64,000 nt of DNA, taken from NCBI RefSeq assembly GCF_022695595.1, contig NZ_CP074380.1, forward strand, positions 3,856,001 through 3,920,000, in the 5' to 3' direction. A program made the translations under genes and the position numbers. This document shows positions 1-64,000 of the stretch, piece after piece; position 1 is the first letter of the stretch, and each line of letters opens with the position of its first letter. Below the pieces are notes generated by a model. That model worked only from the letters and a program-made list of their open reading frames with translations. It made no database searches and was not told the origin of the DNA. The DNA is from Streptomyces sp. MST-110588. GTDB taxonomy: Bacteria; Actinomycetota; Actinomycetes; Streptomycetales; Streptomycetaceae.

Positions 1-679
1 GGTAGAGCTTCGCCGCGGTCGCCAGGCCGATAAGCACGCCACCTGCCAGGGGGCGGCTGCGCGACCACATGAGCATCGCGGCAGCGGTCAGCGCGACCGC
101 CAGCAGGTCCCAGTTGATGGTGGCAGTCAGCGTGAACGCCGGGGCCAGGGCGACCAGCAGGCCGTCCCACGGCCGACGCCGATGGGTGCGGGCCACGCAT
201 ACCGCGATGACCGCAGCGCACACCATCAACATCCCGGCGTTGACCATCCAGTACATCTGCTCCCGGTGCTGAATGGCTCCGCTTTTCGGCGTCAGCCAGG
301 AGGCGACCTCCATGAAGACACCGGTGAGCACGGGGTACTCCAGGTACGTCATGTCCCCGGGCAGCTTGTCGAAGTACGGAATGAGACCGTCGGCGAAGCC
401 CCGCCCCGTGTAGAGGTGCGGGATGTCGGAGTAGCAGGCGTGGGTGTACTGACTGGTCGCGCCGAAGAACCACCCGTCGTCGTAGCACGGCAGCTTCTGC
501 ACCATGCCGAGCGCGAACATTCCGATGGCCACGAGCGCGATGATCCGCACCGGCGTCCACCAGTGCGTGCCGACCAGCGCACGGCGCCCGATCGGCCCGC
601 CGATCAGTTCGCTCGCAGCCGCCGCCACTTCGTCCCGTTTCGTGGGCCGTACGGGCTCGTCCTGTCGCACGCTCGTCAT
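1..679 (-). CDS. Glycosyltransferase family 87 (DUF2029-like) membrane protein, 3' end outside window
   Basis: The reading frame opens at an ATG at 679 and stays open to the left edge, giving 226 residues without a stop. A charged N-terminus is followed by a hydrophobic segment near residues 43-60. A luminal-type loop follows, with the motif YDDGWF and a YLEYP motif near residue 113, then further membrane segments. This layout (short cytoplasmic N-terminus, first TM, aromatic and acidic loop, then many TMs) is that of GT87/DUF2029 polyprenol-phosphate-sugar mannosyltransferases of actinobacteria. Known relatives transfer mannose from polyprenyl phosphate outside the membrane. The substrate here cannot be told. 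It lies downstream of the class A PBP in the same direction, but a strong hairpin separates them, so co-transcription is not assured. The catalytic C-terminal half is not visible. Confidence 0.75.
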   Translation of the reverse strand, partial: MTSVRQDEPVRPTKRDEVAAAASELIGGPIGRRALVGTHWWTPVRIIALVAIGMFALGMVQKLPCYDDGWFFGATSQYTHACYSDIPHLYTGRGFADGLIPYFDKLPGDMTYLEYPVLTGVFMEVASWLTPKSGAIQHREQMYWMVNAGMLMVCAAVIAVCVARTHRRRPWDGLLVALAPAFTLTATINWDLLAVALTAAAMLMWSRSRPLAGGVLIGLATAAKLY

Positions 680-718
680 GCGCCCCATCCTGCCGTACAC
701 ACCTGAGACGGAAAGGGC

Positions 719-754
719 GAAGCCCTCGCTCCGTGTGAGTGGAGCGAGGGCTTC
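719..754 (-). terminator. Terminator hairpin downstream of the class A PBP gene
   Basis: Perfect 14-bp inverted repeat: arms 719-732 and 741-754 (GAAGCCCTCGCTCC and its complement) around an 8-nt loop. It lies 40 bp past the PBP stop codon and ahead of the GT87 start, so it probably ends the PBP transcript. There is no T-run, as is usual for Streptomyces. Confidence 0.75.
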
Positions 755-764
755 ACGCTGTCGT

Positions 765-778
765 GTTTCACGTGAAAC
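765..778. promoter_or_regulatory. parS: parS site
   Basis: Perfect 14-bp palindrome GTTTCACGTGAAAC, the Streptomyces ParB-binding site. It is intergenic, just beyond the PBP stop codon. Confidence 0.93.
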
Positions 779-793
779 GAGCGGGGTCAGCGA

Positions 794-3487
794 TCACCAT
801 TCATCCTGTCCGCCGTCGTCCGGACCTCCGAAGAGACCGCCCGCGTCATTGTTGCCCGGAGGCGGTTCGGAGGGAGGAGTCGTCTCACCACCGGTGCCGC
901 CACCCGGACGGCCGCCGTTGCCCCCACCATTTGAGGTGGTGTCGCCCCCGTGACCGTGGCGGCAGCGGACGTTCCATTCCGAACAGGTCTCGGTCGGCGT
1001 GGGGCTCGGGGAGGTCGTCGCCGGGGGAGTGGTGTGCGACTGGGTCGGTGACGGAGAAGTGGTCGGCGGCGTGGTGACCGGCGGAGGCGTCGGCGACGGG
1101 CTCATGCCCTCGCCGTACACCGTCTGGCCGATCGGCCCCGGCTTGGGGAAGGGCAGCAGCGGCTTTCCCTGCATGGCCTCGGTCATGTAGTCGGCCCAGA
1201 TGCGCGCCGGGAAGGAGGCTCCGTGGATCTTCTCCTCGCCGCCGACGCCGTACATCTTCTCGAACTTCTGGTGTTTGGCCTGGTCATCGACCCGCCACAT
1301 CCCGATCGTGGTGGCGAGCTGCTTGGTGTAGCCCGCGAACCACGCCGACTTGTTGTCGTCGGTGGTGCCGGTCTTGCCCGCCACTTCGCGCCCGTCAGGA
1401 AGCTGGGCGGCCGTACCGGTGCCCTTCTCCACGACGGTCTTCAAGACGTCCGTGACGTTGTCCGCCACCGCCGGGCTGAAGCCCGTCTTCGGCTTCTTGA
1501 CGTGCTTGTACACCTCCCTGCCGTCCTTCTCGACGCTCTCGACCGAGTAGGGGTCGTCCTGCTGGCCGCTGGCGGCAAAGGTGGCGTACGCGCCGGCCAG
1601 CCGGATGGCGCTGGGAGCGGAGGTGCCCAGTGAGTAGGTCGGAGTGGTCTTCGCCATGCTGCGGTCATCGCGCAGGCCCGCGTCGATGGCCGCCTGCTTC
1701 ACCGTCTCCGTCCCGACGTCCATGCCCAACTGGATGTAGGGGGTGTTGACGGAGTACTGCATCGCGGTACGCAGGCTGATCCTGCCGCGGCTCTCGTTGC
1801 CGTCGTTTCGCTGGTGCCACTCCTGACCGTCCTTGTCGTGCCAGACGGTCCCGTCGTAGTTGAGGAGCTTCAGCTTGTTGTTGCCGTTGTAGACGCTGCT
1901 CGGCGAGACCCTGGTGCGCGTGGAGGGGTCACGCGGGTCCCTTACGCCCTTGTCCATCGCCGCCGCCAGGACGAAGGGCTTGAAGGTGGAGCCGACCTGG
2001 ACCCCGGTGAAGTCCGCGTTGTTGGTGTAGTGCTGGGTCGCGTCCTTGCCACCGTAGATGGCGACGATCTTGCCCGTTCCCGGCTCGACCGAGGCGCCGC
2101 CGAACTGTACGTACTTGTCGACTTCCCGCTGATCAGGCTTGATGTGTTCCTTGGTGACCCGCTCCACGGCCTTGGTCAGCTCCTCGACCTTCTTCCGGTC
2201 GAAGGTCGTGTGGATCTCGTAGCCACCCTGTTTCAACAGCTTGTCGGAGATATCGGTGTTCGTGGTGATGTAGTTGTTGGCGAGGTCGACGAGGTAGCCC
2301 TTCTGTCCCCGCAGGTCCATCGCCTTCTTGGGCTTGCGCGGGTTGGGGAACTCGGTGATCTTCGCGCGCGCGGCCTTGGACATCGACCCGACCTCGACCT
2401 CACGGTCCAGGATCCACTTCCAACGGGTCTCGGCCCGCTGGCGGTTGCCGCCCTTGGTCTCCGTCGTGATGTAGGGGTCGTAGAGGTTCGGCCCGTTGAG
2501 CAGCGTCGCCAGGAAAGCGCCCTCGCTCGGCGTGAGCTTGTCGCAGTCCTTGTCGTAGTAGGCCCGCGACGCCGCCTGGATCCCGTACGCGCCGCGGCCG
2601 TAGTAGGCAGTGTTGAGGTAGCCCTTGAGGATGTCGTGCTTGTCCTCCTTCATGCCCACCTTGACCGAGATGAACAGCTCGGTCACCTTGCGCTTTATGG
2701 TCTGCGACTGGTCCAGGTACATGTTCTTCACGTACTGCTGGGTGATCGTCGAGCCACTTTGTGTCTCACCTCCCTTGGCCATGTTGAGGACCGCCCGTGC
2801 GATGCCCATCGGGTCGACTCCCGAGTCGTCCCAGAACGAAGCGTTCTCGGCTGCGATCACCGCGTTCTGCATGGACTTCGGGATCGATGAGAGCGGCACG
2901 ATCTGGCGGTTGAGGTCACCGCCACCGGCCACCACCATCGGTTTGCCGTCGGCCCAGTAGTAGACGTTCTTCTGCAGCGATGCCGCCTTCTGCGGATCGG
3001 GCACGTCCACATAGGCCAGGGCGATGCCCGCGGCCCCCACCAGCAGACCGAGGAAGCCGACGCACGTACCGAGCACCTGCTTCCACGACGGCACGAACCG
3101 GCGCCAGCCGAACCGGCCGGCCCGCGGGTAGTCGATGAGACGCCTCTTGCCGGGCCGCCCGCCGCCTCTTCCTCCGTCACGGCCACCGCCGCCACCGGCC
3201 CGCCGGCCACCGCCGCGCCCTCCACGACCACCGTCCGACGCCATCGCGGCGGTTTCCGAGGTACGGCGTCGTCCACCGCGCTGGGCGGCCCGGCGGGCTT
3301 CCGCCCGGCCACCGTACGGACTCTGCCGGCCGTACGGGTCAGAACCGGAGCCGGCGGCATTCCCCGGCCCGGGGGCGGCGTCACGCCAAGGCGCGGCGCG
3401 GCGCCCCGAGGGCTGTTGTGCGGCGCGTCGGGCCGCAGCACGTCCGCCGCCCTGCGGCTGGGGCGGTTTGCGGCGGTGCTCGCTCAT
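794..3487 (-). CDS. Class A penicillin-binding protein (bifunctional transglycosylase/transpeptidase)
   Basis: 897 residues. This membrane enzyme polymerises lipid II glycan strands and cross-links the stem peptides. A cytoplasmic N-terminus of about 130 residues is very rich in Arg, Gly and Gln, followed by one TM segment (about 135-160). The GT51 transglycosylase domain has the catalytic glutamate in ENASFWDDSG and the motif GSTITQQYVKN. The transpeptidase domain shows SxxK as GSTFKPF, SxN as QYSVNTPY and KTG as GKTGTTDDNK. The tail is a Ser/Pro/Thr/Gly-rich extracellular extension of about 130 residues with two cysteines close together, a common but unexplained feature of actinomycete class A PBPs. 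All catalytic motifs are intact. The start ATG at 3487 has a GAGGAG about 10 nt upstream. It is transcribed away from padR. Confidence 0.95.
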   Translation of the reverse strand: MSEHRRKPPQPQGGGRAAARRAAQQPSGRRAAPWRDAAPGPGNAAGSGSDPYGRQSPYGGRAEARRAAQRGGRRRTSETAAMASDGGRGGRGGGRRAGGGGGRDGGRGGGRPGKRRLIDYPRAGRFGWRRFVPSWKQVLGTCVGFLGLLVGAAGIALAYVDVPDPQKAASLQKNVYYWADGKPMVVAGGGDLNRQIVPLSSIPKSMQNAVIAAENASFWDDSGVDPMGIARAVLNMAKGGETQSGSTITQQYVKNMYLDQSQTIKRKVTELFISVKVGMKEDKHDILKGYLNTAYYGRGAYGIQAASRAYYDKDCDKLTPSEGAFLATLLNGPNLYDPYITTETKGGNRQRAETRWKWILDREVEVGSMSKAARAKITEFPNPRKPKKAMDLRGQKGYLVDLANNYITTNTDISDKLLKQGGYEIHTTFDRKKVEELTKAVERVTKEHIKPDQREVDKYVQFGGASVEPGTGKIVAIYGGKDATQHYTNNADFTGVQVGSTFKPFVLAAAMDKGVRDPRDPSTRTRVSPSSVYNGNNKLKLLNYDGTVWHDKDGQEWHQRNDGNESRGRISLRTAMQYSVNTPYIQLGMDVGTETVKQAAIDAGLRDDRSMAKTTPTYSLGTSAPSAIRLAGAYATFAASGQQDDPYSVESVEKDGREVYKHVKKPKTGFSPAVADNVTDVLKTVVEKGTGTAAQLPDGREVAGKTGTTDDNKSAWFAGYTKQLATTIGMWRVDDQAKHQKFEKMYGVGGEEKIHGASFPARIWADYMTEAMQGKPLLPFPKPGPIGQTVYGEGMSPSPTPPPVTTPPTTSPSPTQSHTTPPATTSPSPTPTETCSEWNVRCRHGHGGDTTSNGGGNGGRPGGGTGGETTPPSEPPPGNNDAGGLFGGPDDGGQDEW

Positions 3488-3846
3488 GGAACGGATACTC
3501 CTCGGGCAGGCGCGCTATCTCATCGCCTGATGGCGGCAGTTGACTTCAGGTCCCCCCGACGCACGGCCCGCCGCTGGCTCACGGGTCGCACTACACCAAG
3601 GGCGGGGACGCCACTTCTCGTCCCACGGTTCCCGGCAGTCTGCATGCCGCACAGACTACGCACGCCCAAAACCTGCTCACCGCCGAAATTCACTCCAAAT
3701 CAGTCAGGTGACCAGCGCGAATCACGGATGTGACGCCGTTCACCATCCCCCCTCTTGTCCCGTTCGTATGCTCGATCTATCGTCTGGATGTATCGAGTCG
3801 ATACATCAGCTCGGCATAAAGAACGCACGCATCCAGGGAGGCGGGG
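3488..3846. other. Intergenic region between divergent PBP and padR
   Basis: No convincing ORF. It must hold promoters for both divergent genes. The only clear structure is the palindrome at 3787-3807 described separately. The stretch just upstream of padR is noticeably richer in A and T than its surroundings. Confidence 0.6.
3787..3807. promoter_or_regulatory. Palindromic operator, probably for PadR autoregulation
   Basis: Two perfect 10-bp arms around one central base: GATGTATCGA, G, TCGATACATC. ATGT/ACAT-bounded palindromes upstream of their own gene are typical PadR-family operators. It lies 39 bp before the padR start, so binding there would block the padR promoter. Autoregulation is inferred from position and motif. 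Confidence 0.7.
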
Positions 3847-4524
3847 ATGAGCAGGCGATCCGGCATCCTTGAGTTCGCTGTCCTCGGACTGCTCCGCGAA
3901 TCCCCCATGCACGGCTACGAGCTGCGCAAACGGCTCAACACCTCGCTTGGGGTCTTCCGTGCGTTCAGCTACGGCACGCTCTATCCCTGCCTCAAGGCGC
4001 TGGTCGCGAACGGCTGGCTGGCAGAGGAGACGGGCTGCTCTCCGGAACCGCCCGCCACTTCCCTGGCCGGGCGCCGGGCGAAGATCGTCTACCGGCTCAC
4101 GGCAGAGGGGAAGGGGCACTTCGAAGAACTGCTCACCCACTCCGGCCCGGAAGCATGGGAGGACGAGCACTTCGGCGTCCGTTTCGCCTTCTTCGGGCAG
4201 ACCTCACGGGACGTACGCATGCGGGTGCTGGAAGGTCGCCGCAGTCGCCTGGAAGAGCGCCTCGAAAAGATGCGCGTCTCCTTGGCCCGTACTCGTGAGC
4301 GGCTGGACGACTACACCCTTGAGCTCCAGCGGCACGGCATGGAGTCCGTGGAACGCGAGGTCCGGTGGCTGAACGAGCTGATCGAGAGCGAGCGCGCCGG
4401 GCGCGACCAACGCGCCTCGGAGCCCGCCGAGCAGGACAAGAAGGACACGGCAGGAAACACGGACGGCCTGCCCCGGCACCGGGGTGGAACCCGGCCGGAC
4501 CCGTCCGATGACACCACCACATGA
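3847..4524 (+). CDS. PadR family transcriptional regulator
   Basis: 225 residues. The N-terminal winged-helix domain (about residues 5-95) carries the family pattern [19 protein letters not shown] followed by [12 protein letters not shown], the recognition part of PadR proteins. The C-terminal part (about 110-190) is rich in charged heptads and fits the coiled-coil PadR_C dimerisation domain. A short disordered, proline-rich tail ends the protein. The start ATG is preceded by a good ribosome site (AGGGAGGCGGGG). It lies directly upstream of and parallel to the inositol-1-phosphate synthase gene, with 47 bp between them, so it may be co-transcribed with and possibly control it. The ligand is unknown. 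Confidence 0.92.
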
Positions 4525-4571
4525 GGTCCCGCATCCGCGGAACCTCGTCGAGAACACAGGGAGCAACCGGA

Positions 4572-5654
4572 ATGGGTTCGGTTCGCGTAGCCATCGTCGG
4601 CGTGGGCAACTGCGCCGCCTCGCTGGTCCAGGGCGTCGAGTTCTACAAAGACGCCGACCCCGACAGCCGTGTGCCCGGCCTCATGCACGTGCAGTTCGGC
4701 GACTACCACGTGCGTGACATCGAGTTCGTGGCCGCCTTCGACGTCGACGCCAAGAAGGTCGGCCTCGACCTGGCGGATGCCATCGGCGCCAGCGAGAACA
4801 ACACGATCAAGATCTGCGATGTGCCGCACTCGGGCGTCACCGTGCAGCGCGGGCACACCCTGGACGGGCTGGGCAAGTACTACCGCCAGACCATCGAGGA
4901 GTCCCAGGAGACCCCGGTCGACATCGTGCAGGTCCTCAAGGACAAGCAGGTCGACGTTCTGGTCTGCTACCTCCCGGTCGGCTCCGAGGACGCCGCCAAG
5001 TACTACGCCCAGTGCGCCATCGACGCCAAGGTCGCTTTCGTCAACGCCCTCCCGGTCTTCATCGCCGGCACCAAGGAGTGGGCGGACAAGTTCACCGAGG
5101 CCGGTGTGCCGATCGTCGGGGACGACATCAAGTCCCAGGTGGGCGCCACGATCACGCACCGCGTGATGGCCAAGCTGTTCGAGGACCGCGGTGTGATCCT
5201 GGACCGCACGATGCAGTTGAACGTCGGCGGCAACATGGACTTCAAGAACATGCTCGAACGGGAGCGCCTGGAGTCCAAGAAGATCTCCAAGACGCAGGCC
5301 GTGACCTCGCAGATCCGCGACCGCGAGCTGGGCGAGGACAACGTTCACATCGGTCCGTCGGACTACGTGTCCTGGCTGGACGACCGCAAGTGGGCCTACG
5401 TACGCCTGGAAGGCCGGGCCTTCGGCGAGGTCCCGCTGAACCTGGAGTACAAGCTTGAGGTCTGGGACTCTCCCAACTCCGCGGGCATCATCATCGACGC
5501 GCTGCGCGCCGCGAAGATCGCCAAGGACCGCGGGATCGGCGGGCCGATCCTCTCCGCCTCCTCGTACTTCATGAAGTCCCCGCCGGTGCAGTACTTCGAC
5601 GACGAGGCGCGGGAGAACGTCGAGAAGTTCATCAGGGGCGAGGTCGAGCGCTAA
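4572..5654 (+). CDS. ino1: Inositol-3-phosphate synthase
   Basis: 360 residues from the ATG at 4572. The enzyme turns glucose 6-phosphate into myo-inositol phosphate using NAD, feeding phosphatidylinositol and mycothiol synthesis. The N-terminus [15 protein letters not shown] is the dinucleotide-binding loop of the actinobacterial class. The middle carries conserved blocks such as [15 protein letters not shown] and [13 protein letters not shown], and SSYFMKSPP lies near the end. The frame is open from 4521, but the ATG at 4572 has an AGGGAG site and gives the family-typical MGSVRVAI start. It sits behind padR in the same direction and ends at a strong terminator. Mycothiol links it loosely to the thioredoxin/SigR thiol system of the same arm. 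Confidence 0.95.
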
Positions 5655-5686
5655 GCGCCCGCCGCTCACCTCTGCACCTCCACCTC

Positions 5687-5724
5687 CCCGCAGGCCCCCG
5701 GACATCCGACCGGGGGCCTGCGGG
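5687..5724 (+). terminator. Terminator after ino1
   Basis: Perfect 15-bp inverted repeat, arms 5687-5701 and 5710-5724 (CCCGCAGGCCCCCGG and its complement) with an 8-nt loop, 32 bp after the ino1 stop codon. Confidence 0.85.
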
Positions 5725-5743
5725 CTGTGTGAGGCTGTGGACC

Positions 5744-7018
5744 ATGTCCGTTGTGCGTGACCTCCGCATACTGCTCACGTTGCGCGACTTCCGCTCCCTG
5801 CTGTCCGTGCGGCTCCTCTCCCAGGCCGCCGACGGCGTCTACCAGGCCGCGCTCGCCTCGTTCGTCGTCTTCACCCCGGAGAAACAGGCGACTCCCGCCG
5901 CCATCGCCACCGCCATGGCCGTCCTGCTGCTCCCCTACTCACTGCTGGGGCCTTTCGCCGGGGTTCTGCTGGACCGCTGGCGACGCCGCCAGGTCCTGCT
6001 GTACGGCAATCTGCTGCGCACCGCACTCGCCCTCGGCACGGCCGCGCTGATCGTCGCCGAGGTTCCCGACTGGCTGTTCTACGCCTCGGCGCTGTCCGTC
6101 ACGGCCGTCAACCGCTTCGTCCTGGCCGGGCTTTCGGCCGCCCTGCCGCGCGTCGTCGACGATGTGGACAGACTCGTCATGGCCAACTCCCTCTCCCCGA
6201 CGGCCGGAACTCTCGCCACCACGGCCGGCGCCTCCCTGGTCTTCCTCGTACGGCTCCTCGGCATCCGTTCCAACGCCCTGGTCGTGGTGCTCGGCGCGGC
6301 TCTGTACCTCTGTGCCGCCCTCATGGCGCTCCGTATGTCTCCGGCGCTGCTCGGGCCCGACCGCACACGCCCTCGACCGGCCCTGGTGGCGTCGGTGTCG
6401 ATCACCGCGCACGGCCTGGCCGCCGGGCTGCGCCACCTCGCGGAGCGCCGTACCGCCGCCCAGGCGCTGGCCGCCATGACGGTGCTGCGCTTTTGTTACG
6501 GAGCCCTGACGGTCATGGTCCTGATGCTGTGCCGGTACGCCTGGTCCGACAACGCCTCCGAGGGGCTGGCTCTCCTCGGTCTGGCCGTCACCGTCTCGGG
6601 CGCCGGCTTCTTCGCGGCGGCCGTACTCACTCCCTGGGCGACGGCCCGCCTGTCCCAGCTCGGCTGGATCGCGGCCTGCGCCGGTTCCGCGGCGGTCCTG
6701 GTACCGGCCCTCTCCCTGTTCTTCGTCCCCGGGCCGATGCTGGCCGCCGCCTTCCTCCTCGGACTGGTCAGCCAGGGAGCGAAGATCGCCACGGACACCG
6801 TCGTCCAGTCCTCGGTCGAGGACGCCTTCCGCGGCCGGAGCTTCGCCCTGTACGACGTGCTGGTCAACGTGGCTTTTGTCGCCGCGGCGGGAGTGGCGGC
6901 CCTCATGCTGCCGCCGGACGGACGATCCCCTTTCCTGCTCGGTGTCGTCACCTGCCTCTACGCGGCCGTCGCCGTCACAGTCGCCCGTTTTGCACGGAGA
7001 CAGGCGCCCACACCGTGA
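5744..7018 (+). CDS. MFS transporter (putative efflux permease)
   Basis: About 424 residues with some twelve hydrophobic segments. The start has the MFS pattern RDFRSLLSVRLLSQAADGVYQ, and the loop between helices 2 and 3 is LGPFAGVLLDRWRRRQVL, the signature of the MFS_1/MFS_3 branch that includes macrolide and drug exporters. No substrate can be assigned. The frame is open from a GTG at 5729, but the ATG at 5744 is better placed: the terminator arm of ino1 ends at 5724. Neither start has a clear ribosome site, so the message may have a very short leader. No neighbour suggests a specific substrate. Confidence 0.88.
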   Translation: MSVVRDLRILLTLRDFRSLLSVRLLSQAADGVYQAALASFVVFTPEKQATPAAIATAMAVLLLPYSLLGPFAGVLLDRWRRRQVLLYGNLLRTALALGTAALIVAEVPDWLFYASALSVTAVNRFVLAGLSAALPRVVDDVDRLVMANSLSPTAGTLATTAGASLVFLVRLLGIRSNALVVVLGAALYLCAALMALRMSPALLGPDRTRPRPALVASVSITAHGLAAGLRHLAERRTAAQALAAMTVLRFCYGALTVMVLMLCRYAWSDNASEGLALLGLAVTVSGAGFFAAAVLTPWATARLSQLGWIAACAGSAAVLVPALSLFFVPGPMLAAAFLLGLVSQGAKIATDTVVQSSVEDAFRGRSFALYDVLVNVAFVAAAGVAALMLPPDGRSPFLLGVVTCLYAAVAVTVARFARRQAPTP

Positions 7019-7114
7019 GGGGCCCCTACCGCGCGCTTCGGCGATCCACCGCGACCCGATACGTTACGGAGCGTCCATCACACGCCGACAGGCACCATCT
7101 TCAGGGGGACTCCC

Positions 7115-7678
7115 ATGAGCACGCCGCCGCCTCCGCAGGGGCAGAATCCGTACGGGCAGGCCCCGTACGGGCAGCAACCGTACGGACAGAGCCCGTACCC
7201 GCAGGCTCCGTACGGACAGCCTCAGGGCGGTTACGCGTACCCACCGCAAGGCCAGTACATGCAGCAACCGCAGCCGGGTTACCCCCAGGCGCCGCAGCCG
7301 TACATGCCTCCGGGCGGGGCACCGGTTCCTCCGCCACCTGCCCGTAAGGGAGTATCGCCCAAGATCATCCTGAAGGGGGCCATCGCCGTCATAGCCGTGA
7401 TCGCCCTCGCCGTCGGATGGTTCGCCACCAGGGACGACGCCGACCAGGCCAAGGTCGGCGACTGCATGAAGAACAACGGCAACCAGATCAACCCGGACCT
7501 TCAGATCGTGGACTGCGGCACTGCGGATGCGCAGTACAAGGTGAAGGAAGTCCACAACGACACCACCGACCAGAAGGTCTGCCCCGCTGGCACCACCGCC
7601 TATGCGGAGAGCCAGCACCGCAGGCGTCGCGCGGACACCAGGTTCGTCCTCTGCCTGACCGATGCGAAGTCGAGCTGA
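7115..7678 (+). CDS. LppU-like membrane protein with PYGQ-rich N-terminus
   Basis: 187 residues. The first 75 residues are a low-complexity cytoplasmic stretch made of Pro, Tyr, Gly and Gln with repeated PYGQ units. A single TM follows (about residues 85-108, IAVIAVIALAVGWF). The extracellular domain of about 80 residues contains four cysteines (GDCMKNN, IVDCGTA, KVCPAGT, FVLCLTD) that could form two disulfides. This fold and architecture is annotated as the LppU/SCO3897 family in streptomycetes, and its function is unknown. The start ATG follows AGGGGGACTCCC. It converges with the CCA transferase gene across an intergenic segment that carries two parS sites. Confidence 0.85.
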   Translation: MSTPPPPQGQNPYGQAPYGQQPYGQSPYPQAPYGQPQGGYAYPPQGQYMQQPQPGYPQAPQPYMPPGGAPVPPPPARKGVSPKIILKGAIAVIAVIALAVGWFATRDDADQAKVGDCMKNNGNQINPDLQIVDCGTADAQYKVKEVHNDTTDQKVCPAGTTAYAESQHRRRRADTRFVLCLTDAKSS

Positions 7679-7709
7679 GCGAACGTCTCCGAGGTGACGC
7701 GGAGGCGTT

Positions 7710-7723
7710 GTTTCACGTGAAAC
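7710..7723. promoter_or_regulatory. parS: parS site
   Basis: Perfect GTTTCACGTGAAAC between the convergent LppU-like and CCA genes. It forms a close pair with the site at 7745, with start-to-start spacing of 35 bp. Confidence 0.93.
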
Positions 7724-7744
7724 ACGGTCGTCGACAGACCACCG

Positions 7745-7758
7745 GTTTCACGTGAAAC
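7745..7758. promoter_or_regulatory. parS: parS site
   Basis: Perfect GTTTCACGTGAAAC, second of the intergenic pair, ending 10 bp before the CCA transferase stop codon. Confidence 0.93.
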
Positions 7759-7768
7759 CTCGGCCTTC

Positions 7769-9244
7769 TCAGCTCCGGGCGGCCCACCATTCCTTGAGCG
7801 CGGCGATCGCCGCTTCTCGTTCCATCGGCCCGTTCTCCAGCCGAAGCTCAAGCAGATGCTTGTACGCCTGACCGACCTCCGGGCCCGGAGCCAGGCCCAG
7901 GGTTTCCATGATGTCGTTGCCGTTCAGGTCGGGCCGGATCGAATCCAGTTCCTCCTGTTCCTGCAACCGCGCGATGCGCTCTTCCAGCCCGTCATACGCC
8001 CGCGACAGAGCGTTGGCCTTGCGCTTGTTGCGGGTGGTGCAGTCCGAGCGGGTCAGCTTGTGCAGTCGCTTCAACTGCGGACCGGCATCCCGTACGTAGC
8101 GGCGGACCGCGGAGTCGGTCCACTCGCCCGTTCCGTACCCGTGGAACCGCAGATGCAGTTCCACCAGCAGCGACACGTCTTTGATCATGTCGTTGGAGTA
8201 CTTCAGAGCGGTCATCCGCTTCCTGGTCATCTTCGCTCCCACGACCTCGTGGTGATGGAAGGAGACCCGGCCGTCCGGCTCGAAGCGACGCGTCTTCGGC
8301 TTGCCGATGTCGTGCAGCAGCGCAGCCAGCCGAAGGATCAGGTCAGGCCCGTCCTCTTCGAGGTCGATGGCCTGCTCCAGGACCGTCAGCGTGTGCTCGT
8401 AGACATCTTTATGACGGTGATGTTCGTCACGTTCCAGCCGCAGTGCGGGCAGCTCCGGCAGCACCCGGTCGGCGAGCCCGGTGTCGACCAGCAGCTTCAG
8501 CCCCTTGCGGGGGTGGGATGCCTTGATCAGCTTGTTCAGCTCATCCCGGACCCGTTCCGCGGAGACGATGTCCAAACGCTCCGCCATGGCCGTCATCGCG
8601 TCGACGACCTCGGGGGCCACCTCGAAGTCGAGCTGCGCGGCGAACCGGGCCGCACGCATCATCCGCAGCGGGTCGTCGGAGAAGGACTCCTGCGGCGTGC
8701 CCGGGGTACGCAGTACCCGTGCGGTCAGGTCTTCCAGGCCACCGTGCGGGTCGATGAACTCCTTGTGCGGCAGCGCCACCGCCATGGCGTTGACCGTGAA
8801 GTCCCGGCGGACCAGGTCTTCCTCGATGGAGTCGCCGTAGGACACCTCGGGCTTGCGCGAGGTGCGGTCGTACGCCTCCGAGCGGTACGTCGTCACCTCG
8901 ATGTCGAAGGAGTCCTTCTTGCAGCCGACCGTGCCGAAGGCGATCCCGACCTCCCACACCGCGTCCGCCCACGGCCGCACGATCTTCAGTACGTCCTCGG
9001 GCCGGGCGTCGGTGGTGAAGTCCAGGTCGTTGCCGAGCCGGCCGAGCAGGGCGTCCCGTACCGAACCGCCGACCAGGGCAAGCGTGAACCCGGCCTCCTG
9101 GAATCGGCGGGCCAGGTCGTCCGCGACGGGGGAAACCCGCAACAGCTCGCCGACGGCTCGGCGCTGCACCTGGCTCAGCGCGTTCGTCTGCTGCGGGGTC
9201 CGCTCGGTCTGCGGGGAGGAGAAGTCATCGTTGGCGTTCGGCAC
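7769..9244 (-). CDS. cca: CCA-adding tRNA nucleotidyltransferase
   Basis: About 491 residues from the GTG at 9244. It adds or repairs the 3' CCA of tRNAs. The class II nucleotidyltransferase head has LALVGGSVRDALLG and the metal-binding aspartates in NDLDFTTDA. The RNA-binding middle contains FIDPHGGLEDL. An HD domain has LAALLHDIGKPKT, as in HD-type CCA/polyA polymerases of actinobacteria. The frame is open to 9316, but family members start with the MPNAN-type N-terminus that the GTG at 9244 gives. There is no ribosome site there, and a TACCCT stands about 11 nt upstream, so a leaderless transcript is likely. It is divergent from the DUF6049 gene. tRNA-Ala (44344) lacks an encoded CCA, so this enzyme is needed to complete it. 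Confidence 0.93.
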   Translation of the reverse strand: MPNANDDFSSPQTERTPQQTNALSQVQRRAVGELLRVSPVADDLARRFQEAGFTLALVGGSVRDALLGRLGNDLDFTTDARPEDVLKIVRPWADAVWEVGIAFGTVGCKKDSFDIEVTTYRSEAYDRTSRKPEVSYGDSIEEDLVRRDFTVNAMAVALPHKEFIDPHGGLEDLTARVLRTPGTPQESFSDDPLRMMRAARFAAQLDFEVAPEVVDAMTAMAERLDIVSAERVRDELNKLIKASHPRKGLKLLVDTGLADRVLPELPALRLERDEHHRHKDVYEHTLTVLEQAIDLEEDGPDLILRLAALLHDIGKPKTRRFEPDGRVSFHHHEVVGAKMTRKRMTALKYSNDMIKDVSLLVELHLRFHGYGTGEWTDSAVRRYVRDAGPQLKRLHKLTRSDCTTRNKRKANALSRAYDGLEERIARLQEQEELDSIRPDLNGNDIMETLGLAPGPEVGQAYKHLLELRLENGPMEREAAIAALKEWWAARS

Positions 9245-9427
9245 AACAGAACAGGGTACGTGGCCACGCCGTGCGAGACCTCCCGTCAGCAAGGGCACGA
9301 CCGGTTCGGCCGACAACCCAAGTGATCACGTGGCGCGGTCCGCAGCACTTAGCCGCAGCGGGCCTCGTTACCATTCGTGGACGCACATTCCGACGACCAC
9401 TGACGACGACGAGGGACGGGCGAACGC

Positions 9428-11755
9428 GTGGCCGAGGCGGCAGGGTTCCAGGAGACTGAACGGCCGCGCGGTCGATGGCTGCGACGCACCGCGGCGCTGC
9501 TCGCCGGCGCCCCCCTCCTGGCGGGGCTGCTGCAGACCCCGGCCACTCCCGCCCGCGCGGTCAGCGGCTCGCGCACCGTCGATGTCGCCATCGACTCCCT
9601 CACCCCCTCCACCCCGGCCAAGGACGGTTCCGTCACCGTCTCCGGCACCCTGACCAACAAAGGCGACACCCCGGTCACGGACGCGCACGTCGGTCTGCGG
9701 GTCGGCCCGGAGATCGACAGCCGCAGTGCCATGGACAGCGCGGCCAAGCGCACCGGCTTCCTGCCCGGCGTGGACGGCCAGGAGGACAAGAAGCACACGG
9801 CGAAGGTCGCCGACCTCGCACCGGGCGTCAGCAGGAACTTCACCCTCCGGGTGCCCGTGAAGGATCTCGGCCTCGGTGGTGAGGGTGTCTACCCGCTCGG
9901 TGTCTCTCTGTCCGGCCAAACCCGCGACGAGCGGTACGAGCGGGTGCTGGGCATCGAGCGGACCTTCCTGCCCTGGCAGCCGTCAGGTGCCGGCAAGAAG
10001 ACCAAGCTCACCTACCTGTGGCCGCTGATCTCCGCCACCCACCTCACGGCCGAGACCGACGCCGCCCAGACTCCCGTCTTCCGCAACGACGACCTGGCGT
10101 CGGAGATCGCCCCCGGAGGCCGGCTCCAGCAGCTCGTCGCGCTCGGCAAAGACCTCCCGGTCACCTTCGTCGTCGACCCGGACCTGCTCGCCTCCGTCGA
10201 AGCGATGACCGAGACGTACAAGGTCGAGGGCCCCGACGGTCCGGTGGCGGGCAAGAACCAGGCGGTCGCCAAACAGTGGCTGAACGACCTGGAGAAGGCT
10301 GTCAAGACGCACGAGGTCGTCGCGCTGCCCTTCGCCGACCCCGATCTGGCCTCGCTCGCCCACCACGGCAAGAATGTCCCCAGTGCTCTCGGTCACCTCG
10401 CGCCGGCCACCGAGCTTGCCGCCAAGACCGTGGAAACCATCCTGGGGTTCAAGCCGCGCACGGACTTCACCTGGCCCGCCGAAGGAGCGATCGACTCCTC
10501 GATCATCGACGTCGCCACCTCCGCCGGTGCCCACAACGTCATCACCCGCAGCGACAGCCTCCGGGAGAACGGCGGCCTGTCCTACACCCCGACGGCCGCC
10601 CGCCCCATCGGGGGCGGCAACACGGCCGTCGTCTCCGACGCACGGCTGTCCACCGCCTTCGAAGGCGACATGGCCAAGGCGCGGAACGCGACCCTCGCCG
10701 TACAGGAATTCCTCGCCCAGAGCCTGCTGATCAACCAGCAGGAACCGAACCGCCAGCGCAGCATCGTCGTCGCGCCCCAGCGCAGGCCCTCCACCACCCA
10801 GGCCCAGGCGATGGCCACGGCGCTGAACTCCCTGGCGTCGGGTGGCTGGACGCAGCCCCTGAACCTGAGCGAGGCGGCGAAGGCCGATCCCGATCCGGGG
10901 GCCACCCGCCAGGTTCCCGGCAGTGGTGCCTACCCGGGCTCTCTGCGCAAGCAGGAGCTCCCCGTCGACGCCTTCCGTGAGATCCAGGACACCAAGACCG
11001 CGCTGGACGACTTCACCGGTGTGCTCTCCGACCCCCGGCGCGTGGTGACACCCTTCGGCAACGCCGTCATGCGTGAGATGTCCACCGCGTGGCGCGGCGA
11101 CGGCTCGGGCGCCACAAGGTTCCGCACGTCGGTGCGCAGCTACCTCGACGACCTGACCAAAAAGGTGCAGCTCATCCAGAAGTCGAACGCGACGCTCTCC
11201 GGGCGCAGCGCGACGATTCCGGTGACGGTCCAGAACAACCTGTTGCAGGGCGTCAAGGGCATGACGCTGGAACTGACCTCCTCGCAGCCCAACCGGCTCA
11301 ACGCGGGCAAGCCCCAGGACATCAAGGTCGACGGCGGTCACAGCCAGTCCTTCAAGTTCGACACCACGGCGAACGCCAACGGTCCCGTACGGGTCACCGC
11401 CCAGCTCTACACCGCGGACGGCAAGCCCTATGGTGACGCGATGGTCTTCGAGGTGAACGTCACCGAGATCACCTCCACCGTGATGCTCGTCATCGCGGGC
11501 GGCGTCCTGCTGCTCGTCCTGGCCGGCGTCCGTATCTACCTCCAGCGCAAGCGCGCCGCGGCACACGGCACGGCGCAGGACGCCGACGACACCGCGCAGG
11601 ACGCGGAGGGCACGGATACGAACGCCGGTGAAGACGGCGAGGACGGCAAGACCGGTATGGACGGGGATGAACCCGGGCAGCAGAGTGACCCGGCACCGGA
11701 CACCGGTTCGCAAAGCTCGGACGCGTCCGGCTCAGGTGAGAAAGTGGACCGTTGA
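9428..11755 (+). CDS. DUF6049 family secreted membrane protein
   Basis: 775 residues. A twin-Arg-like charged start (RGRWLRRT) and hydrophobic stretch to about residue 42, ending in PARA, look like a signal peptide. A large extracytoplasmic region follows, beginning with a beta-sandwich-like segment (SGTLTNKGDTPVTDAHVGL), and a segment near residue 560 (SGRSATIPVTVQNNL) suggests a second one. A single TM lies near residues 685-705, and the acidic, Asp/Gly-rich cytoplasmic tail is about 60 residues. This family is always found just before murJ/mviN in actinobacteria, and the mycobacterial counterpart occupies the same spot. A role in cell-wall precursor export or surface assembly is inferred from that linkage only. 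The start codon is GTG. The next gene, murJ, begins 46 bp later in the same direction. Confidence 0.88.
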   Translation: MAEAAGFQETERPRGRWLRRTAALLAGAPLLAGLLQTPATPARAVSGSRTVDVAIDSLTPSTPAKDGSVTVSGTLTNKGDTPVTDAHVGLRVGPEIDSRSAMDSAAKRTGFLPGVDGQEDKKHTAKVADLAPGVSRNFTLRVPVKDLGLGGEGVYPLGVSLSGQTRDERYERVLGIERTFLPWQPSGAGKKTKLTYLWPLISATHLTAETDAAQTPVFRNDDLASEIAPGGRLQQLVALGKDLPVTFVVDPDLLASVEAMTETYKVEGPDGPVAGKNQAVAKQWLNDLEKAVKTHEVVALPFADPDLASLAHHGKNVPSALGHLAPATELAAKTVETILGFKPRTDFTWPAEGAIDSSIIDVATSAGAHNVITRSDSLRENGGLSYTPTAARPIGGGNTAVVSDARLSTAFEGDMAKARNATLAVQEFLAQSLLINQQEPNRQRSIVVAPQRRPSTTQAQAMATALNSLASGGWTQPLNLSEAAKADPDPGATRQVPGSGAYPGSLRKQELPVDAFREIQDTKTALDDFTGVLSDPRRVVTPFGNAVMREMSTAWRGDGSGATRFRTSVRSYLDDLTKKVQLIQKSNATLSGRSATIPVTVQNNLLQGVKGMTLELTSSQPNRLNAGKPQDIKVDGGHSQSFKFDTTANANGPVRVTAQLYTADGKPYGDAMVFEVNVTEITSTVMLVIAGGVLLLVLAGVRIYLQRKRAAAHGTAQDADDTAQDAEGTDTNAGEDGEDGKTGMDGDEPGQQSDPAPDTGSQSSDASGSGEKVDR

Positions 11756-11801
11756 TAGATGGCCGGGCCGGATGGCCGGGGACGGATGAGGTGGGGCAGC
11801 G

Positions 11802-14069
11802 ATGAATGCGCCGTACGACGGTGACCGCGGCCGGGGCGCGAGCGACGACCCGGCGAGGCAGGTCCCCCCGCATTCCCAGGGGCCTTCGCCTTCCTCCCAT
11901 GACCCCTACGTGCAGGACGCCTACTCCCACGACCCCTATCGCACGCAGGACCCCACGGCCCAGGACCCGGTGACCGAGGCGCTCTACGACCGGTCGGCAC
12001 ATCCCCCGCCGCCGCCCGGGCAGCAGCCGCAGCCGCTCTACCAGCAGCCGCCCCCGCCCCAGCACCGTCCCGATCCCCAGGTGTGGGCACCGCCCCCGCC
12101 GCCCGAGCCGCAGGGTCCCACGCGCCATCTGCCGTACGGTGACGACGCTGCGACGACGCAGTTCGTGGGCGTGGACGACCTGATCACCCACGCCGCCGAC
12201 GAGCGGCCCGGACAGGACGCCTTCGCGCACCTCTACCGCGACCAGCAGCCCTACCAGCCGCGCGGACACAAGGCGCCCGAACAGGGACCTCAGGGACCGC
12301 AGCAGGAGCCTTGGGGACCGCACCAGGCAGCCGTGGCGGCCCAGCAGGGCCCCGTGGCTCCGCAGCAGGAGCCCGTCCCGGAGACGGCGGCCGTTCCCGA
12401 ACCGCCGGCCGCCGCCGCACCCGCCAAGTCCTCCGGCGGGCGGGCCGGCAGTCTGCTCAAGTCCAGCGCCGTCATGGCCGCCGGCACGATCGTCTCCCGC
12501 CTCACCGGTTTCGTCCGCTCGGCGCTGATCGTCGCCGCGCTCGGTGGCGCGGTCCTCGGTGACGCCTGGCAGGTCGCCTACACCCTGCCGACGATGATCT
12601 TCATCCTGACCATCGGCGGCGGCCTGAACTCCGTCTTCGTCCCGCAGCTCGTCCGCGCGATGAAGGAGGACGAGGACGGCGGCGAGGCCTACGCCAACCG
12701 CCTGCTGACGTTGGTGGTCGTGGTGCTGGGGGTGCTGACGGTCGCGGCCGTCCTCGCGGCACCGCTCCTGGTGAAGCTGGTCTCCTACCCCATCTCCCGC
12801 GACCCGGCGGCCAACGAGGTCGCCGTCGCCTTCACCCGCTTCTGCCTCCCCACGATCTTCTTCATGGGCATGCACGTGGTCATGGGCCAGATCCTCAACG
12901 CCCGTGGCCGCTTCGGCGCGATGATGTGGACCCCGGTCCTGAACAACATCGTCATGATCGCCACTTTCGGACTGTTCCTGTGGGTCTACGGCTCCGCCAA
13001 GACCTCCCACATCGGCGTCACCACCATCCCCGACGAAGGCATCCGGCTGCTGGGCATCGGCACTCTGCTGGGACTGGTCGTCCAGGCGCTGGCGATGATC
13101 CCGTACCTCCGGGACACCGGATTCAAGCTCCGGTTGCGCTTCGACTGGCGCGGCCACGGCATGGGCAAGGCCGCCAAGCTCGCCAAGTGGACGGTCCTGT
13201 TCGTCCTCGCCAACCAGGCCGGCGTCCTGGTCGTCACCCAGCTCTCCACCTCCGCCGGTGACACCGCCGCACAGAGCGGCCATCCCGGCACGGGCTACAT
13301 CGCCTACGCCAGCGCCCAGCTCATCTGGAACATGCCGCAGGCCATCATCACCGTCTCGGTCATGGCCGCCCTGCTGCCCAGGCTGTCCCGCTCGGCCCAC
13401 GACGGGGACACCGGAGCCGTCCGCGACGACCTGTCCCAGGGCCTGCGCACCTCCGCGGTCGCCATCGTCCCGCTGTCCTTCGGCTTCCTGGCCATCGGCG
13501 TGCCGCTGTGCACCCTGATCTACGGTTCCTCGGGCGCCGGCGTGTCGATGGGTTACATGCTGATGGCTTTCGGGGTCGGCCTGATCCCCTTCTCCGTGCA
13601 GTACGTCGTCCTGCGGGTTTTCTACGCGTACGAGGACACCCGCACGCCCTTCTACAACACGGTGATCGTCGCCGCCGTCAACGCCGCCGCCTCCGCCGTC
13701 TGCTTCTTCCTGCTGCCCGCCCGGTGGGCCGTGGTCGGCATGGCCGCCTCCTACGGTCTGGCGTACGTCATCGGTGTCGGCGTGGCGTGGCGCCGCCTGC
13801 GCAAGCGGATGGGCGACGACCTGGACGGCGCTCACGTCGTGCGTACGTACGCACGACTGGCCGGTGCGAGTATTCCCGCAACCCTGGTCTCGGGCGCCAT
13901 CGTGTACGTCATCATGAAGGCGCTCGGCAGCGGGCTCCTCGGCTCGCTCGCCGCGCTGGCAGGTGGCCTCACCGCACTTTTGGTGATCTTCTACGTGGCC
14001 GCGAGGAAAATGCGCATCGAAGAACTGAACGCCATGGTCGGCATGGTGCGCGCCAAGCTGGGGCGTTGA
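11802..14069 (+). CDS. murJ: Lipid II flippase MurJ (MviN) with long disordered N-terminus
   Basis: 755 residues. The first 225 residues are a Pro/Gln/His-rich disordered extension with DPYVQ/DPYRTQ-type repeats, absent from proteobacterial MurJ. The MOP-superfamily core starts at about residue 230 with SSAVMAAGTIVSRLTGFVRS, the conserved MurJ TM1 motif, and runs through about 14 TMs to residue 740. MurJ moves lipid II across the membrane for peptidoglycan synthesis. Conserved arginines of the central cavity are present in TM1 (RLTGFVR). It follows DUF6049 and precedes the pseudokinase gene, all in one direction. In mycobacteria the flippase and the pseudokinase are one polypeptide, but here they are two. 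The start ATG has AGGTGGGGCAGCG upstream. Confidence 0.94.
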   Translation: MNAPYDGDRGRGASDDPARQVPPHSQGPSPSSHDPYVQDAYSHDPYRTQDPTAQDPVTEALYDRSAHPPPPPGQQPQPLYQQPPPPQHRPDPQVWAPPPPPEPQGPTRHLPYGDDAATTQFVGVDDLITHAADERPGQDAFAHLYRDQQPYQPRGHKAPEQGPQGPQQEPWGPHQAAVAAQQGPVAPQQEPVPETAAVPEPPAAAAPAKSSGGRAGSLLKSSAVMAAGTIVSRLTGFVRSALIVAALGGAVLGDAWQVAYTLPTMIFILTIGGGLNSVFVPQLVRAMKEDEDGGEAYANRLLTLVVVVLGVLTVAAVLAAPLLVKLVSYPISRDPAANEVAVAFTRFCLPTIFFMGMHVVMGQILNARGRFGAMMWTPVLNNIVMIATFGLFLWVYGSAKTSHIGVTTIPDEGIRLLGIGTLLGLVVQALAMIPYLRDTGFKLRLRFDWRGHGMGKAAKLAKWTVLFVLANQAGVLVVTQLSTSAGDTAAQSGHPGTGYIAYASAQLIWNMPQAIITVSVMAALLPRLSRSAHDGDTGAVRDDLSQGLRTSAVAIVPLSFGFLAIGVPLCTLIYGSSGAGVSMGYMLMAFGVGLIPFSVQYVVLRVFYAYEDTRTPFYNTVIVAAVNAAASAVCFFLLPARWAVVGMAASYGLAYVIGVGVAWRRLRKRMGDDLDGAHVVRTYARLAGASIPATLVSGAIVYVIMKALGSGLLGSLAALAGGLTALLVIFYVAARKMRIEELNAMVGMVRAKLGR

Positions 14070-14175
14070 CCACCGCAACCATCGACCGCCACCGTGTGTC
14101 GTGCATAGTGGCGGACTGTGGGCACAATTGTCGTGGCTCTTAGAGCCTGCAACGGATGGGGAGGCAGGAACGACG

Positions 14176-15891
14176 GTGGCGGAACGGAGCACGGCTGCCG
14201 TCGACGTGGCCGACACGAGCGGTGAGGAACCGCTGACCGCCAAGGCGGGCAAGGCCACGGACGACGGTGCGGAGGCCGAGAGGGTAGCCGGCACACACAA
14301 GGAGACCGCACGCCCCGACGAACGCAGCGCCACGACAGGCAGAACACAGCCGCCGGACCTGCACAGCGGGCACAAACTCGCCAAGCGCTATCGACTCGAA
14401 GAATGCGTCACCCGTCTGGACGGATTCAGTAGCTGGCGCGCGGTCGACGAGAAACTGCGCCGTGCCGTCGGCGTCCACGTCCTGCCCGCCGACCACCCGC
14501 GTGCCCGCCCCGTCCTGTCCGCCGCCCGCTCCGCGGCGCTTTTGGGCGACCCCCGTTTCGTGCAGGTCCTGGACGCCGTCGAGGAGAACGACCTCGTCTA
14601 CGTCGTGCACGAGTGGCTGCCCGACGCCACCGAACTCACCACCATCCTGGCGAACGGGCCACTGGAGCCGCACGAGGCCTATCAGCTCGTCAGCCAGGTC
14701 TCCCAGGCCATGACCGCCGCCCACCGGGAAGGGCTGTCCCATCTCCGGCTCACCCCCGGTTCGGTGCTGCGCACCGAGTCCGGGCAGTACCGCATCCGTG
14801 GTCTGGCCGTCATGGCCGCGCTGCGCGGCATCACCAGTGACCAGCCCCAGCGCACCGACACCGAGGCGATCGGCGCCCTGCTGTACGCCGCCCTGACCCA
14901 GCGCTGGCCGTACGAGAACGACGCGTACGGCCTGTCCGGGCTGCCCAAGGACCTGGGGCTGATCCCCCCCGACCAGGTACGCGCGGGAATCCATCGCGGC
15001 CTGTCCGAACTGGCCATGCGGGCCCTGGTCAACGACGGCGCCACCGCCTCCCGTCAGGAACAGCCCTGCTCCACGCCCGAGGAACTGGCCAAGGCCGTCG
15101 CGGCCATGCCGCGCATCCGGCCGCCGGAGACCTCCTTCACCGCCCCGCCGCCCTACCAGCGCACGGCCTACCAGCAGGGCTCCTACGGCCCGGTTCCGTC
15201 CCGCAACGGGCAGCCGGCCGCTCCGGTCACCACGCAGGTGCCCTCGCCGCCGCCCCCACTGCAAAGCCGTACCGGCAAGGCCCTCAAGTGGAGCGTCTCG
15301 GCGCTACTCATCGCAGCGCTGGGCCTGGGAAGCTGGCAGCTCGCCGACACTCTGCTGAAGAGCGAAAATCCCAGCACCCCGCAGGAGAATTCCGGCTCCG
15401 AGCGCACCAGCGAGAAGCGGCCCGCACCCAAGCCCCTCGCCATCGCGCACGCGACGGAGTTCTCCCCGCAGAACGCGGTCACCGGTAAGCAGCCCGAGAA
15501 CGCCGTGGACGGCGATCCGAGCACCGCATGGGTGACCAAGCGATTCAGGGGATGGGCGAACTTCGGCAATCTTTCGGACCGCAAGGACGGCAGCGGCATC
15601 GTCGTCGACCTCGGGAGCGTGAAAGAGGTGGCCGGCGTCCAGGCCCGCATGTACCAGCCGGGACAGACGGCCGAAATCCTCGCCGCCTCCCCGGATGCGT
15701 CGAACCCGACGTCGCTGAGCGACTTCCCGCAGCATCTGACCAAGTCGGAAAGAGCCGGCGACCAGCTCACCGTGAAGCTGGACAAGCGGGTGCGCACCCG
15801 GTACATCCTGATCCACATCACTGAACTGCCCGGTGATGGAAGCGGTGAGTGGTACCGGGGCGGCATCTCGGACATCAAAGTCACCGGATGA
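14176..15891 (+). CDS. MurJ-associated pseudokinase with C-terminal discoidin-like domain
   Basis: About 571 residues from the GTG at 14176 (the frame is open from 14101). A disordered N-terminus is followed by a protein-kinase-like fold (about residues 65-310) that begins AKRYRLEECVTRLDGFSSW. The glycine loop is lost, no VAIK lysine is evident, the HRD segment reads HLRLTPGSVL and the DFG segment reads IRGLAV, so catalysis is not expected. A Pro/Gln linker leads to a TM near residues 380-400. An extracytoplasmic beta-sandwich then contains NAVDGDPSTAWVT and a closing RYILIHITEL, the hallmarks of discoidin/F5-8C carbohydrate-binding folds. The set of parts equals the C-terminal half of mycobacterial MviN, where the pseudokinase is phosphorylated by PknB and binds the FHA protein FhaA. 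That role here is inferred. Confidence 0.88.
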   Translation: MAERSTAAVDVADTSGEEPLTAKAGKATDDGAEAERVAGTHKETARPDERSATTGRTQPPDLHSGHKLAKRYRLEECVTRLDGFSSWRAVDEKLRRAVGVHVLPADHPRARPVLSAARSAALLGDPRFVQVLDAVEENDLVYVVHEWLPDATELTTILANGPLEPHEAYQLVSQVSQAMTAAHREGLSHLRLTPGSVLRTESGQYRIRGLAVMAALRGITSDQPQRTDTEAIGALLYAALTQRWPYENDAYGLSGLPKDLGLIPPDQVRAGIHRGLSELAMRALVNDGATASRQEQPCSTPEELAKAVAAMPRIRPPETSFTAPPPYQRTAYQQGSYGPVPSRNGQPAAPVTTQVPSPPPPLQSRTGKALKWSVSALLIAALGLGSWQLADTLLKSENPSTPQENSGSERTSEKRPAPKPLAIAHATEFSPQNAVTGKQPENAVDGDPSTAWVTKRFRGWANFGNLSDRKDGSGIVVDLGSVKEVAGVQARMYQPGQTAEILAASPDASNPTSLSDFPQHLTKSERAGDQLTVKLDKRVRTRYILIHITELPGDGSGEWYRGGISDIKVTG

Positions 15892-16050
15892 CCTTGTTCT
15901 GACGAGCCGTACGGAAACGGACACAACAGCCGTGCCGACGGCAAGACGCGCGCCGGCGGCACTGCGAAGGCTCACTGAGGTGGATAGTGTGGTGCCGATC
16001 GGCTCGCGCGAATCCTGGAGGAGCCGTCTCCGGGGGAGGGGGTCTTCTAC

Positions 16051-16734
16051 GTGGGTCTGCTCGGAGACTCCAGCGATCAGGACCTCCTCGCGCGCCACGT
16101 GGCCGGTGATCCGGATGCTTTCGGGGAGATAGTCCGGCGCCACCGCGACCGGCTCTGGGCGGTGGCGCTGCGCACCCTGGGGGACCGTGAGGAAGCGGCC
16201 GACGCGGTCCAGGACGCCCTGGTCTCCGCCTACCGTGCCGCCCATACCTTTCGCGGCCAGTCCGCCGTCACCACTTGGCTGCACCGCATCACGGTCAACG
16301 CCTGCCTGGACCGGGCCCGTAAAGCCGCCTCCAGGCGTACCTCGCCCGTCGCTGAGACGGAGCGCCTGGAACAGTTGCTGGAACCGCACGAGTCCGCTGC
16401 CGTCCCGGCCGAGCGCCAGGATCTGTACCGGGAACTTCTCAGCGCACTGCGTACCCTCCCCGAAGAGCAACGTGCCGCGCTCGTCCTCGTTGACATGCAG
16501 GGTTATCCCGTGGCCGAAGCCGCGGCGATACTCGACGTCCCCGCCGGTACGGTCAAAAGCCGATGTGCACGCGGCCGTGCCCGGCTGCTCCCTTTGGTCA
16601 CCCATCTGCGTCCGGAGCAAGGGGATAACAGACCCGCAGGTGGGGGAAGGAACCGGGCGCAGGGGACATCCGTCCCACAGGCGGCAGGGCCGAAGGACAC
16701 AGATGCCGTGAAGGGCGGAGGTGGGCGAGCGTGA
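16051..16734 (+). CDS. sigM: ECF RNA polymerase sigma factor SigM
   Basis: 227 residues. Region 2 (about residues 20-85) carries FGEIVRRHRDRLWAVALR and the core-binding DAVQDALVSAYRAAHTF. Region 4 (about 125-180) has LPEEQRAALVLVDMQGYPVAEAAAILDVPAGTVKSR, with the helix-turn-helix at its end. There is no region 3, as in ECF sigma factors. A C-terminal disordered tail of about 45 residues is extra. The start GTG at 16051 has GGGGGAGGGGG upstream. The stop overlaps the anti-sigma start in a GTGA, so the two are translationally coupled. The order murJ, pseudokinase, sigM, anti-sigma, trxB, trxA equals that of mycobacterial sigM. Its regulon is not visible from this window. Confidence 0.93.
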   Translation: MGLLGDSSDQDLLARHVAGDPDAFGEIVRRHRDRLWAVALRTLGDREEAADAVQDALVSAYRAAHTFRGQSAVTTWLHRITVNACLDRARKAASRRTSPVAETERLEQLLEPHESAAVPAERQDLYRELLSALRTLPEEQRAALVLVDMQGYPVAEAAAILDVPAGTVKSRCARGRARLLPLVTHLRPEQGDNRPAGGGRNRAQGTSVPQAAGPKDTDAVKGGGGRA

Positions 16735-17666
16735 CATCCACGACCGACACGGACGAGCACCCGGAGGTCTCGGAGATCTCCGCAATGACCGACGGACTCC
16801 TCCCGCCCTCACGCACCGCGGTACTCCGTAACCACCTCGCGCACTGTGAGCTGTGCGAGGACGTCCATGCCTCCCTGGAGGAGATCCGGGGACTGCTGGG
16901 GACCCTCCCCGGCCCGGCCCGTATGCCCGCCGACGTGGCGGGGCGGATCGACGCCGCCCTGGCGGCCGAAGCCCTGCTCGACTCCACTGCCCCGACTTCG
17001 GGCAGCTCCGTTTCACGTGAAACGCCGGTCGCCGCTGTGGACTCTGTTTCACGTGAAACAGTCCTTCGCACCCCCGGGACCGACAGCGGCGCCGCCACCC
17101 GGCCGCCTGGACAACCCCGTGCGACCACCGGGCCGGGCCGTCCGGCCCCCGCGTCCCGGCGCCGCGTGCGGCGCTGGCCCAGGGTGCTGCTCGGCACGGC
17201 AGTGGCTGTGGCCGTACTCGGCGTCGGCGGGGCCATCCTTCGCGGTGCCGTTGCGCCGGATGGCCACAGTGATGCGTACGCCTCCAAGGCGCCTCAGAAG
17301 AGCAGCGGCAGCCCGAGTCCGTCGGGGCTCACCTCGGCGACGGTCGAGACGCAGGTGCACCACCTTCTCGCCTCCTCCGGCAGGAAGAAGACACCGGAAG
17401 TCGGCACGCGCAGCACGCCCTCCTCCCCGCTCCGGGACGAGGCCGCCACCGTGCCTTCCTGCGTCCAGCGGGGCACCGGCCGCACCGACCTCCCACTGGC
17501 TTCCACCCGTGAGACCTACGAGGGCAAGGACGCCTATCTCGTCGTCCTGTCGCATCCGTCCGACCCGTCCCGGGTCTCCGTCTACGTCGTCGCCGCCTCC
17601 TGTGTCACCGCCTCGCCCCCTGCTCCCGGCAAGGTCCTGCTGTTCCGTTCCTACGCACGGGACTGA
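16731..17666 (+). CDS. Zinc-binding anti-sigma factor for SigM
   Basis: 311 residues, translation coupled to sigM by a GTGA overlap. The cytoplasmic N-terminal domain has the ZAS motif H-x3-C-x2-C (His35, Cys39, Cys42 in NHLAHCELCED), which often senses oxidation or binds zinc and holds the sigma factor. A linker of about 90 residues follows, then a TM near residues 145-165 (VLLGTAVAVAVLGVGG). The extracytoplasmic domain of about 140 residues contains two cysteines (VPSCVQRG, AASCVTAS). The linker contains two perfect parS sites, each read as VSRET. The TM layout suggests release of SigM by an envelope signal, but whether the ZAS cysteines also respond to thiol stress is unknown. Confidence 0.88.
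   Translation: MTSTTDTDEHPEVSEISAMTDGLLPPSRTAVLRNHLAHCELCEDVHASLEEIRGLLGTLPGPARMPADVAGRIDAALAAEALLDSTAPTSGSSVSRETPVAAVDSVSRETVLRTPGTDSGAATRPPGQPRATTGPGRPAPASRRRVRRWPRVLLGTAVAVAVLGVGGAILRGAVAPDGHSDAYASKAPQKSSGSPSPSGLTSATVETQVHHLLASSGRKKTPEVGTRSTPSSPLRDEAATVPSCVQRGTGRTDLPLASTRETYEGKDAYLVVLSHPSDPSRVSVYVVAASCVTASPPAPGKVLLFRSYARD
17010..17023. promoter_or_regulatory. parS: parS site inside anti-sigma gene
   Basis: Perfect GTTTCACGTGAAAC within the coding sequence, read as VSRET in the linker. It pairs with the site at 17046, with start-to-start spacing of 36 bp. Confidence 0.92.
17046..17059. promoter_or_regulatory. parS: parS site inside anti-sigma gene
   Basis: Perfect GTTTCACGTGAAAC, again read as VSRET, 22 bp after the preceding site. 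Confidence 0.92.
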
Positions 17667-17694
17667 ACCGGCCGGGGTCCGCCGCGGCACCACG

Positions 17695-17720
17695 GGAATG
17701 CTCGCCCCGTAGGATCCGTT
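17695..17720 (+). promoter_or_regulatory. SigR-type promoter of trxBA
   Basis: GGAAT at 17695-17699, then exactly 18 nt, then GTT at 17718-17720. This is the consensus (GGAAT-N18-GTT) of the Streptomyces disulfide-stress sigma factor SigR. trxBA of S. coelicolor is a known SigR target. The trxB start codon is 63 nt further on. Confidence 0.88.
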
Positions 17721-17782
17721 GGGTGGGGTGAGAGTTCACAGAGAGCCCCAGCAAGCAGTCGGCAGAGACAAGGAAGACACCC

Positions 17783-18757
17783 GTGAGCGACGTCCGCAAC
17801 GTGATCATCATCGGCTCCGGGCCCGCGGGCTACACCGCCGCGCTCTACACCGCCCGTGCCTCCCTCAAGCCGCTGGTCTTCGAGGGCGCCGTGACCGCCG
17901 GTGGCGCGCTGATGAACACCACCGAGGTGGAGAACTTCCCCGGCTTCCGGGAAGGGATCATGGGCCCGGACCTGATGGACAACATGCGCGCCCAGGCCGA
18001 GCGCTTCGGTGCCGAACTCATCCCGGACGACGTCGTCTCGGTCAACCTCACCGAGGACATCAAGACCGTCACCGACAGCGCCGGCACGGTGCACCGTGCC
18101 AAGGCCGTCATCGTCACCACCGGCTCCCAGCACCGTAAGCTCGGGCTGCCGCACGAGGACGAGCTCTCCGGGCGCGGTGTCTCCTGGTGCGCCACCTGCG
18201 ACGGGTTCTTCTTCAAGGACCAGGACATCGCCGTGGTCGGTGGTGGCGACACCGCGATGGAGGAAGCCACCTTCCTCTCCCGGTTCGCCAAGTCCGTCAC
18301 CGTCGTCCACCGCCGCGACACCCTCCGCGCCAGCAAGGCGATGCAGGAGCGTGCCTTCGCCGACCCGAAGATCAAGTTCATCTGGGACAGCGAGGTCGCC
18401 GAGATCCACGGCGAGAACAAGCTCTCGGGCCTGACCCTGCGCGACCTCAAGACCGGCGAGACCTCCGAGCTGCCTGTCACCGGACTGTTCATCGCCATCG
18501 GTCACGACCCGCGTACCGAACTGTTCAAGGGCCAGCTCGACCTGGACGACGAGGGCTACCTGAAGGTCTCCGCGCCCGGCACGCACACCAACCTCAAGGG
18601 TGTCTTCGCGGCCGGTGATGTCGTGGACCACACCTACCGCCAGGCCATCACCGCGGCCGGCACCGGCTGCTCCGCCGCCCTGGACGCCGAGCGCTTCCTC
18701 GCCGCCCTCTCGGACGGCGAGTCCACCCCCGAGCCGGAGAAGACCGCCTCCGTCTGA
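17783..18757 (+). CDS. trxB: Thioredoxin reductase
   Basis: 324 residues. This flavoprotein passes electrons from NADPH to thioredoxin. The FAD-binding loop is [21 protein letters not shown]. The redox-active disulfide is CATC in [10 protein letters not shown] (about residues 137-140). The NADPH loop is [16 protein letters not shown], and the second FAD block [23 protein letters not shown] lies near the C-terminus. Length and order are normal for low-molecular-weight reductases. The GTG start has AAGGAA upstream. It is expressed from the SigR-type promoter and followed 41 bp later by trxA. It serves protein disulfide reduction in the cytoplasm under oxidative stress. Confidence 0.97.
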
Positions 18758-18798
18758 CCGGCCGTCTGCCCCCGACCCATCCCAGTAAGGAGATTGCC

Positions 18799-19125
18799 AT
18801 GGCCGGTGCCACGGTGACCGTAACGGACGCCAACTTCGAAGAGGTCGTCCTCAAGAGCGACAAGCCCGTACTCGTCGACTTCTGGGCCACCTGGTGCGGT
18901 CCTTGCCGCTCGGTCGCGCCCGTCCTGGAGGCCATCGCCGCCGAGCACGACGAGATCGTCATCGCCAAGCTCAACACCGACGAGAACCCGCAGACCACCG
19001 CCAAGTACGGCGTCATGTCGATTCCGACCATGAACGTCTACCAGGGCGGTGAGGTCGTCAAGACCATCGTCGGCGCCAAGCCGATGGCCGCTCTTAAGCG
19101 GGACCTGGCGGACTTCCTCGCCTGA
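18799..19125 (+). CDS. trxA: Thioredoxin
   Basis: 108 residues, a classic single thioredoxin domain. The active site is WCGPC in DFWATWCGPCRSVAP (about residues 31-35), the cis-proline lies in MSIPTMNVY, and the VDFWA/KLNTDENP strands are in place. It is the partner of TrxB directly upstream, with an AAGGAG ribosome site before the ATG. It reduces disulfides in target proteins and in Streptomyces takes part in the SigR/RsrA feedback loop, since reduced thioredoxin resets RsrA. A strong terminator follows 19 bp after the stop. Confidence 0.97.
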   Translation: MAGATVTVTDANFEEVVLKSDKPVLVDFWATWCGPCRSVAPVLEAIAAEHDEIVIAKLNTDENPQTTAKYGVMSIPTMNVYQGGEVVKTIVGAKPMAALKRDLADFLA

Positions 19126-19144
19126 GCCACCAGTCGTACGACGC

Positions 19145-19178
19145 GGACGGGCCCGCCCCCACAGGGGCGGGCCCGTCC
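19145..19178 (+). terminator. Bidirectional terminator between trxA and GNAT gene
   Basis: Perfect 15-bp inverted repeat: arms 19145-19159 and 19164-19178 (GGACGGGCCCGCCCC) with a 4-nt loop, between the convergent stops of trxA and the acetyltransferase gene. Confidence 0.88.
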
Positions 19179-19205
19179 ACATTTCCCGCATCCTGGCCGC
19201 ACGCT

Positions 19206-19823
19206 CTACAGCGGTCGCAGTACCGGTTCTTTCTGGACGGCACCCAGCAGCCGGTCCAGCGCCAGTTCCACGTCTTCCTTCCAGGAGATCGTGGTGCGCA
19301 GTTCGAGCCGCAGCCGGGGGAAACGCGGGTGCGGCCGTACCGTCTTGAAGCCCACCGCCAGGAGGTGCTCGGCGGGAAGCACACACGCCGGTTCTTCCCA
19401 GCGCGCGTCCCCGAACGCCTCGACCGCCTTGAAGCCGCGCCGGATCAGGTCCTTGGCGACCGTCTGCACCATCACCCGGCCCAGTCCCTGCCCCTGGAAG
19501 CCCGGCGTCAGCCAGGCCGTCAGCAACTGCACGGCATCGGAGGACACCGGGCTCGTGGGAAAGGCCGTGGAGCGCGGCACATACGCCGGGGGCGCGTACA
19601 TCACGAACCCGACCGGCACCTCGTCGACATAGACCACCCGCCCGCAGGAACCCCATTCCAGCAGTACGGCCGAGATCCAGGACTCCTTTTCCAGCTCCGT
19701 CCGGCCGCCCTTTACCGCGGCCTCGCCACTGACGGGATCGAGCTCCCAGAAGACACAGGAGCGGCACCGCTTGGGGAGATCCGGAAGGTTGTCCAGCGTG
19801 AGCGGTACGAGCCTGCGGCCCAT
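19206..19823 (-). CDS. GNAT family N-acetyltransferase
   Basis: 205 residues. The acetyl-CoA binding motif A is visible as AWLTPGFQGQGLGRVMVQTVAKDLIRRG (about residues 107-133, with Q/R-x-x-G-x-G/A as GQGLGR). It is preceded by a VGFVMYAPPAY strand and followed by AVEAFGD. An N-terminal segment of about 45 residues has the pair KRCRSCVFWEL, a two-cysteine motif seen in a subgroup of actinobacterial GNATs that begin MGRRLVPLTL and sit beside parB. The substrate is unknown. The mycobacterial origin region also has an acetyltransferase-like gene near parB, so the linkage is old. Start ATG at 19823. Confidence 0.9.
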   Translation of the reverse strand: MGRRLVPLTLDNLPDLPKRCRSCVFWELDPVSGEAAVKGGRTELEKESWISAVLLEWGSCGRVVYVDEVPVGFVMYAPPAYVPRSTAFPTSPVSSDAVQLLTAWLTPGFQGQGLGRVMVQTVAKDLIRRGFKAVEAFGDARWEEPACVLPAEHLLAVGFKTVRPHPRFPRLRLELRTTISWKEDVELALDRLLGAVQKEPVLRPL

Positions 19824-19969
19824 GAAGCCAGGTCCTCACTTCCCTCGCCCGCCACACCACGGGACGCTGCCAGCATCTCCCGCTCCTTGAGCAGGCCCCC
19901 GACAAATCCACCGACGGCTCCGAGGCCGAACCCCGCTGCCATCAGTGCGGTGCGGCTCACCGATCGCAT
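19712..19969 (-). CDS. Possible small glycine-rich membrane protein overlapping the GNAT gene start
   Basis: 85-residue frame starting at an ATG at 19969 with an excellent ribosome site (GAGGAGAGA ending 4 nt before the ATG). Residues 8-26 form a Gly/Ala-rich hydrophobic helix (LMAAGFGLGAVGGFVGGLL) with glycine-zipper spacing. The rest is not distinctive and overlaps the first 112 bp of the GNAT gene in another frame on the same strand. The strong ribosome site and membrane helix argue that the start is used, perhaps coupling translation to the GNAT gene. The long overlap argues for caution. Confidence 0.45.
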   Translation of the reverse strand: MRSVSRTALMAAGFGLGAVGGFVGGLLKEREMLAASRGVAGEGSEDLASWAAGSYRSRWTTFRISPSGAAPVSSGSSIPSVARPR

Positions 19970-20131
19970 GGCTCTCTCCTCGATGTGAGGCTTCCCTGCG
20001 GATGCGCGCCATACCCGGTCGCATCGTATCGACGGCACGCTGCCGCTGGTACCGCGCAACGGCAAAGGGCGGGCCGTGTTCCGGTGACGAACAACGGAAC
20101 ACGGCCCGCCCCACAGGCCCGAGGAGTCAGT

Positions 20132-21223
20132 TTACTTGTCCTCGCCGGTCTCCTGCTCCATGACCCGGCCCTCGCCCGGGGCGAGCGTGCCGAGGATGCG
20201 GTCCAGATCCTCTATCGAGGCGAACTCGACGACGATCTTTCCCTTCTTCTGTCCCAGGTCTACCTTCACCCGGGTCTCGAAGCGGTCCGAGAGCCGGGAG
20301 GCGAGATCGCTCAGCGCGGGGGACACCCGCGCACCGGCACGCGGCCCCTTGGCCTTGGCCCCGCTCTTGGGGCGTGTCCCCATCAGCGTCACGATCTCCT
20401 CGACCGACCGCACCGACAGCCCCTCGCGCACGATGCGCATGGCCAGCCGCTCCTGCTCCTCCGCATCATCCACGGGAATAAGGGCCCTGGCATGGCCTGC
20501 GGAAAGCACTCCCGCCGCAACCTTTTTCTGCACCGGCGGTGACAGCCGCAACAGCCTCAGGGTGTTGGAGACCTGGGGACGGGACCGTCCGATCCGGTCG
20601 GCCAGTTCATCGTGGGTGCACTTGAAGTCCCGCAGCAACTGGTCGTAGGCCGCCGCCTCTTCCAGTGGATTGAGCTGGGCGCGGTGGAGGTTCTCCAGCA
20701 ATGCGTCCAGCAGCAGCTTGTCGTCCTCGGTCGCCCGGACGATGGCGGGGATCCGTTCCAGGCCGGCCTCACGGCACGCCCGCCAGCGGCGCTCGCCCAT
20801 GATCAGCTCGTACCGCTCGGGACCGGTCTGCCGGACCACCACCGGTTGCAGCAGGCCCACCTCCCGGATGGAGATGACCAGCTCCTCTAGCGCAACCTCG
20901 TCGAAGACCTCACGTGGCTGCCGTGGATTAGGGGTGATGGAGTCCAGCGGAAGCTCAGCGAAATGAGCCCCCTCGACCTCCTTGATCACCTCCATGGCGG
21001 CAGCCTCCTCCTTCACCGGCGCTCGTGTTTCACGTGAAACAGGGCTCTTGGGAAGCGAGGCGACCTTCGCCGCCGCAACCCCTCGGTCCGCCACTATGAC
21101 CGGCACGTCCGATGGCGACATCGTTCCCCTGCCCACTGCGGGGCCGGTTCCCTCTGGGGTCTGCTGTGCCGGGGGGATCAGTGCAGCAAGCCCACGGCCC
21201 AGCCCCCTACGTCGTTCGCTCAC
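20132..21223 (-). CDS. parB: Chromosome partitioning protein ParB
   Basis: 363 residues, start GTG at 21223. It begins [14 protein letters not shown], the ParA-interacting N-terminal motif. The CTP-binding/ParB domain has [13 protein letters not shown] and [21 protein letters not shown] (about residues 95-190). The HTH domain follows ([23 protein letters not shown]), and the C-terminal dimerisation segment ends the protein. ParB loads on parS sites and spreads, organising the origin and helping to segregate chromosomes during sporulation. The gene carries a perfect parS in its own 5' part, read as VSRET. The start overlaps the parA stop in GTGA, so parAB is an operon with coupled translation. 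Confidence 0.97.
21027..21040. promoter_or_regulatory. parS: parS site inside parB
   Basis: Perfect GTTTCACGTGAAAC in the variable linker of parB, read as VSRET on the coding strand. Confidence 0.93.
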
Positions 21224-22293
21224 TGATTCCCCTCCGACATGCTGTGCTGTTGTGCTTGGTAGTTCACGGTGGGTCCCTGCCCCCCGGCCCCGGCGACTCC
21301 ACGCAGTGCGATCTCCCGAGCCGCCTCCATGTAGGAGAGCGCCCCGCTGGATCCCGGGTCATAGGTGAGAACGGTCTGCCCGTAGCTGGGCGCCTCGGAG
21401 ATACGCACGGAACGAGGAATGCTGGTACGCAGCACCTCGCTGCCGAAGTGGTTGCGTACCTCGTCGGCGACCTGCGAGGCCAGGCGGGTCCGCCCGTCGT
21501 ACATGGTGAGCAGGATCGTCGAGACATGCAGTCCGGGGTTGAGATGTCCCCGTACCAGGTCGACATTGCGCAGCAACTGGCCCAGTCCCTCCAGCGCGTA
21601 GTACTCGCACTGGATGGGGATCAGCACCTCGGCGCCGGCGACCAGCGCGTTGACGGTGAGCAGTCCCAGGGACGGCGGGCAGTCGATGAGGATGTAGTCC
21701 AGCGGCTGCTCGTACGCCTTGATGGCCCGGTCCAGCCTGCTCTCCCGGGCCACCAAGGACACCAGCTCGATCTCGGCACCGGCCAGATCGATCGTGGCAG
21801 GAGCACAGAACAGGCCCTCCACGTCCGGTACCGGCAGCACGACGTCGGAGAGCGGCTTGCTCTCCACCAGGACGTCGTAGATCGAGGGCACCTCGGCGTG
21901 GTGGTCGATTCCCAGAGCCGTCGAGGCGTTGCCCTGTGGATCGAGATCGACCACCAGGACCCGGGCTCCGTGCAGGGCCAGCGAAGCGGCGAGGTTGACG
22001 GTCGTGGTGGTCTTGCCGACCCCGCCCTTCTGGTTGGCGACCACCATGACCCGGGTCTGTTCCGGCCGGGGCAGACCGCCGTCCACGCGGCCGAATACCT
22101 CCACCGGTAGCTGAGCTGCACGACCGATCTGGGTGTCGTCCATCGGGGACGGCGTCTCCTGGGAAACGCCCTCCTCGAACGACTCGCTACGGGGACCGGG
22201 GACCGGATCGGTCATCGGCCCCGCGATGTTGGCGTCGGACCGCAAGGATTCACTCTCCTCGACATCAGGCTCGCAATGCTCAGAGCCTGCCAT
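21220..22293 (-). CDS. parA: Chromosome partitioning ATPase ParA
   Basis: 357 residues from the ATG at 22293. The deviant Walker A box is [17 protein letters not shown] (about residues 93-108). Walker A' lies in [14 protein letters not shown] and Walker B in [18 protein letters not shown], as in MinD/ParA ATPases. An acidic N-terminal extension of about 85 residues is typical of Streptomyces ParA. The frame is open up to 22455, where the first codons lie within the parS at 22440-22453, but the ATG at 22293 gives the expected length. ParA works with ParB to position origins in aerial hyphae and at tips. The first gene of the parAB pair is preceded by a 275-bp non-coding interval. Confidence 0.95.
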
Positions 22294-22439
22294 GCTTTCG
22301 GGGTGGTGAACCACTGAGGTCCGTTCTCCTGTGGATACATCCTCTTCTGTGGATACATCCGTGACCCATGTGGGTTGACGGTCGCGCGGCGCGGCAGCCG
22401 CCCGGCCCCGGCTGATAATTCCCTGCAGCAGAGAACGAC

Positions 22440-22453
22440 GTTTCACGTGAAAC
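22440..22453. promoter_or_regulatory. parS: parS site upstream of parA
   Basis: Perfect GTTTCACGTGAAAC in the 275-bp interval between rsmG and parA, 147 bp before the parA start, where ParB binding could also affect parAB transcription. Confidence 0.93.
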
Positions 22454-22568
22454 ACGATGACAGCGCAGCGCCCGAATTCTCCGCGACACTCCGCTTTATG
22501 TCGTTTTGATGGGTTTTATGGAGTACTCCGCATGGACATCCGGTGGGAGTGCTCGCGCCCGGAAGCCG

Positions 22569-23294
22569 TCAGCGGCGCCGACCCCGCGAGCCACGGCCGG
22601 TCCGCGCCGCCTTGGCCCGCTTGGCCGCAAAGCGCACCCCGCCGGGGCTCTCCCCGACCTCCACCCGCACCACCGTCGACAGCGGGTCCACGATCCCTTC
22701 ACCGACCTGCACCACAGAGGTCTCCACCACACCGAGCTTGCTCAGCGCGGCCCGCGCGCCCTTCAGCTCCTCCTCAGCGGTGTCCCCCTTGAGCGCCAGC
22801 ATCTCGCCGTACGGACGCAGCAGCGGAACACCCCAGCCCGCGAGACGGTCCAGCGGCGCCACCGCCCGGGCGGTCACCACATGCACCTGCGGCAGCTTGC
22901 CCATGACCTCCTCGGCCCGGCCGCGCACCACCGTCACATGATCCAGTCCCAGCAGCTCGACCACTTCCTGGAGGAAGGTCGTCCGCCGCAGCAGCGGCTC
23001 CAGCAGGGTGATCTTCAGGTCCGGACGCACCAGCGCCAGCGGAATCCCCGGAAGCCCTGCCCCCGACCCGACATCGCACACCGTGACGCCCTCGGGAACC
23101 ACTTCCGAGAGAACCGCACAGTTCAGCAGGTGCCGCTCCCACAGCCGCGGCACCTCACGCGGCCCGATCAGCCCCCGGCGCACCCCCGCGTCGGCGAGCA
23201 GCTCGCCATAGCGCACAGCCTCCGCAAAGCGCTCACCGAATACCTCCTGCGCCGCTTCCGGCGCCGGCGGGAGCTCCGCTGCTGCCTCCGTCAC
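22569..23294 (-). CDS. rsmG: 16S rRNA m7G527 methyltransferase RsmG (GidB)
   Basis: About 241 residues from the GTG at 23294. It methylates G527 of 16S rRNA, and its loss gives low-level streptomycin resistance and in Streptomyces raises antibiotic production. The SAM-binding loop is VTVCDVGSGAGLPGIPLALVRPDL (about residues 72-95). The family motif ITLLEPLLRRTTFLQEV follows, with VTARAVAPLDRL further on. The frame is open to 23402, but the GTG at 23294 with GGAAGGGCG upstream gives the family N-terminus VTEAAAELPP. The C-terminus is basic. No inactivating change is seen. Confidence 0.95.
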   Translation of the reverse strand: MTEAAAELPPAPEAAQEVFGERFAEAVRYGELLADAGVRRGLIGPREVPRLWERHLLNCAVLSEVVPEGVTVCDVGSGAGLPGIPLALVRPDLKITLLEPLLRRTTFLQEVVELLGLDHVTVVRGRAEEVMGKLPQVHVVTARAVAPLDRLAGWGVPLLRPYGEMLALKGDTAEEELKGARAALSKLGVVETSVVQVGEGIVDPLSTVVRVEVGESPGGVRFAAKRAKAARTGRGSRGRRR

Positions 23295-23430
23295 GGGAAC
23301 CGCCCTTCCTCTGCACTGCATCTTCGACATGGACCCAGGAACCGCGGCGCCGAGCACCGGCGCCACGAAACCGGATGAGAAGGCGCCCGATGGTTCAGAC
23401 ACCCCCTGATACAGAAGGCTGACAAGTTTC

Positions 23431-23456
23431 GGCCCCGCCTGCGAGCAGACGGGGCC
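23431..23456 (-). terminator. Hairpin between jag and rsmG
   Basis: Twelve-bp arms 23431-23442 and 23445-23456 (GGCCCCGCCTGC) with one mismatch and a 2-nt loop, 27 bp past the jag stop. It may end or weaken transcription from the rpmH-jag operon before rsmG. Confidence 0.6.
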
Positions 23457-23482
23457 AAAGATCTTAGGGACGCCGACGCCGG

Positions 23483-24016
23483 TCAGGCCGGCAGAACCAC
23501 CACTCGGCGCTGCGGCTCCTCGCCCTCGGACTCGCTGCGCAGTCCGGCCGCCGCCACCGCGTCGTGTACGACCTTCCGTTCGAAGGGCGTCATCGGCTTG
23601 AGCTTCACCGGCTCACCGGTGCTCCTGGCCTCCTCGGCGGCCTTGGCACCCAGCTCCGCCAGCTCCGTACGCTTGCGCGCCCGGAAACCCGCGATGTCCA
23701 GCATCAGCCGGCTACGGTCACCGGTCTCCCGGTGGACCGCCAGCCGGGTCAGCTCCTGCAGCGCCTCCAGCACCTCACCGTCACGGCCCACCAGCTTCTG
23801 CAGGTCACGGCCGGCCGTGTCACTGATGATCGACACGGCGGCACGGTCCGCCTCGACATCCATGTCGATGTCGCCGTCGAGGTCCGCGATGTCCAGCAGC
23901 CCCTCAAGGTAGTCGGCCGCGATCTCCCCCTCCTGCTCCAGGCGGGTGAGCGTGTCCGTGCCCTCAGCGGCAGGGGAGCCCTCCACCGAGGACGAGGGGC
24001 GGGTCGTGTCCGTCAC
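23483..24016 (-). CDS. jag: Jag/KhpB-like R3H domain RNA-binding protein
   Basis: 177 residues, start GTG at 24016. After an acidic N-terminus comes a KH-like region (about residues 55-110; VEADRAAVSIISDTAGRDLQKLVGRDGEVLEALQEL, with the GRDGE loop). An R3H domain follows (about 118-170), ending PFERKVVHDAVAAAGLRSESEGEEPQRRVVV, whose R-x3-H spacing is KVVHD with upstream Arg. The R3H signature is thus of the divergent actinobacterial type. KhpB/Jag binds RNA and affects cell shape and division in Gram-positives. Its place directly after yidC (14 bp) is conserved. Confidence 0.93.
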   Translation of the reverse strand: MTDTTRPSSSVEGSPAAEGTDTLTRLEQEGEIAADYLEGLLDIADLDGDIDMDVEADRAAVSIISDTAGRDLQKLVGRDGEVLEALQELTRLAVHRETGDRSRLMLDIAGFRARKRTELAELGAKAAEEARSTGEPVKLKPMTPFERKVVHDAVAAAGLRSESEGEEPQRRVVVLPA

Positions 24017-24030
24017 AGAAGGACTCCTTC

Positions 24031-25179
24031 TTACTTCTTGGACGGGTGCTTGGGCCGCTGTGGGCCCTTGCGCTGTCCGGACTTGGCCTTACGGGAGCCG
24101 GAGGAGGTGTGACCGTCCTTCTTCGGCGTGCTGTCCTGCGGTGTCTTCTTCTCCAGCGACTGCTTCTTCGTGGCGCTCTCGGCCGAGGCGCCCGCAGTGC
24201 CGGAGACCGACCCGGCACGGGTACGGTTCTGCGCTCCGCCGCCCGAGGGCTGCGTCTGACGCTGGGACTTCGTCTGCCGCTTGGGCTGCTGCCGGTTCTG
24301 GCGCGCCTCCTCGGCGGCCTTCCTGGCCTCGGTCTCGGCCGGGTCCTCGACGATCTTGCCCTTGGCGCGCAGCCGCTCCTGCCGCTCCTTGAACGCCTTG
24401 CTGCCCGGAGTCGGGTTACGGCGGATGACGTACATCTGCTGGCCCATGGTCCACACGTTGGTGGTCAGCCAGTAGACGAGGACACCGACGGGGAAGTTGA
24501 TGCCGAAGACGGCGAACATGATCGGGAAGACGTACATCAGCATCTTCTGCTGCTGCATGAACGGCGTCTTCACCGTCAGGTCGACGTTCTTGGTCATGAG
24601 CTGGCGCTGCGTGTAGAACTGCGACGCCGACATCAGCACGATCATGATGACCGTGACCACACGGACGTTGGTCAGGGACGCGCCCAGGCTCTCGATCTTC
24701 TCCGCGCTGTCCATGAACTTCGCAGCCAGCGGGGCGCCGAAGATGTGCGCCTTCTGCGCGCTCTCCAGCAGCGACTGATCGATGAAGCCGACCGTCTTGT
24801 TATTGGCGATGTGGTTCAGGACCTGGTAGAGCGAGATGAAGAACGGCGACTGCGCCAGGATCGGGAGACAGCTCGAAAGCGGGTTGGTACCCGTTTCCTT
24901 GTAGAGCTTCATCATCTCTTCGGACTGGCGCTGCTTGTCGCTCTTGTAGCGCTCCTGGATCGCCTTCATCTTCGGCTGGAGCGCCTGCATGTTCCGCGTC
25001 GCCTTGATCTGCTTCACGAAGAGCGGGATCAGGCAGATACGGATCAGCACCACCAGCGAGACGATGGACAGACCCCACGCCGCTCCACTGTTCCGGTCGA
25101 AGAGGAGGCTGTAGAACGAGTGGAACTGGACGATGATCCAGGAGACGGCGTAATAGAGAGGATTCAGGATCGTGTCCAC
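24031..25179 (-). CDS. yidC: Membrane protein insertase YidC
   Basis: 382 residues, start GTG at 25179. It is of the short, Gram-positive/actinobacterial type without the large periplasmic domain. The first TM (about 8-22) is followed by [63 protein letters not shown], written here only to name the cytoplasmic hairpin, of which the key residues are the central arginine in LIRICLIP and the NPLSSCLP turn. Three further TMs follow to about residue 245. The Lys/Arg/Gln-rich C-terminal tail of about 120 residues is long and likely binds ribosomes. It inserts membrane proteins with or without SecYEG. Confidence 0.95.
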
Positions 25180-25182
25180 GAA

Positions 25183-25500
25183 TCAGGCTCCTTGGGCGTT
25201 GGGCTGAGTCTCGGGCTGTGCGGCGGGCTCATGGACGACGGGCCCGCCCGAACGGCTCCTCAGCCGCTGATGCCAGACCGGACGCTTCCGGGGAGGAACG
25301 TGGTCCACGCCACCGAGCGACCACGGATTGCACCGCAGGATGCGCCAGGCCGTCAGCGCGGTCCCTTTCACCGCGCCGTGCCGGTCGATGGCCGTATAGC
25401 CATAGCGGGAGCACGACGGGTAGTACTTGCAGACCGGGCCCAGCAGTGGGCTGATGGTCCATTGGTACAGCTTGATCAGCAGCAGCAGCGGATACTTCAT
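25183..25500 (-). CDS. yidD: Membrane protein insertion efficiency factor YidD
   Basis: 105 residues. It contains the family pattern [30 protein letters not shown] with its conserved cysteines ([12 protein letters not shown]) and [14 protein letters not shown]. The first part forms an amphipathic helix that associates with the inner face of the membrane. The extra C-terminal tail of about 30 residues is disordered. The ATG overlaps the rnpA stop codon, and yidC follows 3 bp later, so the three are one translation-coupled unit. It helps YidC insert proteins. Confidence 0.95.
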
Positions 25501-25895
25501 CGCGGCGCCCTCCCCCGACCTTCGGTATGGGGATTCCCACCCAGCAGCCGCTGCAGCGCGGTGTCCAGGTCGCGGGCCAGGTCGTCGTGGTCCGCCGTAC
25601 CCGCACCGGGCAGCGCCCGTACGACTACCAGGCTACCGGCGGGCAGCCGGTCCAGCCGGTCCCGCACAAGGTGGCGAAGTCTGCGCTTGACCTTGTTGCG
25701 GACCACGGCACCGCCGACGGCCTTGCTCACGACGAAACCCGCACGCGCCGGGGGAAGGCATTCCCCCGCTGCGTGCGGGTCCGTTGCACCGCTACGAAAA
25801 TGAACGACAAGGAGCGGGCGCCCGGCCCTGCGTCCCCGGCGTACCGCGGTCGCAAAGTCCTCGCGCCGCCTCAGCCGATGTTCGGTAGGCAGCAC
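25497..25895 (-). CDS. rnpA: Ribonuclease P protein component
   Basis: 132 residues, basic. The N-terminus [22 protein letters not shown] and the RNR motif [19 protein letters not shown] (about residues 65-85) are the family signatures. It binds the catalytic RNA of RNase P and helps cut 5' leaders from tRNA precursors. An insertion of about 10 residues ([17 protein letters not shown]) precedes the second half, as in other streptomycetes. It lies 25 bp after rpmH in the same direction and its stop overlaps the yidD start. Confidence 0.96.
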
Positions 25896-25920
25896 GTCAT
25901 GGACCTATAGGTCAGGCTGC

Positions 25921-26058
25921 TCAGGCCGACAGGCGCGCGCGACCCTTGCCACGGCGGGCGGCGAGAATCGCACGGCCGGCGCGGGTGCGCATACGCAGGC
26001 GGAAGCCGTGGGTCTTCGCGCGACGGCGGTTGTTCGGCTGGAAGGTGCGCTTGCTCAC
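25921..26058 (-). CDS. rpmH: 50S ribosomal protein L34
   Basis: 45 residues from the GTG at 26058: [19 protein letters not shown] then the basic helix to ARLSA. It is very short and basic, exactly the family length. The frame is open beyond to 26160, but the family start fits the GTG with TGGAG upstream. It heads the leftward operon rpmH-rnpA-yidD-yidC-jag, whose promoter must lie in the interval before dnaA. Confidence 0.98.
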
Positions 26059-26414
26059 TCGGGGGCTCCAGAAATACTTGGTGTCTCCGGGGAGACAGAT
26101 GTGGGGCGTCGACTGGCTGTCACCGTGCGCCCACGAGTAGCTCGCAACGCCCGAGTGCACCGCTACACGATCACCAGAGCGCGATCTTTGCCCATCGGAG
26201 GCAGGCGGCAGCAGCCATCGACAACTCGACCTGGTTACGGTACGCGCGGCGACGTCATCCGGTCAAACCGGCCCCGCTCCGACCACACTATGCACAGGCT
26301 GTGGACAACAACTTGAATCCCCCACCCCGCCCTGACTACCGTGGGTCAACTCCGATTCCTTCCCGCCCGCCCCGTGAATCACACATTCGTGGGACCTGTG
26401 AGAGAGCGTGCTCT
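26059..26414. other. Divergent rpmH-dnaA promoter region
   Basis: 356 bp without a gene. It holds the promoters of rpmH (leftwards) and dnaA (rightwards) and the DnaA-box pair at 26288-26308. No perfect -10/-35 pair could be chosen with confidence. A likely dnaA leader of more than 100 nt separates the boxes from the GTG start. Confidence 0.7.
26288..26308. promoter_or_regulatory. Face-to-face DnaA boxes upstream of dnaA
   Basis: A perfect box TTGTCCACA on the minus strand (26300-26308) faces a weak box CTATGCACA on the plus strand (26288-26296), with 3 bp between them. The same CACAGGCTGTGGACAA arrangement recurs in oriC at 29043-29058. Face-to-face boxes with a 3-bp gap at the dnaA promoter are known from Streptomyces and give DnaA autoregulation. 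Confidence 0.85.
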
Positions 26415-28478
26415 GTGGCTGACGTACCTGCCGATCTTGCCGCAGTGTGGCCACGCGTCCTCGACCACCTCCTACGCGCGGAGAGTGACAGTCTCAAGCC
26501 CAAGGACCAGGACTGGCTCAAGCGCACCCAGCCGCTGGCCCTGGTCGCCGACACCGCGCTGCTCGCCGTGCCGAACGAATTCGCCAAGGGCGTCCTGGAG
26601 GGCCGGCTCGCCCCCCTCATCGGCGAGGCGCTGAGCCACGAGTGCGGCCGTCCCATCCGTATCGCGATCACCGTCGACGACTCGACCGACGAGCCCGCGG
26701 CCCAGCAGCCGCCCTCGTCCCCGCAGCAGCACGGCCAGACTCAGCTTGGCCAGTCCCAGCACGGTCAAACGCAGCACGGTCAAACGCAGCACGGTCAGAC
26801 ACAGCACGGCCGGCCCCAGCATGGCCAGGGACTGCACGGCCAGGGCCAGCAGGGCCAGCAGGGACAGCAGGGACAGCAGGGACAGCACCAGCCCCAGCAG
26901 GCGCAGCCGCAACACCAGTCCCAGCAGTACGACGGCTACGACGACCGTGACAACCGGCAGGGCTACGGCGTCCAGGGTGACGACCTGCCCACCGTCCGCC
27001 CCGCCTACCCCGATTATCAGCAGCGCCAGCAGCCCCGGCACGACCCCGGCGCCTGGCCGCAGCACTCCAACGGCCACGCGGGCGGCATGGGCGACCCCGG
27101 CCGCCACGAGGACTACGGCTGGCAGCAGCAGCGGCTCGGCGGCTTCCCCGAGCGCGACCCGTACGCCTCTCCGCCGCCCCCACACGTACAACAGCAGCAT
27201 CAGCACTCCCAGCGGTCACAGAACGACTACCGGCCGCAGGCATCCGAGCGCCCCGGTCCGCCCCAGCACCAGCCTTCTGAGGGCCCGCGCTCCCCGTACG
27301 AGCAGCCGCAGCGCCGCGACCTCTCCGAGCACCAGCCGACCGCGCACACCCCGCACCCGGGCTCCGGCTCCCACCTGCCGGCGCCCAGCGGCGCGCCCGG
27401 CCCGCTCGCCGCCCAGCCCGCTCCCGCGGCCGGTCCCGGTGAGCCCACCGCCCGCCTGAACCCCAAGTACCTCTTCGACACCTTCGTCATCGGTGCTTCC
27501 AACCGCTTCGCGCACGCCGCCGCGGTCGCCGTCGCGGAGGCGCCGGCCAAGGCGTACAACCCCCTGTTCATCTACGGGGAGTCCGGCCTGGGCAAGACGC
27601 ACCTGCTGCACGCCATCGGGCACTACGCGCGCAGCCTCTACCCGGGCACCCGGGTGCGGTATGTGAGCTCGGAGGAGTTCACCAACGAGTTCATCAACTC
27701 CATCCGCGACGGCAAGGCGGACGCGTTCCGCAAGCGCTACCGCGACATGGACATCCTTCTGGTCGACGACATCCAGTTCCTGGCGAGCAAGGAGTCGACG
27801 CAGGAGGAGTTCTTCCACACCTTCAACACCCTGCACAACGCCAACAAGCAGATCGTGCTGTCCTCCGACCGGCCGCCCAAGCAACTGGTCACCCTGGAGG
27901 ACCGGCTCCGCAACCGCTTCGAGTGGGGCCTGATCACGGACGTGCAGCCGCCGGAGCTGGAGACGCGGATCGCGATCCTGCGCAAGAAGGCCGTACAGGA
28001 GCAGCTCAACGCGCCGCCCGAGGTACTGGAGTTCATCGCCTCGCGCATCTCGCGCAACATCAGGGAGCTGGAAGGCGCGCTGATCCGTGTCACGGCCTTC
28101 GCCTCGCTCAACCGGCAGCCGGTGGACCTGGGCCTGACGGAGATCGTCCTGAAGGACCTGATCCCCGGCGGCGAGGACGCCGCTCCGGAGATCACCGCGA
28201 CCGCGATCATGGCGGCGACCGCGGACTACTTCGGGCTGACCGTCGACGACCTGTGCGGGTCCTCGCGGAGCCGGGTGCTGGTGACGGCCCGGCAGATCGC
28301 CATGTATCTGTGCCGCGAGCTGACGGATCTGTCGCTGCCGAAGATCGGCGCGCAGTTCGGGGGCCGCGACCATACGACGGTGATGCACGCCGACCGCAAG
28401 ATCCGCGCGCTCATGGCGGAGCGGCGCTCCATCTACAACCAGGTCACCGAACTCACCAACCGCATCAAGAACGGCTGA
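26415..28478 (+). CDS. dnaA: Chromosomal replication initiator DnaA
   Basis: 687 residues from the GTG at 26415 (the frame is open from 26301). Domain I is residues 1-85 ([20 protein letters not shown]). Domain II is an unusually long disordered stretch of about 265 residues rich in Gln, His, Pro and Gly, with tandem QHGQT repeats. Domain III, the AAA+ ATPase, begins near residue 355 with [20 protein letters not shown]. It has Walker [14 protein letters not shown], Walker [14 protein letters not shown] and sensor motifs. Domain IV binds DnaA boxes through [15 protein letters not shown]. It opens oriC and also represses its own promoter. Streptomyces DnaA is known for a long domain II, and this one is long even so. 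Confidence 0.97.
26727..26882 (+). repeat. Tandem repeats encoding DnaA domain II
   Basis: Eight 15-bp units (26727-26846) encode QHGQT and variants such as [10 protein letters not shown] and LHGQG. Four 9-bp units (26847-26882) then encode QQG. Units 3 and 4 are identical at DNA level, a sign of recent slippage. Confidence 0.9.
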
Positions 28479-29629
28479 CCCACGCCGCGTACGGAAGCAG
28501 CCCGGTTACGGAAGCAGCCCGGTACGGGAGGTGGCTGCGTACAGAGCCAGAAGCAGCCGCACAGCCGCGTACGGGCATCCCGTACACGGGCACGGCCTCT
28601 CCAGGAGACGTACGGGCGGATCCCCGCACGAACGCGTCCCCGCCCGCTACTCCGAGACCTCCCGCCGCCCTTCCTGGAGCGCGCCCCATCCCGGTTCTCA
28701 CCCCCGCTTCCCGTACGACACAAGGCTCCTGAGCGGCCGTCATGCCCCGTCAGCACACCTCGCCGTCACACCCCGCCGACACGCTCCCAGCCCCGCCCCG
28801 AGCGCCTGTCGAACCCCCTCCGGGCCTCCCCCGAGCCTCCTCCGTACCCCGCCTCATGCCCCGTCAGCCGGCCCCCTCTGTTCGATTTTCGGCGAGGTAA
28901 CGGCCTCTCTCCACAGATTGGGCAAGAATCTTCCGTCCACACCCTGGGGACTCCATAGTTATCCAGTCCCTGTCCACAGGCCCGACCGGTCGCAGTACAT
29001 CCCCCAGGTCACAGGGGTGTGGATTTGTGGCTGAAGATGATCCACAGGCTGTGGACAAAAGATCGCCCCATGGTTGCCCACATGACTCGTCCACCGCTCG
29101 CCCACAGCCCGAGCCGCCTTGTCCCCAGGCTTCCCGGGTCTTTCCACACCCCTGTCCACTGTTCGGCAATGCGACACCAGCGCTCACCGTGGCGAGTGAA
29201 AGGCGTCACACCAACGTGGAGGGTTGGGCTGTGGGGAACAGGGGTAAATCTGGGGATGGCGCTGGGGAGAAGTGCGCCCTGCCTGTGAACCGGCTGTGCA
29301 GAACTTCCGCCGATCCACAGACCCACCTGCTTATCCACGGCCCCCGCCCACAGGCGCAGTGGACAAAAAATCGGCGTTGACCTGCGAAAAGGCAGTTGTC
29401 CACCGTTTCCACAGGGCCTACTACTACGACCACAGAGATCTACCGGGGAACTCGCTCGGAAACGGGCCCTGTGCACAACTCGGCCCGGAGCGCCTCCGGA
29501 CCTCTCGCCCCGACTTGACCCCGAGCCGCACCGACTGTCGGTGGCGTACGTCAGACTGGTGCCGCGGCAACCCAGCCGACGAAGAAGGCCAGCAGGGCGA
29601 GAGCCAGCAACAGCAGGAGGCGGTTTCCG
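28479..29629. other. oriC: Origin of replication oriC
   Basis: Gene-free 1.15 kb between dnaA and dnaN. DnaA boxes crowd the part from about 28905 to 29415. The best is TTGTCCACA at 29050-29058 (minus). One-mismatch boxes are at 28970-28978, 29038-29046, 29074-29082, 29119-29127, 29331-29339, 29358-29366 (minus) and 29396-29404. Two-mismatch ones include 28907-28915, 28933-28941, 29018-29026, 29140-29148, 29152-29160, 29230-29238, 29311-29319 and 29405-29413. Around twenty boxes with no obvious AT-rich unwinding block is what Streptomyces origins look like. The first 400 bp hold no boxes. Short frames here lack coding character. Confidence 0.95.
28490..28523 (+). repeat. Two perfect 17-bp tandem repeats after dnaA
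   Basis: TACGGAAGCAGCCCGGT occurs twice head to tail at 28490-28506 and 28507-28523, starting 12 bp past the dnaA stop codon. Function is unknown. Confidence 0.85.
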
Positions 29630-30760
29630 GTGAAGATCCGGGTGGAGCGCGATGTACTCGCGGAGGCAGTGGCCTGGGCGGCCAAGAGCCTCCCGGCCCG
29701 TCCGCCGGTGCCCGTCCTCGCGGGCCTGCTGCTGAAGGCGGAGGAGAGTGCCCTGAGCCTCTCCGGCTTCGACTACGAGGTCTCGGCGCGGGTCTCGGTC
29801 GAGGCGGACGTGGAGGAGGGCGGCACGGTCCTGGTCTCCGGCCGCCTGCTCGCCGACATCTGCCGCGCCCTCCCCAACCGTCCGGTGGAGATCTCCACAG
29901 ACGGTGTACGGGTCACCGTCGTCTGCGGCTCCTCGCGATTCACACTCCACACCCTTCCTGTGGAGGAGTACCCGGCCCTGCCGCAGATGCCGACCGCCAC
30001 CGGCACCGTCCCCGGTGAGGTCTTCGCGGCTGCCGCCGCCCAGGTGGCCATCGCCGCCGGCCGCGACGACACGCTCCCGGTGCTCACCGGCGTACGGATC
30101 GAGATCGAGGGCGACACCGTCACGCTGGCCTCCACCGACCGCTACCGCTTCGCGGTCCGCGAGTTCCTGTGGAAGCCGGAGAACCCGGACGCCTCCGCCG
30201 TGGCGCTGGTGCCCGCCAAGACGCTTCTGGACACCGCCAAGTCGCTGAGCAGCGGTGACACCGTCACGCTGGCGCTGTCCGGGTCGGGCGCGGGCGAGGG
30301 CCTGATCGGTTTCGAGGGCGCGGGGCGGCGTACGACCACGCGGCTGCTCGAAGGCGACCTGCCGAAGTACCGCACGCTCTTCCCCACGGAGTTCAACTCG
30401 GTGGCCGTGATCGAGACCGCGCCGTTCGTCGAGGCGGTCAAGCGTGTGGCCCTGGTGGCCGAGCGCAACACTCCGGTGCGGCTGAGCTTCGAGCAGGGTG
30501 TGCTGATCCTGGAAGCGGGGTCGAGCGACGACGCACAGGCTGTGGAAAGGGTCGACGCCGACCTGGAGGGCGAGGACATCTCCATCGCCTTCAACCCGGG
30601 CTTCCTGCTGGAGGGCCTGTCGGCCATCGACTCCCCGGTCGCGCAGCTCTCCTTCACCACGTCGACCAAGCCCGCGCTGCTCAGTGGCCGGCCGGCCAAG
30701 GACGCCGAGGCGGACGAGGCGTACAAGTACCTGATCATGCCGGTCCGCCTCTCCGGCTGA
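29630..30760 (+). CDS. dnaN: DNA polymerase III sliding clamp (beta subunit)
   Basis: 376 residues, start GTG at 29630 with AGGAGG 10 nt upstream. It begins VKIRVERDVLAEAVAWAAKSL and has the three-fold repeated clamp architecture. Conserved blocks include LPVLTGVRIEIEGDTVTLASTDRYR (middle domain) and the C-terminal YLIMPVRLSG, which forms the peptide-binding groove (MPVRL) used by polymerase and repair partners. It encircles DNA as a dimer and tethers replicase. It follows oriC as in nearly all bacteria. Confidence 0.97.
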   Translation: MKIRVERDVLAEAVAWAAKSLPARPPVPVLAGLLLKAEESALSLSGFDYEVSARVSVEADVEEGGTVLVSGRLLADICRALPNRPVEISTDGVRVTVVCGSSRFTLHTLPVEEYPALPQMPTATGTVPGEVFAAAAAQVAIAAGRDDTLPVLTGVRIEIEGDTVTLASTDRYRFAVREFLWKPENPDASAVALVPAKTLLDTAKSLSSGDTVTLALSGSGAGEGLIGFEGAGRRTTTRLLEGDLPKYRTLFPTEFNSVAVIETAPFVEAVKRVALVAERNTPVRLSFEQGVLILEAGSSDDAQAVERVDADLEGEDISIAFNPGFLLEGLSAIDSPVAQLSFTTSTKPALLSGRPAKDAEADEAYKYLIMPVRLSG

Positions 30761-31031
30761 CGGCCGACGGCCGACGCTGACCGAGGGCTGAGCCGCTCAT
30801 CACGGCTGATCGGGCGGCCCGCGAACCGTACGCGCTCGCGGGCCGCCCGCCCTCCCTGCGCCGTCCCTCAAGGCTGTCCCGGCGCCGTCGTCGTCGCCGT
30901 ACGAAAGCCCCTCGGCCCGCAGTACGGCGACCGGCTGATGAGCGCCCTGGCCCACAGGTGTGCACGCACCCGCGGGCGTAGGCTCGGACTCAGGTACGAA
31001 ACGCAACGACTACGTGCAAAGAGGGTCTGTG

Positions 31032-31913
31032 ATGGAGCTCGGTCTCGTCGGTCTCGGCAAGATGGGCGGCAACATGCGTGAGCGCATCCGCCGCGCAGGA
31101 CACACCGTCGTCGGATACGACCGCAACCCCGACCTCGCCGATGTCCACAGCCTCAAGGAGCTGGTGGACAGCCTGAAGGGGCCGCGGGTCGTGTGGGTCA
31201 TGGTGCCGGCCGGTGCCGCCACCCAGTCCACGATCGACGAGCTGGGTGAGCTGCTCTCCCCGGGTGACGTGGTCGTCGACGGCGGGAACTCCCGCTGGAC
31301 GGACGACGAGAAGCACGCCGAGGAGCTGAAGGCCAAGGGCATCGGCTTCGTGGACTGCGGTGTCTCCGGTGGCGTGTGGGGCCTGGAGAACGGCTACGCG
31401 CTGATGTACGGCGGCGCCGCGGACGATGTCGCCAAGGTGCAGCCGGTCTTCGACGCGCTCAAGCCGGAGGGCGACTTCGGCTCGGTGCACGCCGGCAAGG
31501 TCGGCGCCGGTCACTTCGCGAAGATGGTCCACAACGGCATCGAGTACGCCATGATGCAGGCGTACGCCGAGGGCTGGGAGCTGCTGGAGAAGGTCGACTC
31601 CGTCACCGACGTACGCGAGGTCTTCCGCTCCTGGCAGCAGGGCACGGTCATCCGCTCCTGGCTGCTGGACCTGGCCGTCAACGCGCTGGACGACGACGAG
31701 CACCTGGACAAGCTGCGCGGTTACGCCGCCGACTCCGGCGAGGGCCGGTGGACGGTGGAGGCCGCGATCGACAACGCGGTGCCGCTGCCCGCGATCACCG
31801 CGTCCCTGTTCGCGCGGTTCGCCTCGCGCCAGGACGACTCGCCGCAGATGAAGATGATCGCCGCGCTGCGCAACCAGTTCGGTGGCCACGCGGTGGAGAA
31901 CGCCAAGAAGTAA
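31032..31913 (+). CDS. gnd: 6-phosphogluconate dehydrogenase, decarboxylating (short form)
   Basis: 293 residues from the ATG at 31032, which is preceded by AAAGAGGG (the frame is open from 30960). The NAD(P) loop is [21 protein letters not shown]. The substrate block is [22 protein letters not shown], and the catalytic lysine region is [24 protein letters not shown]. It is of the short class (about 300 residues, YqeC/GndA-like), often NAD-dependent, rather than the 470-residue enteric type. It turns 6-phosphogluconate into ribulose 5-phosphate in the pentose phosphate pathway. Its place between dnaN and recF is conserved in actinomycetes, with no known functional reason. Confidence 0.95.
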
Positions 31914-32047
31914 CGCCAGGAAGTAAGCACCGCTCAACAGGCTCAGGTTCAGGCTCAGCAGTTTCCGCTCAGCGGTTTTTGCGGTTTCCGCCGAGTGACA
32001 CAAGTAGTTTCCGTAGTTCCGCTGCCGGGGGAGGTCGGCGCGCCACC

Positions 32048-33196
32048 ATGCACGTCACGCATCTCTCGCTCGCCGACTTCCGCTCGTACGCCCGGGTCGA
32101 GGTCCCGCTCGGACCGGGCGTCACGGCTTTCGTGGGCCCCAACGGGCAGGGCAAGACCAACCTCGTTGAGGCGGTGGGCTACCTCGCCACCCTCGGCAGC
32201 CACCGGGTCTCCTCCGACGCGCCGCTGGTGCGCAAGGGGGCGGAGCGGGCGATCGTCCGGGCTTCGGTGGTGCAGGGCGAGCGGCAGCAGCTCGTGGAGC
32301 TGGAGCTGAATCCGGGCCGCGCCAACCGCGCGCGGATCAACCGGTCCTCGCAGGTCAGGCCGCGGGACGTGCTGGGCATCCTGCGGACGGTGCTGTTCGC
32401 GCCGGAGGACCTGGCGCTGGTCAAGGGCGATCCGGGGGAGCGCCGCCGCTTCCTGGACGAGCTGATCACCGCGCGCTCGCCGCGGATGGCGGGCGTGCGG
32501 TCGGACTACGACCGGGTGCTCAAGCAGCGGAACACCCTGCTCAAGACGGCGGCGCTGGCGCGGCGGCACGGTGGCCGGCAGCTCGACCTGTCCACTCTTG
32601 ACGTATGGGATCAGCACCTTGCCCGCGTGGGTGCGGAACTGCTCGCTCAGCGTCTGGATCTGATCGCCGCGTTGCAGCCGCTGGCGGACAAGGCGTACGA
32701 GCAGCTCGCACCCGGCGGCGGCCCGGTGGGGCTGGAGTACCGCGGTTCCCTGGGCGAACTGCCGGCGGGCGCCGCCGCGGGCGGGGCCTCGCGCGAGGAG
32801 CTGTACGGGCTGCTGTCGGAGGCCCTCGGCCAGGCGCGCAGGAGCGAGATCGAGCGCGGGGTGACACTGGTCGGGCCGCACCGCGACGACCTGCTGCTCA
32901 ATCTGGGGGAGCTGCCGGCGAAGGGGTACGCCAGTCACGGCGAGTCGTGGTCCTACGCGCTGGCGCTCCGCCTGGCCTCGTACGACCTGCTGCGCTCCGA
33001 GGGCAACGAGCCGGTGCTGGTGCTGGACGACGTGTTCGCGGAGCTGGACGCGCGGCGCCGGGAGCGGCTGGCGGAGCTGGTGGCGCCGGGCGAGCAGGTG
33101 CTGGTGACGGCGGCGGTGGACGAGGACGTGCCGGGGCAGTTGGCCGGGGCGCGGTTCGCGGTGTCCGGCGGTACGGCGGAGAAGGTCCGTCCGTGA
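32048..33196 (+). CDS. recF: DNA replication and repair protein RecF
   Basis: 382 residues from the ATG at 32048 (GGGGGAGG lies about 12 nt upstream). Walker A is [18 protein letters not shown] (about residues 29-46). The ABC signature region is [20 protein letters not shown], and Walker B is [20 protein letters not shown]. It is an SMC-like ATPase that, with RecO and RecR, loads RecA at single-strand gaps. The gene overlaps dciA by GTGA, so they are co-translated. Confidence 0.97.
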
Positions 33197-33780
33197 GTGG
33201 TCAAGAGTCCCAGGAGCCCGACAAGTCCCGTGGGTCCCACACACCGCAGGGACCTGACGAGTCCGGCAAGCCCAAGCCGCCGGAGCTGTCCGGCGTGGAC
33301 CTGGCGCGGCAGGCACTGGTGGCGGCCAAGGAGCAGGCCCGCGCCCGTGGGGCCGCCGCCCAGCAGAAGAAGCAGGCGCGGCGGGGCGGACTGCGCTCGG
33401 GTGCGCGGGCGGACGGCCGGGACCCGCTGCCGCTGGGCGCGGCAATCAGCCGGCTGATCACCGAGCGCGGCTGGGAGACCCCGGCGGCGGTCGGCGGGGT
33501 GATGGGCCGGTGGCCGCAACTGGTGGGGCCGGAGGTGGCGCAGCACTGCGAGCCGCAGAAGTACGACGAGGACGCGCGGGTGCTGACCGTGCAGTGCGAC
33601 TCCACGGCCTGGGCGACGCAGCTCAGGCTGCTGGCGCCGCAGCTCGTGGCACGGCTGAACCAGGACCTGGGACAGGGCACGGTCCGGCTGATCAAGGTGC
33701 TGGGGCCGGGCGGCCCGGCACGGCGGTACGGGCCGTTGCGTGCGCCGGGGAGCAAGGGCCCCGGGGACACGTACGGCTGA
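33193..33780 (+). CDS. dciA: DciA-like replicative helicase loader (DUF721)
   Basis: 195 residues, start GTG at 33193 overlapping the recF stop. The N-terminal 90 residues are charged and disordered ([28 protein letters not shown]). The DUF721 domain (about 95-175) has [29 protein letters not shown] and [24 protein letters not shown], the conserved W and STAWATQL pattern. DciA proteins load the DnaB helicase at the origin in bacteria that lack DnaC or DnaI. This is known for proteobacterial and mycobacterial members, so the role here is a strong inference. Next to oriC, recF and gyrB it is well placed. Confidence 0.92.
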
Positions 33781-36396
<2,616 letters not shown>

Positions 36397-36445
36397 TCCC
36401 GTCGGTCTGAACGACAGCCGCAGCGCGAAAGGACTTTGAACAGCA

Positions 36446-36465
36446 ATGACCGACGAGAATCCCCC

Positions 36466-36469
<4 letters not shown>
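36446..36469 (+). other. Seven-codon leader ORF overlapping the gyrA start
   Basis: ATG at 36446 opens MTDENPP and stops at the TGA 36467-36469, which overlaps the GTG at 36466 (GTGA). A GAAAGGA site lies about 12 nt upstream of the ATG. Its residues resemble the usual Streptomyces GyrA N-terminus, so it looks like the former gyrA start separated by a one-base loss in a C-run. Confidence 0.65.
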
Positions 36470-39066
<2,597 letters not shown>

Positions 39067-39081
39067 CACGAGGAGTAGATC

Positions 39082-39828
39082 GTGAGTAGAGCCACGGGCG
39101 CTGCGGCGGGCGGGCCGGGAGCGAAAAGACGCTCCCCGGCCGGACCCGCGACCGTGACGGAAGACGGCGCCCGTGGCTCTGCCGCTGACGACGGCTCCTC
39201 ATCGGAGGGCTCCTACCAGGGGGGAACCGTGACCGACAGGCGACAGCCGTCCTCACAGCACCAGGCCAGGCAGCAGACCGCGCAGGGGGTGCAGGCCCAG
39301 CGGGCGCAGGCTTCGGGGGCCGCGGCGGGCGGGGCACCCGGTGGGGCGCAGCAGCCGTACCAGCCGCCCCAGGCGTACCGCTCGGGCTCCGGCGGGGGCG
39401 CGGGCTCCTCGGGTTCACCGGCAGGGCGCCGGCCGCGTACGGGCACGCGCACGGAACCCCGTACGCGCAAGGCCCGGCTGCGGGTGGCCAGGGCCGATCC
39501 CTGGTCGGTGATGAAGGTCAGCTTCCTGCTGTCCATCGCGCTGGGCATCTGCACGATCGTGGCGGTATCGGTGCTGTGGATGGTGCTGGACGCGATGGGC
39601 GTCTTCTCCACCGTCGGCGGCACGATCAGCGAGGCGACCGGGTCCGAGGGCAGCGGTTTCGACCTGGAGTCCTTCCTGTCGCTGCCGCGGGTGCTGATGT
39701 TCACCACGATCATTGCGGTGATCGACGTGGTGCTGGCGACGGCGCTGGCCACGCTCGGGGCCTTCATCTACAACATCTCGGCCGGTTTCGTCGGCGGGGT
39801 GGAGCTGACGCTGGCGGAGGACGAGTGA
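39082..39828 (+). CDS. DUF3566 membrane protein
   Basis: 248 residues. The start GTG has GAGGAG upstream, 15 bp after gyrA. The N-terminal 130 residues are disordered (Gln/Ala/Gly-rich). The DUF3566 domain (about 135-245) begins RARLRVARADPWSVMKVSFLLSIALGICTIVAVSVLWMVLDAMG, of which the DPWSVMKVSFLLS motif is diagnostic. It has two TMs flanking a short loop and a GAFIYNISAGFVGGVELTL C-terminus. The family always follows gyrA in actinobacteria. In mycobacteria and corynebacteria members are linked to the growth pole and cell shape. A second in-frame GTG at 39229 would remove 49 disordered residues. Confidence 0.92.
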   Translation: MSRATGAAAGGPGAKRRSPAGPATVTEDGARGSAADDGSSSEGSYQGGTVTDRRQPSSQHQARQQTAQGVQAQRAQASGAAAGGAPGGAQQPYQPPQAYRSGSGGGAGSSGSPAGRRPRTGTRTEPRTRKARLRVARADPWSVMKVSFLLSIALGICTIVAVSVLWMVLDAMGVFSTVGGTISEATGSEGSGFDLESFLSLPRVLMFTTIIAVIDVVLATALATLGAFIYNISAGFVGGVELTLAEDE

Positions 39829-39879
39829 GGCCGGGAGCCGGTACGGACGGGGCGTTCCCGGGGTCATGGGGAACCGATT

Positions 39880-39908
39880 TTGGGAACGCCTCTGAAGTGC
39901 GCTAATCT
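39880..39908 (+). promoter_or_regulatory. Promoter of tRNA-Ile
   Basis: TTGGGA at 39880-39885, 17-nt spacer, TAATCT at 39903-39908, placed 13 bp before the mature tRNA 5' end. This is a good housekeeping-type promoter. It overlaps an inverted repeat (39851-39859 with 39882-39890) that may end the upstream transcript. Confidence 0.75.
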
Positions 39909-39921
39909 TTCGGTGCAGCGC

Positions 39922-39998
39922 GGGGCTATAGCTCAGACGGTTAGAGCGCTTCCCTGATAAGGAAGAGGCCACAGGTTCAAGTCCTGTTAGCCCCACCA
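39922..39998 (+). tRNA. ileT: tRNA-Ile (GAU anticodon)
   Basis: Acceptor GGGGCTA pairs with TAGCCCC. The D-loop GCTCAGACGGTTAGAGC, the anticodon loop CTGATAA (GAT at 39956-39958) and the T-arm GTTCAAGTC are all standard. CCA is encoded (39996-39998). Confidence 0.97.
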
Positions 39999-40003
39999 GC
40001 GCG

Positions 40004-40039
40004 ATCGGCCCGGCCGGAGATCTCTCCGGCCGGGCCGAT
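40004..40039 (+). terminator. Terminator of tRNA-Ile
   Basis: Perfect 17-bp stem (arms 40004-40020 and 40023-40039, ATCGGCCCGGCCGGAGA) with a 2-nt loop and a weak T-run, 6 bp past the tRNA. Confidence 0.88.
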
Positions 40040-40203
40040 TCGTTTCTGCGGACGGTGTCTCTCCCCGGCTCGATCGACTTCTCCGGGCTGATTCGTTTCT
40101 GCGGGACAGGAGTTGGTCCGGCCCTAGGTCACCGATCGGTATCGGCCGTGTGTATCATCGGCCACCAGAGGTCCCCTACGTCAACGAAAGACGAGGTCGC
40201 GCG

Positions 40204-40338
40204 GTGAAGAAGCTTCTCCTGGTCGCACTGGCCGCCATCGGCGGGCTCCTCGTGTACCGCCAGATCCAGGCGGATCGCGCCGAGCAGGATCTGTGGACGG
40301 AGGCGACCGACTCCGTGCCCGCAGGTTCGGGTGTGTGA
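40204..40338 (+). CDS. DLW-39 family small membrane-anchored protein
   Basis: 44 residues from the GTG at 40204: VKKLLLVALAAIGGLLVYR, then QIQADRAEQDLWTEATDSV. The N-terminal hydrophobic helix anchors it, and the conserved DLW motif names the family. It is found beside tRNA-Ile in streptomycetes and mycobacteria, and its function is unknown. A hairpin terminator follows. Confidence 0.88.
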   Translation: MKKLLLVALAAIGGLLVYRQIQADRAEQDLWTEATDSVPAGSGV

Positions 40339-40355
40339 GACACGAAACAGCTCGT

Positions 40356-40395
40356 ACGGAACCCCGGTCGTCCCTGGTGGCGGCCGGGGTTCCGT
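40356..40395 (+). terminator. Terminator after DLW-39 gene
   Basis: Perfect 12-bp arms 40356-40367 and 40384-40395 (ACGGAACCCCGG) with a 16-nt loop, 18 bp past the stop codon. Confidence 0.8.
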
Positions 40396-40610
40396 GCGTC
40401 CGTGACCGCTCCCTTTTGTTTGCTTGCGCACATTGATAGGTTGCGCCAGCAAAGATGATGTTGAGCGCCGGGGCGGGCCCTCGGCGGACGGTTGAGTCGG
40501 CGGGTCGGTAGGTCGGCGGGGACGGCGGCGGGGTAGGACGGGCCCCGGTTCGGGGTCGGGATCGTACGGGCTCGTAGAGGCTCGTACGGGATTATGAGGG
40601 GGGACGCACG

Positions 40611-42083
40611 GTGAGGCGGCGGCGGACGGCTGGGGGCGAGACGATGCGGGGCTGGAGTCTGCGGCGTGGTGAGGCGGGACGCGGCACCCTGCGACGCGCC
40701 GTGAGGGGGGCCGGCGCCGCGGCGCTCGCCACGATGGCGCTGCTGTCGTCACCCGTACCGGCCGGGGCCCGGAGCGGTGGCCTGCCCACGTACAAGACGG
40801 CTCAGGACGCCAAGGCGGTCAAGGGCACGCCCAGCACTGAGGACGCCCCGCGGATCATCCCCGGCAGGTACTCCGACAGCATCGCGCTGGGGGAGGAGAA
40901 GCACTACGCCGTCGACCTCGACGCGACGTCCAACGCCTATGTGGCGGCGGTCGCCGCGCCACCACCGGGCGCGGAGGTCGAGGACTACACCGACAACCTG
41001 TTGGTTCAGATCAGGGACAGCCGCGGAAACTCGTGCGGTCCGCAGGGGCGTACGGCCTTCCGGGGCCACAGGATGGCCTACCCCGTCGCGGACTACGCCG
41101 GCCGGCAGATCCGCGGACGACGGGCCGACTGCCAGGAGGCGGGCGTGTACGACGTCGTCCTCAAAAGAGAGGGCAGGTCGGCCGCGGGGCCCGACCGCTG
41201 GCCCGTCGAGCTGTCCTTCCTCACCGAGCCGGGCCTGACGGGCAACGCGCCCGGCAAGCCGGCCGACGCCACCCGGCCCACCGAGACACCCCCTCCGCCC
41301 ACTGCCGCAACGAAGAAGAAGGCCACCGGCGGCACCGGCTTCAACGACGCCGGTTCGGTCGGCAAAGGCGTGTGGAAGGACCGGATCAGGCCCGGTGAGA
41401 CCCGCTTCTACCGGGTGCCCGTCGACTGGGGACAGCAGCTCAACGTGAGCGCCGAGCTGCCGGGCGCCCCGGCCGGCGGCACCGGCACCGGGTTCCTGCC
41501 CGACGCGCTCGGTCTGAGCGTCTACAACCCGGCGCGCGGCCTGGTCGGTACGGTCGACTTCGCCGCGTACGACGGAAAACCCGCCGCGGCCCGGATGTTC
41601 ACCGCACCGGTCGACTACGGGAACAGGGAGAGCAGCGTCGACGCGGTCGGCGCGATGCGGTTCGCGGGCTGGTACTACCTCGAAATCTCCCTGCACGGCG
41701 ACACCGCGAAGTACTTCAAGGACGGCGCGGGCCTCACCCTGCGGGTGGATGTGAAGGGGAAGGCGAAGGCCGGGCCCGGTTACAGCAAGGACACGCCCGA
41801 CTTCTCCGTCAGCCAGGACGACAAGGAAGCGGCCGGCAAGGGCCTGAGGGGCGGTCAGGAGGACGGCCCGGGCGCCGGCGCGGGCGGCACCAGGCGGCTG
41901 CTGGGTTATGCGGGGCTCGGCGTGGGCACCGTACTGCTGGCCGGGCTGGGCACGTGGACGCTCGTGGCTCGGCGGCGGGGCGCGGTGGCGGCTCCGGGGG
42001 CGTCTCAGGTAGTCGCCCCCGGGCAGGAACGGTCAGGGCCGGGAGTCGATACGCAGAAGATGAGCCCACCGCAGAACCCTTAG
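40611..42083 (+). CDS. Secreted, C-terminally membrane-anchored protein of unknown function
   Basis: 490 residues, start GTG with GGGGGGAC upstream. A long signal peptide (Arg-rich, then ALATMALLSSPVPAGARS, to about residue 54) is followed by two similar beta-rich modules. The first is about 80-200 (GRYSDSIALGEEKHYAVDLDA) and the second about 255-395 (GVWKDRIRPGETRFYRVPVDW). Both contain the pattern 'G-x-x-x-D-x-I-x-x-G-E-x-x-x-Y-x-V' and resemble bacterial pre-peptidase (PPC-like) beta-sandwich domains. One TM lies near residues 440-460, with a short basic then disordered cytoplasmic tail. Function is not known. It converges with a Ser/Thr kinase gene 46 bp away. Confidence 0.8.
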   Translation: MRRRRTAGGETMRGWSLRRGEAGRGTLRRAVRGAGAAALATMALLSSPVPAGARSGGLPTYKTAQDAKAVKGTPSTEDAPRIIPGRYSDSIALGEEKHYAVDLDATSNAYVAAVAAPPPGAEVEDYTDNLLVQIRDSRGNSCGPQGRTAFRGHRMAYPVADYAGRQIRGRRADCQEAGVYDVVLKREGRSAAGPDRWPVELSFLTEPGLTGNAPGKPADATRPTETPPPPTAATKKKATGGTGFNDAGSVGKGVWKDRIRPGETRFYRVPVDWGQQLNVSAELPGAPAGGTGTGFLPDALGLSVYNPARGLVGTVDFAAYDGKPAAARMFTAPVDYGNRESSVDAVGAMRFAGWYYLEISLHGDTAKYFKDGAGLTLRVDVKGKAKAGPGYSKDTPDFSVSQDDKEAAGKGLRGGQEDGPGAGAGGTRRLLGYAGLGVGTVLLAGLGTWTLVARRRGAVAAPGASQVVAPGQERSGPGVDTQKMSPPQNP

Positions 42084-42098
42084 CCGTACGAGGCACCC

Positions 42099-42124
42099 TG
42101 TCCTGGCCTGTCCTGGCCAGGACA
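42099..42124. terminator. Bidirectional terminator between convergent genes
   Basis: TGTCCTGG and CCAGGACA form an 8-bp perfect stem (42109-42124). A further copy of TGTCCTGGCC at 42099-42108 offers an alternative pairing with a loop. Confidence 0.65.
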
Positions 42125-42129
42125 GACTC

Positions 42130-43608
42130 TCAGCCGCCCGCCAGCGCCCACACACCCAGGGCGATGCACAGCAGCGCCACGACCAGAACCGGGACCGCCA
42201 CCTTCGGGGGCGGTCCCGGCCGCCGTACGGCAGCAGCCGCGCCGGTGGCAGGTGCCGCCGGCGTCGCCGTGGCCTGAGGGGGACGGCCCGCGGTGTACGG
42301 ACGGGTGCGGGCGGGGTCCCGGCGGATGGCGGCCGTGGCCTCGTACGGGGAAACCGGCCGACCGGGTGCGGGGGCGGCGGCCGGCGGCGCGACCGGGACC
42401 GGAGGCGGGGGTGGGCTTGATGGCCGAGCGGCCGAGGCCGAGGCAGGGACCGGAGCCGGTGCCGGAACCGGGCCGGGCGGCGTGCTCGGCGGAGCAGGCG
42501 GGGGCGGCGTACCAGGCCGCTCCGGCACCACCACACCGGACGTCGACCCCGCACCCGTACCCGTACCCATACCCATGCCCGTACTTGCCCCCGAAGCCGA
42601 GGACACCGGAGAGACCGGACCGCCCCCGGCACCGGAACCGGTCCGCGCTTCCGCCCCCGGAACACCGGCCCCGCTTCCGCCCTCGGCCTCCGCCTCAGCC
42701 TCTCCCTCGGCCTCCCGCGGGGCCGGCGCCACCGGCCCGTCCGGCCCGAAGCCCGCCGGCAGCGGTCCGATGTGGTCGAAGACCTCGACGGCCTCTTCCT
42801 CGATCGTCACCTCCGGCAGCAGCTCGGCCGCAGAGAGGAGCGCCTTGCGCGCGCCCGTGGCCGTCTTGAACCGGGCCTCGGGGTCCGGCTGCAGCAGGTT
42901 CGCCAGGACCTGCCACAGCGGCTCCGGCACGTCCTGCGGCGCATCGGGCGTGCCGTGCTCCTCGAAGTGCCGTACGAGCGCCTGGGTGTCGGGCTTGTTC
43001 CCCGTCAGCAGGTACAGGGCGACCAGGCCGACCGCGAAGAGGTCGGCGGGGAAGTCCGGCTCGGCGCCCGTCAGTTGCTCGGGCGCGAAGTAACCGGGCG
43101 TGCCCACGACGTAGTTGGCCTCGGTCAGCCGGGGTTCACCCTTGCGCATGGATATGCCGAAGTCGGACAGCCGCAGGTGGGGGCGCCCGGTTCCGGTGGC
43201 TTCCAGCAGGATGTTCGCGGGCTTGATGTCGCGGTGGACGACGCCCTCGGCGTGTACGGCGGTGAGCCCGGCCAGCAACTGGTCCAGGAGTGTGCACACG
43301 AAGCGGGGCGGCAGCGGCCCGTAGTCACCCACCAGGTGCGCCAGCGAACCACCGTTCACCAGGTCCATGGTGAACAGCACCTTGTCGTCGTCGGCGGCCC
43401 AGCTCGCCGGCGCCAGGACGTGCGGGTGATCGATGCGCAGCGCCTGTTCCCGTACGAATCGCAGCAGCGCGTGCGCGTCGCTCTGCTGGAGCACCTTGGC
43501 CGCCACGTACCGGCGCCGACGGCCGTCCCAGGCACGCCAGACGGCACCCACACCGCCCCGTCCGATCGGATCGATCAGCTCGTACCGGCCGGCGAAAACC
43601 TCACCCAT
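42130..43608 (-). CDS. Membrane Ser/Thr protein kinase (PknB-like, no PASTA)
   Basis: 492 residues. The kinase domain is about 8-265: glycine loop IGRGGVGAVWRA, VAIK lysine in YVAAKVLQQ, catalytic HRDIKPANILL, DFG in LSDFGISMRK and activation-segment GTPGYFAPEQLTG. All catalytic residues are present. A juxtamembrane stretch of about 200 residues is disordered and rich in Pro, Ala, Gly and Glu. One TM closes the protein (about 470-490, VAVPVLVVALLCIALGVWAL), with almost nothing outside, so sensing must come from a partner. The adjacent secreted protein (40611-42083) is a candidate partner by position only. The HTH gene lies upstream in the same direction. Confidence 0.93.
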   Translation of the reverse strand: MGEVFAGRYELIDPIGRGGVGAVWRAWDGRRRRYVAAKVLQQSDAHALLRFVREQALRIDHPHVLAPASWAADDDKVLFTMDLVNGGSLAHLVGDYGPLPPRFVCTLLDQLLAGLTAVHAEGVVHRDIKPANILLEATGTGRPHLRLSDFGISMRKGEPRLTEANYVVGTPGYFAPEQLTGAEPDFPADLFAVGLVALYLLTGNKPDTQALVRHFEEHGTPDAPQDVPEPLWQVLANLLQPDPEARFKTATGARKALLSAAELLPEVTIEEEAVEVFDHIGPLPAGFGPDGPVAPAPREAEGEAEAEAEGGSGAGVPGAEARTGSGAGGGPVSPVSSASGASTGMGMGTGTGAGSTSGVVVPERPGTPPPPAPPSTPPGPVPAPAPVPASASAARPSSPPPPPVPVAPPAAAPAPGRPVSPYEATAAIRRDPARTRPYTAGRPPQATATPAAPATGAAAAVRRPGPPPKVAVPVLVVALLCIALGVWALAGG

Positions 43609-43665
43609 TGCGTCCCTGTCCCCTGCCCCTGACCCGCCCTTGTCCCCTTATCCCCCTCTCCCCCG

Positions 43666-44214
43666 TTAACTCTGGTGCGCTTCGTAGTGCGCCACCGCGT
43701 CCGCCGTCCGCCCCGCGCCGTACACCCGCAGGAACTCCGCCAGTTCGGGGTGGGTGGGAGCGAGGGTGTTCGCGGCGTCGATGATGTCGCCGGCCGCCGA
43801 GACCGAACGCAGCAGCGACTGGATCTCGCGCACCACGCGCCGTACGGTCGTGGCCCCCGTGGACGAGGCGGTCTGGCCGGTGTTGTTCAGCACCGAGCCG
43901 CCCGCGCTCTTCCTGACCTCCTCCATACGGTCGGTGGCCTCGGCCGCGCTGACACTGCCGTCCGCGACCTGCCCGGCCAGCTCTTGGAGCGCCTGGACCC
44001 GCTGCACCACGGCCGGATTCCCGATCTTCGCGCGCTGACCGCTCATGAGCTGCGACAACATGGGCGCCGACAGTCCCAGTACGGAAGCCAGCCGCGCCTG
44101 GTTCAGACCGAGGTCGTCGATGAGGCGGCGGAACAGCGCTCCCAGGGGCTCCCCGTACCAACTCCGCTGCAGCTCCCGAGCGCGCGCGGTGGCTTCCTGC
44201 TGTGCTGCGTCCAT
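43666..44214 (-). CDS. Helix-turn-helix DNA-binding protein
   Basis: 182 residues. An HTH_3/Xre-like motif is at about residues 28-60 (LGLNQARLASVLGLSAPMLSQLMSGQRAKIGNP). Two helical segments with heptad patterning follow, and the C-terminal half (GSVLNNTGQTASSTGATTVRRVVREIQSLLRSV) is a family-specific, helix-rich domain. It is unlike phage repressors in that no protease-like domain is present. It is upstream of, and parallel to, the kinase gene by 57 bp, so it may control it or be its substrate. The many Thr/Ser residues in the central linker are possible phosphosites. Confidence 0.85.
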   Translation of the reverse strand: MDAAQQEATARARELQRSWYGEPLGALFRRLIDDLGLNQARLASVLGLSAPMLSQLMSGQRAKIGNPAVVQRVQALQELAGQVADGSVSAAEATDRMEEVRKSAGGSVLNNTGQTASSTGATTVRRVVREIQSLLRSVSAAGDIIDAANTLAPTHPELAEFLRVYGAGRTADAVAHYEAHQS

Positions 44215-44343
44215 GGCCTCTCCCCTGTCTCCCCGATCGCGCTTCGCTGCCGCGAATCTCGCGCAGCATCCTACGGAGACGACCTGGTCGCGGCGATACC
44301 CGGTCGGAAAACCCTCCTGGCACCGGGTACCCTGGTCGGCGAC

Positions 44344-44416
44344 GGGGCCTTAGCTCAGTTGGTAGAGCGCTGTCTTTGCATGGCAGATGTCAGGGGTTCG
44401 ACTCCCCTAGGCTCCA
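44344..44416 (+). tRNA. alaT: tRNA-Ala (UGC anticodon)
   Basis: Acceptor GGGGCCT pairs with AGGCTCC, with one G-U pair. The D-arm AGCTCAGTTGGTAGAGC, anticodon loop TTTGCAT (TGC at 44377-44379) and T-arm GGGTTCGACTCCC are standard. CCA is not encoded. Confidence 0.97.
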
Positions 44417-44440
44417 CTTATGAAATGCCCTCTGGCCTGC

Positions 44441-44468
44441 GGAAACGCGGTTCGGGGGGCGTTTTTTT
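44441..44468 (+). terminator. Intrinsic terminator of tRNA-Ala
   Basis: Short stem AAACGC/GCGTTT (44443-44448 and 44459-44464) followed by a seven-T run, which is rare in Streptomyces. Two 11-bp direct repeats GTGCCCATCAT follow at 44469-44490. Confidence 0.7.
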
Positions 44469-44672
44469 GTGCCCATCATGTGCCCATCATGTGCCCGTCG
44501 GTGGGTGCATCCGCGCCCATCGGGCATGGAGGGAGCCCTTGCCCTCCTTGCCCTTCAAGGGATGTGCCCGCTCGCGTCTCCCCCTGGGATCTCCTGGGCC
44601 CGACGACCGCCGGGATCGCGGGCTGGTTTGCGAGCCTTGCTGGTTTCCTACTCGTTTGACACAGTGGACCGT

Positions 44673-44957
44673 ATGTCTGAGGAGGCGTACAGCATTGGTG
44701 AGGGCCCAGCCACGCGGGTGAGCCTGTCCCTGCCGGAGGGGACGGCGGAGGCGATCCGCGCGCGGGTGGGCAAGCGGGAGTTCTCCGCGTTCATCACGGC
44801 CGCAGTCGAGCGTGAGCTGCGCGGTCAAGTTCTGGACGAGTACCTGACCGACTACGAGCGGCGCAAGGGCCCGGTTTCGGAGCAGGCGCAGGAGCGGGCG
44901 CGGATGGTCTTCGACGAGGTGTTCGCTGAGGAAGAGCAGTGGCCCGCCGCAAGCTGA
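44673..44957 (+). CDS. Putative type II antitoxin (VapB-like) partnered with PIN toxin
   Basis: 94 residues. An N-terminal ribbon-like strand TRVSLSLPEGTAEAIRARVGKREFSAFITAAVERELR fits a ribbon-helix-helix DNA-binding domain (about residues 14-50), and an acidic C-terminal region (RMVFDEVFAEEEQ) would bind the toxin. The toxin gene overlaps its 3' end by 19 bp, as is usual for TA pairs. It starts about 260 bp downstream of tRNA-Ala. No ribosome site is evident before the ATG. Confidence 0.75.
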   Translation: MSEEAYSIGEGPATRVSLSLPEGTAEAIRARVGKREFSAFITAAVERELRGQVLDEYLTDYERRKGPVSEQAQERARMVFDEVFAEEEQWPAAS

Positions 44958-45352
44958 CTCATGCGGGGACCCTGGTCCTGGACAGCGAGGGCCTGTCGAA
45001 GCTGCTCAGGGATGACGAGCAAGCGGTCGCACTGGTTGCGGAGGCGCGGCGGCGGGGCATGGATGTGGTGATCTGTGCGCTCACCATCATCGAGGCCGTG
45101 CATGCCCGCACCGACAAGGCCCGGCTGCGGTGGCTGCTGTCGGGGCTGCGGGTGGTCGCGGTGGGGGACGAGGAGGCGAAGGCGGCTTCGGCACTGCTGA
45201 TGGCGGCCGGTCTGCACGGCCAGAAGTACGCCATCGACGCGGCCGTGGCCGGGACGGCTCTGCGCCAGCAGCGCCCGGTGGTGATGCTGACCTCGGACAT
45301 CGATGACATGACCAAGCTGTGCGGAGACCGGGTCCGGCTCGTTGCCGTTTGA
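44939..45352 (+). CDS. PIN domain toxin (VapC-like ribonuclease)
   Basis: 137 residues, start GTG at 44939. The four acidic residues of the PIN active site can be seen: Asp in LVLDSEGLSKLL, Glu in LTIIEAVHA, Asp in YAIDAAVAGTA and Asp in MLTSDIDDM. Length is normal and the frame is intact, so an active, metal-dependent RNase is expected. Relatives cleave tRNA or rRNA when freed from the antitoxin. It is the second gene of the pair beginning at 44673. Confidence 0.85.
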   Translation: MARRKLTHAGTLVLDSEGLSKLLRDDEQAVALVAEARRRGMDVVICALTIIEAVHARTDKARLRWLLSGLRVVAVGDEEAKAASALLMAAGLHGQKYAIDAAVAGTALRQQRPVVMLTSDIDDMTKLCGDRVRLVAV

Positions 45353-45463
45353 ATGCGGTTGGTGTTCCTGGCTGTTGAGCGCGTTGTGTGCGCATGACCG
45401 CTGGCGGCGACACGCTTCGTGCCACAGCGAAAGCAGGGGGCGGCCGATTCACCTGTGGGGGCT

Positions 45464-45481
45464 GTATACGCGGACGCATAC
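45464..45481. promoter_or_regulatory. Imperfect palindrome before the second antitoxin gene
   Basis: GTATACG CGGA CGCATAC reads as an inverted repeat with one mismatch per arm, 7 bp before the ATG of the antitoxin at 45489. It may be the autoregulatory operator of this TA pair. Confidence 0.4.
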
Positions 45482-45488
45482 TTCATCC

Positions 45489-45755
45489 ATGTCTGATGCC
45501 ATGATCCGTGTGCCTGCCGAGGTGCGGGACCGTCTGGCGGTCATCGCCGAGTCGCGGGGGACGTCGATCCGTTCATTGGTGCAGGAGTTCGCGGAGACCA
45601 CGCTGACCGACGAGGAACGGCGGGAGCGGGCGGAGCGGACGCGCGCGTATCTGGCGGACCACTTCGGCGTCGAGGTGAGCGATGAGGAGAGCGCGGCCAT
45701 GGGGTGGAAGCTCCGAGGAGCCTTTGCCCGGCCGCAGCGGGATGTCGCCGGGTGA
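45489..45755 (+). CDS. Second putative antitoxin (ribbon-helix-helix type)
   Basis: 88 residues. IRVPAEVRDRLAVIAESRGTSIRSLVQEFAE (about residues 5-36) is a typical ribbon-helix-helix antitoxin head. The remaining residues, ending in RGAFARPQRDVAG, would embrace a toxin. Its stop overlaps a GTG start of a PIN-like frame (GTGA). The partner is cut short, so this antitoxin is probably an orphan. Confidence 0.75.
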   Translation: MSDAMIRVPAEVRDRLAVIAESRGTSIRSLVQEFAETTLTDEERRERAERTRAYLADHFGVEVSDEESAAMGWKLRGAFARPQRDVAG

Positions 45756-45957
45756 TCCAGCACCATCTCGTGCTGGATCACCCGACGTTGTTGGCGCTGT
45801 CGGGAAACCGGCAGGTGTCCGCACTGATCCACCGCGCGCACTTCGAGCCCGAGACCAGGCTGTGGGCGCCGGTCCTGTCGGTCCTGGAAGCCGACGCCGA
45901 GCACGTTGGACTGGCCGGACACATCGGTCAGCTCGACAGGACCGCTTTGAGGGGGCT
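45752..45957 (+). pseudogene. Truncated PIN-domain toxin remnant
   Basis: The frame starts VIQHHLVLDHPTLLALSGNRQVSALIHRAHF and keeps the first acidic residues of the PIN active site (LVLDHPT and VLEADAE). After about 68 residues (GHIGQLDRTALRGL) it loses family character and runs on to 46201 across the terminator and 3' end of the NRPS gene. The last two catalytic aspartates are missing, so no RNase activity is expected. The 5' GTGA overlap with the antitoxin shows it was once a normal pair. Confidence 0.7.
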
Positions 45958-45979
45958 TGAGGGAGAAGGGGCGGCGGAT

Positions 45980-46009
45980 CGCGGGGCGGCGGTGGTGTGT
46001 GCCGCCCCG
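45980..46009 (-). terminator. Terminator of the Pls-like NRPS gene
   Basis: Perfect 10-bp arms 45980-45989 and 46000-46009 (GCGGGGCGGC and complement), 16 bp past the NRPS stop codon on the minus strand. Confidence 0.75.
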
Positions 46010-46025
46010 CGTCCGATTGGTCAGG

Positions 46026-49000
46026 TCACCTGGCCGGGTGTGCCTCGGCGGCCCGGGTGCTGCCGGCCCCGGTGCTTGCGGCGGCCGGTGGCAGGGGTGC
46101 CGGTGTGCCGGTGGCCGGTGGGGTCACCGCGGCCGGGCGTTCGCCGGCGATCGGGTTGCCTGCCCATCGTGTGCCGGCCGGTACGCTCTCGCCGCGCATG
46201 ACCAGTGACGCCGGGCCGATGGCGGCGCGTTCGCCGACCGTGGTGCCGGGCAGCGTGATGCCGTGCGGGCCCAGGGAAGAGCCCGCCGCCATATGGACGG
46301 TGTCCAGCCGCATGATCCGGTCGTGGAACAGGTGCGTCTGCAGGACACAGCCGCGGTTGACGCTGACGCCGTCCCCGAGCGTGATCAGGTCGGTCTCCGG
46401 CAGCCAGTACGTGTCGCACCACACGCCGCGCCCGATCCGGGCGCCCAGGCTGCGCAGCCACCAGTTCAGTACGGGCGTGCCGGTGAAGGCGCCGGCCATC
46501 CACGGCACGGCCAGTGACTCCACGAAGGTGTCGTACAGCTCGTTGCGCCACACGAACGAGGACCACAGCGGATGTTCACCGGTGCGGAAGCGGCCGACGA
46601 GCAGCCACTTCGCGGCGGTCGCGGTCAGCAGGGCCAGCAGCCCGGCGGCCAGCAGCAGGAGGGCGCCCATCAATGCCGCCAGCCCGATCCCGCCGGCCTT
46701 GAGCGCGCCCTGCTCACCGACCAACACCGCCTCGGCCAGCGTCATCGAGCACATCAGCGGCAGCACCCGGCAGGACTCGACGGCCGCCCGCGCCAGCACC
46801 AGCTTGCGCGGCGGCTCGAAGGTACGGCCGGGGTCGGCGGACGAGGGGGTGCGCGGCAGCGGCAGCGCGGGCCGCCCCAGCCAGGACGAGCCGGGCTCGC
46901 TGCGCTCCGGCGCGTCCGACAGCACGCCGATCAGGGCCTGGTCCGGGACCTCGCGGTCCGGGCCGACGATCCCCGAGTTGCCGACGAACGCCCGCCGCCC
47001 GATGTGCGAGGTGCCCAGCCGCAGCCAGCCACCGCGCAGTTCGTACGGGGCCACCAGCGTGTCGTCGGCAAGGAAGGCGCCGTCCGCCACGCTCAGCAGG
47101 GACGGCAGCGGCAGCACGGTGGAGATCTCGGCGTGCCGGCCGACCCGGGCGCCGAGCAGCCGCAGCCACAGCGGGGTGGCCAGGCTCGCGTAGATCGGGA
47201 AGAGACTGCTCCGGGCGCCGTTCAGCAGCCGGGTGACCAGCCAGGCGCGCCAGGCCACCGGCCCGCGCACCGGGTACGTACCGGGCCGTATGCCGCGTCC
47301 CAGCATCCTGACCACGGCCGCGACCAGCAGGATCCAGCACAGCGTCGTGACGACGGCGATCACGGGTGCGGCGGCGAACAGCCGCAGCGCCGCGTCGTGG
47401 AGCGTCGTACAGTCGCGCACCAGCCAGTAGACGCCGGCGAGCGCGGGCAGCATGGCCAGCAGCGGCAGCACCGGCAGTCCGGCCAGCGTCAGGCCGTACG
47501 CGGCGGTCCACAGGCGGGAGTGGGCCGGGCGGGCATCGGGCCAGGCGGTGCCCGCCGTACGGGCGTTGCCCTCGGCGGGCCGGGCGGGCGACCCCTCCCA
47601 GACCTCGTGAGCCGGTACGGTCCCGCCCAGGCAGCCGCCGGGGGCCAGTTCGGCGCCCGGGCCCAGCGCGGCGCCGGGCAGCAGCGTCGAGCGGTGGCCC
47701 ACCCGGGCACCCGCCCCCACGCTCACGGACCCGACCCGCAGCACGTCCCCGTCCAGCCACCAGCCGGACAGGTCGGCCTCGGGCTCCACGCTCGCGCGCT
47801 CGCCCAGTTCGGCCAGGCCGGTCACCGGGGGCATGGCGTGCAGCGCCACATCGGCACCCACCCGGCAGCCCAGGGCCCGTGCGTACAGCCGCGCCCACGG
47901 CGTACCCAGCAGCGCGGGCACACCGAACGCCGCCACCGTCCGCTCGGCTGCCCACAGCCGCATGTGCACCTGTCCGCCGCGCGGATAGGCGCCCGGGGTG
48001 ATGGAGCGGGTGAGCGCGCGGGCGGCCAACGCGCCGATGGCGAACCGGGAGGGGGCGCTCATCAGCACCAGCCAGCCGACGATCACCAGCCACCAGGAGG
48101 TGTGCGGCACCCAGGTCTGCGGGGCCAGCAGCCACAACACGTTGTCGGCGGCGGCCAGGGCGACCGCGCCGCGCAGGCCGGCCACGCCGTACAGGAGGAG
48201 CTGGATGAGCATCTGTACGGCGCCGGTGCGGCGCGGTACCGGCCGGACCGCTTCGGCGCCGGACGACGGCTCACGGCGGGCCGGGCCCGAGCGGGCGGGC
48301 CCGGCGTCCGGATGCCCCGTACCGCCGTGGGCTGCCACGCTGCCCTGTCCGTCCTGGCCACCGTCCGCCGACTGTTCGGCGGTCAGCGAGTCCAGGTAAG
48401 CGGCCATGTCACGCAGGACCGGCCGGCGGTAGAGATCGGCCACCGAGACGCCGGGGTGGTCGGCGCGCAGCCTGGAGGCCAGTTGGGCGGCGCTGAGACT
48501 GCCGCCGCCCAGGGCGAAGAAGTCGCTGTCCGCGCCGGGCCGTACGCCCAGCAGCTCCTGCCAGGCATCGGCGAGCCGCGCGGCGGTGCCGGTGAGTCCG
48601 TCGCGCGAGCCGTCTTCCCCCGCGTCCGCGTCCGGTCCGCCGGACCGGTGCGCGTCCGGGGACGCGTCCGTGCCCGTCCGGTCCGTCGCCGCGGCGGGCA
48701 GCGGCCAGGGCAGCGCGTCGCGGTCCACTTTTCCTGACGTACGGGTGGGCAGCTCGGCCACCTCGGCCAGTACGGGCACCAGCGCGGCGGGCAGCCGGTC
48801 CGCCAGGACCTTGCGGGCCAGGTCGGGGCGGAAACCGGTTTCTGTGCCTGTTGTGGTTCCTGCGCCTTTGCCTGTTCTGGTGCTTTTGCCTGTTTTGGTG
48901 TCGGAACCGGTGGCCGTACGGGTCTCCGGTACGACGTACCCGACCAGGATCCGGCCCCCGGACGGCGTGGTGCGCACCGCGGCAGCCGCGCTCCGGACAC

Positions 49001-50408
49001 CGTCCAGATCGGCCAGCGCCGCGTCGATCTCGCCCAGTTCGATCCGCCGGCCACCCACCTTGACCTGGTCGTCGGCGCGTCCGACGTAGAACAGGCCCTC
49101 GGGTTCGGCCCGTACCAGGTCCCCCGTACGGTAGGCGCGCCGTGCGTCCAGCGCCGGGCAGGGCACGAAGCGCTCCGAGTCCTTGGCCAGGTCGAGATAG
49201 CGGGCCAGGCCGGCGCCCGCGATGATCAGCTCGCCCTGGGCGCCGTACGGAACCGGCGTACCGTCGGCGTCGACGACCGCCAGGTCCCAGCCGTCCAGGG
49301 GGAGCCCGATCCGTACCGGCTCCTGCGGCAGCAGGCGTTCGGCACACGCCACGACCGTGGTCTCGGTCGGCCCGTAGGTGTTCCACATCTCCCGGCCCGG
49401 GGTGGCGAACCGCTCCACGAGCCCGGCGGGGCAGGCTTCACCGCCGACGATCAGCAGCCGTACGGCGGCCAGGGCCTCGTCCGGCCACAGCGCGGCCAGC
49501 GTCGGCACCGTGGAGACCACCGTGATGCCCCGCTCGACCAGCCACGGGCCCAGCTCGTGGCCCGCCCTCACCAGCGAGCGCGATGCCGGCACCAGACACG
49601 CGCCGCTCCGCCAGGCCAGCCACATCTCCTCGCAGGAGGCGTCGAAGGCCACGGACAGCCCGGCCAGCACCCGGTCACCGGGGCCCAGTGGCCGGTCGCC
49701 GCGCAGGAACAGCTCCGCCTCGGCGTCCACGAAGGCCGCGGCGGCTCGGTGGGTGACGGCGACGCCCTTGGGTGCGCCGGTCGAGCCGGAGGTGAAGATG
49801 ATCCACGCGTCGTCGTCCGTGGAGGGAGTACGGGGCGGGGCGCTTCCGTCGGTCGACGGTGCGCTCCTGTCGGACGACGACGGCGGCGGGTAGTCGCCGA
49901 CCGGGCCCGACAGCAGCGGCTCGGCGGCGCCGTTGAGAACCGCGCACACCCCCGCCTCACCGAAGACCGAGGCCGCCCGCTCCTCAGGATCGTCGGCGTC
50001 GACCGGAACGTAGGCGGCACCGCTGCGCAGCACGGCCAGGATGGACAGATACAGCTCCGCCGTACCGGAGGCGACCCGGATCCCGACCCGGTCGCCGGGG
50101 CCGATGCCGTGCGCCGCCAGACGCTCTGCGCGTCGGCCGACCTCCGCCCACAGAGTGCGGTAGTCGATCACCTCCTCCCCGGTGTCGAGGGCCGGCGCGT
50201 CCGCGTGGGCGGTCACGGTGGCTTCCAGGACATCGAGCAGCGTCCGTGGCGGATGGGCCGGCGCTCCCCGGTATATCGCCGCGTCGGGGCCGTCGGAGGT
50301 GTCGGAGGCGTCGGAGGCGGCGGGCTGGCCGGGCACACCCGACGGGGCGGTTATGCCGGACGGTGCTTCCACGGGATCGCGGGAGGAAGGCAGAGAGGAC
50401 AAGGACAT
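46026..50408 (-). CDS. pls: Pls/PosA-type single-module membrane NRPS (poly-basic amino acid synthetase, e.g. epsilon-poly-L-lysine)
   Basis: About 1460 residues from the ATG at 50408, which has AAAGG upstream (a TTG at 50426 is also in frame). The adenylation domain (about 50-570) has A3 TSGSTGAPKGVAVTH, A5 NTYGPTETTV, A7 YRTGDLVR, A8 GRADDQVKVGGRRIELGEID and A10 PTRTSGKVDRDAL. The carrier domain (about 630-700) has DSDFFALGGGSLSAAQLASRL with the phosphopantetheine serine. Six TM segments then come in three pairs, each pair followed by a soluble domain with hexapeptide-repeat/left-handed helix features. No HHxxxDG condensation motif and no thioesterase were seen. This layout (A-T-TM2-C1-TM2-C2-TM2-C3) is that of epsilon-poly-L-lysine synthetase and its relatives for poly-ornithine and poly-diaminobutyrate. 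Which amino acid is used is not settled by eye. Confidence 0.9.
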   Translation of the reverse strand: MSLSSLPSSRDPVEAPSGITAPSGVPGQPAASDASDTSDGPDAAIYRGAPAHPPRTLLDVLEATVTAHADAPALDTGEEVIDYRTLWAEVGRRAERLAAHGIGPGDRVGIRVASGTAELYLSILAVLRSGAAYVPVDADDPEERAASVFGEAGVCAVLNGAAEPLLSGPVGDYPPPSSSDRSAPSTDGSAPPRTPSTDDDAWIIFTSGSTGAPKGVAVTHRAAAAFVDAEAELFLRGDRPLGPGDRVLAGLSVAFDASCEEMWLAWRSGACLVPASRSLVRAGHELGPWLVERGITVVSTVPTLAALWPDEALAAVRLLIVGGEACPAGLVERFATPGREMWNTYGPTETTVVACAERLLPQEPVRIGLPLDGWDLAVVDADGTPVPYGAQGELIIAGAGLARYLDLAKDSERFVPCPALDARRAYRTGDLVRAEPEGLFYVGRADDQVKVGGRRIELGEIDAALADLDGVRSAAAAVRTTPSGGRILVGYVVPETRTATGSDTKTGKSTRTGKGAGTTTGTETGFRPDLARKVLADRLPAALVPVLAEVAELPTRTSGKVDRDALPWPLPAAATDRTGTDASPDAHRSGGPDADAGEDGSRDGLTGTAARLADAWQELLGVRPGADSDFFALGGGSLSAAQLASRLRADHPGVSVADLYRRPVLRDMAAYLDSLTAEQSADGGQDGQGSVAAHGGTGHPDAGPARSGPARREPSSGAEAVRPVPRRTGAVQMLIQLLLYGVAGLRGAVALAAADNVLWLLAPQTWVPHTSWWLVIVGWLVLMSAPSRFAIGALAARALTRSITPGAYPRGGQVHMRLWAAERTVAAFGVPALLGTPWARLYARALGCRVGADVALHAMPPVTGLAELGERASVEPEADLSGWWLDGDVLRVGSVSVGAGARVGHRSTLLPGAALGPGAELAPGGCLGGTVPAHEVWEGSPARPAEGNARTAGTAWPDARPAHSRLWTAAYGLTLAGLPVLPLLAMLPALAGVYWLVRDCTTLHDAALRLFAAAPVIAVVTTLCWILLVAAVVRMLGRGIRPGTYPVRGPVAWRAWLVTRLLNGARSSLFPIYASLATPLWLRLLGARVGRHAEISTVLPLPSLLSVADGAFLADDTLVAPYELRGGWLRLGTSHIGRRAFVGNSGIVGPDREVPDQALIGVLSDAPERSEPGSSWLGRPALPLPRTPSSADPGRTFEPPRKLVLARAAVESCRVLPLMCSMTLAEAVLVGEQGALKAGGIGLAALMGALLLLAAGLLALLTATAAKWLLVGRFRTGEHPLWSSFVWRNELYDTFVESLAVPWMAGAFTGTPVLNWWLRSLGARIGRGVWCDTYWLPETDLITLGDGVSVNRGCVLQTHLFHDRIMRLDTVHMAAGSSLGPHGITLPGTTVGERAAIGPASLVMRGESVPAGTRWAGNPIAGERPAAVTPPATGTPAPLPPAAASTGAGSTRAAEAHPAR

Positions 50409-50432
50409 CGAGAGCCTTTGGTTCAACGTGAA

Positions 50433-50466
50433 TACGGGCGGATGTCCTACGGGACGTCCGCCCGTA
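50433..50466 (-). promoter_or_regulatory. Hairpin in the leader of the Pls-like gene
   Basis: Fifteen-bp arms 50433-50447 and 50452-50466 (TACGGGCGGATGTCC) with one mismatch and a 4-nt loop, 25 nt upstream of the ATG. It would form at the 5' end of the mRNA and could act on stability or attenuation. It is not a terminator of a visible upstream gene. Confidence 0.55.
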
Positions 50467-50810
50467 CAAGAGGCGCCTCACGCGGGCTCGGTTCTGGTCC
50501 TTTTGCCAACTCTGCGTAAAAGGCCGGTTTGCTTGATGGGTGGAGGGCTGGTGACGGAAATCTAAGAAAATGTCTCATAAACGCTGGCTACAGTTCCTTG
50601 CCGTCGGCGGCGCGCCCTGGCCGCCGGATCGTCGACGGCGCGGCACCGCCTGCTCCCGAGCGAGCGGGCCGGCCAACTGCGCAGACGCGACCGCGTGATC
50701 GTACGGCCGCACGATCACGGGACCGTACGGCCGGAGGCCCGCGCTACCGGGCTCCCGCGTGGCCGGGTGGCCCGCGGGAGCCCCATGTCGTCCTGAAGGA
50801 GAACTCGGCG

Positions 50811-51041
50811 ATGCGGGAAATGATGTCCTTCGCGGCACAAGCCTTCCGCCGACTCACGAAAGCCCGTCACCGGAGCGGCCGGATGTCGCACCGGAAGGAA
50901 GCCGGTCGAAGAAGCCGGTCGAAGAAGCCGGTCCAGGGAAGCCGTCGGAAGAATTCCCGGGGCGCGACGCACACAGCAAGTGGAAACAGGAGGGGAAGCG
51001 TCCTGCGGCCTTGCGGGACGCTCAATACGGCTGGACATTGA
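50811..51041 (+). CDS. Small very basic hypothetical protein
   Basis: 76-residue frame with a proper AAGGAG site 9 nt before the ATG. It begins MREMMSFAAQAFRRLTKARHR and is rich in Arg, Lys and Ser (SKKPVQGSRRKNSRG). A short repeat of GGTCGAAGAAGCC lies in the DNA. The frame ends 33 bp before a strong terminator, which supports a real transcript on this strand. It lacks clear domain signals, and another frame here (around 50830-51130) is open too, so this is tentative. Confidence 0.4.
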   Translation: MREMMSFAAQAFRRLTKARHRSGRMSHRKEAGRRSRSKKPVQGSRRKNSRGATHTASGNRRGSVLRPCGTLNTAGH

Positions 51042-51073
51042 CGCGCAAGCGGTGGGCGGTCCGTCGCACGACG

Positions 51074-51131
51074 CGGCCGTGTTGTCGTCCTGTACCCCCG
51101 TCATCGTGGGTACGGGACGACAACACGGCCG
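51074..51131. terminator. Strong bidirectional terminator
   Basis: Arms of 24 bp (51074-51097 and 51108-51131, starting CGGCCGTGTTGTCGTCC) with a single G-T type mismatch and a 10-nt loop. It serves the DUF5324 gene on the minus strand and any transcript coming from the left. Confidence 0.85.
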
Positions 51132-51242
51132 TCGTACTTCTGTCCTCAGACCCCGTCCGTCATGGGGGACGTCAGGGACGCTTAGGGCGTCTGGGGCGTC
51201 AGGAACGCCTGGGGCGTCAGGAACGTCACGAAGTCCGGGACG

Positions 51243-51965
51243 TCAGGGCGTGCCACCGCGCTGCTCGGGCTCGGCCTCCGCCTCGGCCTGCTTGGCCTGC
51301 ACCTCCGGGTCCAGAACCGCCGCCTCCGCGCTGCCGTCCACCGCGGAGAGCGTCGCCCGGTCGTTGACCTCGGTGGGGGCGGGCGGCTCGACCAGCCAGT
51401 CCGGGTTGGCCTGCTTGTCCCACCACTTCCACGCGACGACCGCGCCGCCGGCCAGCACGGTCAGCACCGCCAGGCGCTTGGCCAGCCGTCCGGCCCGGGC
51501 CCGGCGCCGGTGCTTCTTGACGAGCTTTTCGATCTCGGCGGCCGACACCTGTCCGCGCAGCGCCGCCAGCGCCGCCGTACCGCGGGCCAGGGCTTCTTCC
51601 CGTACCGGTTCGGCGGCGGCACGCGCGCTGTGGACGGCGTGCTCCACGCGAGGTGCCGTGTAGTCGGCGGCCTGACGCGCGGCCTTACGGGTCATCTTCG
51701 CCGCCCGGGCCGCCGCCGCGTCCACCTTGGGGGGCAGCGCGCCACGCGCGTGCTCGATGCGCGGCTGTACGTGGGCGTCGTACTGGTTGCGGGCCTGGTG
51801 AGCAGCCTCGGCGACCTTGGGTGCCAGCCGCGTTCGAGCCTCGTGCGCGTAGTGAACGGCGGTGTCCTTGGCCGTGCCGGCATACGGAGCCACCACCTCC
51901 GCGGCGTGCCGCACGCTGTCCTTGGCCGAAACGGTCGCGGCGCGCACGCTGTCCTTGCGGGTCAC
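51243..51965 (-). CDS. DUF5324 family membrane protein
   Basis: 240 residues, start GTG at 51965 with GAGGAGGATCCC upstream. Residues 1-150 are a long amphipathic, Ala/Arg/His-rich helical region with 11-residue style repeats (AAEVVAPYAGTAKDTAVHYAHEARTRLAPKVAEAAHQ), likely coiled coil. A TM follows near residues 165-183 (LAVLTVLAGGAVVAWKWW), then a short acidic C-terminal tail. Only Streptomyces-type actinobacteria carry it, always near crgA/ppi, and its function is unknown. It is divergent from the cyclophilin gene. Confidence 0.88.
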   Translation of the reverse strand: MTRKDSVRAATVSAKDSVRHAAEVVAPYAGTAKDTAVHYAHEARTRLAPKVAEAAHQARNQYDAHVQPRIEHARGALPPKVDAAAARAAKMTRKAARQAADYTAPRVEHAVHSARAAAEPVREEALARGTAALAALRGQVSAAEIEKLVKKHRRRARAGRLAKRLAVLTVLAGGAVVAWKWWDKQANPDWLVEPPAPTEVNDRATLSAVDGSAEAAVLDPEVQAKQAEAEAEPEQRGGTP

Positions 51966-52456
51966 GGGATCCTCCTCCTCGGTGGCGTGTCCGGGGGCTC
52001 GGGGCCGTCCCCCAACGTCTTGTTCCTCGCCTGTCCACCCGGTTGAAGATCATGCCTGCTCATGCCTGGTACGGCATGTGCGAGCGGGCATCCGGGTCAT
52101 TGGGGACCTTACGGAGCCATCGGAGCCTTCTGACGACAATGCCACGGTTCGTCGCCGCGCGCGCCGGTTCGGCCGGTACTGGTCCCTGTTCTCATGGGAC
52201 GAGTGGCCCCGTACCGGCCATGTACTCCTCCCCTGCGCGTCGGATTCCTGACGGCTTCCCGACAGCTTCCTGTTGGTTTCCTGCGGCTTTCGGTCGGCTT
52301 GTGATCAGCTTTTGATCAGCTTCCGGTCGGATTCCCGCCGGATTCCCGGCGGGAAGAAATTGTGCGAAGCGCGTACCGAGGCGGTGGCCGGGGGACGAAC
52401 GGGCCGGTCCGTGCGAGGATCGGGAACCGTCAGTGCAGACTTATGGAAGGTAGATC
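51966..52456. other. Divergent interval between DUF5324 and cyclophilin genes
   Basis: 491 bp with no gene supported. It contains degenerate GCTTCC/GGTCGG repeats at about 52245-52360, including two copies of TGATCAGCTT (52302-52311, 52313-52322), and a hairpin with 10-bp arms (52332-52341, 52346-52355, TTCCCGCCGG). Promoters for both flanking genes should be here. Confidence 0.55.
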
Positions 52457-52984
52457 GTGGCTGAGCAGCTCTACGCCACCCTGAAGACCAACCGGGGCGA
52501 CATCGAGATCCGGCTTCTGCCGAACCACGCCCCGACGACAGTGAAGAACTTCGTCGAGCTCGCCAAGGGCGAGCGCGAGTGGACCAACCCCAAGGACGGC
52601 AAGAAGTCCACCGCCAAGCTGTACGACGGCACGGTCTTCCACCGGGTGATCAGCGGTTTCATGATCCAGGGCGGTGACCCGCTGGGCAACGGCACCGGTG
52701 GTCCGGGGTACGAGTTCAAGGACGAGTTCCACCCGGACCTCTCCTTCAACAAGCCGTACCTCCTGGCCATGGCCAACGCCGGCCCGGGCACCAACGGCTC
52801 GCAGTTCTTCATCACGGTCGCCCCGACCACGTGGCTGACCGGCAAGCACACCATCTTCGGTGAGGTCGCCACCGACGCCGGCAAGAAGGTCGTGGACGAC
52901 ATCGCCGCTACCCAGACCAACCCGCGGACCGACCGTCCCGTCAACGACGTCGTGATCGAGTCGGTCGTCATCGAGAACCGCTGA
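52457..52984 (+). CDS. ppi: Peptidyl-prolyl cis-trans isomerase (cyclophilin)
   Basis: 175 residues, start GTG. It is a single cyclophilin domain, cytoplasmic since no signal peptide is present. Active-site blocks are VFHRVISGFMIQGGDP (with catalytic Arg and Phe), GTNGSQFFITVAPTTWLTGKHTIFGEV and MANAGPGTNGS. The N-terminal NRGDIEIRLLPNHAPTTVKNFVELA is the usual start. It speeds proline isomerisation in folding. Its location just right of the tRNA zone is the point where conserved gene order with mycobacteria (ppiA) resumes. A purine-rich GGAAGG stands upstream. Confidence 0.96.
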   Translation: MAEQLYATLKTNRGDIEIRLLPNHAPTTVKNFVELAKGEREWTNPKDGKKSTAKLYDGTVFHRVISGFMIQGGDPLGNGTGGPGYEFKDEFHPDLSFNKPYLLAMANAGPGTNGSQFFITVAPTTWLTGKHTIFGEVATDAGKKVVDDIAATQTNPRTDRPVNDVVIESVVIENR

Positions 52985-53010
52985 GGCCGGTCGTCCGGTC
53001 CGGTACGGCC

Positions 53011-53045
53011 GTCTGCCGTCTGCTGTCTGCCGTCTGCCGTCGGTC
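53011..53045 (+). repeat. Heptanucleotide tandem repeat
   Basis: Five 7-bp units of GTCTGCC type (53011-53045, with two variant copies) in the gap between the cyclophilin and rhomboid genes. They look like slippage products. Confidence 0.8.
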
Positions 53046-53229
53046 GTACCGGGAACCATCGCGCCCTGCCTGGTCGTAGATCGGGTGGGGCGCGAAGCTG
53101 TTGCACGCCGTGGAGCGGAACGAAACGGAGCGGGGCCGGGGGCGGTGCCGAGGTGGCGCGCTGCGGTGAGATCCGTACGCACAGGACACCCGTACGCACA
53201 GGACGAGGGACCGAGGGGACCGACGACCG

Positions 53230-54183
53230 ATGGACCAGGTGCCAGGCAGCCCGCAGGAGCCGCGGGACGCGAAGGAAGGCAGCGGCCTGCCCGGTTGCTA
53301 CCGCCACTCCGACCGGGAGACCGGTATCCGCTGCACCCGCTGTGAGAAGCCCATCTGCCCCGAGTGCATGGTCAGCGCCTCGGTCGGCTTCCAGTGCCCG
53401 GACTGCGTACGCGGTGGCAGCGGTACGGGCCACGCACCGCGGGCCGCGGTCCCCCGTACGGTCGCGGGCGGCGCGCTCACCGCCACCCCCGCCCTGGTGA
53501 CCAAGATCCTCATCGGTCTCAACCTGGGTTTCTTCGTGCTGGTCCTCGCTGCGCAGCAGGGCCTCTTCGGGGACGCCGGCCAGGACGTCGTCGGTGACCT
53601 GGACATGCTTGCCCTGGCCTGGGACCCGGGTCAGTTCAAGCTCGTCGGTGTCGCCGAGGGCGAGTGGTACCGCCTGCTGACCGCGATGTTCCTGCACCAG
53701 CAGATCATGCACATCGGGTTCAACATGCTCTCGCTGTGGTGGCTGGGCCCCTCTTTGGAAGCGGCTCTCGGCCGGGTCCGCTATCTGGCGCTCTACCTGC
53801 TCTCCGGGCTGGGCGGCAGCGCCCTGTCCTACGTGCTCGCCGCCCAGAACGAGCCCTCGCTGGGCGCCTCGGGCGCGATCTTCGGCCTGCTCGGCGCGAC
53901 CGCCGTACTGCTGCGCCGACTGCGTTACGACATGAAGCCGGTCCTGATCCTGCTCGGCCTCAACCTGGCCTTCACGTTCCTGTGGCCGAACATCGCCTGG
54001 TCGGCCCATGTGGGTGGCCTGGTGGTGGGCGCGGCGGTGGCGTACGGCATGGTGCACGCGCCCCGCGAGCGGCGGACGCTGGTGCAGGTAGGAACCTGTG
54101 CGGTGGTGCTGGTGGCGATCATCGCGGTGGTGTGGGTGTGGACCGCTCATCTGCTGAGCGGGACGGCGGGACTGATGACCTGA
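53230..54183 (+). CDS. Rhomboid family intramembrane serine protease
   Basis: 317 residues. An N-terminal zinc-finger (B-box-like) domain has the cysteine/histidine pairs GCYRH, IRCTRCEKPICPECM and FQCPDCV (about residues 20-65). The rhomboid core with six to seven TMs begins near residue 95. It has the HIGFNMLSLWWLGP block, the catalytic serine in GASGAIFGLLGA and the catalytic histidine in SAHVGGLVVGAAV. All active-site residues are present. The protease cleaves single-span membrane proteins; substrates in Streptomyces are unknown. The ATG is preceded by GAGGGGACC. The gene converges on crgA across a DnaA-box cluster. Confidence 0.95.
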   Translation: MDQVPGSPQEPRDAKEGSGLPGCYRHSDRETGIRCTRCEKPICPECMVSASVGFQCPDCVRGGSGTGHAPRAAVPRTVAGGALTATPALVTKILIGLNLGFFVLVLAAQQGLFGDAGQDVVGDLDMLALAWDPGQFKLVGVAEGEWYRLLTAMFLHQQIMHIGFNMLSLWWLGPSLEAALGRVRYLALYLLSGLGGSALSYVLAAQNEPSLGASGAIFGLLGATAVLLRRLRYDMKPVLILLGLNLAFTFLWPNIAWSAHVGGLVVGAAVAYGMVHAPRERRTLVQVGTCAVVLVAIIAVVWVWTAHLLSGTAGLMT

Positions 54184-54268
54184 GGGCCTGCGGCCCGGCC
54201 CGGTGACCTGGCTCGGTGCCCCGGGGCCCGGTGCCGTGAACCCCGGTCGTGCGGGCCGAATCGCTGAG

Positions 54269-54468
54269 TTGTCCACAGCGAGTGGCGGATCTTGCGCAGG
54301 TTGTGGGGAACATGCGTTCCGCATCGCACTGACCTGCGTTTCCCCAAGCAGGGCAAGGGGTGGCGGCGGCTCGCGAGGTGAGCCGCCGGTCACACCGGTG
54401 TCAACCCACAGGAAGTTATCCACAGATCTTCTGAAGTTTTCCCCGGCTGTGGATAACGGTGTGGATGG
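54269..54468. promoter_or_regulatory. DnaA-box cluster outside oriC
   Basis: Three perfect boxes: TTGTCCACA at 54269-54277 (plus), TTATCCACA at 54416-54424 (plus) and 54448-54456 (minus). Two weak ones lie at 54302-54310 and 54460-54468 (both minus). They lie in the 377-bp gap between the 3' ends of the rhomboid and crgA genes, so they cannot be promoter operators. Confidence 0.85.
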
Positions 54469-54560
54469 CCTTGGGCAGTACTTGCGCCGAGGAGCCGGGA
54501 ATGCTGCGGGTGCTGCGGGCCGCCACCGGCTTCACCGGCTCCGTCGGCGCCGCCCCGCGG

Positions 54561-54818
54561 CTACTTCCACTGGGTGGAGACGCCGAATCCCACCGCGATG
54601 AAGCCGAAGCCGCAGACGATGTTCCAGTTGCCCATGGCCTTGACGGGCATGTCGCCCCCGGTCACGTAGAAGAGCACGATCCACGCCAGTCCGATCAGGA
54701 ACATCGCCAGCATCAGCGGAGCGACCCAGCGGCGGCCGGAATTCAGCTTGAGACTGGCTGCCTGCTTCGCCGGCGGCGGCGTGAAGTCGTCCTTCTTGCG
54801 GATCCGTGACTTCGGCAC
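54561..54818 (-). CDS. crgA: Cell division protein CrgA
   Basis: 85 residues from the GTG at 54818 with AGGAGA upstream. It begins [16 protein letters not shown] and has two TM helices (about residues 31-50 and 65-82), with the family motif [15 protein letters not shown] at the end. CrgA, first defined in Streptomyces, delays FtsZ-ring formation during growth. In mycobacteria it binds FtsZ, FtsQ and FtsI. It is divergent from the DUF881 gene, the same arrangement as in other actinobacteria. Confidence 0.95.
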
Positions 54819-54964
54819 GAGGAACTCTCCTGTCGATGCGCTGCGTGACCGCGCCGGGGGCGGGGTGTAGGGAATGGAGCCGGGCGGGGGAGCGACGGGG
54901 AGCGTCCCTCCCCGGGCGTCCGTTAGCGTAGTGCTTCCGCGGCGTCGTAAGGAGTAAGGGTACG

Positions 54965-55747
54965 TTGAGCACTTCCGCTGACTCCCCCGGCCGCCCGTCA
55001 CGCAGCCACCCGCGCCGCCACCTGCGGCCCGTGCGTCTTTTGACCCTCGCCGTCTTCGCGCTCGCCGGACTCATCTTCTGGCTGAGCTTCGACACCGCGC
55101 GTGGCACGGACCTGCGCTCGGACGATTCCATGCTGCGGCTGTCCGACCTCATCCAGGAACGCAGCCACAAGAACGGCGCCCACGACGAGCGCAACGCCTC
55201 CCTACGGGACGAGATCGACGGGCTCGCGCGGCGGGACGACGGCGGCTCCCGGGCCGAGAACGCCAAACTCAAGGCCCTGGAAGCCAACGCCGGCACGAAG
55301 AAGATCGACGGGCCGGGCCTGACGGTGACGCTCACCGACGCGCCGCCCAACGCCACCGCCAAGATTCCCGGGGTGCCCGAACCGCAGCCCAACGACCTCG
55401 TCATCCACCAGCAGGACCTGCAAGCCGTCGTCAACGCCCTGTGGCAGGGAGGCGCCAAGGGAATCCGGGTCATGGACCAGCGGCTGATCTCCACCAGTGC
55501 CGTGCGCTGCGTCGGCAACACCCTCATCCTTCAGGGCCGGGTCTACTCGCCGCCCTACAAGGTGACGGCCGTCGGTGACCGCGAGACCCTCGGCAAGGCG
55601 CTCAACGCCTCGCCCGCCATCCAGAACTACCTGCAGTACGTCAACGCCTACGGCCTGGGCTGGAAAGTCGACCAGCACGAGACGGTGACTCTGCCCGGCT
55701 ATTCCGGCACAGTGGATCTCCACTACGCACAGCCTGTGAAGCCGTAG
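54965..55747 (+). CDS. DUF881 family membrane protein
   Basis: 260 residues, TTG start with an AAGGAG site 10 nt upstream. One TM (about residues 25-43, [17 protein letters not shown]) is followed by a coiled-coil-like segment (about 55-115, [13 protein letters not shown]). The extracellular DUF881 domain contains [44 protein letters not shown] and [11 protein letters not shown]. Related proteins in Gram-positives resemble division-ring accessory proteins, but no function is proved. It leads the rightward run of sortase genes, 82 bp ahead of the first one. Confidence 0.92.
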
Positions 55748-55829
55748 CGCCCGGGAGGTCCGCCGGCGTCCGGCACCCCTGACGCCGGGGGAGTCCCGCG
55801 CGCCGGGACATGCGGGAGGCAGGGCCGGA

Positions 55830-56555
55830 ATGACGGTGCGGTCGGTCGTCAGGACGTTCAGCGAAATCTGCATCACCCTCGGCACGCTGATCGTGCTGTT
55901 CGTCGCGTACCTGCTGCTGTGGACCGGCGTACGGGCCGACAGCGCGATGGACGGCGAGATCGGCAGGCTCCAGGACCGGTGGGCCGCCAAGCCGTTCGCC
56001 TCCGGCGACGGACGTCACGGCCCCGGCCGGCCCGGCACCGCGCGAGGGGACCTCCCGGGCCGGCCCGGTCCGCAGCCGCCGTACAAGGACGGCAGGGCGT
56101 TCGCCGTCATGTACATCCCCCGCTTCGGGGCGAACTGGTCCAAGCCCGTACTGGAAGGGACCGGAAGCGAGGTGCTCAAGCGCGGGCTGGGGCACTACCG
56201 CGGTACCGCCCGACTCGGCGAGCTGGGCAACTTCTCCGTCGCCGGGCACCGGCGGACGTACGGCGACCCGTTCAAGGACGTCCCCGAACTGCGGCCCGAA
56301 GACGCCGTGGTGCTCACGGACGGCACGTGGTGGTTCACCTACCGCGTCGACCGGAAGCCGTACACGACGCTGCCCACCGATGTCGGAGTCATCGATCCCG
56401 TGCCGCGCAAATCCGGATACACCGGGCCGGGCCGGTATCTGACCCTGACCACCTGCGAGCCGGAATGGGGCCACAGCCACCGGCTGATCGTCTGGGCCCA
56501 CCTCGATTCCACGCGGCCCGTGGAGCGCGGGCGGCCCGCTGCTTTGGGTCGCTGA
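55830..56555 (+). CDS. Class E sortase (first of three)
   Basis: 241 residues. The N-terminal TM (about 10-32) is followed by a Pro/Gly-rich linker with GPGRPGT repeats. The sortase core is about residues 90-232. The catalytic His is in FSVAGHRRTYGDPF, the catalytic Cys in LTLTTCEPEWGHSHR and the Arg lies just after, in the same motif. The TLTTC signature is that of class E sortases. These enzymes link secreted proteins with LAxTG-type signals to peptidoglycan. The ribosome site GGGAGGCAGG precedes the ATG. Two more sortases follow within 4 kb. Confidence 0.92.
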   Translation: MTVRSVVRTFSEICITLGTLIVLFVAYLLLWTGVRADSAMDGEIGRLQDRWAAKPFASGDGRHGPGRPGTARGDLPGRPGPQPPYKDGRAFAVMYIPRFGANWSKPVLEGTGSEVLKRGLGHYRGTARLGELGNFSVAGHRRTYGDPFKDVPELRPEDAVVLTDGTWWFTYRVDRKPYTTLPTDVGVIDPVPRKSGYTGPGRYLTLTTCEPEWGHSHRLIVWAHLDSTRPVERGRPAALGR

Positions 56556-56644
56556 CCCACCAAGCCCGACCGCCGCCCCTTACTCTGGTGGGGCAATCGA
56601 CACCGTCAACGACACCGACATCGGCAAGTAGGGGCAGCGACAGC

Positions 56645-56821
56645 ATGTACGGCTGGATCTGGCGGCATCTGCCGGGCAACACATGGGTGAAGGCGCTGAT
56701 TTCACTCGTGCTGGTACTGGCGATCGTCTACGTGCTCTTCCAGTACGTCTTCCCATGGGCGGAGCCGCTGCTCCCCTTCAACGACGTCACGGTCGACGAA
56801 GGGATGGCCGCCGTCCGATGA
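56645..56821 (+). CDS. Conserved small membrane protein (58 residues)
   Basis: 58 residues: MYGWIWRHLPGNTWVKALI begins a single TM (about 15-37), then PFNDVTVDEGMAAVR outside. The stop overlaps the pabA start (ATGA), so it is co-translated with pabA. Function is unknown. Its fixed place between a sortase and pabA suggests a cell-envelope role, but this is positional only. Confidence 0.8.
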   Translation: MYGWIWRHLPGNTWVKALISLVLVLAIVYVLFQYVFPWAEPLLPFNDVTVDEGMAAVR

Positions 56822-57486
56822 GCGCACGAATTCTCGTCGTCGACAACTACGACAGCTTCGTCTTCAACCTCGTCCAGTACCTCTACCAGCTCGGGGCCGA
56901 GTGCGAGGTGCTGCGCAACGACGAGGTCGAGCCGGGCCATGTCCCGCCTCCCGCCTCCACGGCGGCCGACGGCACCGCGGGCTTCGACGGCGTCCTGCTC
57001 TCCCCCGGCCCCGGAACGCCCGAAGAGGCGGGGGTCTGCGTCGACATGGTGCGCCACTGCGCCGCCATCGGCGTCCCGGTCTTCGGCGTGTGCCTGGGCA
57101 TGCAGTCGATGGCGGTCGCGTACGGGGGTGTGGTCGACCGTGCCCCCGAGCTGCTGCACGGCAAGACCTCCCTGGTCACCCACGAGGGCGCCGGGGTCTT
57201 CCGTGGCCTGCCGTCCCCCTTCACCGCCACCCGCTACCACTCGCTGGCCATCGAGCCGGACACCGTGCCCGACGAGCTGGTGGTCACCGCCTGGACCGAC
57301 ACCGGCATCCCGATGGGGATCAGACACCGCGAACTGCCCGTCGAGGGCGTGCAGTTCCACCCCGAATCGGTGCTGACCGAGTGGGGCCACCAGATGCTCG
57401 CCAACTGGCTGGTGGAGTGCGGCGACCAGGAGGCCGTGGAGCGCTCGGCGGGGCTCGCCCCGGTGGTCGGCAGGGCCGGCGCGTGA
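56818..57486 (+). CDS. pabA: Glutamine amidotransferase of anthranilate/aminodeoxychorismate synthase
   Basis: 222 residues, class I glutamine amidotransferase. The sequence has ILVVDNYDSFVFNLVQYL (N-terminus), LSPGPGTPEEAGVC, the catalytic cysteine in VFGVCLGMQSMAVAYGG and the His-Glu pair in GVQFHPESVLTEWGHQML. It gives ammonia to a PabB/TrpE partner that makes 4-amino-4-deoxychorismate (folate) or anthranilate (tryptophan). No such partner lies in this window. The start overlaps the previous stop and the stop overlaps the next sortase start (GTGA), so it is embedded in the sortase operon. Confidence 0.94.
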   Translation: MSARILVVDNYDSFVFNLVQYLYQLGAECEVLRNDEVEPGHVPPPASTAADGTAGFDGVLLSPGPGTPEEAGVCVDMVRHCAAIGVPVFGVCLGMQSMAVAYGGVVDRAPELLHGKTSLVTHEGAGVFRGLPSPFTATRYHSLAIEPDTVPDELVVTAWTDTGIPMGIRHRELPVEGVQFHPESVLTEWGHQMLANWLVECGDQEAVERSAGLAPVVGRAGA

Positions 57487-59180
57487 CCGCCCTCCGCCCC
57501 GAGCGCCAAGGGAAGTCCTATCCGCCCTCCGGGCCCAGTGGCGGGTACGACGACCTCGAAGCGTTCGAGGCGGCCGTCGGGCAGCTCGATGACCCGCTGA
57601 CGGACCCGCTGCCCGTCCCGGCCCCGACCCGGCCCTCCGTCCCGTCCCAGCAGGCCGCATCCCCTTCCGGCCGGCAGCCGGAGCGACGGGCCGAGCAGCC
57701 CCCCGGCCGGCCCGCCGGGCAGGAGACCGCGCAGTCGGCCGCCCGCCCTGCCGGAAGCGGAGGTGACGCCTCGCACGCGGGCGCCGAGGTCCAGCGCCCC
57801 GGTTCGCCGTGGTTCCGTCCGCGCCGGCAAGCCGCGCCGTCTCAGTCGCCGACCCGCCCGCAGCCACCGTCCTCCGACCCGCAGGACCGGTCCCGGACAC
57901 GGCCCCCGGCCCCCACCCAGCCGCTGACGTACGAGCCGATAACGCGGCCGGTGCCGCCCACATCGCCAACACTGCTGTCACCGGCGACGCCAACGCCGAC
58001 CCCGCTGACCACTCCGACGCCGCAGCCCATACCCAACCCGTTCGGCATCCCCCGGCCGACGGACCTCCCGGCACCGTCCACCCCCGCTTCCGGGCCCGTG
58101 CGCGACGACGAGACGATGGCACTGCGGCAGGCCGAGGAGCGGACCACCACGAGCCGCTCGGCAGACGCTGTTTCACGTGAAACCGATGCATGTGAAACCG
58201 GCGTGTCCCACGCCGCCACGGCAGCCTTCCCGCAAGCCGCACCGACGAGCCCTTCGCCCACGGACCCGTCGCCTGTGGGCCCGTCGGCCGCTGCCCCGGC
58301 GTCGTCGGTGACCGGTGGCCGTGCGGCCCGCCGTAAGGCCGCACAGGAGGCCGCCAAGCGGAGCGGCAGACGCAACCGCCGGGGCACCCCGGACACGCCC
58401 GCGGAAGCCGCCACGGCGTCCACCGCGACGTCCGCCACGGCAGCGCCGAAGGGTGCGCCCGCCTCCCGGCTGGAGGCCCGCCGCGCCGAGCGCGCCCGTA
58501 AGGCCGGCCCCGGCGTGATCGTGAGCCGGGTGGTGGGCGAGCTGTTCATCACCGTCGGCGTGGTGATGCTGCTGTTCGTGACCTACCAGCTCTGGTGGAC
58601 GAACGTGCTGGCGCATCAGGAGGCGGGCGGCGCCGCCAGCAACCTCCAGCACGAGTGGGACCAGGGCGGTGGCGACCGCGAGGCCGGCGCCTTCTCACCC
58701 GGCCAGGGCTTCGCGATCATGTATATCCCCAAGCTGGACGTGAAGGTCCCGATCGCCGAGGGCATCAGCAAGCCCAAGGTGCTGGACCGTGGCATGGTCG
58801 GCCACTACGACAAGGACAGCGTGAAGACGGCGATGCCCTGGGACAAGAAGGGCAACTTCGCGGTGGCGGGGCACCGCAACACCCACGGCGAGCCGTTCCG
58901 CTACATCAACAAGCTCACCAAGGGCGACAAGATCGTCGTCGAGACGGGGAGCTACTTCTACACGTACGAGATGTCCAGCGCCCTGGCTCAGACATCGCCG
59001 AGGAACATCGGAGTCATCGCCCCGGTGCCCCGTGGCTCGGGGTTCAAGGGCCCGGGCCGCTACATCACGCTGACGACCTGCACCCCGGAGTTCACCAGTA
59101 CCTACCGGATGATCGTGTGGGGCAAGATGGTCGAGGAGCGACCGCGAAGCAAAGGCAAGCCGGATGCGCTCGTAAGCTGA
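57483..59180 (+). CDS. srtE1: Class E sortase with long disordered cytoplasmic N-terminus
   Basis: 565 residues, GTG start overlapping the pabA stop. The first 335 residues are a disordered Pro/Ser/Thr/Ala-rich region, far longer than in the other two sortases. It holds a perfect parS (58170-58183) read as VSRET. One TM follows (about 345-363, ELFITVGVVMLLFVTYQLWW). The sortase core has FAIMYIPKL, the catalytic His in FAVAGHRNTHGEPF, the Cys in TLTTCTPEF and the Arg in TSTYRMIVWG. The two adjacent class E sortases correspond by order to SrtE1 and SrtE2 of S. coelicolor, which anchor long chaplins and are needed for aerial hyphae. Confidence 0.9.
   Translation: MTALRPERQGKSYPPSGPSGGYDDLEAFEAAVGQLDDPLTDPLPVPAPTRPSVPSQQAASPSGRQPERRAEQPPGRPAGQETAQSAARPAGSGGDASHAGAEVQRPGSPWFRPRRQAAPSQSPTRPQPPSSDPQDRSRTRPPAPTQPLTYEPITRPVPPTSPTLLSPATPTPTPLTTPTPQPIPNPFGIPRPTDLPAPSTPASGPVRDDETMALRQAEERTTTSRSADAVSRETDACETGVSHAATAAFPQAAPTSPSPTDPSPVGPSAAAPASSVTGGRAARRKAAQEAAKRSGRRNRRGTPDTPAEAATASTATSATAAPKGAPASRLEARRAERARKAGPGVIVSRVVGELFITVGVVMLLFVTYQLWWTNVLAHQEAGGAASNLQHEWDQGGGDREAGAFSPGQGFAIMYIPKLDVKVPIAEGISKPKVLDRGMVGHYDKDSVKTAMPWDKKGNFAVAGHRNTHGEPFRYINKLTKGDKIVVETGSYFYTYEMSSALAQTSPRNIGVIAPVPRGSGFKGPGRYITLTTCTPEFTSTYRMIVWGKMVEERPRSKGKPDALVS
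58170..58183. promoter_or_regulatory. parS: parS site inside sortase gene
   Basis: Perfect GTTTCACGTGAAAC read as VSRET in the disordered linker. A half-match (ATGCATGTGAAACC) follows within 7 bp. It is the only parS of the window right of oriC. Confidence 0.92.
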
Positions 59181-59205
59181 GCGAAGGTAAAAGGGGTACA
59201 TCGCG

Positions 59206-59943
59206 GTGACTGCCACCCGACACGACGAGGGCACCGAAGCGCCCACGCCCGCTCCCGGGCCACGCCGGATACGCCGGCGCATCGCCGCCGTCGTCAGCGT
59301 GATCGGCGAGCTGCTGATCACAGCCGGACTGATCCTGGCGCTGTTCGTCGTGTACTCGCTGTGGTGGACGAACGTCCTCGCCGACCGCGAAGCGCACAAG
59401 CAGGGTGACCGGATACGCAAGAACTGGGCGCAGGGCCCCAAGGGCCCCGGCGCGCTCGACACCAAGGACGGCATCGGCTTCCTGCACGTCCCGGCGATGA
59501 AGAACGGCGAGGTGCTGGTCAAGAAGGGCACCGACTCCGACATCCTCAACGAGGGCGTGGCCGGCTTCTACACCAAGCCGGTGAAGTCCGCGCTCCCCCA
59601 GGAGAAGAAGGGCAACTTCACGCTCGCCGCACACCGCGACGGACACGGCGCGAAGTTCCACAACATCGACAAGCTCAAGGAAGGCGACCCGATCGTCTTC
59701 GAGTCCAAGGACACCTGGTACATCTACAAGGTCTACGCGTCCTTGACCGAGACCTCGAAGTACAACACCGACGTCCTGGACGACGTCCCCAAGGAATCCG
59801 GCAAGCGCAAGCCCGGCCGCTTCATCACCCTGACGACCTGCACCCCCGTCTACACCTCGGACTACCGCTACATCGTCTGGGGCGAGCTGGTCCGCACCGA
59901 AAAGGTCGACGCCAACCGCACCGCCCCCAAGGAACTCCGCTAG
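59206..59943 (+). CDS. srtE2: Class E sortase, short form
   Basis: 245 residues, start GTG at 59206. A short basic cytoplasmic start is followed by a TM (about 28-50, ELLITAGLILALFVVYSLWW). The core shows FLHVPAMKN, the catalytic His in FTLAAHRDGHGAKF, the Cys in LTTCTPVYTSDYRYIVWG and the following Arg. All three catalytic residues are present. It lies 25 bp after the first long sortase and ends at a large terminator hairpin. It probably shares chaplin-type LAxTG substrates with its neighbour. Confidence 0.93.
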   Translation: MTATRHDEGTEAPTPAPGPRRIRRRIAAVVSVIGELLITAGLILALFVVYSLWWTNVLADREAHKQGDRIRKNWAQGPKGPGALDTKDGIGFLHVPAMKNGEVLVKKGTDSDILNEGVAGFYTKPVKSALPQEKKGNFTLAAHRDGHGAKFHNIDKLKEGDPIVFESKDTWYIYKVYASLTETSKYNTDVLDDVPKESGKRKPGRFITLTTCTPVYTSDYRYIVWGELVRTEKVDANRTAPKELR

Positions 59944-59945
59944 CC

Positions 59946-60009
59946 GGCCCGCAACGTAGGGAGCCCCGGTCACCTCGCGAGGTGACCGGGGCTCCCTACG
60001 TTGCGGGCC
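59946..60009. terminator. 64-bp perfect palindrome between convergent sortase and pknB genes
   Basis: Left half 59946-59977 (starting GGCCCGCAACGTAGGGAG) is the exact reverse complement of 59978-60009, so a stem of about 30 bp forms with almost no loop. It works for both convergent transcripts, starting 3 bp past the sortase stop and ending 8 bp before the pknB stop. Confidence 0.93.
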
Positions 60010-60017
60010 GCGCCGGG

Positions 60018-62057
<2,040 letters not shown>

Positions 62058-62202
62058 AAGCTTCTCCAGCCCTCTCCGTCATCCCGACCGCACCCGTGTG
62101 TGGTCCGGCGGTGTGCTGTTCGGGCATACCGTACCCGGCACGCCTCAAGGGACCCGTTCGTCACCGGCACCTGATATACGACCGGTATTGGCGCGAGCCG
62201 GG

Positions 62203-63666
62203 TCACTTCTTGCCGAGTACCGCCTCCATGACGTGCTTGGCGATGGGCGCGGCCAGCCTGCCGCCCGCGACGTCGTCGCGCAGCGTGTCGGAGCCCTCGA
62301 TGACGACGGCGACGGCGACCGGGATGCCCTTGCCGGTCTTGGCGTAGGAGATGAACCAGGCGTACGGATTGTCCTTGTTGTCCTCGCCGTGCTGCGCGGT
62401 ACCCGTCTTGCCGCCGACCGTGACGCCGTCGATCTGGGCCTTGGTGCCGGTGCCCTCCTTGACGACCGTCTCCATGATCGACTGGATCTTCTGGGCGTTC
62501 TCCGGCTTCAGCGGCTGGCTCATCGTCTCGGGGGTGTGCTGCTGGATGACGTTGAGGTTCGGCGCGACGAGCTTCTCGACCATGTACGGCTTCATCAGCT
62601 TGCCGCCGTTGGCGATGGCGGCGGTGACCATGGCCATCTGCAGCGGGGTGACGCGGTTGGACGCCTGGCCGATGCCGTCCATCGCGTTCTGCGGACGGTT
62701 GTCGGTGGGGTAGACGCTCTCGGCGGCGCGGACCGGCGTGTCGACCTTGGCGTTGTTGAAGCCGAACTTCTCCGCCTGCTCCTTCATCTTCTTGTTGCCC
62801 AGGTCGTCACTCATCTTGCCGAAGACGGTGTTGCAGGAGACCCGCAGCGCCTCACGCATGGTGGCGTTCTCGCAGGGCAGGTTGCCCTCGTTGGGGAGGT
62901 CGTGGGTGGACAGCGGCAGCCGCCAGGGCAGCGGCGACCGGGTCTTCTCGTCCACGCTGTTGTACAGGCCGTTCTCCAGCGCGGCGGCGGCGGTGACGAC
63001 CTTGAAGGTGGAGCCGGGCGGGTAGGTCTGGCGCAGCGCCCGGTTCAGCGTCGGGTCGTCGGGGTTGTTCTTCTTCTGCAGCTTGTTGAACGCCTCGCCG
63101 TCCTTGCTGGACATGCCGGCGAAGCTGGAGGGGTCGTACGAGGGGGTGCTGGCCAGCGCCAGGATCGCGCCGGTTTCCGGGTTGATCGCGGCGACGGCGC
63201 CCTTCTTGTCGCCCAGCCCCTCGAAGGCGGCCTTCTGCGCCTTGGCGTCCAGAGTGGTGACGACGTCGCCGCCCTTTTGCTTCTCACCGGTGAACATGTC
63301 GACCGTACGGCTGAAGAACAGCGAGTCGTCGGTGCCGGTCAGAATGCCGTCGTAGAGCTTTTCGAGCTGGTTGGCGTCGAACGCCTGCGAGGCGAAGCCG
63401 GTGACCGGCGCCCACATGGGACCGTTCTTGTACGTGCGCTTGTACTTGAAGTCGCCGATGTCGGTGGTCGTGGACCCCGTGACGGCCTGGCCGTCGACGA
63501 TGATGTTGCCGCGCGGCTTGCTGTAGCGCTCGATGGCGACCCGGCGGTTGTGCTTGTCGTTCTTCAGCTCATCGGCCTGTACGAACTGGACCCAGTTGAC
63601 CCGTACGAGCAGGGCCAGGATGAGCAGGCCGCAGAAGATGGCGACCCTGCGCAGGGGCTTGTTCAC
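62203..63666 (-). CDS. pbpA: Class B penicillin-binding protein PbpA
   Basis: 487 residues, start GTG at 63666. One N-terminal TM (about 7-25) is followed by a dimerisation region and a transpeptidase. The catalytic motifs are SxxK in PPGSTFKVVT, SxN in RVSCNTVFGKM and KTG in VGGKTGTAQHG. It cross-links peptidoglycan at elongation or septum sites together with the SEDS polymerase encoded next to it. In mycobacteria PbpA is a PknB substrate. It lies 16 bp downstream of the rodA/ftsW gene, so they are an operon. Confidence 0.96.
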   Translation of the reverse strand: MNKPLRRVAIFCGLLILALLVRVNWVQFVQADELKNDKHNRRVAIERYSKPRGNIIVDGQAVTGSTTTDIGDFKYKRTYKNGPMWAPVTGFASQAFDANQLEKLYDGILTGTDDSLFFSRTVDMFTGEKQKGGDVVTTLDAKAQKAAFEGLGDKKGAVAAINPETGAILALASTPSYDPSSFAGMSSKDGEAFNKLQKKNNPDDPTLNRALRQTYPPGSTFKVVTAAAALENGLYNSVDEKTRSPLPWRLPLSTHDLPNEGNLPCENATMREALRVSCNTVFGKMSDDLGNKKMKEQAEKFGFNNAKVDTPVRAAESVYPTDNRPQNAMDGIGQASNRVTPLQMAMVTAAIANGGKLMKPYMVEKLVAPNLNVIQQHTPETMSQPLKPENAQKIQSIMETVVKEGTGTKAQIDGVTVGGKTGTAQHGEDNKDNPYAWFISYAKTGKGIPVAVAVVIEGSDTLRDDVAGGRLAAPIAKHVMEAVLGKK

Positions 63667-63682
63667 GGTCGGACCACCTGGG

Positions 63683-64000
63683 TCATCTCGGCGTCGGTGG
63701 ACGGGGCGGGCGCGGGGCGGGACGGCGTGCGGTGTCGCTGATGCGCAGCAGGACGGCGACCAGGGCCCAGTTGGCGATGACGGAGGAACCGCCCTGTGCC
63801 AGGAAGGGCATGGTCATGCCGGTGAGCGGGATCAGGCCGGTGACACCGCCGGCCACGACGAAGACCTGGAGGGAGAAGGCGCCGGACAGGCCGACGGCCA
63901 GGAGCTTGCCGAAGGGGTCGCGGGCCGCCAGGGCCGTACGGATGCCGCGCTCGATGAGCAGCCCGTACAGCAGCAGGATGGCCATCACGCCCGCCAGGCC
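63683..64000 (-). CDS. SEDS-family peptidoglycan polymerase RodA/FtsW, N-terminus outside window
   Basis: Only the C-terminal end (about 105 residues) is inside. It shows the conserved SEDS closing motifs: RTALAARDPFGKLLAVGLSG, VVAGGVTGLIPLTGMTMPFLAQGGSSVIANW, which includes the PLTGMTMPFLAQGGSS hallmark. A disordered Pro-rich tail ends the protein. It forms glycan strands with the class B PBP encoded by pbpA. Whether it is RodA or FtsW cannot be told from this end. The arrangement (SEDS, pbpA, pknB) suggests the RodA-like copy of the kinase operon. Confidence 0.9.
   Translation of the reverse strand, partial: GLAGVMAILLLYGLLIERGIRTALAARDPFGKLLAVGLSGAFSLQVFVVAGGVTGLIPLTGMTMPFLAQGGSSVIANWALVAVLLRISDTARRPAPRPPRPPTPR

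Follow-up and report, generated by a model that had tools for sequence, protein, structure and literature searches.

A predicted e-poly-L-lysine synthetase gene without a neighbouring PldII beside the replication origin of Streptomyces sp. MST-110588

A 64-kb stretch of the chromosome of Streptomyces sp. MST-110588, referred to here as the window, contains a gene of the Pls/PosA type (positions 46026..50408, minus strand, 1460 aa) close to the origin of replication. The locus raises the questions of which polymer the encoded enzyme makes, whether the gene is functional, and how it came to lie at this place on its own. The explanation that best fits the results, and that we hold to be very likely, is that the gene codes for an intact membrane-bound synthetase of e-poly-L-lysine (e-PL), that PldII, the degrading enzyme coupled to it, disappeared in a lineage shared with S. 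rimosus, and that a rearrangement in at least one of the two since their split left the gene, hereafter pls, in different surroundings, which here are those beside oriC. e-PL is an antimicrobial that serves as a food preservative.

Domain anatomy and predicted substrate

The predicted protein consists of an adenylation (A, AMP-binding) domain (49200..50225, minus strand, residues 62-403), a carrier (T, PP-binding) domain with the motif LGGGSLS (48393..48578, minus strand, residues 611-672) and a membrane polymerisation domain (46149..48218, minus strand, residues 731-1420). One A and one T domain, and no C or TE domain, were returned by a domain scan, as expected from the original prediction, which had seen neither a thioesterase nor a condensation motif. 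The three TM pairs with soluble repeat domains described there are recovered as three repeats of a TM pair and a left-handed beta-helix, both in an AlphaFold2 model (pLDDT 89.9) and as hydropathy clusters, with the sixth TM segment not separately resolved. The membrane domain includes a QTHLFHDR block, and H1359 and D1363 are invariant in 52 aligned sequences. The C-terminal part scores 684 bits against NCBIfam TIGR02353 (Pls/PosA family; curated cut-off 423), and the best sequence match in the PDB is 7wew, the adenylation domain of an e-PL synthase (746 bits). The original description of an A-carrier-membrane protein of the Pls/PosA type is thereby confirmed as a whole. The gene is apparently intact and its predicted product an ordinary enzyme of a kind already known.

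Proteins named e-PL synthase are found among the nearest relatives, and six of those listed (P0009-P0013, P0028) carry the NCBI name e-PL synthase Pls. The closest homologues are from S. rimosus NRRL WC-3904 (locus L039, 78% identity) and 'S. albus subsp. albus' (P0002, 81%), and P0002 is 85% identical to the S. rimosus protein. The window protein shares with S. albulus-type Pls (7wew A domain, P0013, TIGR02353) the A-T-three-repeat membrane layout, the specificity code and the chain-length residues. It exceeds the 1319-aa P0013 by 141 residues that are located in the N-terminus, the A-domain loops, the A-T and T-TM linkers and the tail. In the alignment, W766 and L1003 correspond to W646 and L883 of characterised Pls, a numbering that was verified on P0013, which has W and L at those positions. 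Mutation of W646 or L883 shortens the e-PL chain (Hamano 2014, as told in PMC8506220).

The pocket positions of the A domain were located by motif, in GrsA numbering, and compared with 7wew in an alignment. The resulting ten-position code is DAESIGTVVK (residues 256, 257, 260, 299, 320, 322, 344, 352, 353 and 560), and all ten letters are identical between the window protein and 7wew. The same code is found in all 200 rows of an alignment of the window protein with 199 close relatives (119 proteins and 80 loci, some genes being included twice and all being chosen for similarity). Within the wider family in the genus, represented by 53 loci, 38 carry DAESIGTVVK, five a DFE-type code, and ten lack a complete readable code in the tblastn frame. 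The codes DFEYVGTVTK, DFECLSAVTK and DFEYMGTVTK occur among the remote members, and the five DFE-type members of the genus share no more than 38% identity with the window protein.

According to a study of PosA, the delta-poly-L-ornithine synthetase of Acinetobacter baumannii, the second code position is Ala in lysine-activating enzymes, Met in PosA and Phe in Dap- and Dab-activating enzymes (PMC10522769). PosA has the family layout of the window protein and differs from it in its code, DMEHNGTVSK (PMC10522769). The synthetases of gamma-poly-Dab and beta-poly-Dap likewise share the layout (PMC8117764) and have, in contrast to the window protein, Phe at position 2 (PMC10522769). With Ala257 at position 2 and Glu at position 3, the window code is of the lysine type and has no Phe as in the Dab/Dap enzymes, in comparison with a reference set that contains no epsilon-poly-beta-lysine synthetases. 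L-lysine is the expected substrate because Ala at position 2 is the lysine mark of the PosA study, with e-PL as the very probable product. The predicted pocket suits a basic residue, so the basic substrate proposed originally stands; the choice among Lys, Orn and Dab that had been left open is narrowed to the e-PL type, which is neither DFE nor PosA.

State of the gene and absence of PldII

To describe selection on pls, dN/dS ratios (omega; Nei-Gojobori) were calculated against S. rimosus. They are low for the A domain (0.18; residues 50-480, 90% identical), the T domain (0.13; residues 606-675) and the C-terminal domain (0.29), and higher (0.69) for the T-TM linker, one of several long and poorly conserved linkers. 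Over the whole gene, omega is 0.28-0.31 against S. rimosus and 0.29-0.33 against four other species. Upstream of the start codon, a promoter/leader block of 120 nt (50409..50528, minus strand) is conserved and can be aligned across ten loci. It matches S. rimosus in 75 of 120 columns, with 43 of 60 in the best part compared with 37 in the highest of 30 control stretches; farther upstream, and also downstream of the pls stop codon, the similarity is control-like. Taken together, the omega values, which indicate purifying selection, and the conserved leader fit a constrained gene with its own promoter.

A predicted stem-loop is located in the leader just upstream of the start (50432..50467, minus strand; -27.5 kcal/mol, z -5.76). 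In seven of ten leaders (the window, L039, L041, L183, L185, L186 and L187), a strong stem precedes the start by some tens of bases (z -2.4 to -5.4, each leader being represented by its best 46-nt stretch and compared with mononucleotide shuffles); it is missing in the other three (L040, L182, L184). The long stem was not recovered by RNAalifold on a MAFFT alignment of the leaders, with an unfavourable covariation term, and a wider upstream scan gave a different stem as the longest in the window and most other loci. Given the unsupportive alignment fold and the longer stems elsewhere upstream, the stem-loop remains a lead; it is possibly a regulatory RNA or an operator.

The pldII gene of S. 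albulus shares 4 bp with pls, and the enzyme it encodes breaks down e-PL and shields the producing cell (PMC4361855, PMC9223678). The window differs from this arrangement: no PldII-like peptidase is encoded downstream of pls. The 471-aa protein of locus L043 was used as a PldII probe; it was taken for PldII from its position, where it overlaps pls by 4 bp, its length and a Peptidase_M1 match, and stands in for the S. albulus enzyme. Of 80 related loci, 70 have a PldII-like M1 peptidase gene downstream of pls in the same orientation, within 300 bp in 66 of them and at 0.6-2.1 kb in L069, L083, L088 and L112. Two loci (L044, L049) end too early to be informative, which gives 70 of 78 testable loci, and the peptidase is absent from the remaining eight (L039, L046, L047, L048, L050, L051, L089, L100). 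In one set of eight loci it is present in seven, the eighth being again the S. rimosus locus. The lack of an adjacent degrading enzyme was correctly noted in the original description, and it is more telling than was recognised, since 70 of the 78 testable relatives have such an enzyme.

In the whole genome, the best match to the probe reaches 37% identity, and four near-full-length homologues (36-38%) are encoded elsewhere, at 7075835-7077217, 2244864-2246183, 3365890-3367149 and 1907854-1909155 in genome coordinates. As PldII these were rejected, since the peptidases beside the closer pls relatives (L040-L042, L182-L188) are 60-86% identical to the same probe. One of the four distant homologues may degrade e-PL in trans. 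In a FastTree phylogeny of 81 rows, comprising related loci only and no characterised non-lysine member, the window and S. rimosus sequences are sisters with a local support of 100. The presence and absence of PldII on this tree requires four changes, a count that does not by itself separate gain from loss. As the two sisters both lack the peptidase, its loss appears to mark their common lineage, and it probably occurred elsewhere as well. The S. rimosus locus resembles the window in the absence of PldII and in the matching leader and differs in its flanks, whose genes have no counterpart beside the window pls at 40% identity and half-length coverage.

An adjacent PldII is not required for production: S. 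albulus pls with its native promoter yielded e-PL in S. lividans, and growth was not inhibited (PMC3937719). A search of titles and abstract openings found no published case of pls without pldII, which is a weak negative. Convergent with the S. rimosus gene lies a gene for an M20-family peptidase (L039, 14501-15691, minus strand), possibly a substitute degrading enzyme. The loci L047 and L048 belong to one genome (Kitasatospora aureofaciens CPD02), which carries two different pls-like genes, neither of them beside PldII.

Genomic context beside the replication origin

The genes dnaA (26301-28478) and dnaN (29630-30760) are encoded in the same window, which places the start of pls about 20 kb from the dnaA-dnaN gap. 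In S. albulus ZPM, in contrast, pls is located about 3.2 Mb from the origin (oriC at 5.11 Mb, pls cluster at 8.28-8.33 Mb; PMC4361855). The interval that contains pls is bordered on the left by tRNA-Ala(TGC) (44344..44417, plus strand) and on the right by a DUF5324 core gene (51243..51965, minus strand). It was compared in 27 relatives, namely 19 of 24 genomes of the genus and eight genomes in which a pls of 66% identity or more lies elsewhere. Both borders were found in 23 relatives; none has pls between them, and the distance from tRNA-Ala to DUF5324 varies from 0.15 to 12.8 kb. For L141, L154, L207 and L210 the tRNA lies outside the stretch examined, and this stretch contains no pls. The interval of S. 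rimosus measures about 240 bp (L203). Other relatives carry unrelated cargo, such as a LanB/LanC-like lanthionine synthetase pair (L157), a BTAD regulator (L150) and a beta-helix protein (L139). The interval is a hotspot of the Streptomyces core chromosome beside oriC that takes up unrelated cargo, in agreement with the variable zone suspected earlier.

Between tRNA-Ala and pls, two tandem PIN toxin-antitoxin-like pairs are encoded on the plus strand (44673-45937). The first is apparently intact, with an antitoxin-like ORF from about 44673 that has no Pfam match and a PIN-domain toxin (44939..45352, plus strand). The second consists of an RHH-like antitoxin (45489..45755, plus strand), whose Arc/RHH matches are weak and below the cut-off, and a toxin gene remnant (45752..45937, plus strand) that breaks off after residue 62 of about 128 and whose end lies 88 bp from the stop codon of pls. 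Toxin probes gave no match at the tRNA-Ala/DUF5324 site of the 27 relatives. We read the truncated toxin beside the pls stop as a rearrangement junction. A clean insertion of pls into the toxin gene was rejected, since the missing second half was not found anywhere in the 64-kb window; for the same reason the junction would stem from a deletion or from some rearrangement of greater complexity.

Between pls and its S. rimosus counterpart dS is 0.36, compared with 0.29-0.62 for four neighbouring core genes. As pls falls within the range of the core genes, common descent followed by relocation is more probable than acquisition from a remote source; transfer between close relatives may have occurred, given the noise in single-gene dS estimates. 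The DNA on both sides of the S. rimosus pls has only short scattered matches and no collinear counterpart in the genome of strain MST-110588. A move from the S. rimosus site was considered, and no empty old site was recognised in this genome. The lack of a collinear counterpart means that the S. rimosus gene may also have moved.

Alternative readings and occurrence of the family

Three other readings were weighed against an intact e-PL synthetase gene that was relocated after the loss of PldII. Polymerisation of another diamino acid (ornithine, Dab, Dap or beta-lysine) has precedents among family members with other substrates (PMC10522769, PMC8117764), and codes do not always predict the substrate. 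We nevertheless regard it as most improbable: the window code equals that of the e-PL group in the 200 rows and differs from the five DFE-type members with their identity of 38% or less, the closest structure by sequence is an e-PL synthase, and no lysine aminomutase, Dab transaminase or aspartate kinase was found by Pfam among the neighbouring ORFs scanned. That pls is silent or decaying, and would have to be off to avoid self-poisoning without PldII, is also improbable. The missing partner enzyme, the scar in the neighbouring toxin gene and the lowered e-PL tolerance of S. albulus upon pldII repression (PMC9223678) would agree with a remnant. The reading frame, however, is open, the domain omega values (0.13-0.29) and the whole-gene values, which are like those of other pls pairs, speak for constraint, and the leader is conserved; the uninhibited growth of S. 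lividans with pls alone argues in the same direction. Moreover, no PldII adjoins pls at L047 and L048 of K. aureofaciens either, and this species, possibly in another strain, is a reported producer of short-chain e-PL (PMC8506220).

A larger share of doubt concerns the arrival of pls, which could have come by horizontal transfer on an integrative element with the toxin-antitoxin pairs as further cargo. Such an element would explain the position at the 3' side of tRNA-Ala, the two PIN pairs that adjoin pls and the cargo that varies among relatives, as with the LanB/LanC-like pair. A comparison of the tRNA-Ala gene plus 20 bp with 44418-52500 on either strand nevertheless gave no repeat of at least 10 bp besides the tRNA's own flank, and none of the direct-repeat families of 44300-52500 includes the tRNA. 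No integrase was found by Pfam among the ORFs of the interval scanned, the GC content is not distinct (profile 42000-53500), the dS of pls is like that of core genes, and gene and leader are both nearest to S. rimosus. After the repeat search an element at tRNA-Ala is unsupported; it is kept as an alternative that we consider unlikely.

By analogy with characterised Pls, the A domain of the proposed e-PL synthetase would adenylate L-lysine and load it onto the carrier arm. The three-fold helix/beta-helix membrane domain would then repeatedly join the carrier-bound lysine to free lysine or to the chain via the epsilon-amine, and the outcome would be a secreted polymer. PldII would have been lost in the lineage leading to strain MST-110588 and the S. 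rimosus locus. After the split from S. rimosus, a rearrangement in at least one of the two would have put pls with its leader of about 120 bp into different surroundings, which in strain MST-110588 are now the tRNA-Ala/DUF5324 hotspot. With PldII lost in this lineage, self-protection would not proceed via a neighbouring PldII; its likely substitutes are a low yield, Streptomyces tolerance, or an M1-like peptidase encoded at a distance. A further-reaching idea, which we put forward tentatively and do not favour, is that e-PL synthesis in the S. rimosus lineage is uncoupled from PldII: a solitary pls would have been carried, together with a structured leader, into the highest-dosage region on the oriC side, the polymer would be left untrimmed, and another, undescribed form of protection would operate.

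As an enzyme, the predicted protein adds one more e-PL synthetase to a genus in which these are common; unusual are its lone place beside oriC and the absence of PldII. Since this genome and the S. rimosus locus both carry pls without PldII, they offer a natural experiment on whether protection depends on PldII or chain length is influenced by it.

The TIGR02353 cut-off is passed in 172 of 295 genomes of the genus, a count that also takes in proteins that lack an A domain or carry different codes. In a pangenome study, e-PL is among the most recurrent known clusters of Streptomyces, with 730 BGCs (PMC11734326). Both results make this an ordinary gene class, and the original view of few relatives and rare polymers was wrong. 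The 29 genomes searched with the C-terminal half of the protein were selected for TIGR02353 E-values weaker than those of most others, which means that their counts are no census of pls. Seven loci (L009, L012, L023, L025, L035, L036, L038) contain frames of 854-1106 aa with very high TIGR02353 scores. They are 25-29% like the window protein, and the match begins at residue 581-626, past the A domain; their products are perhaps terminal domains without adenylation.
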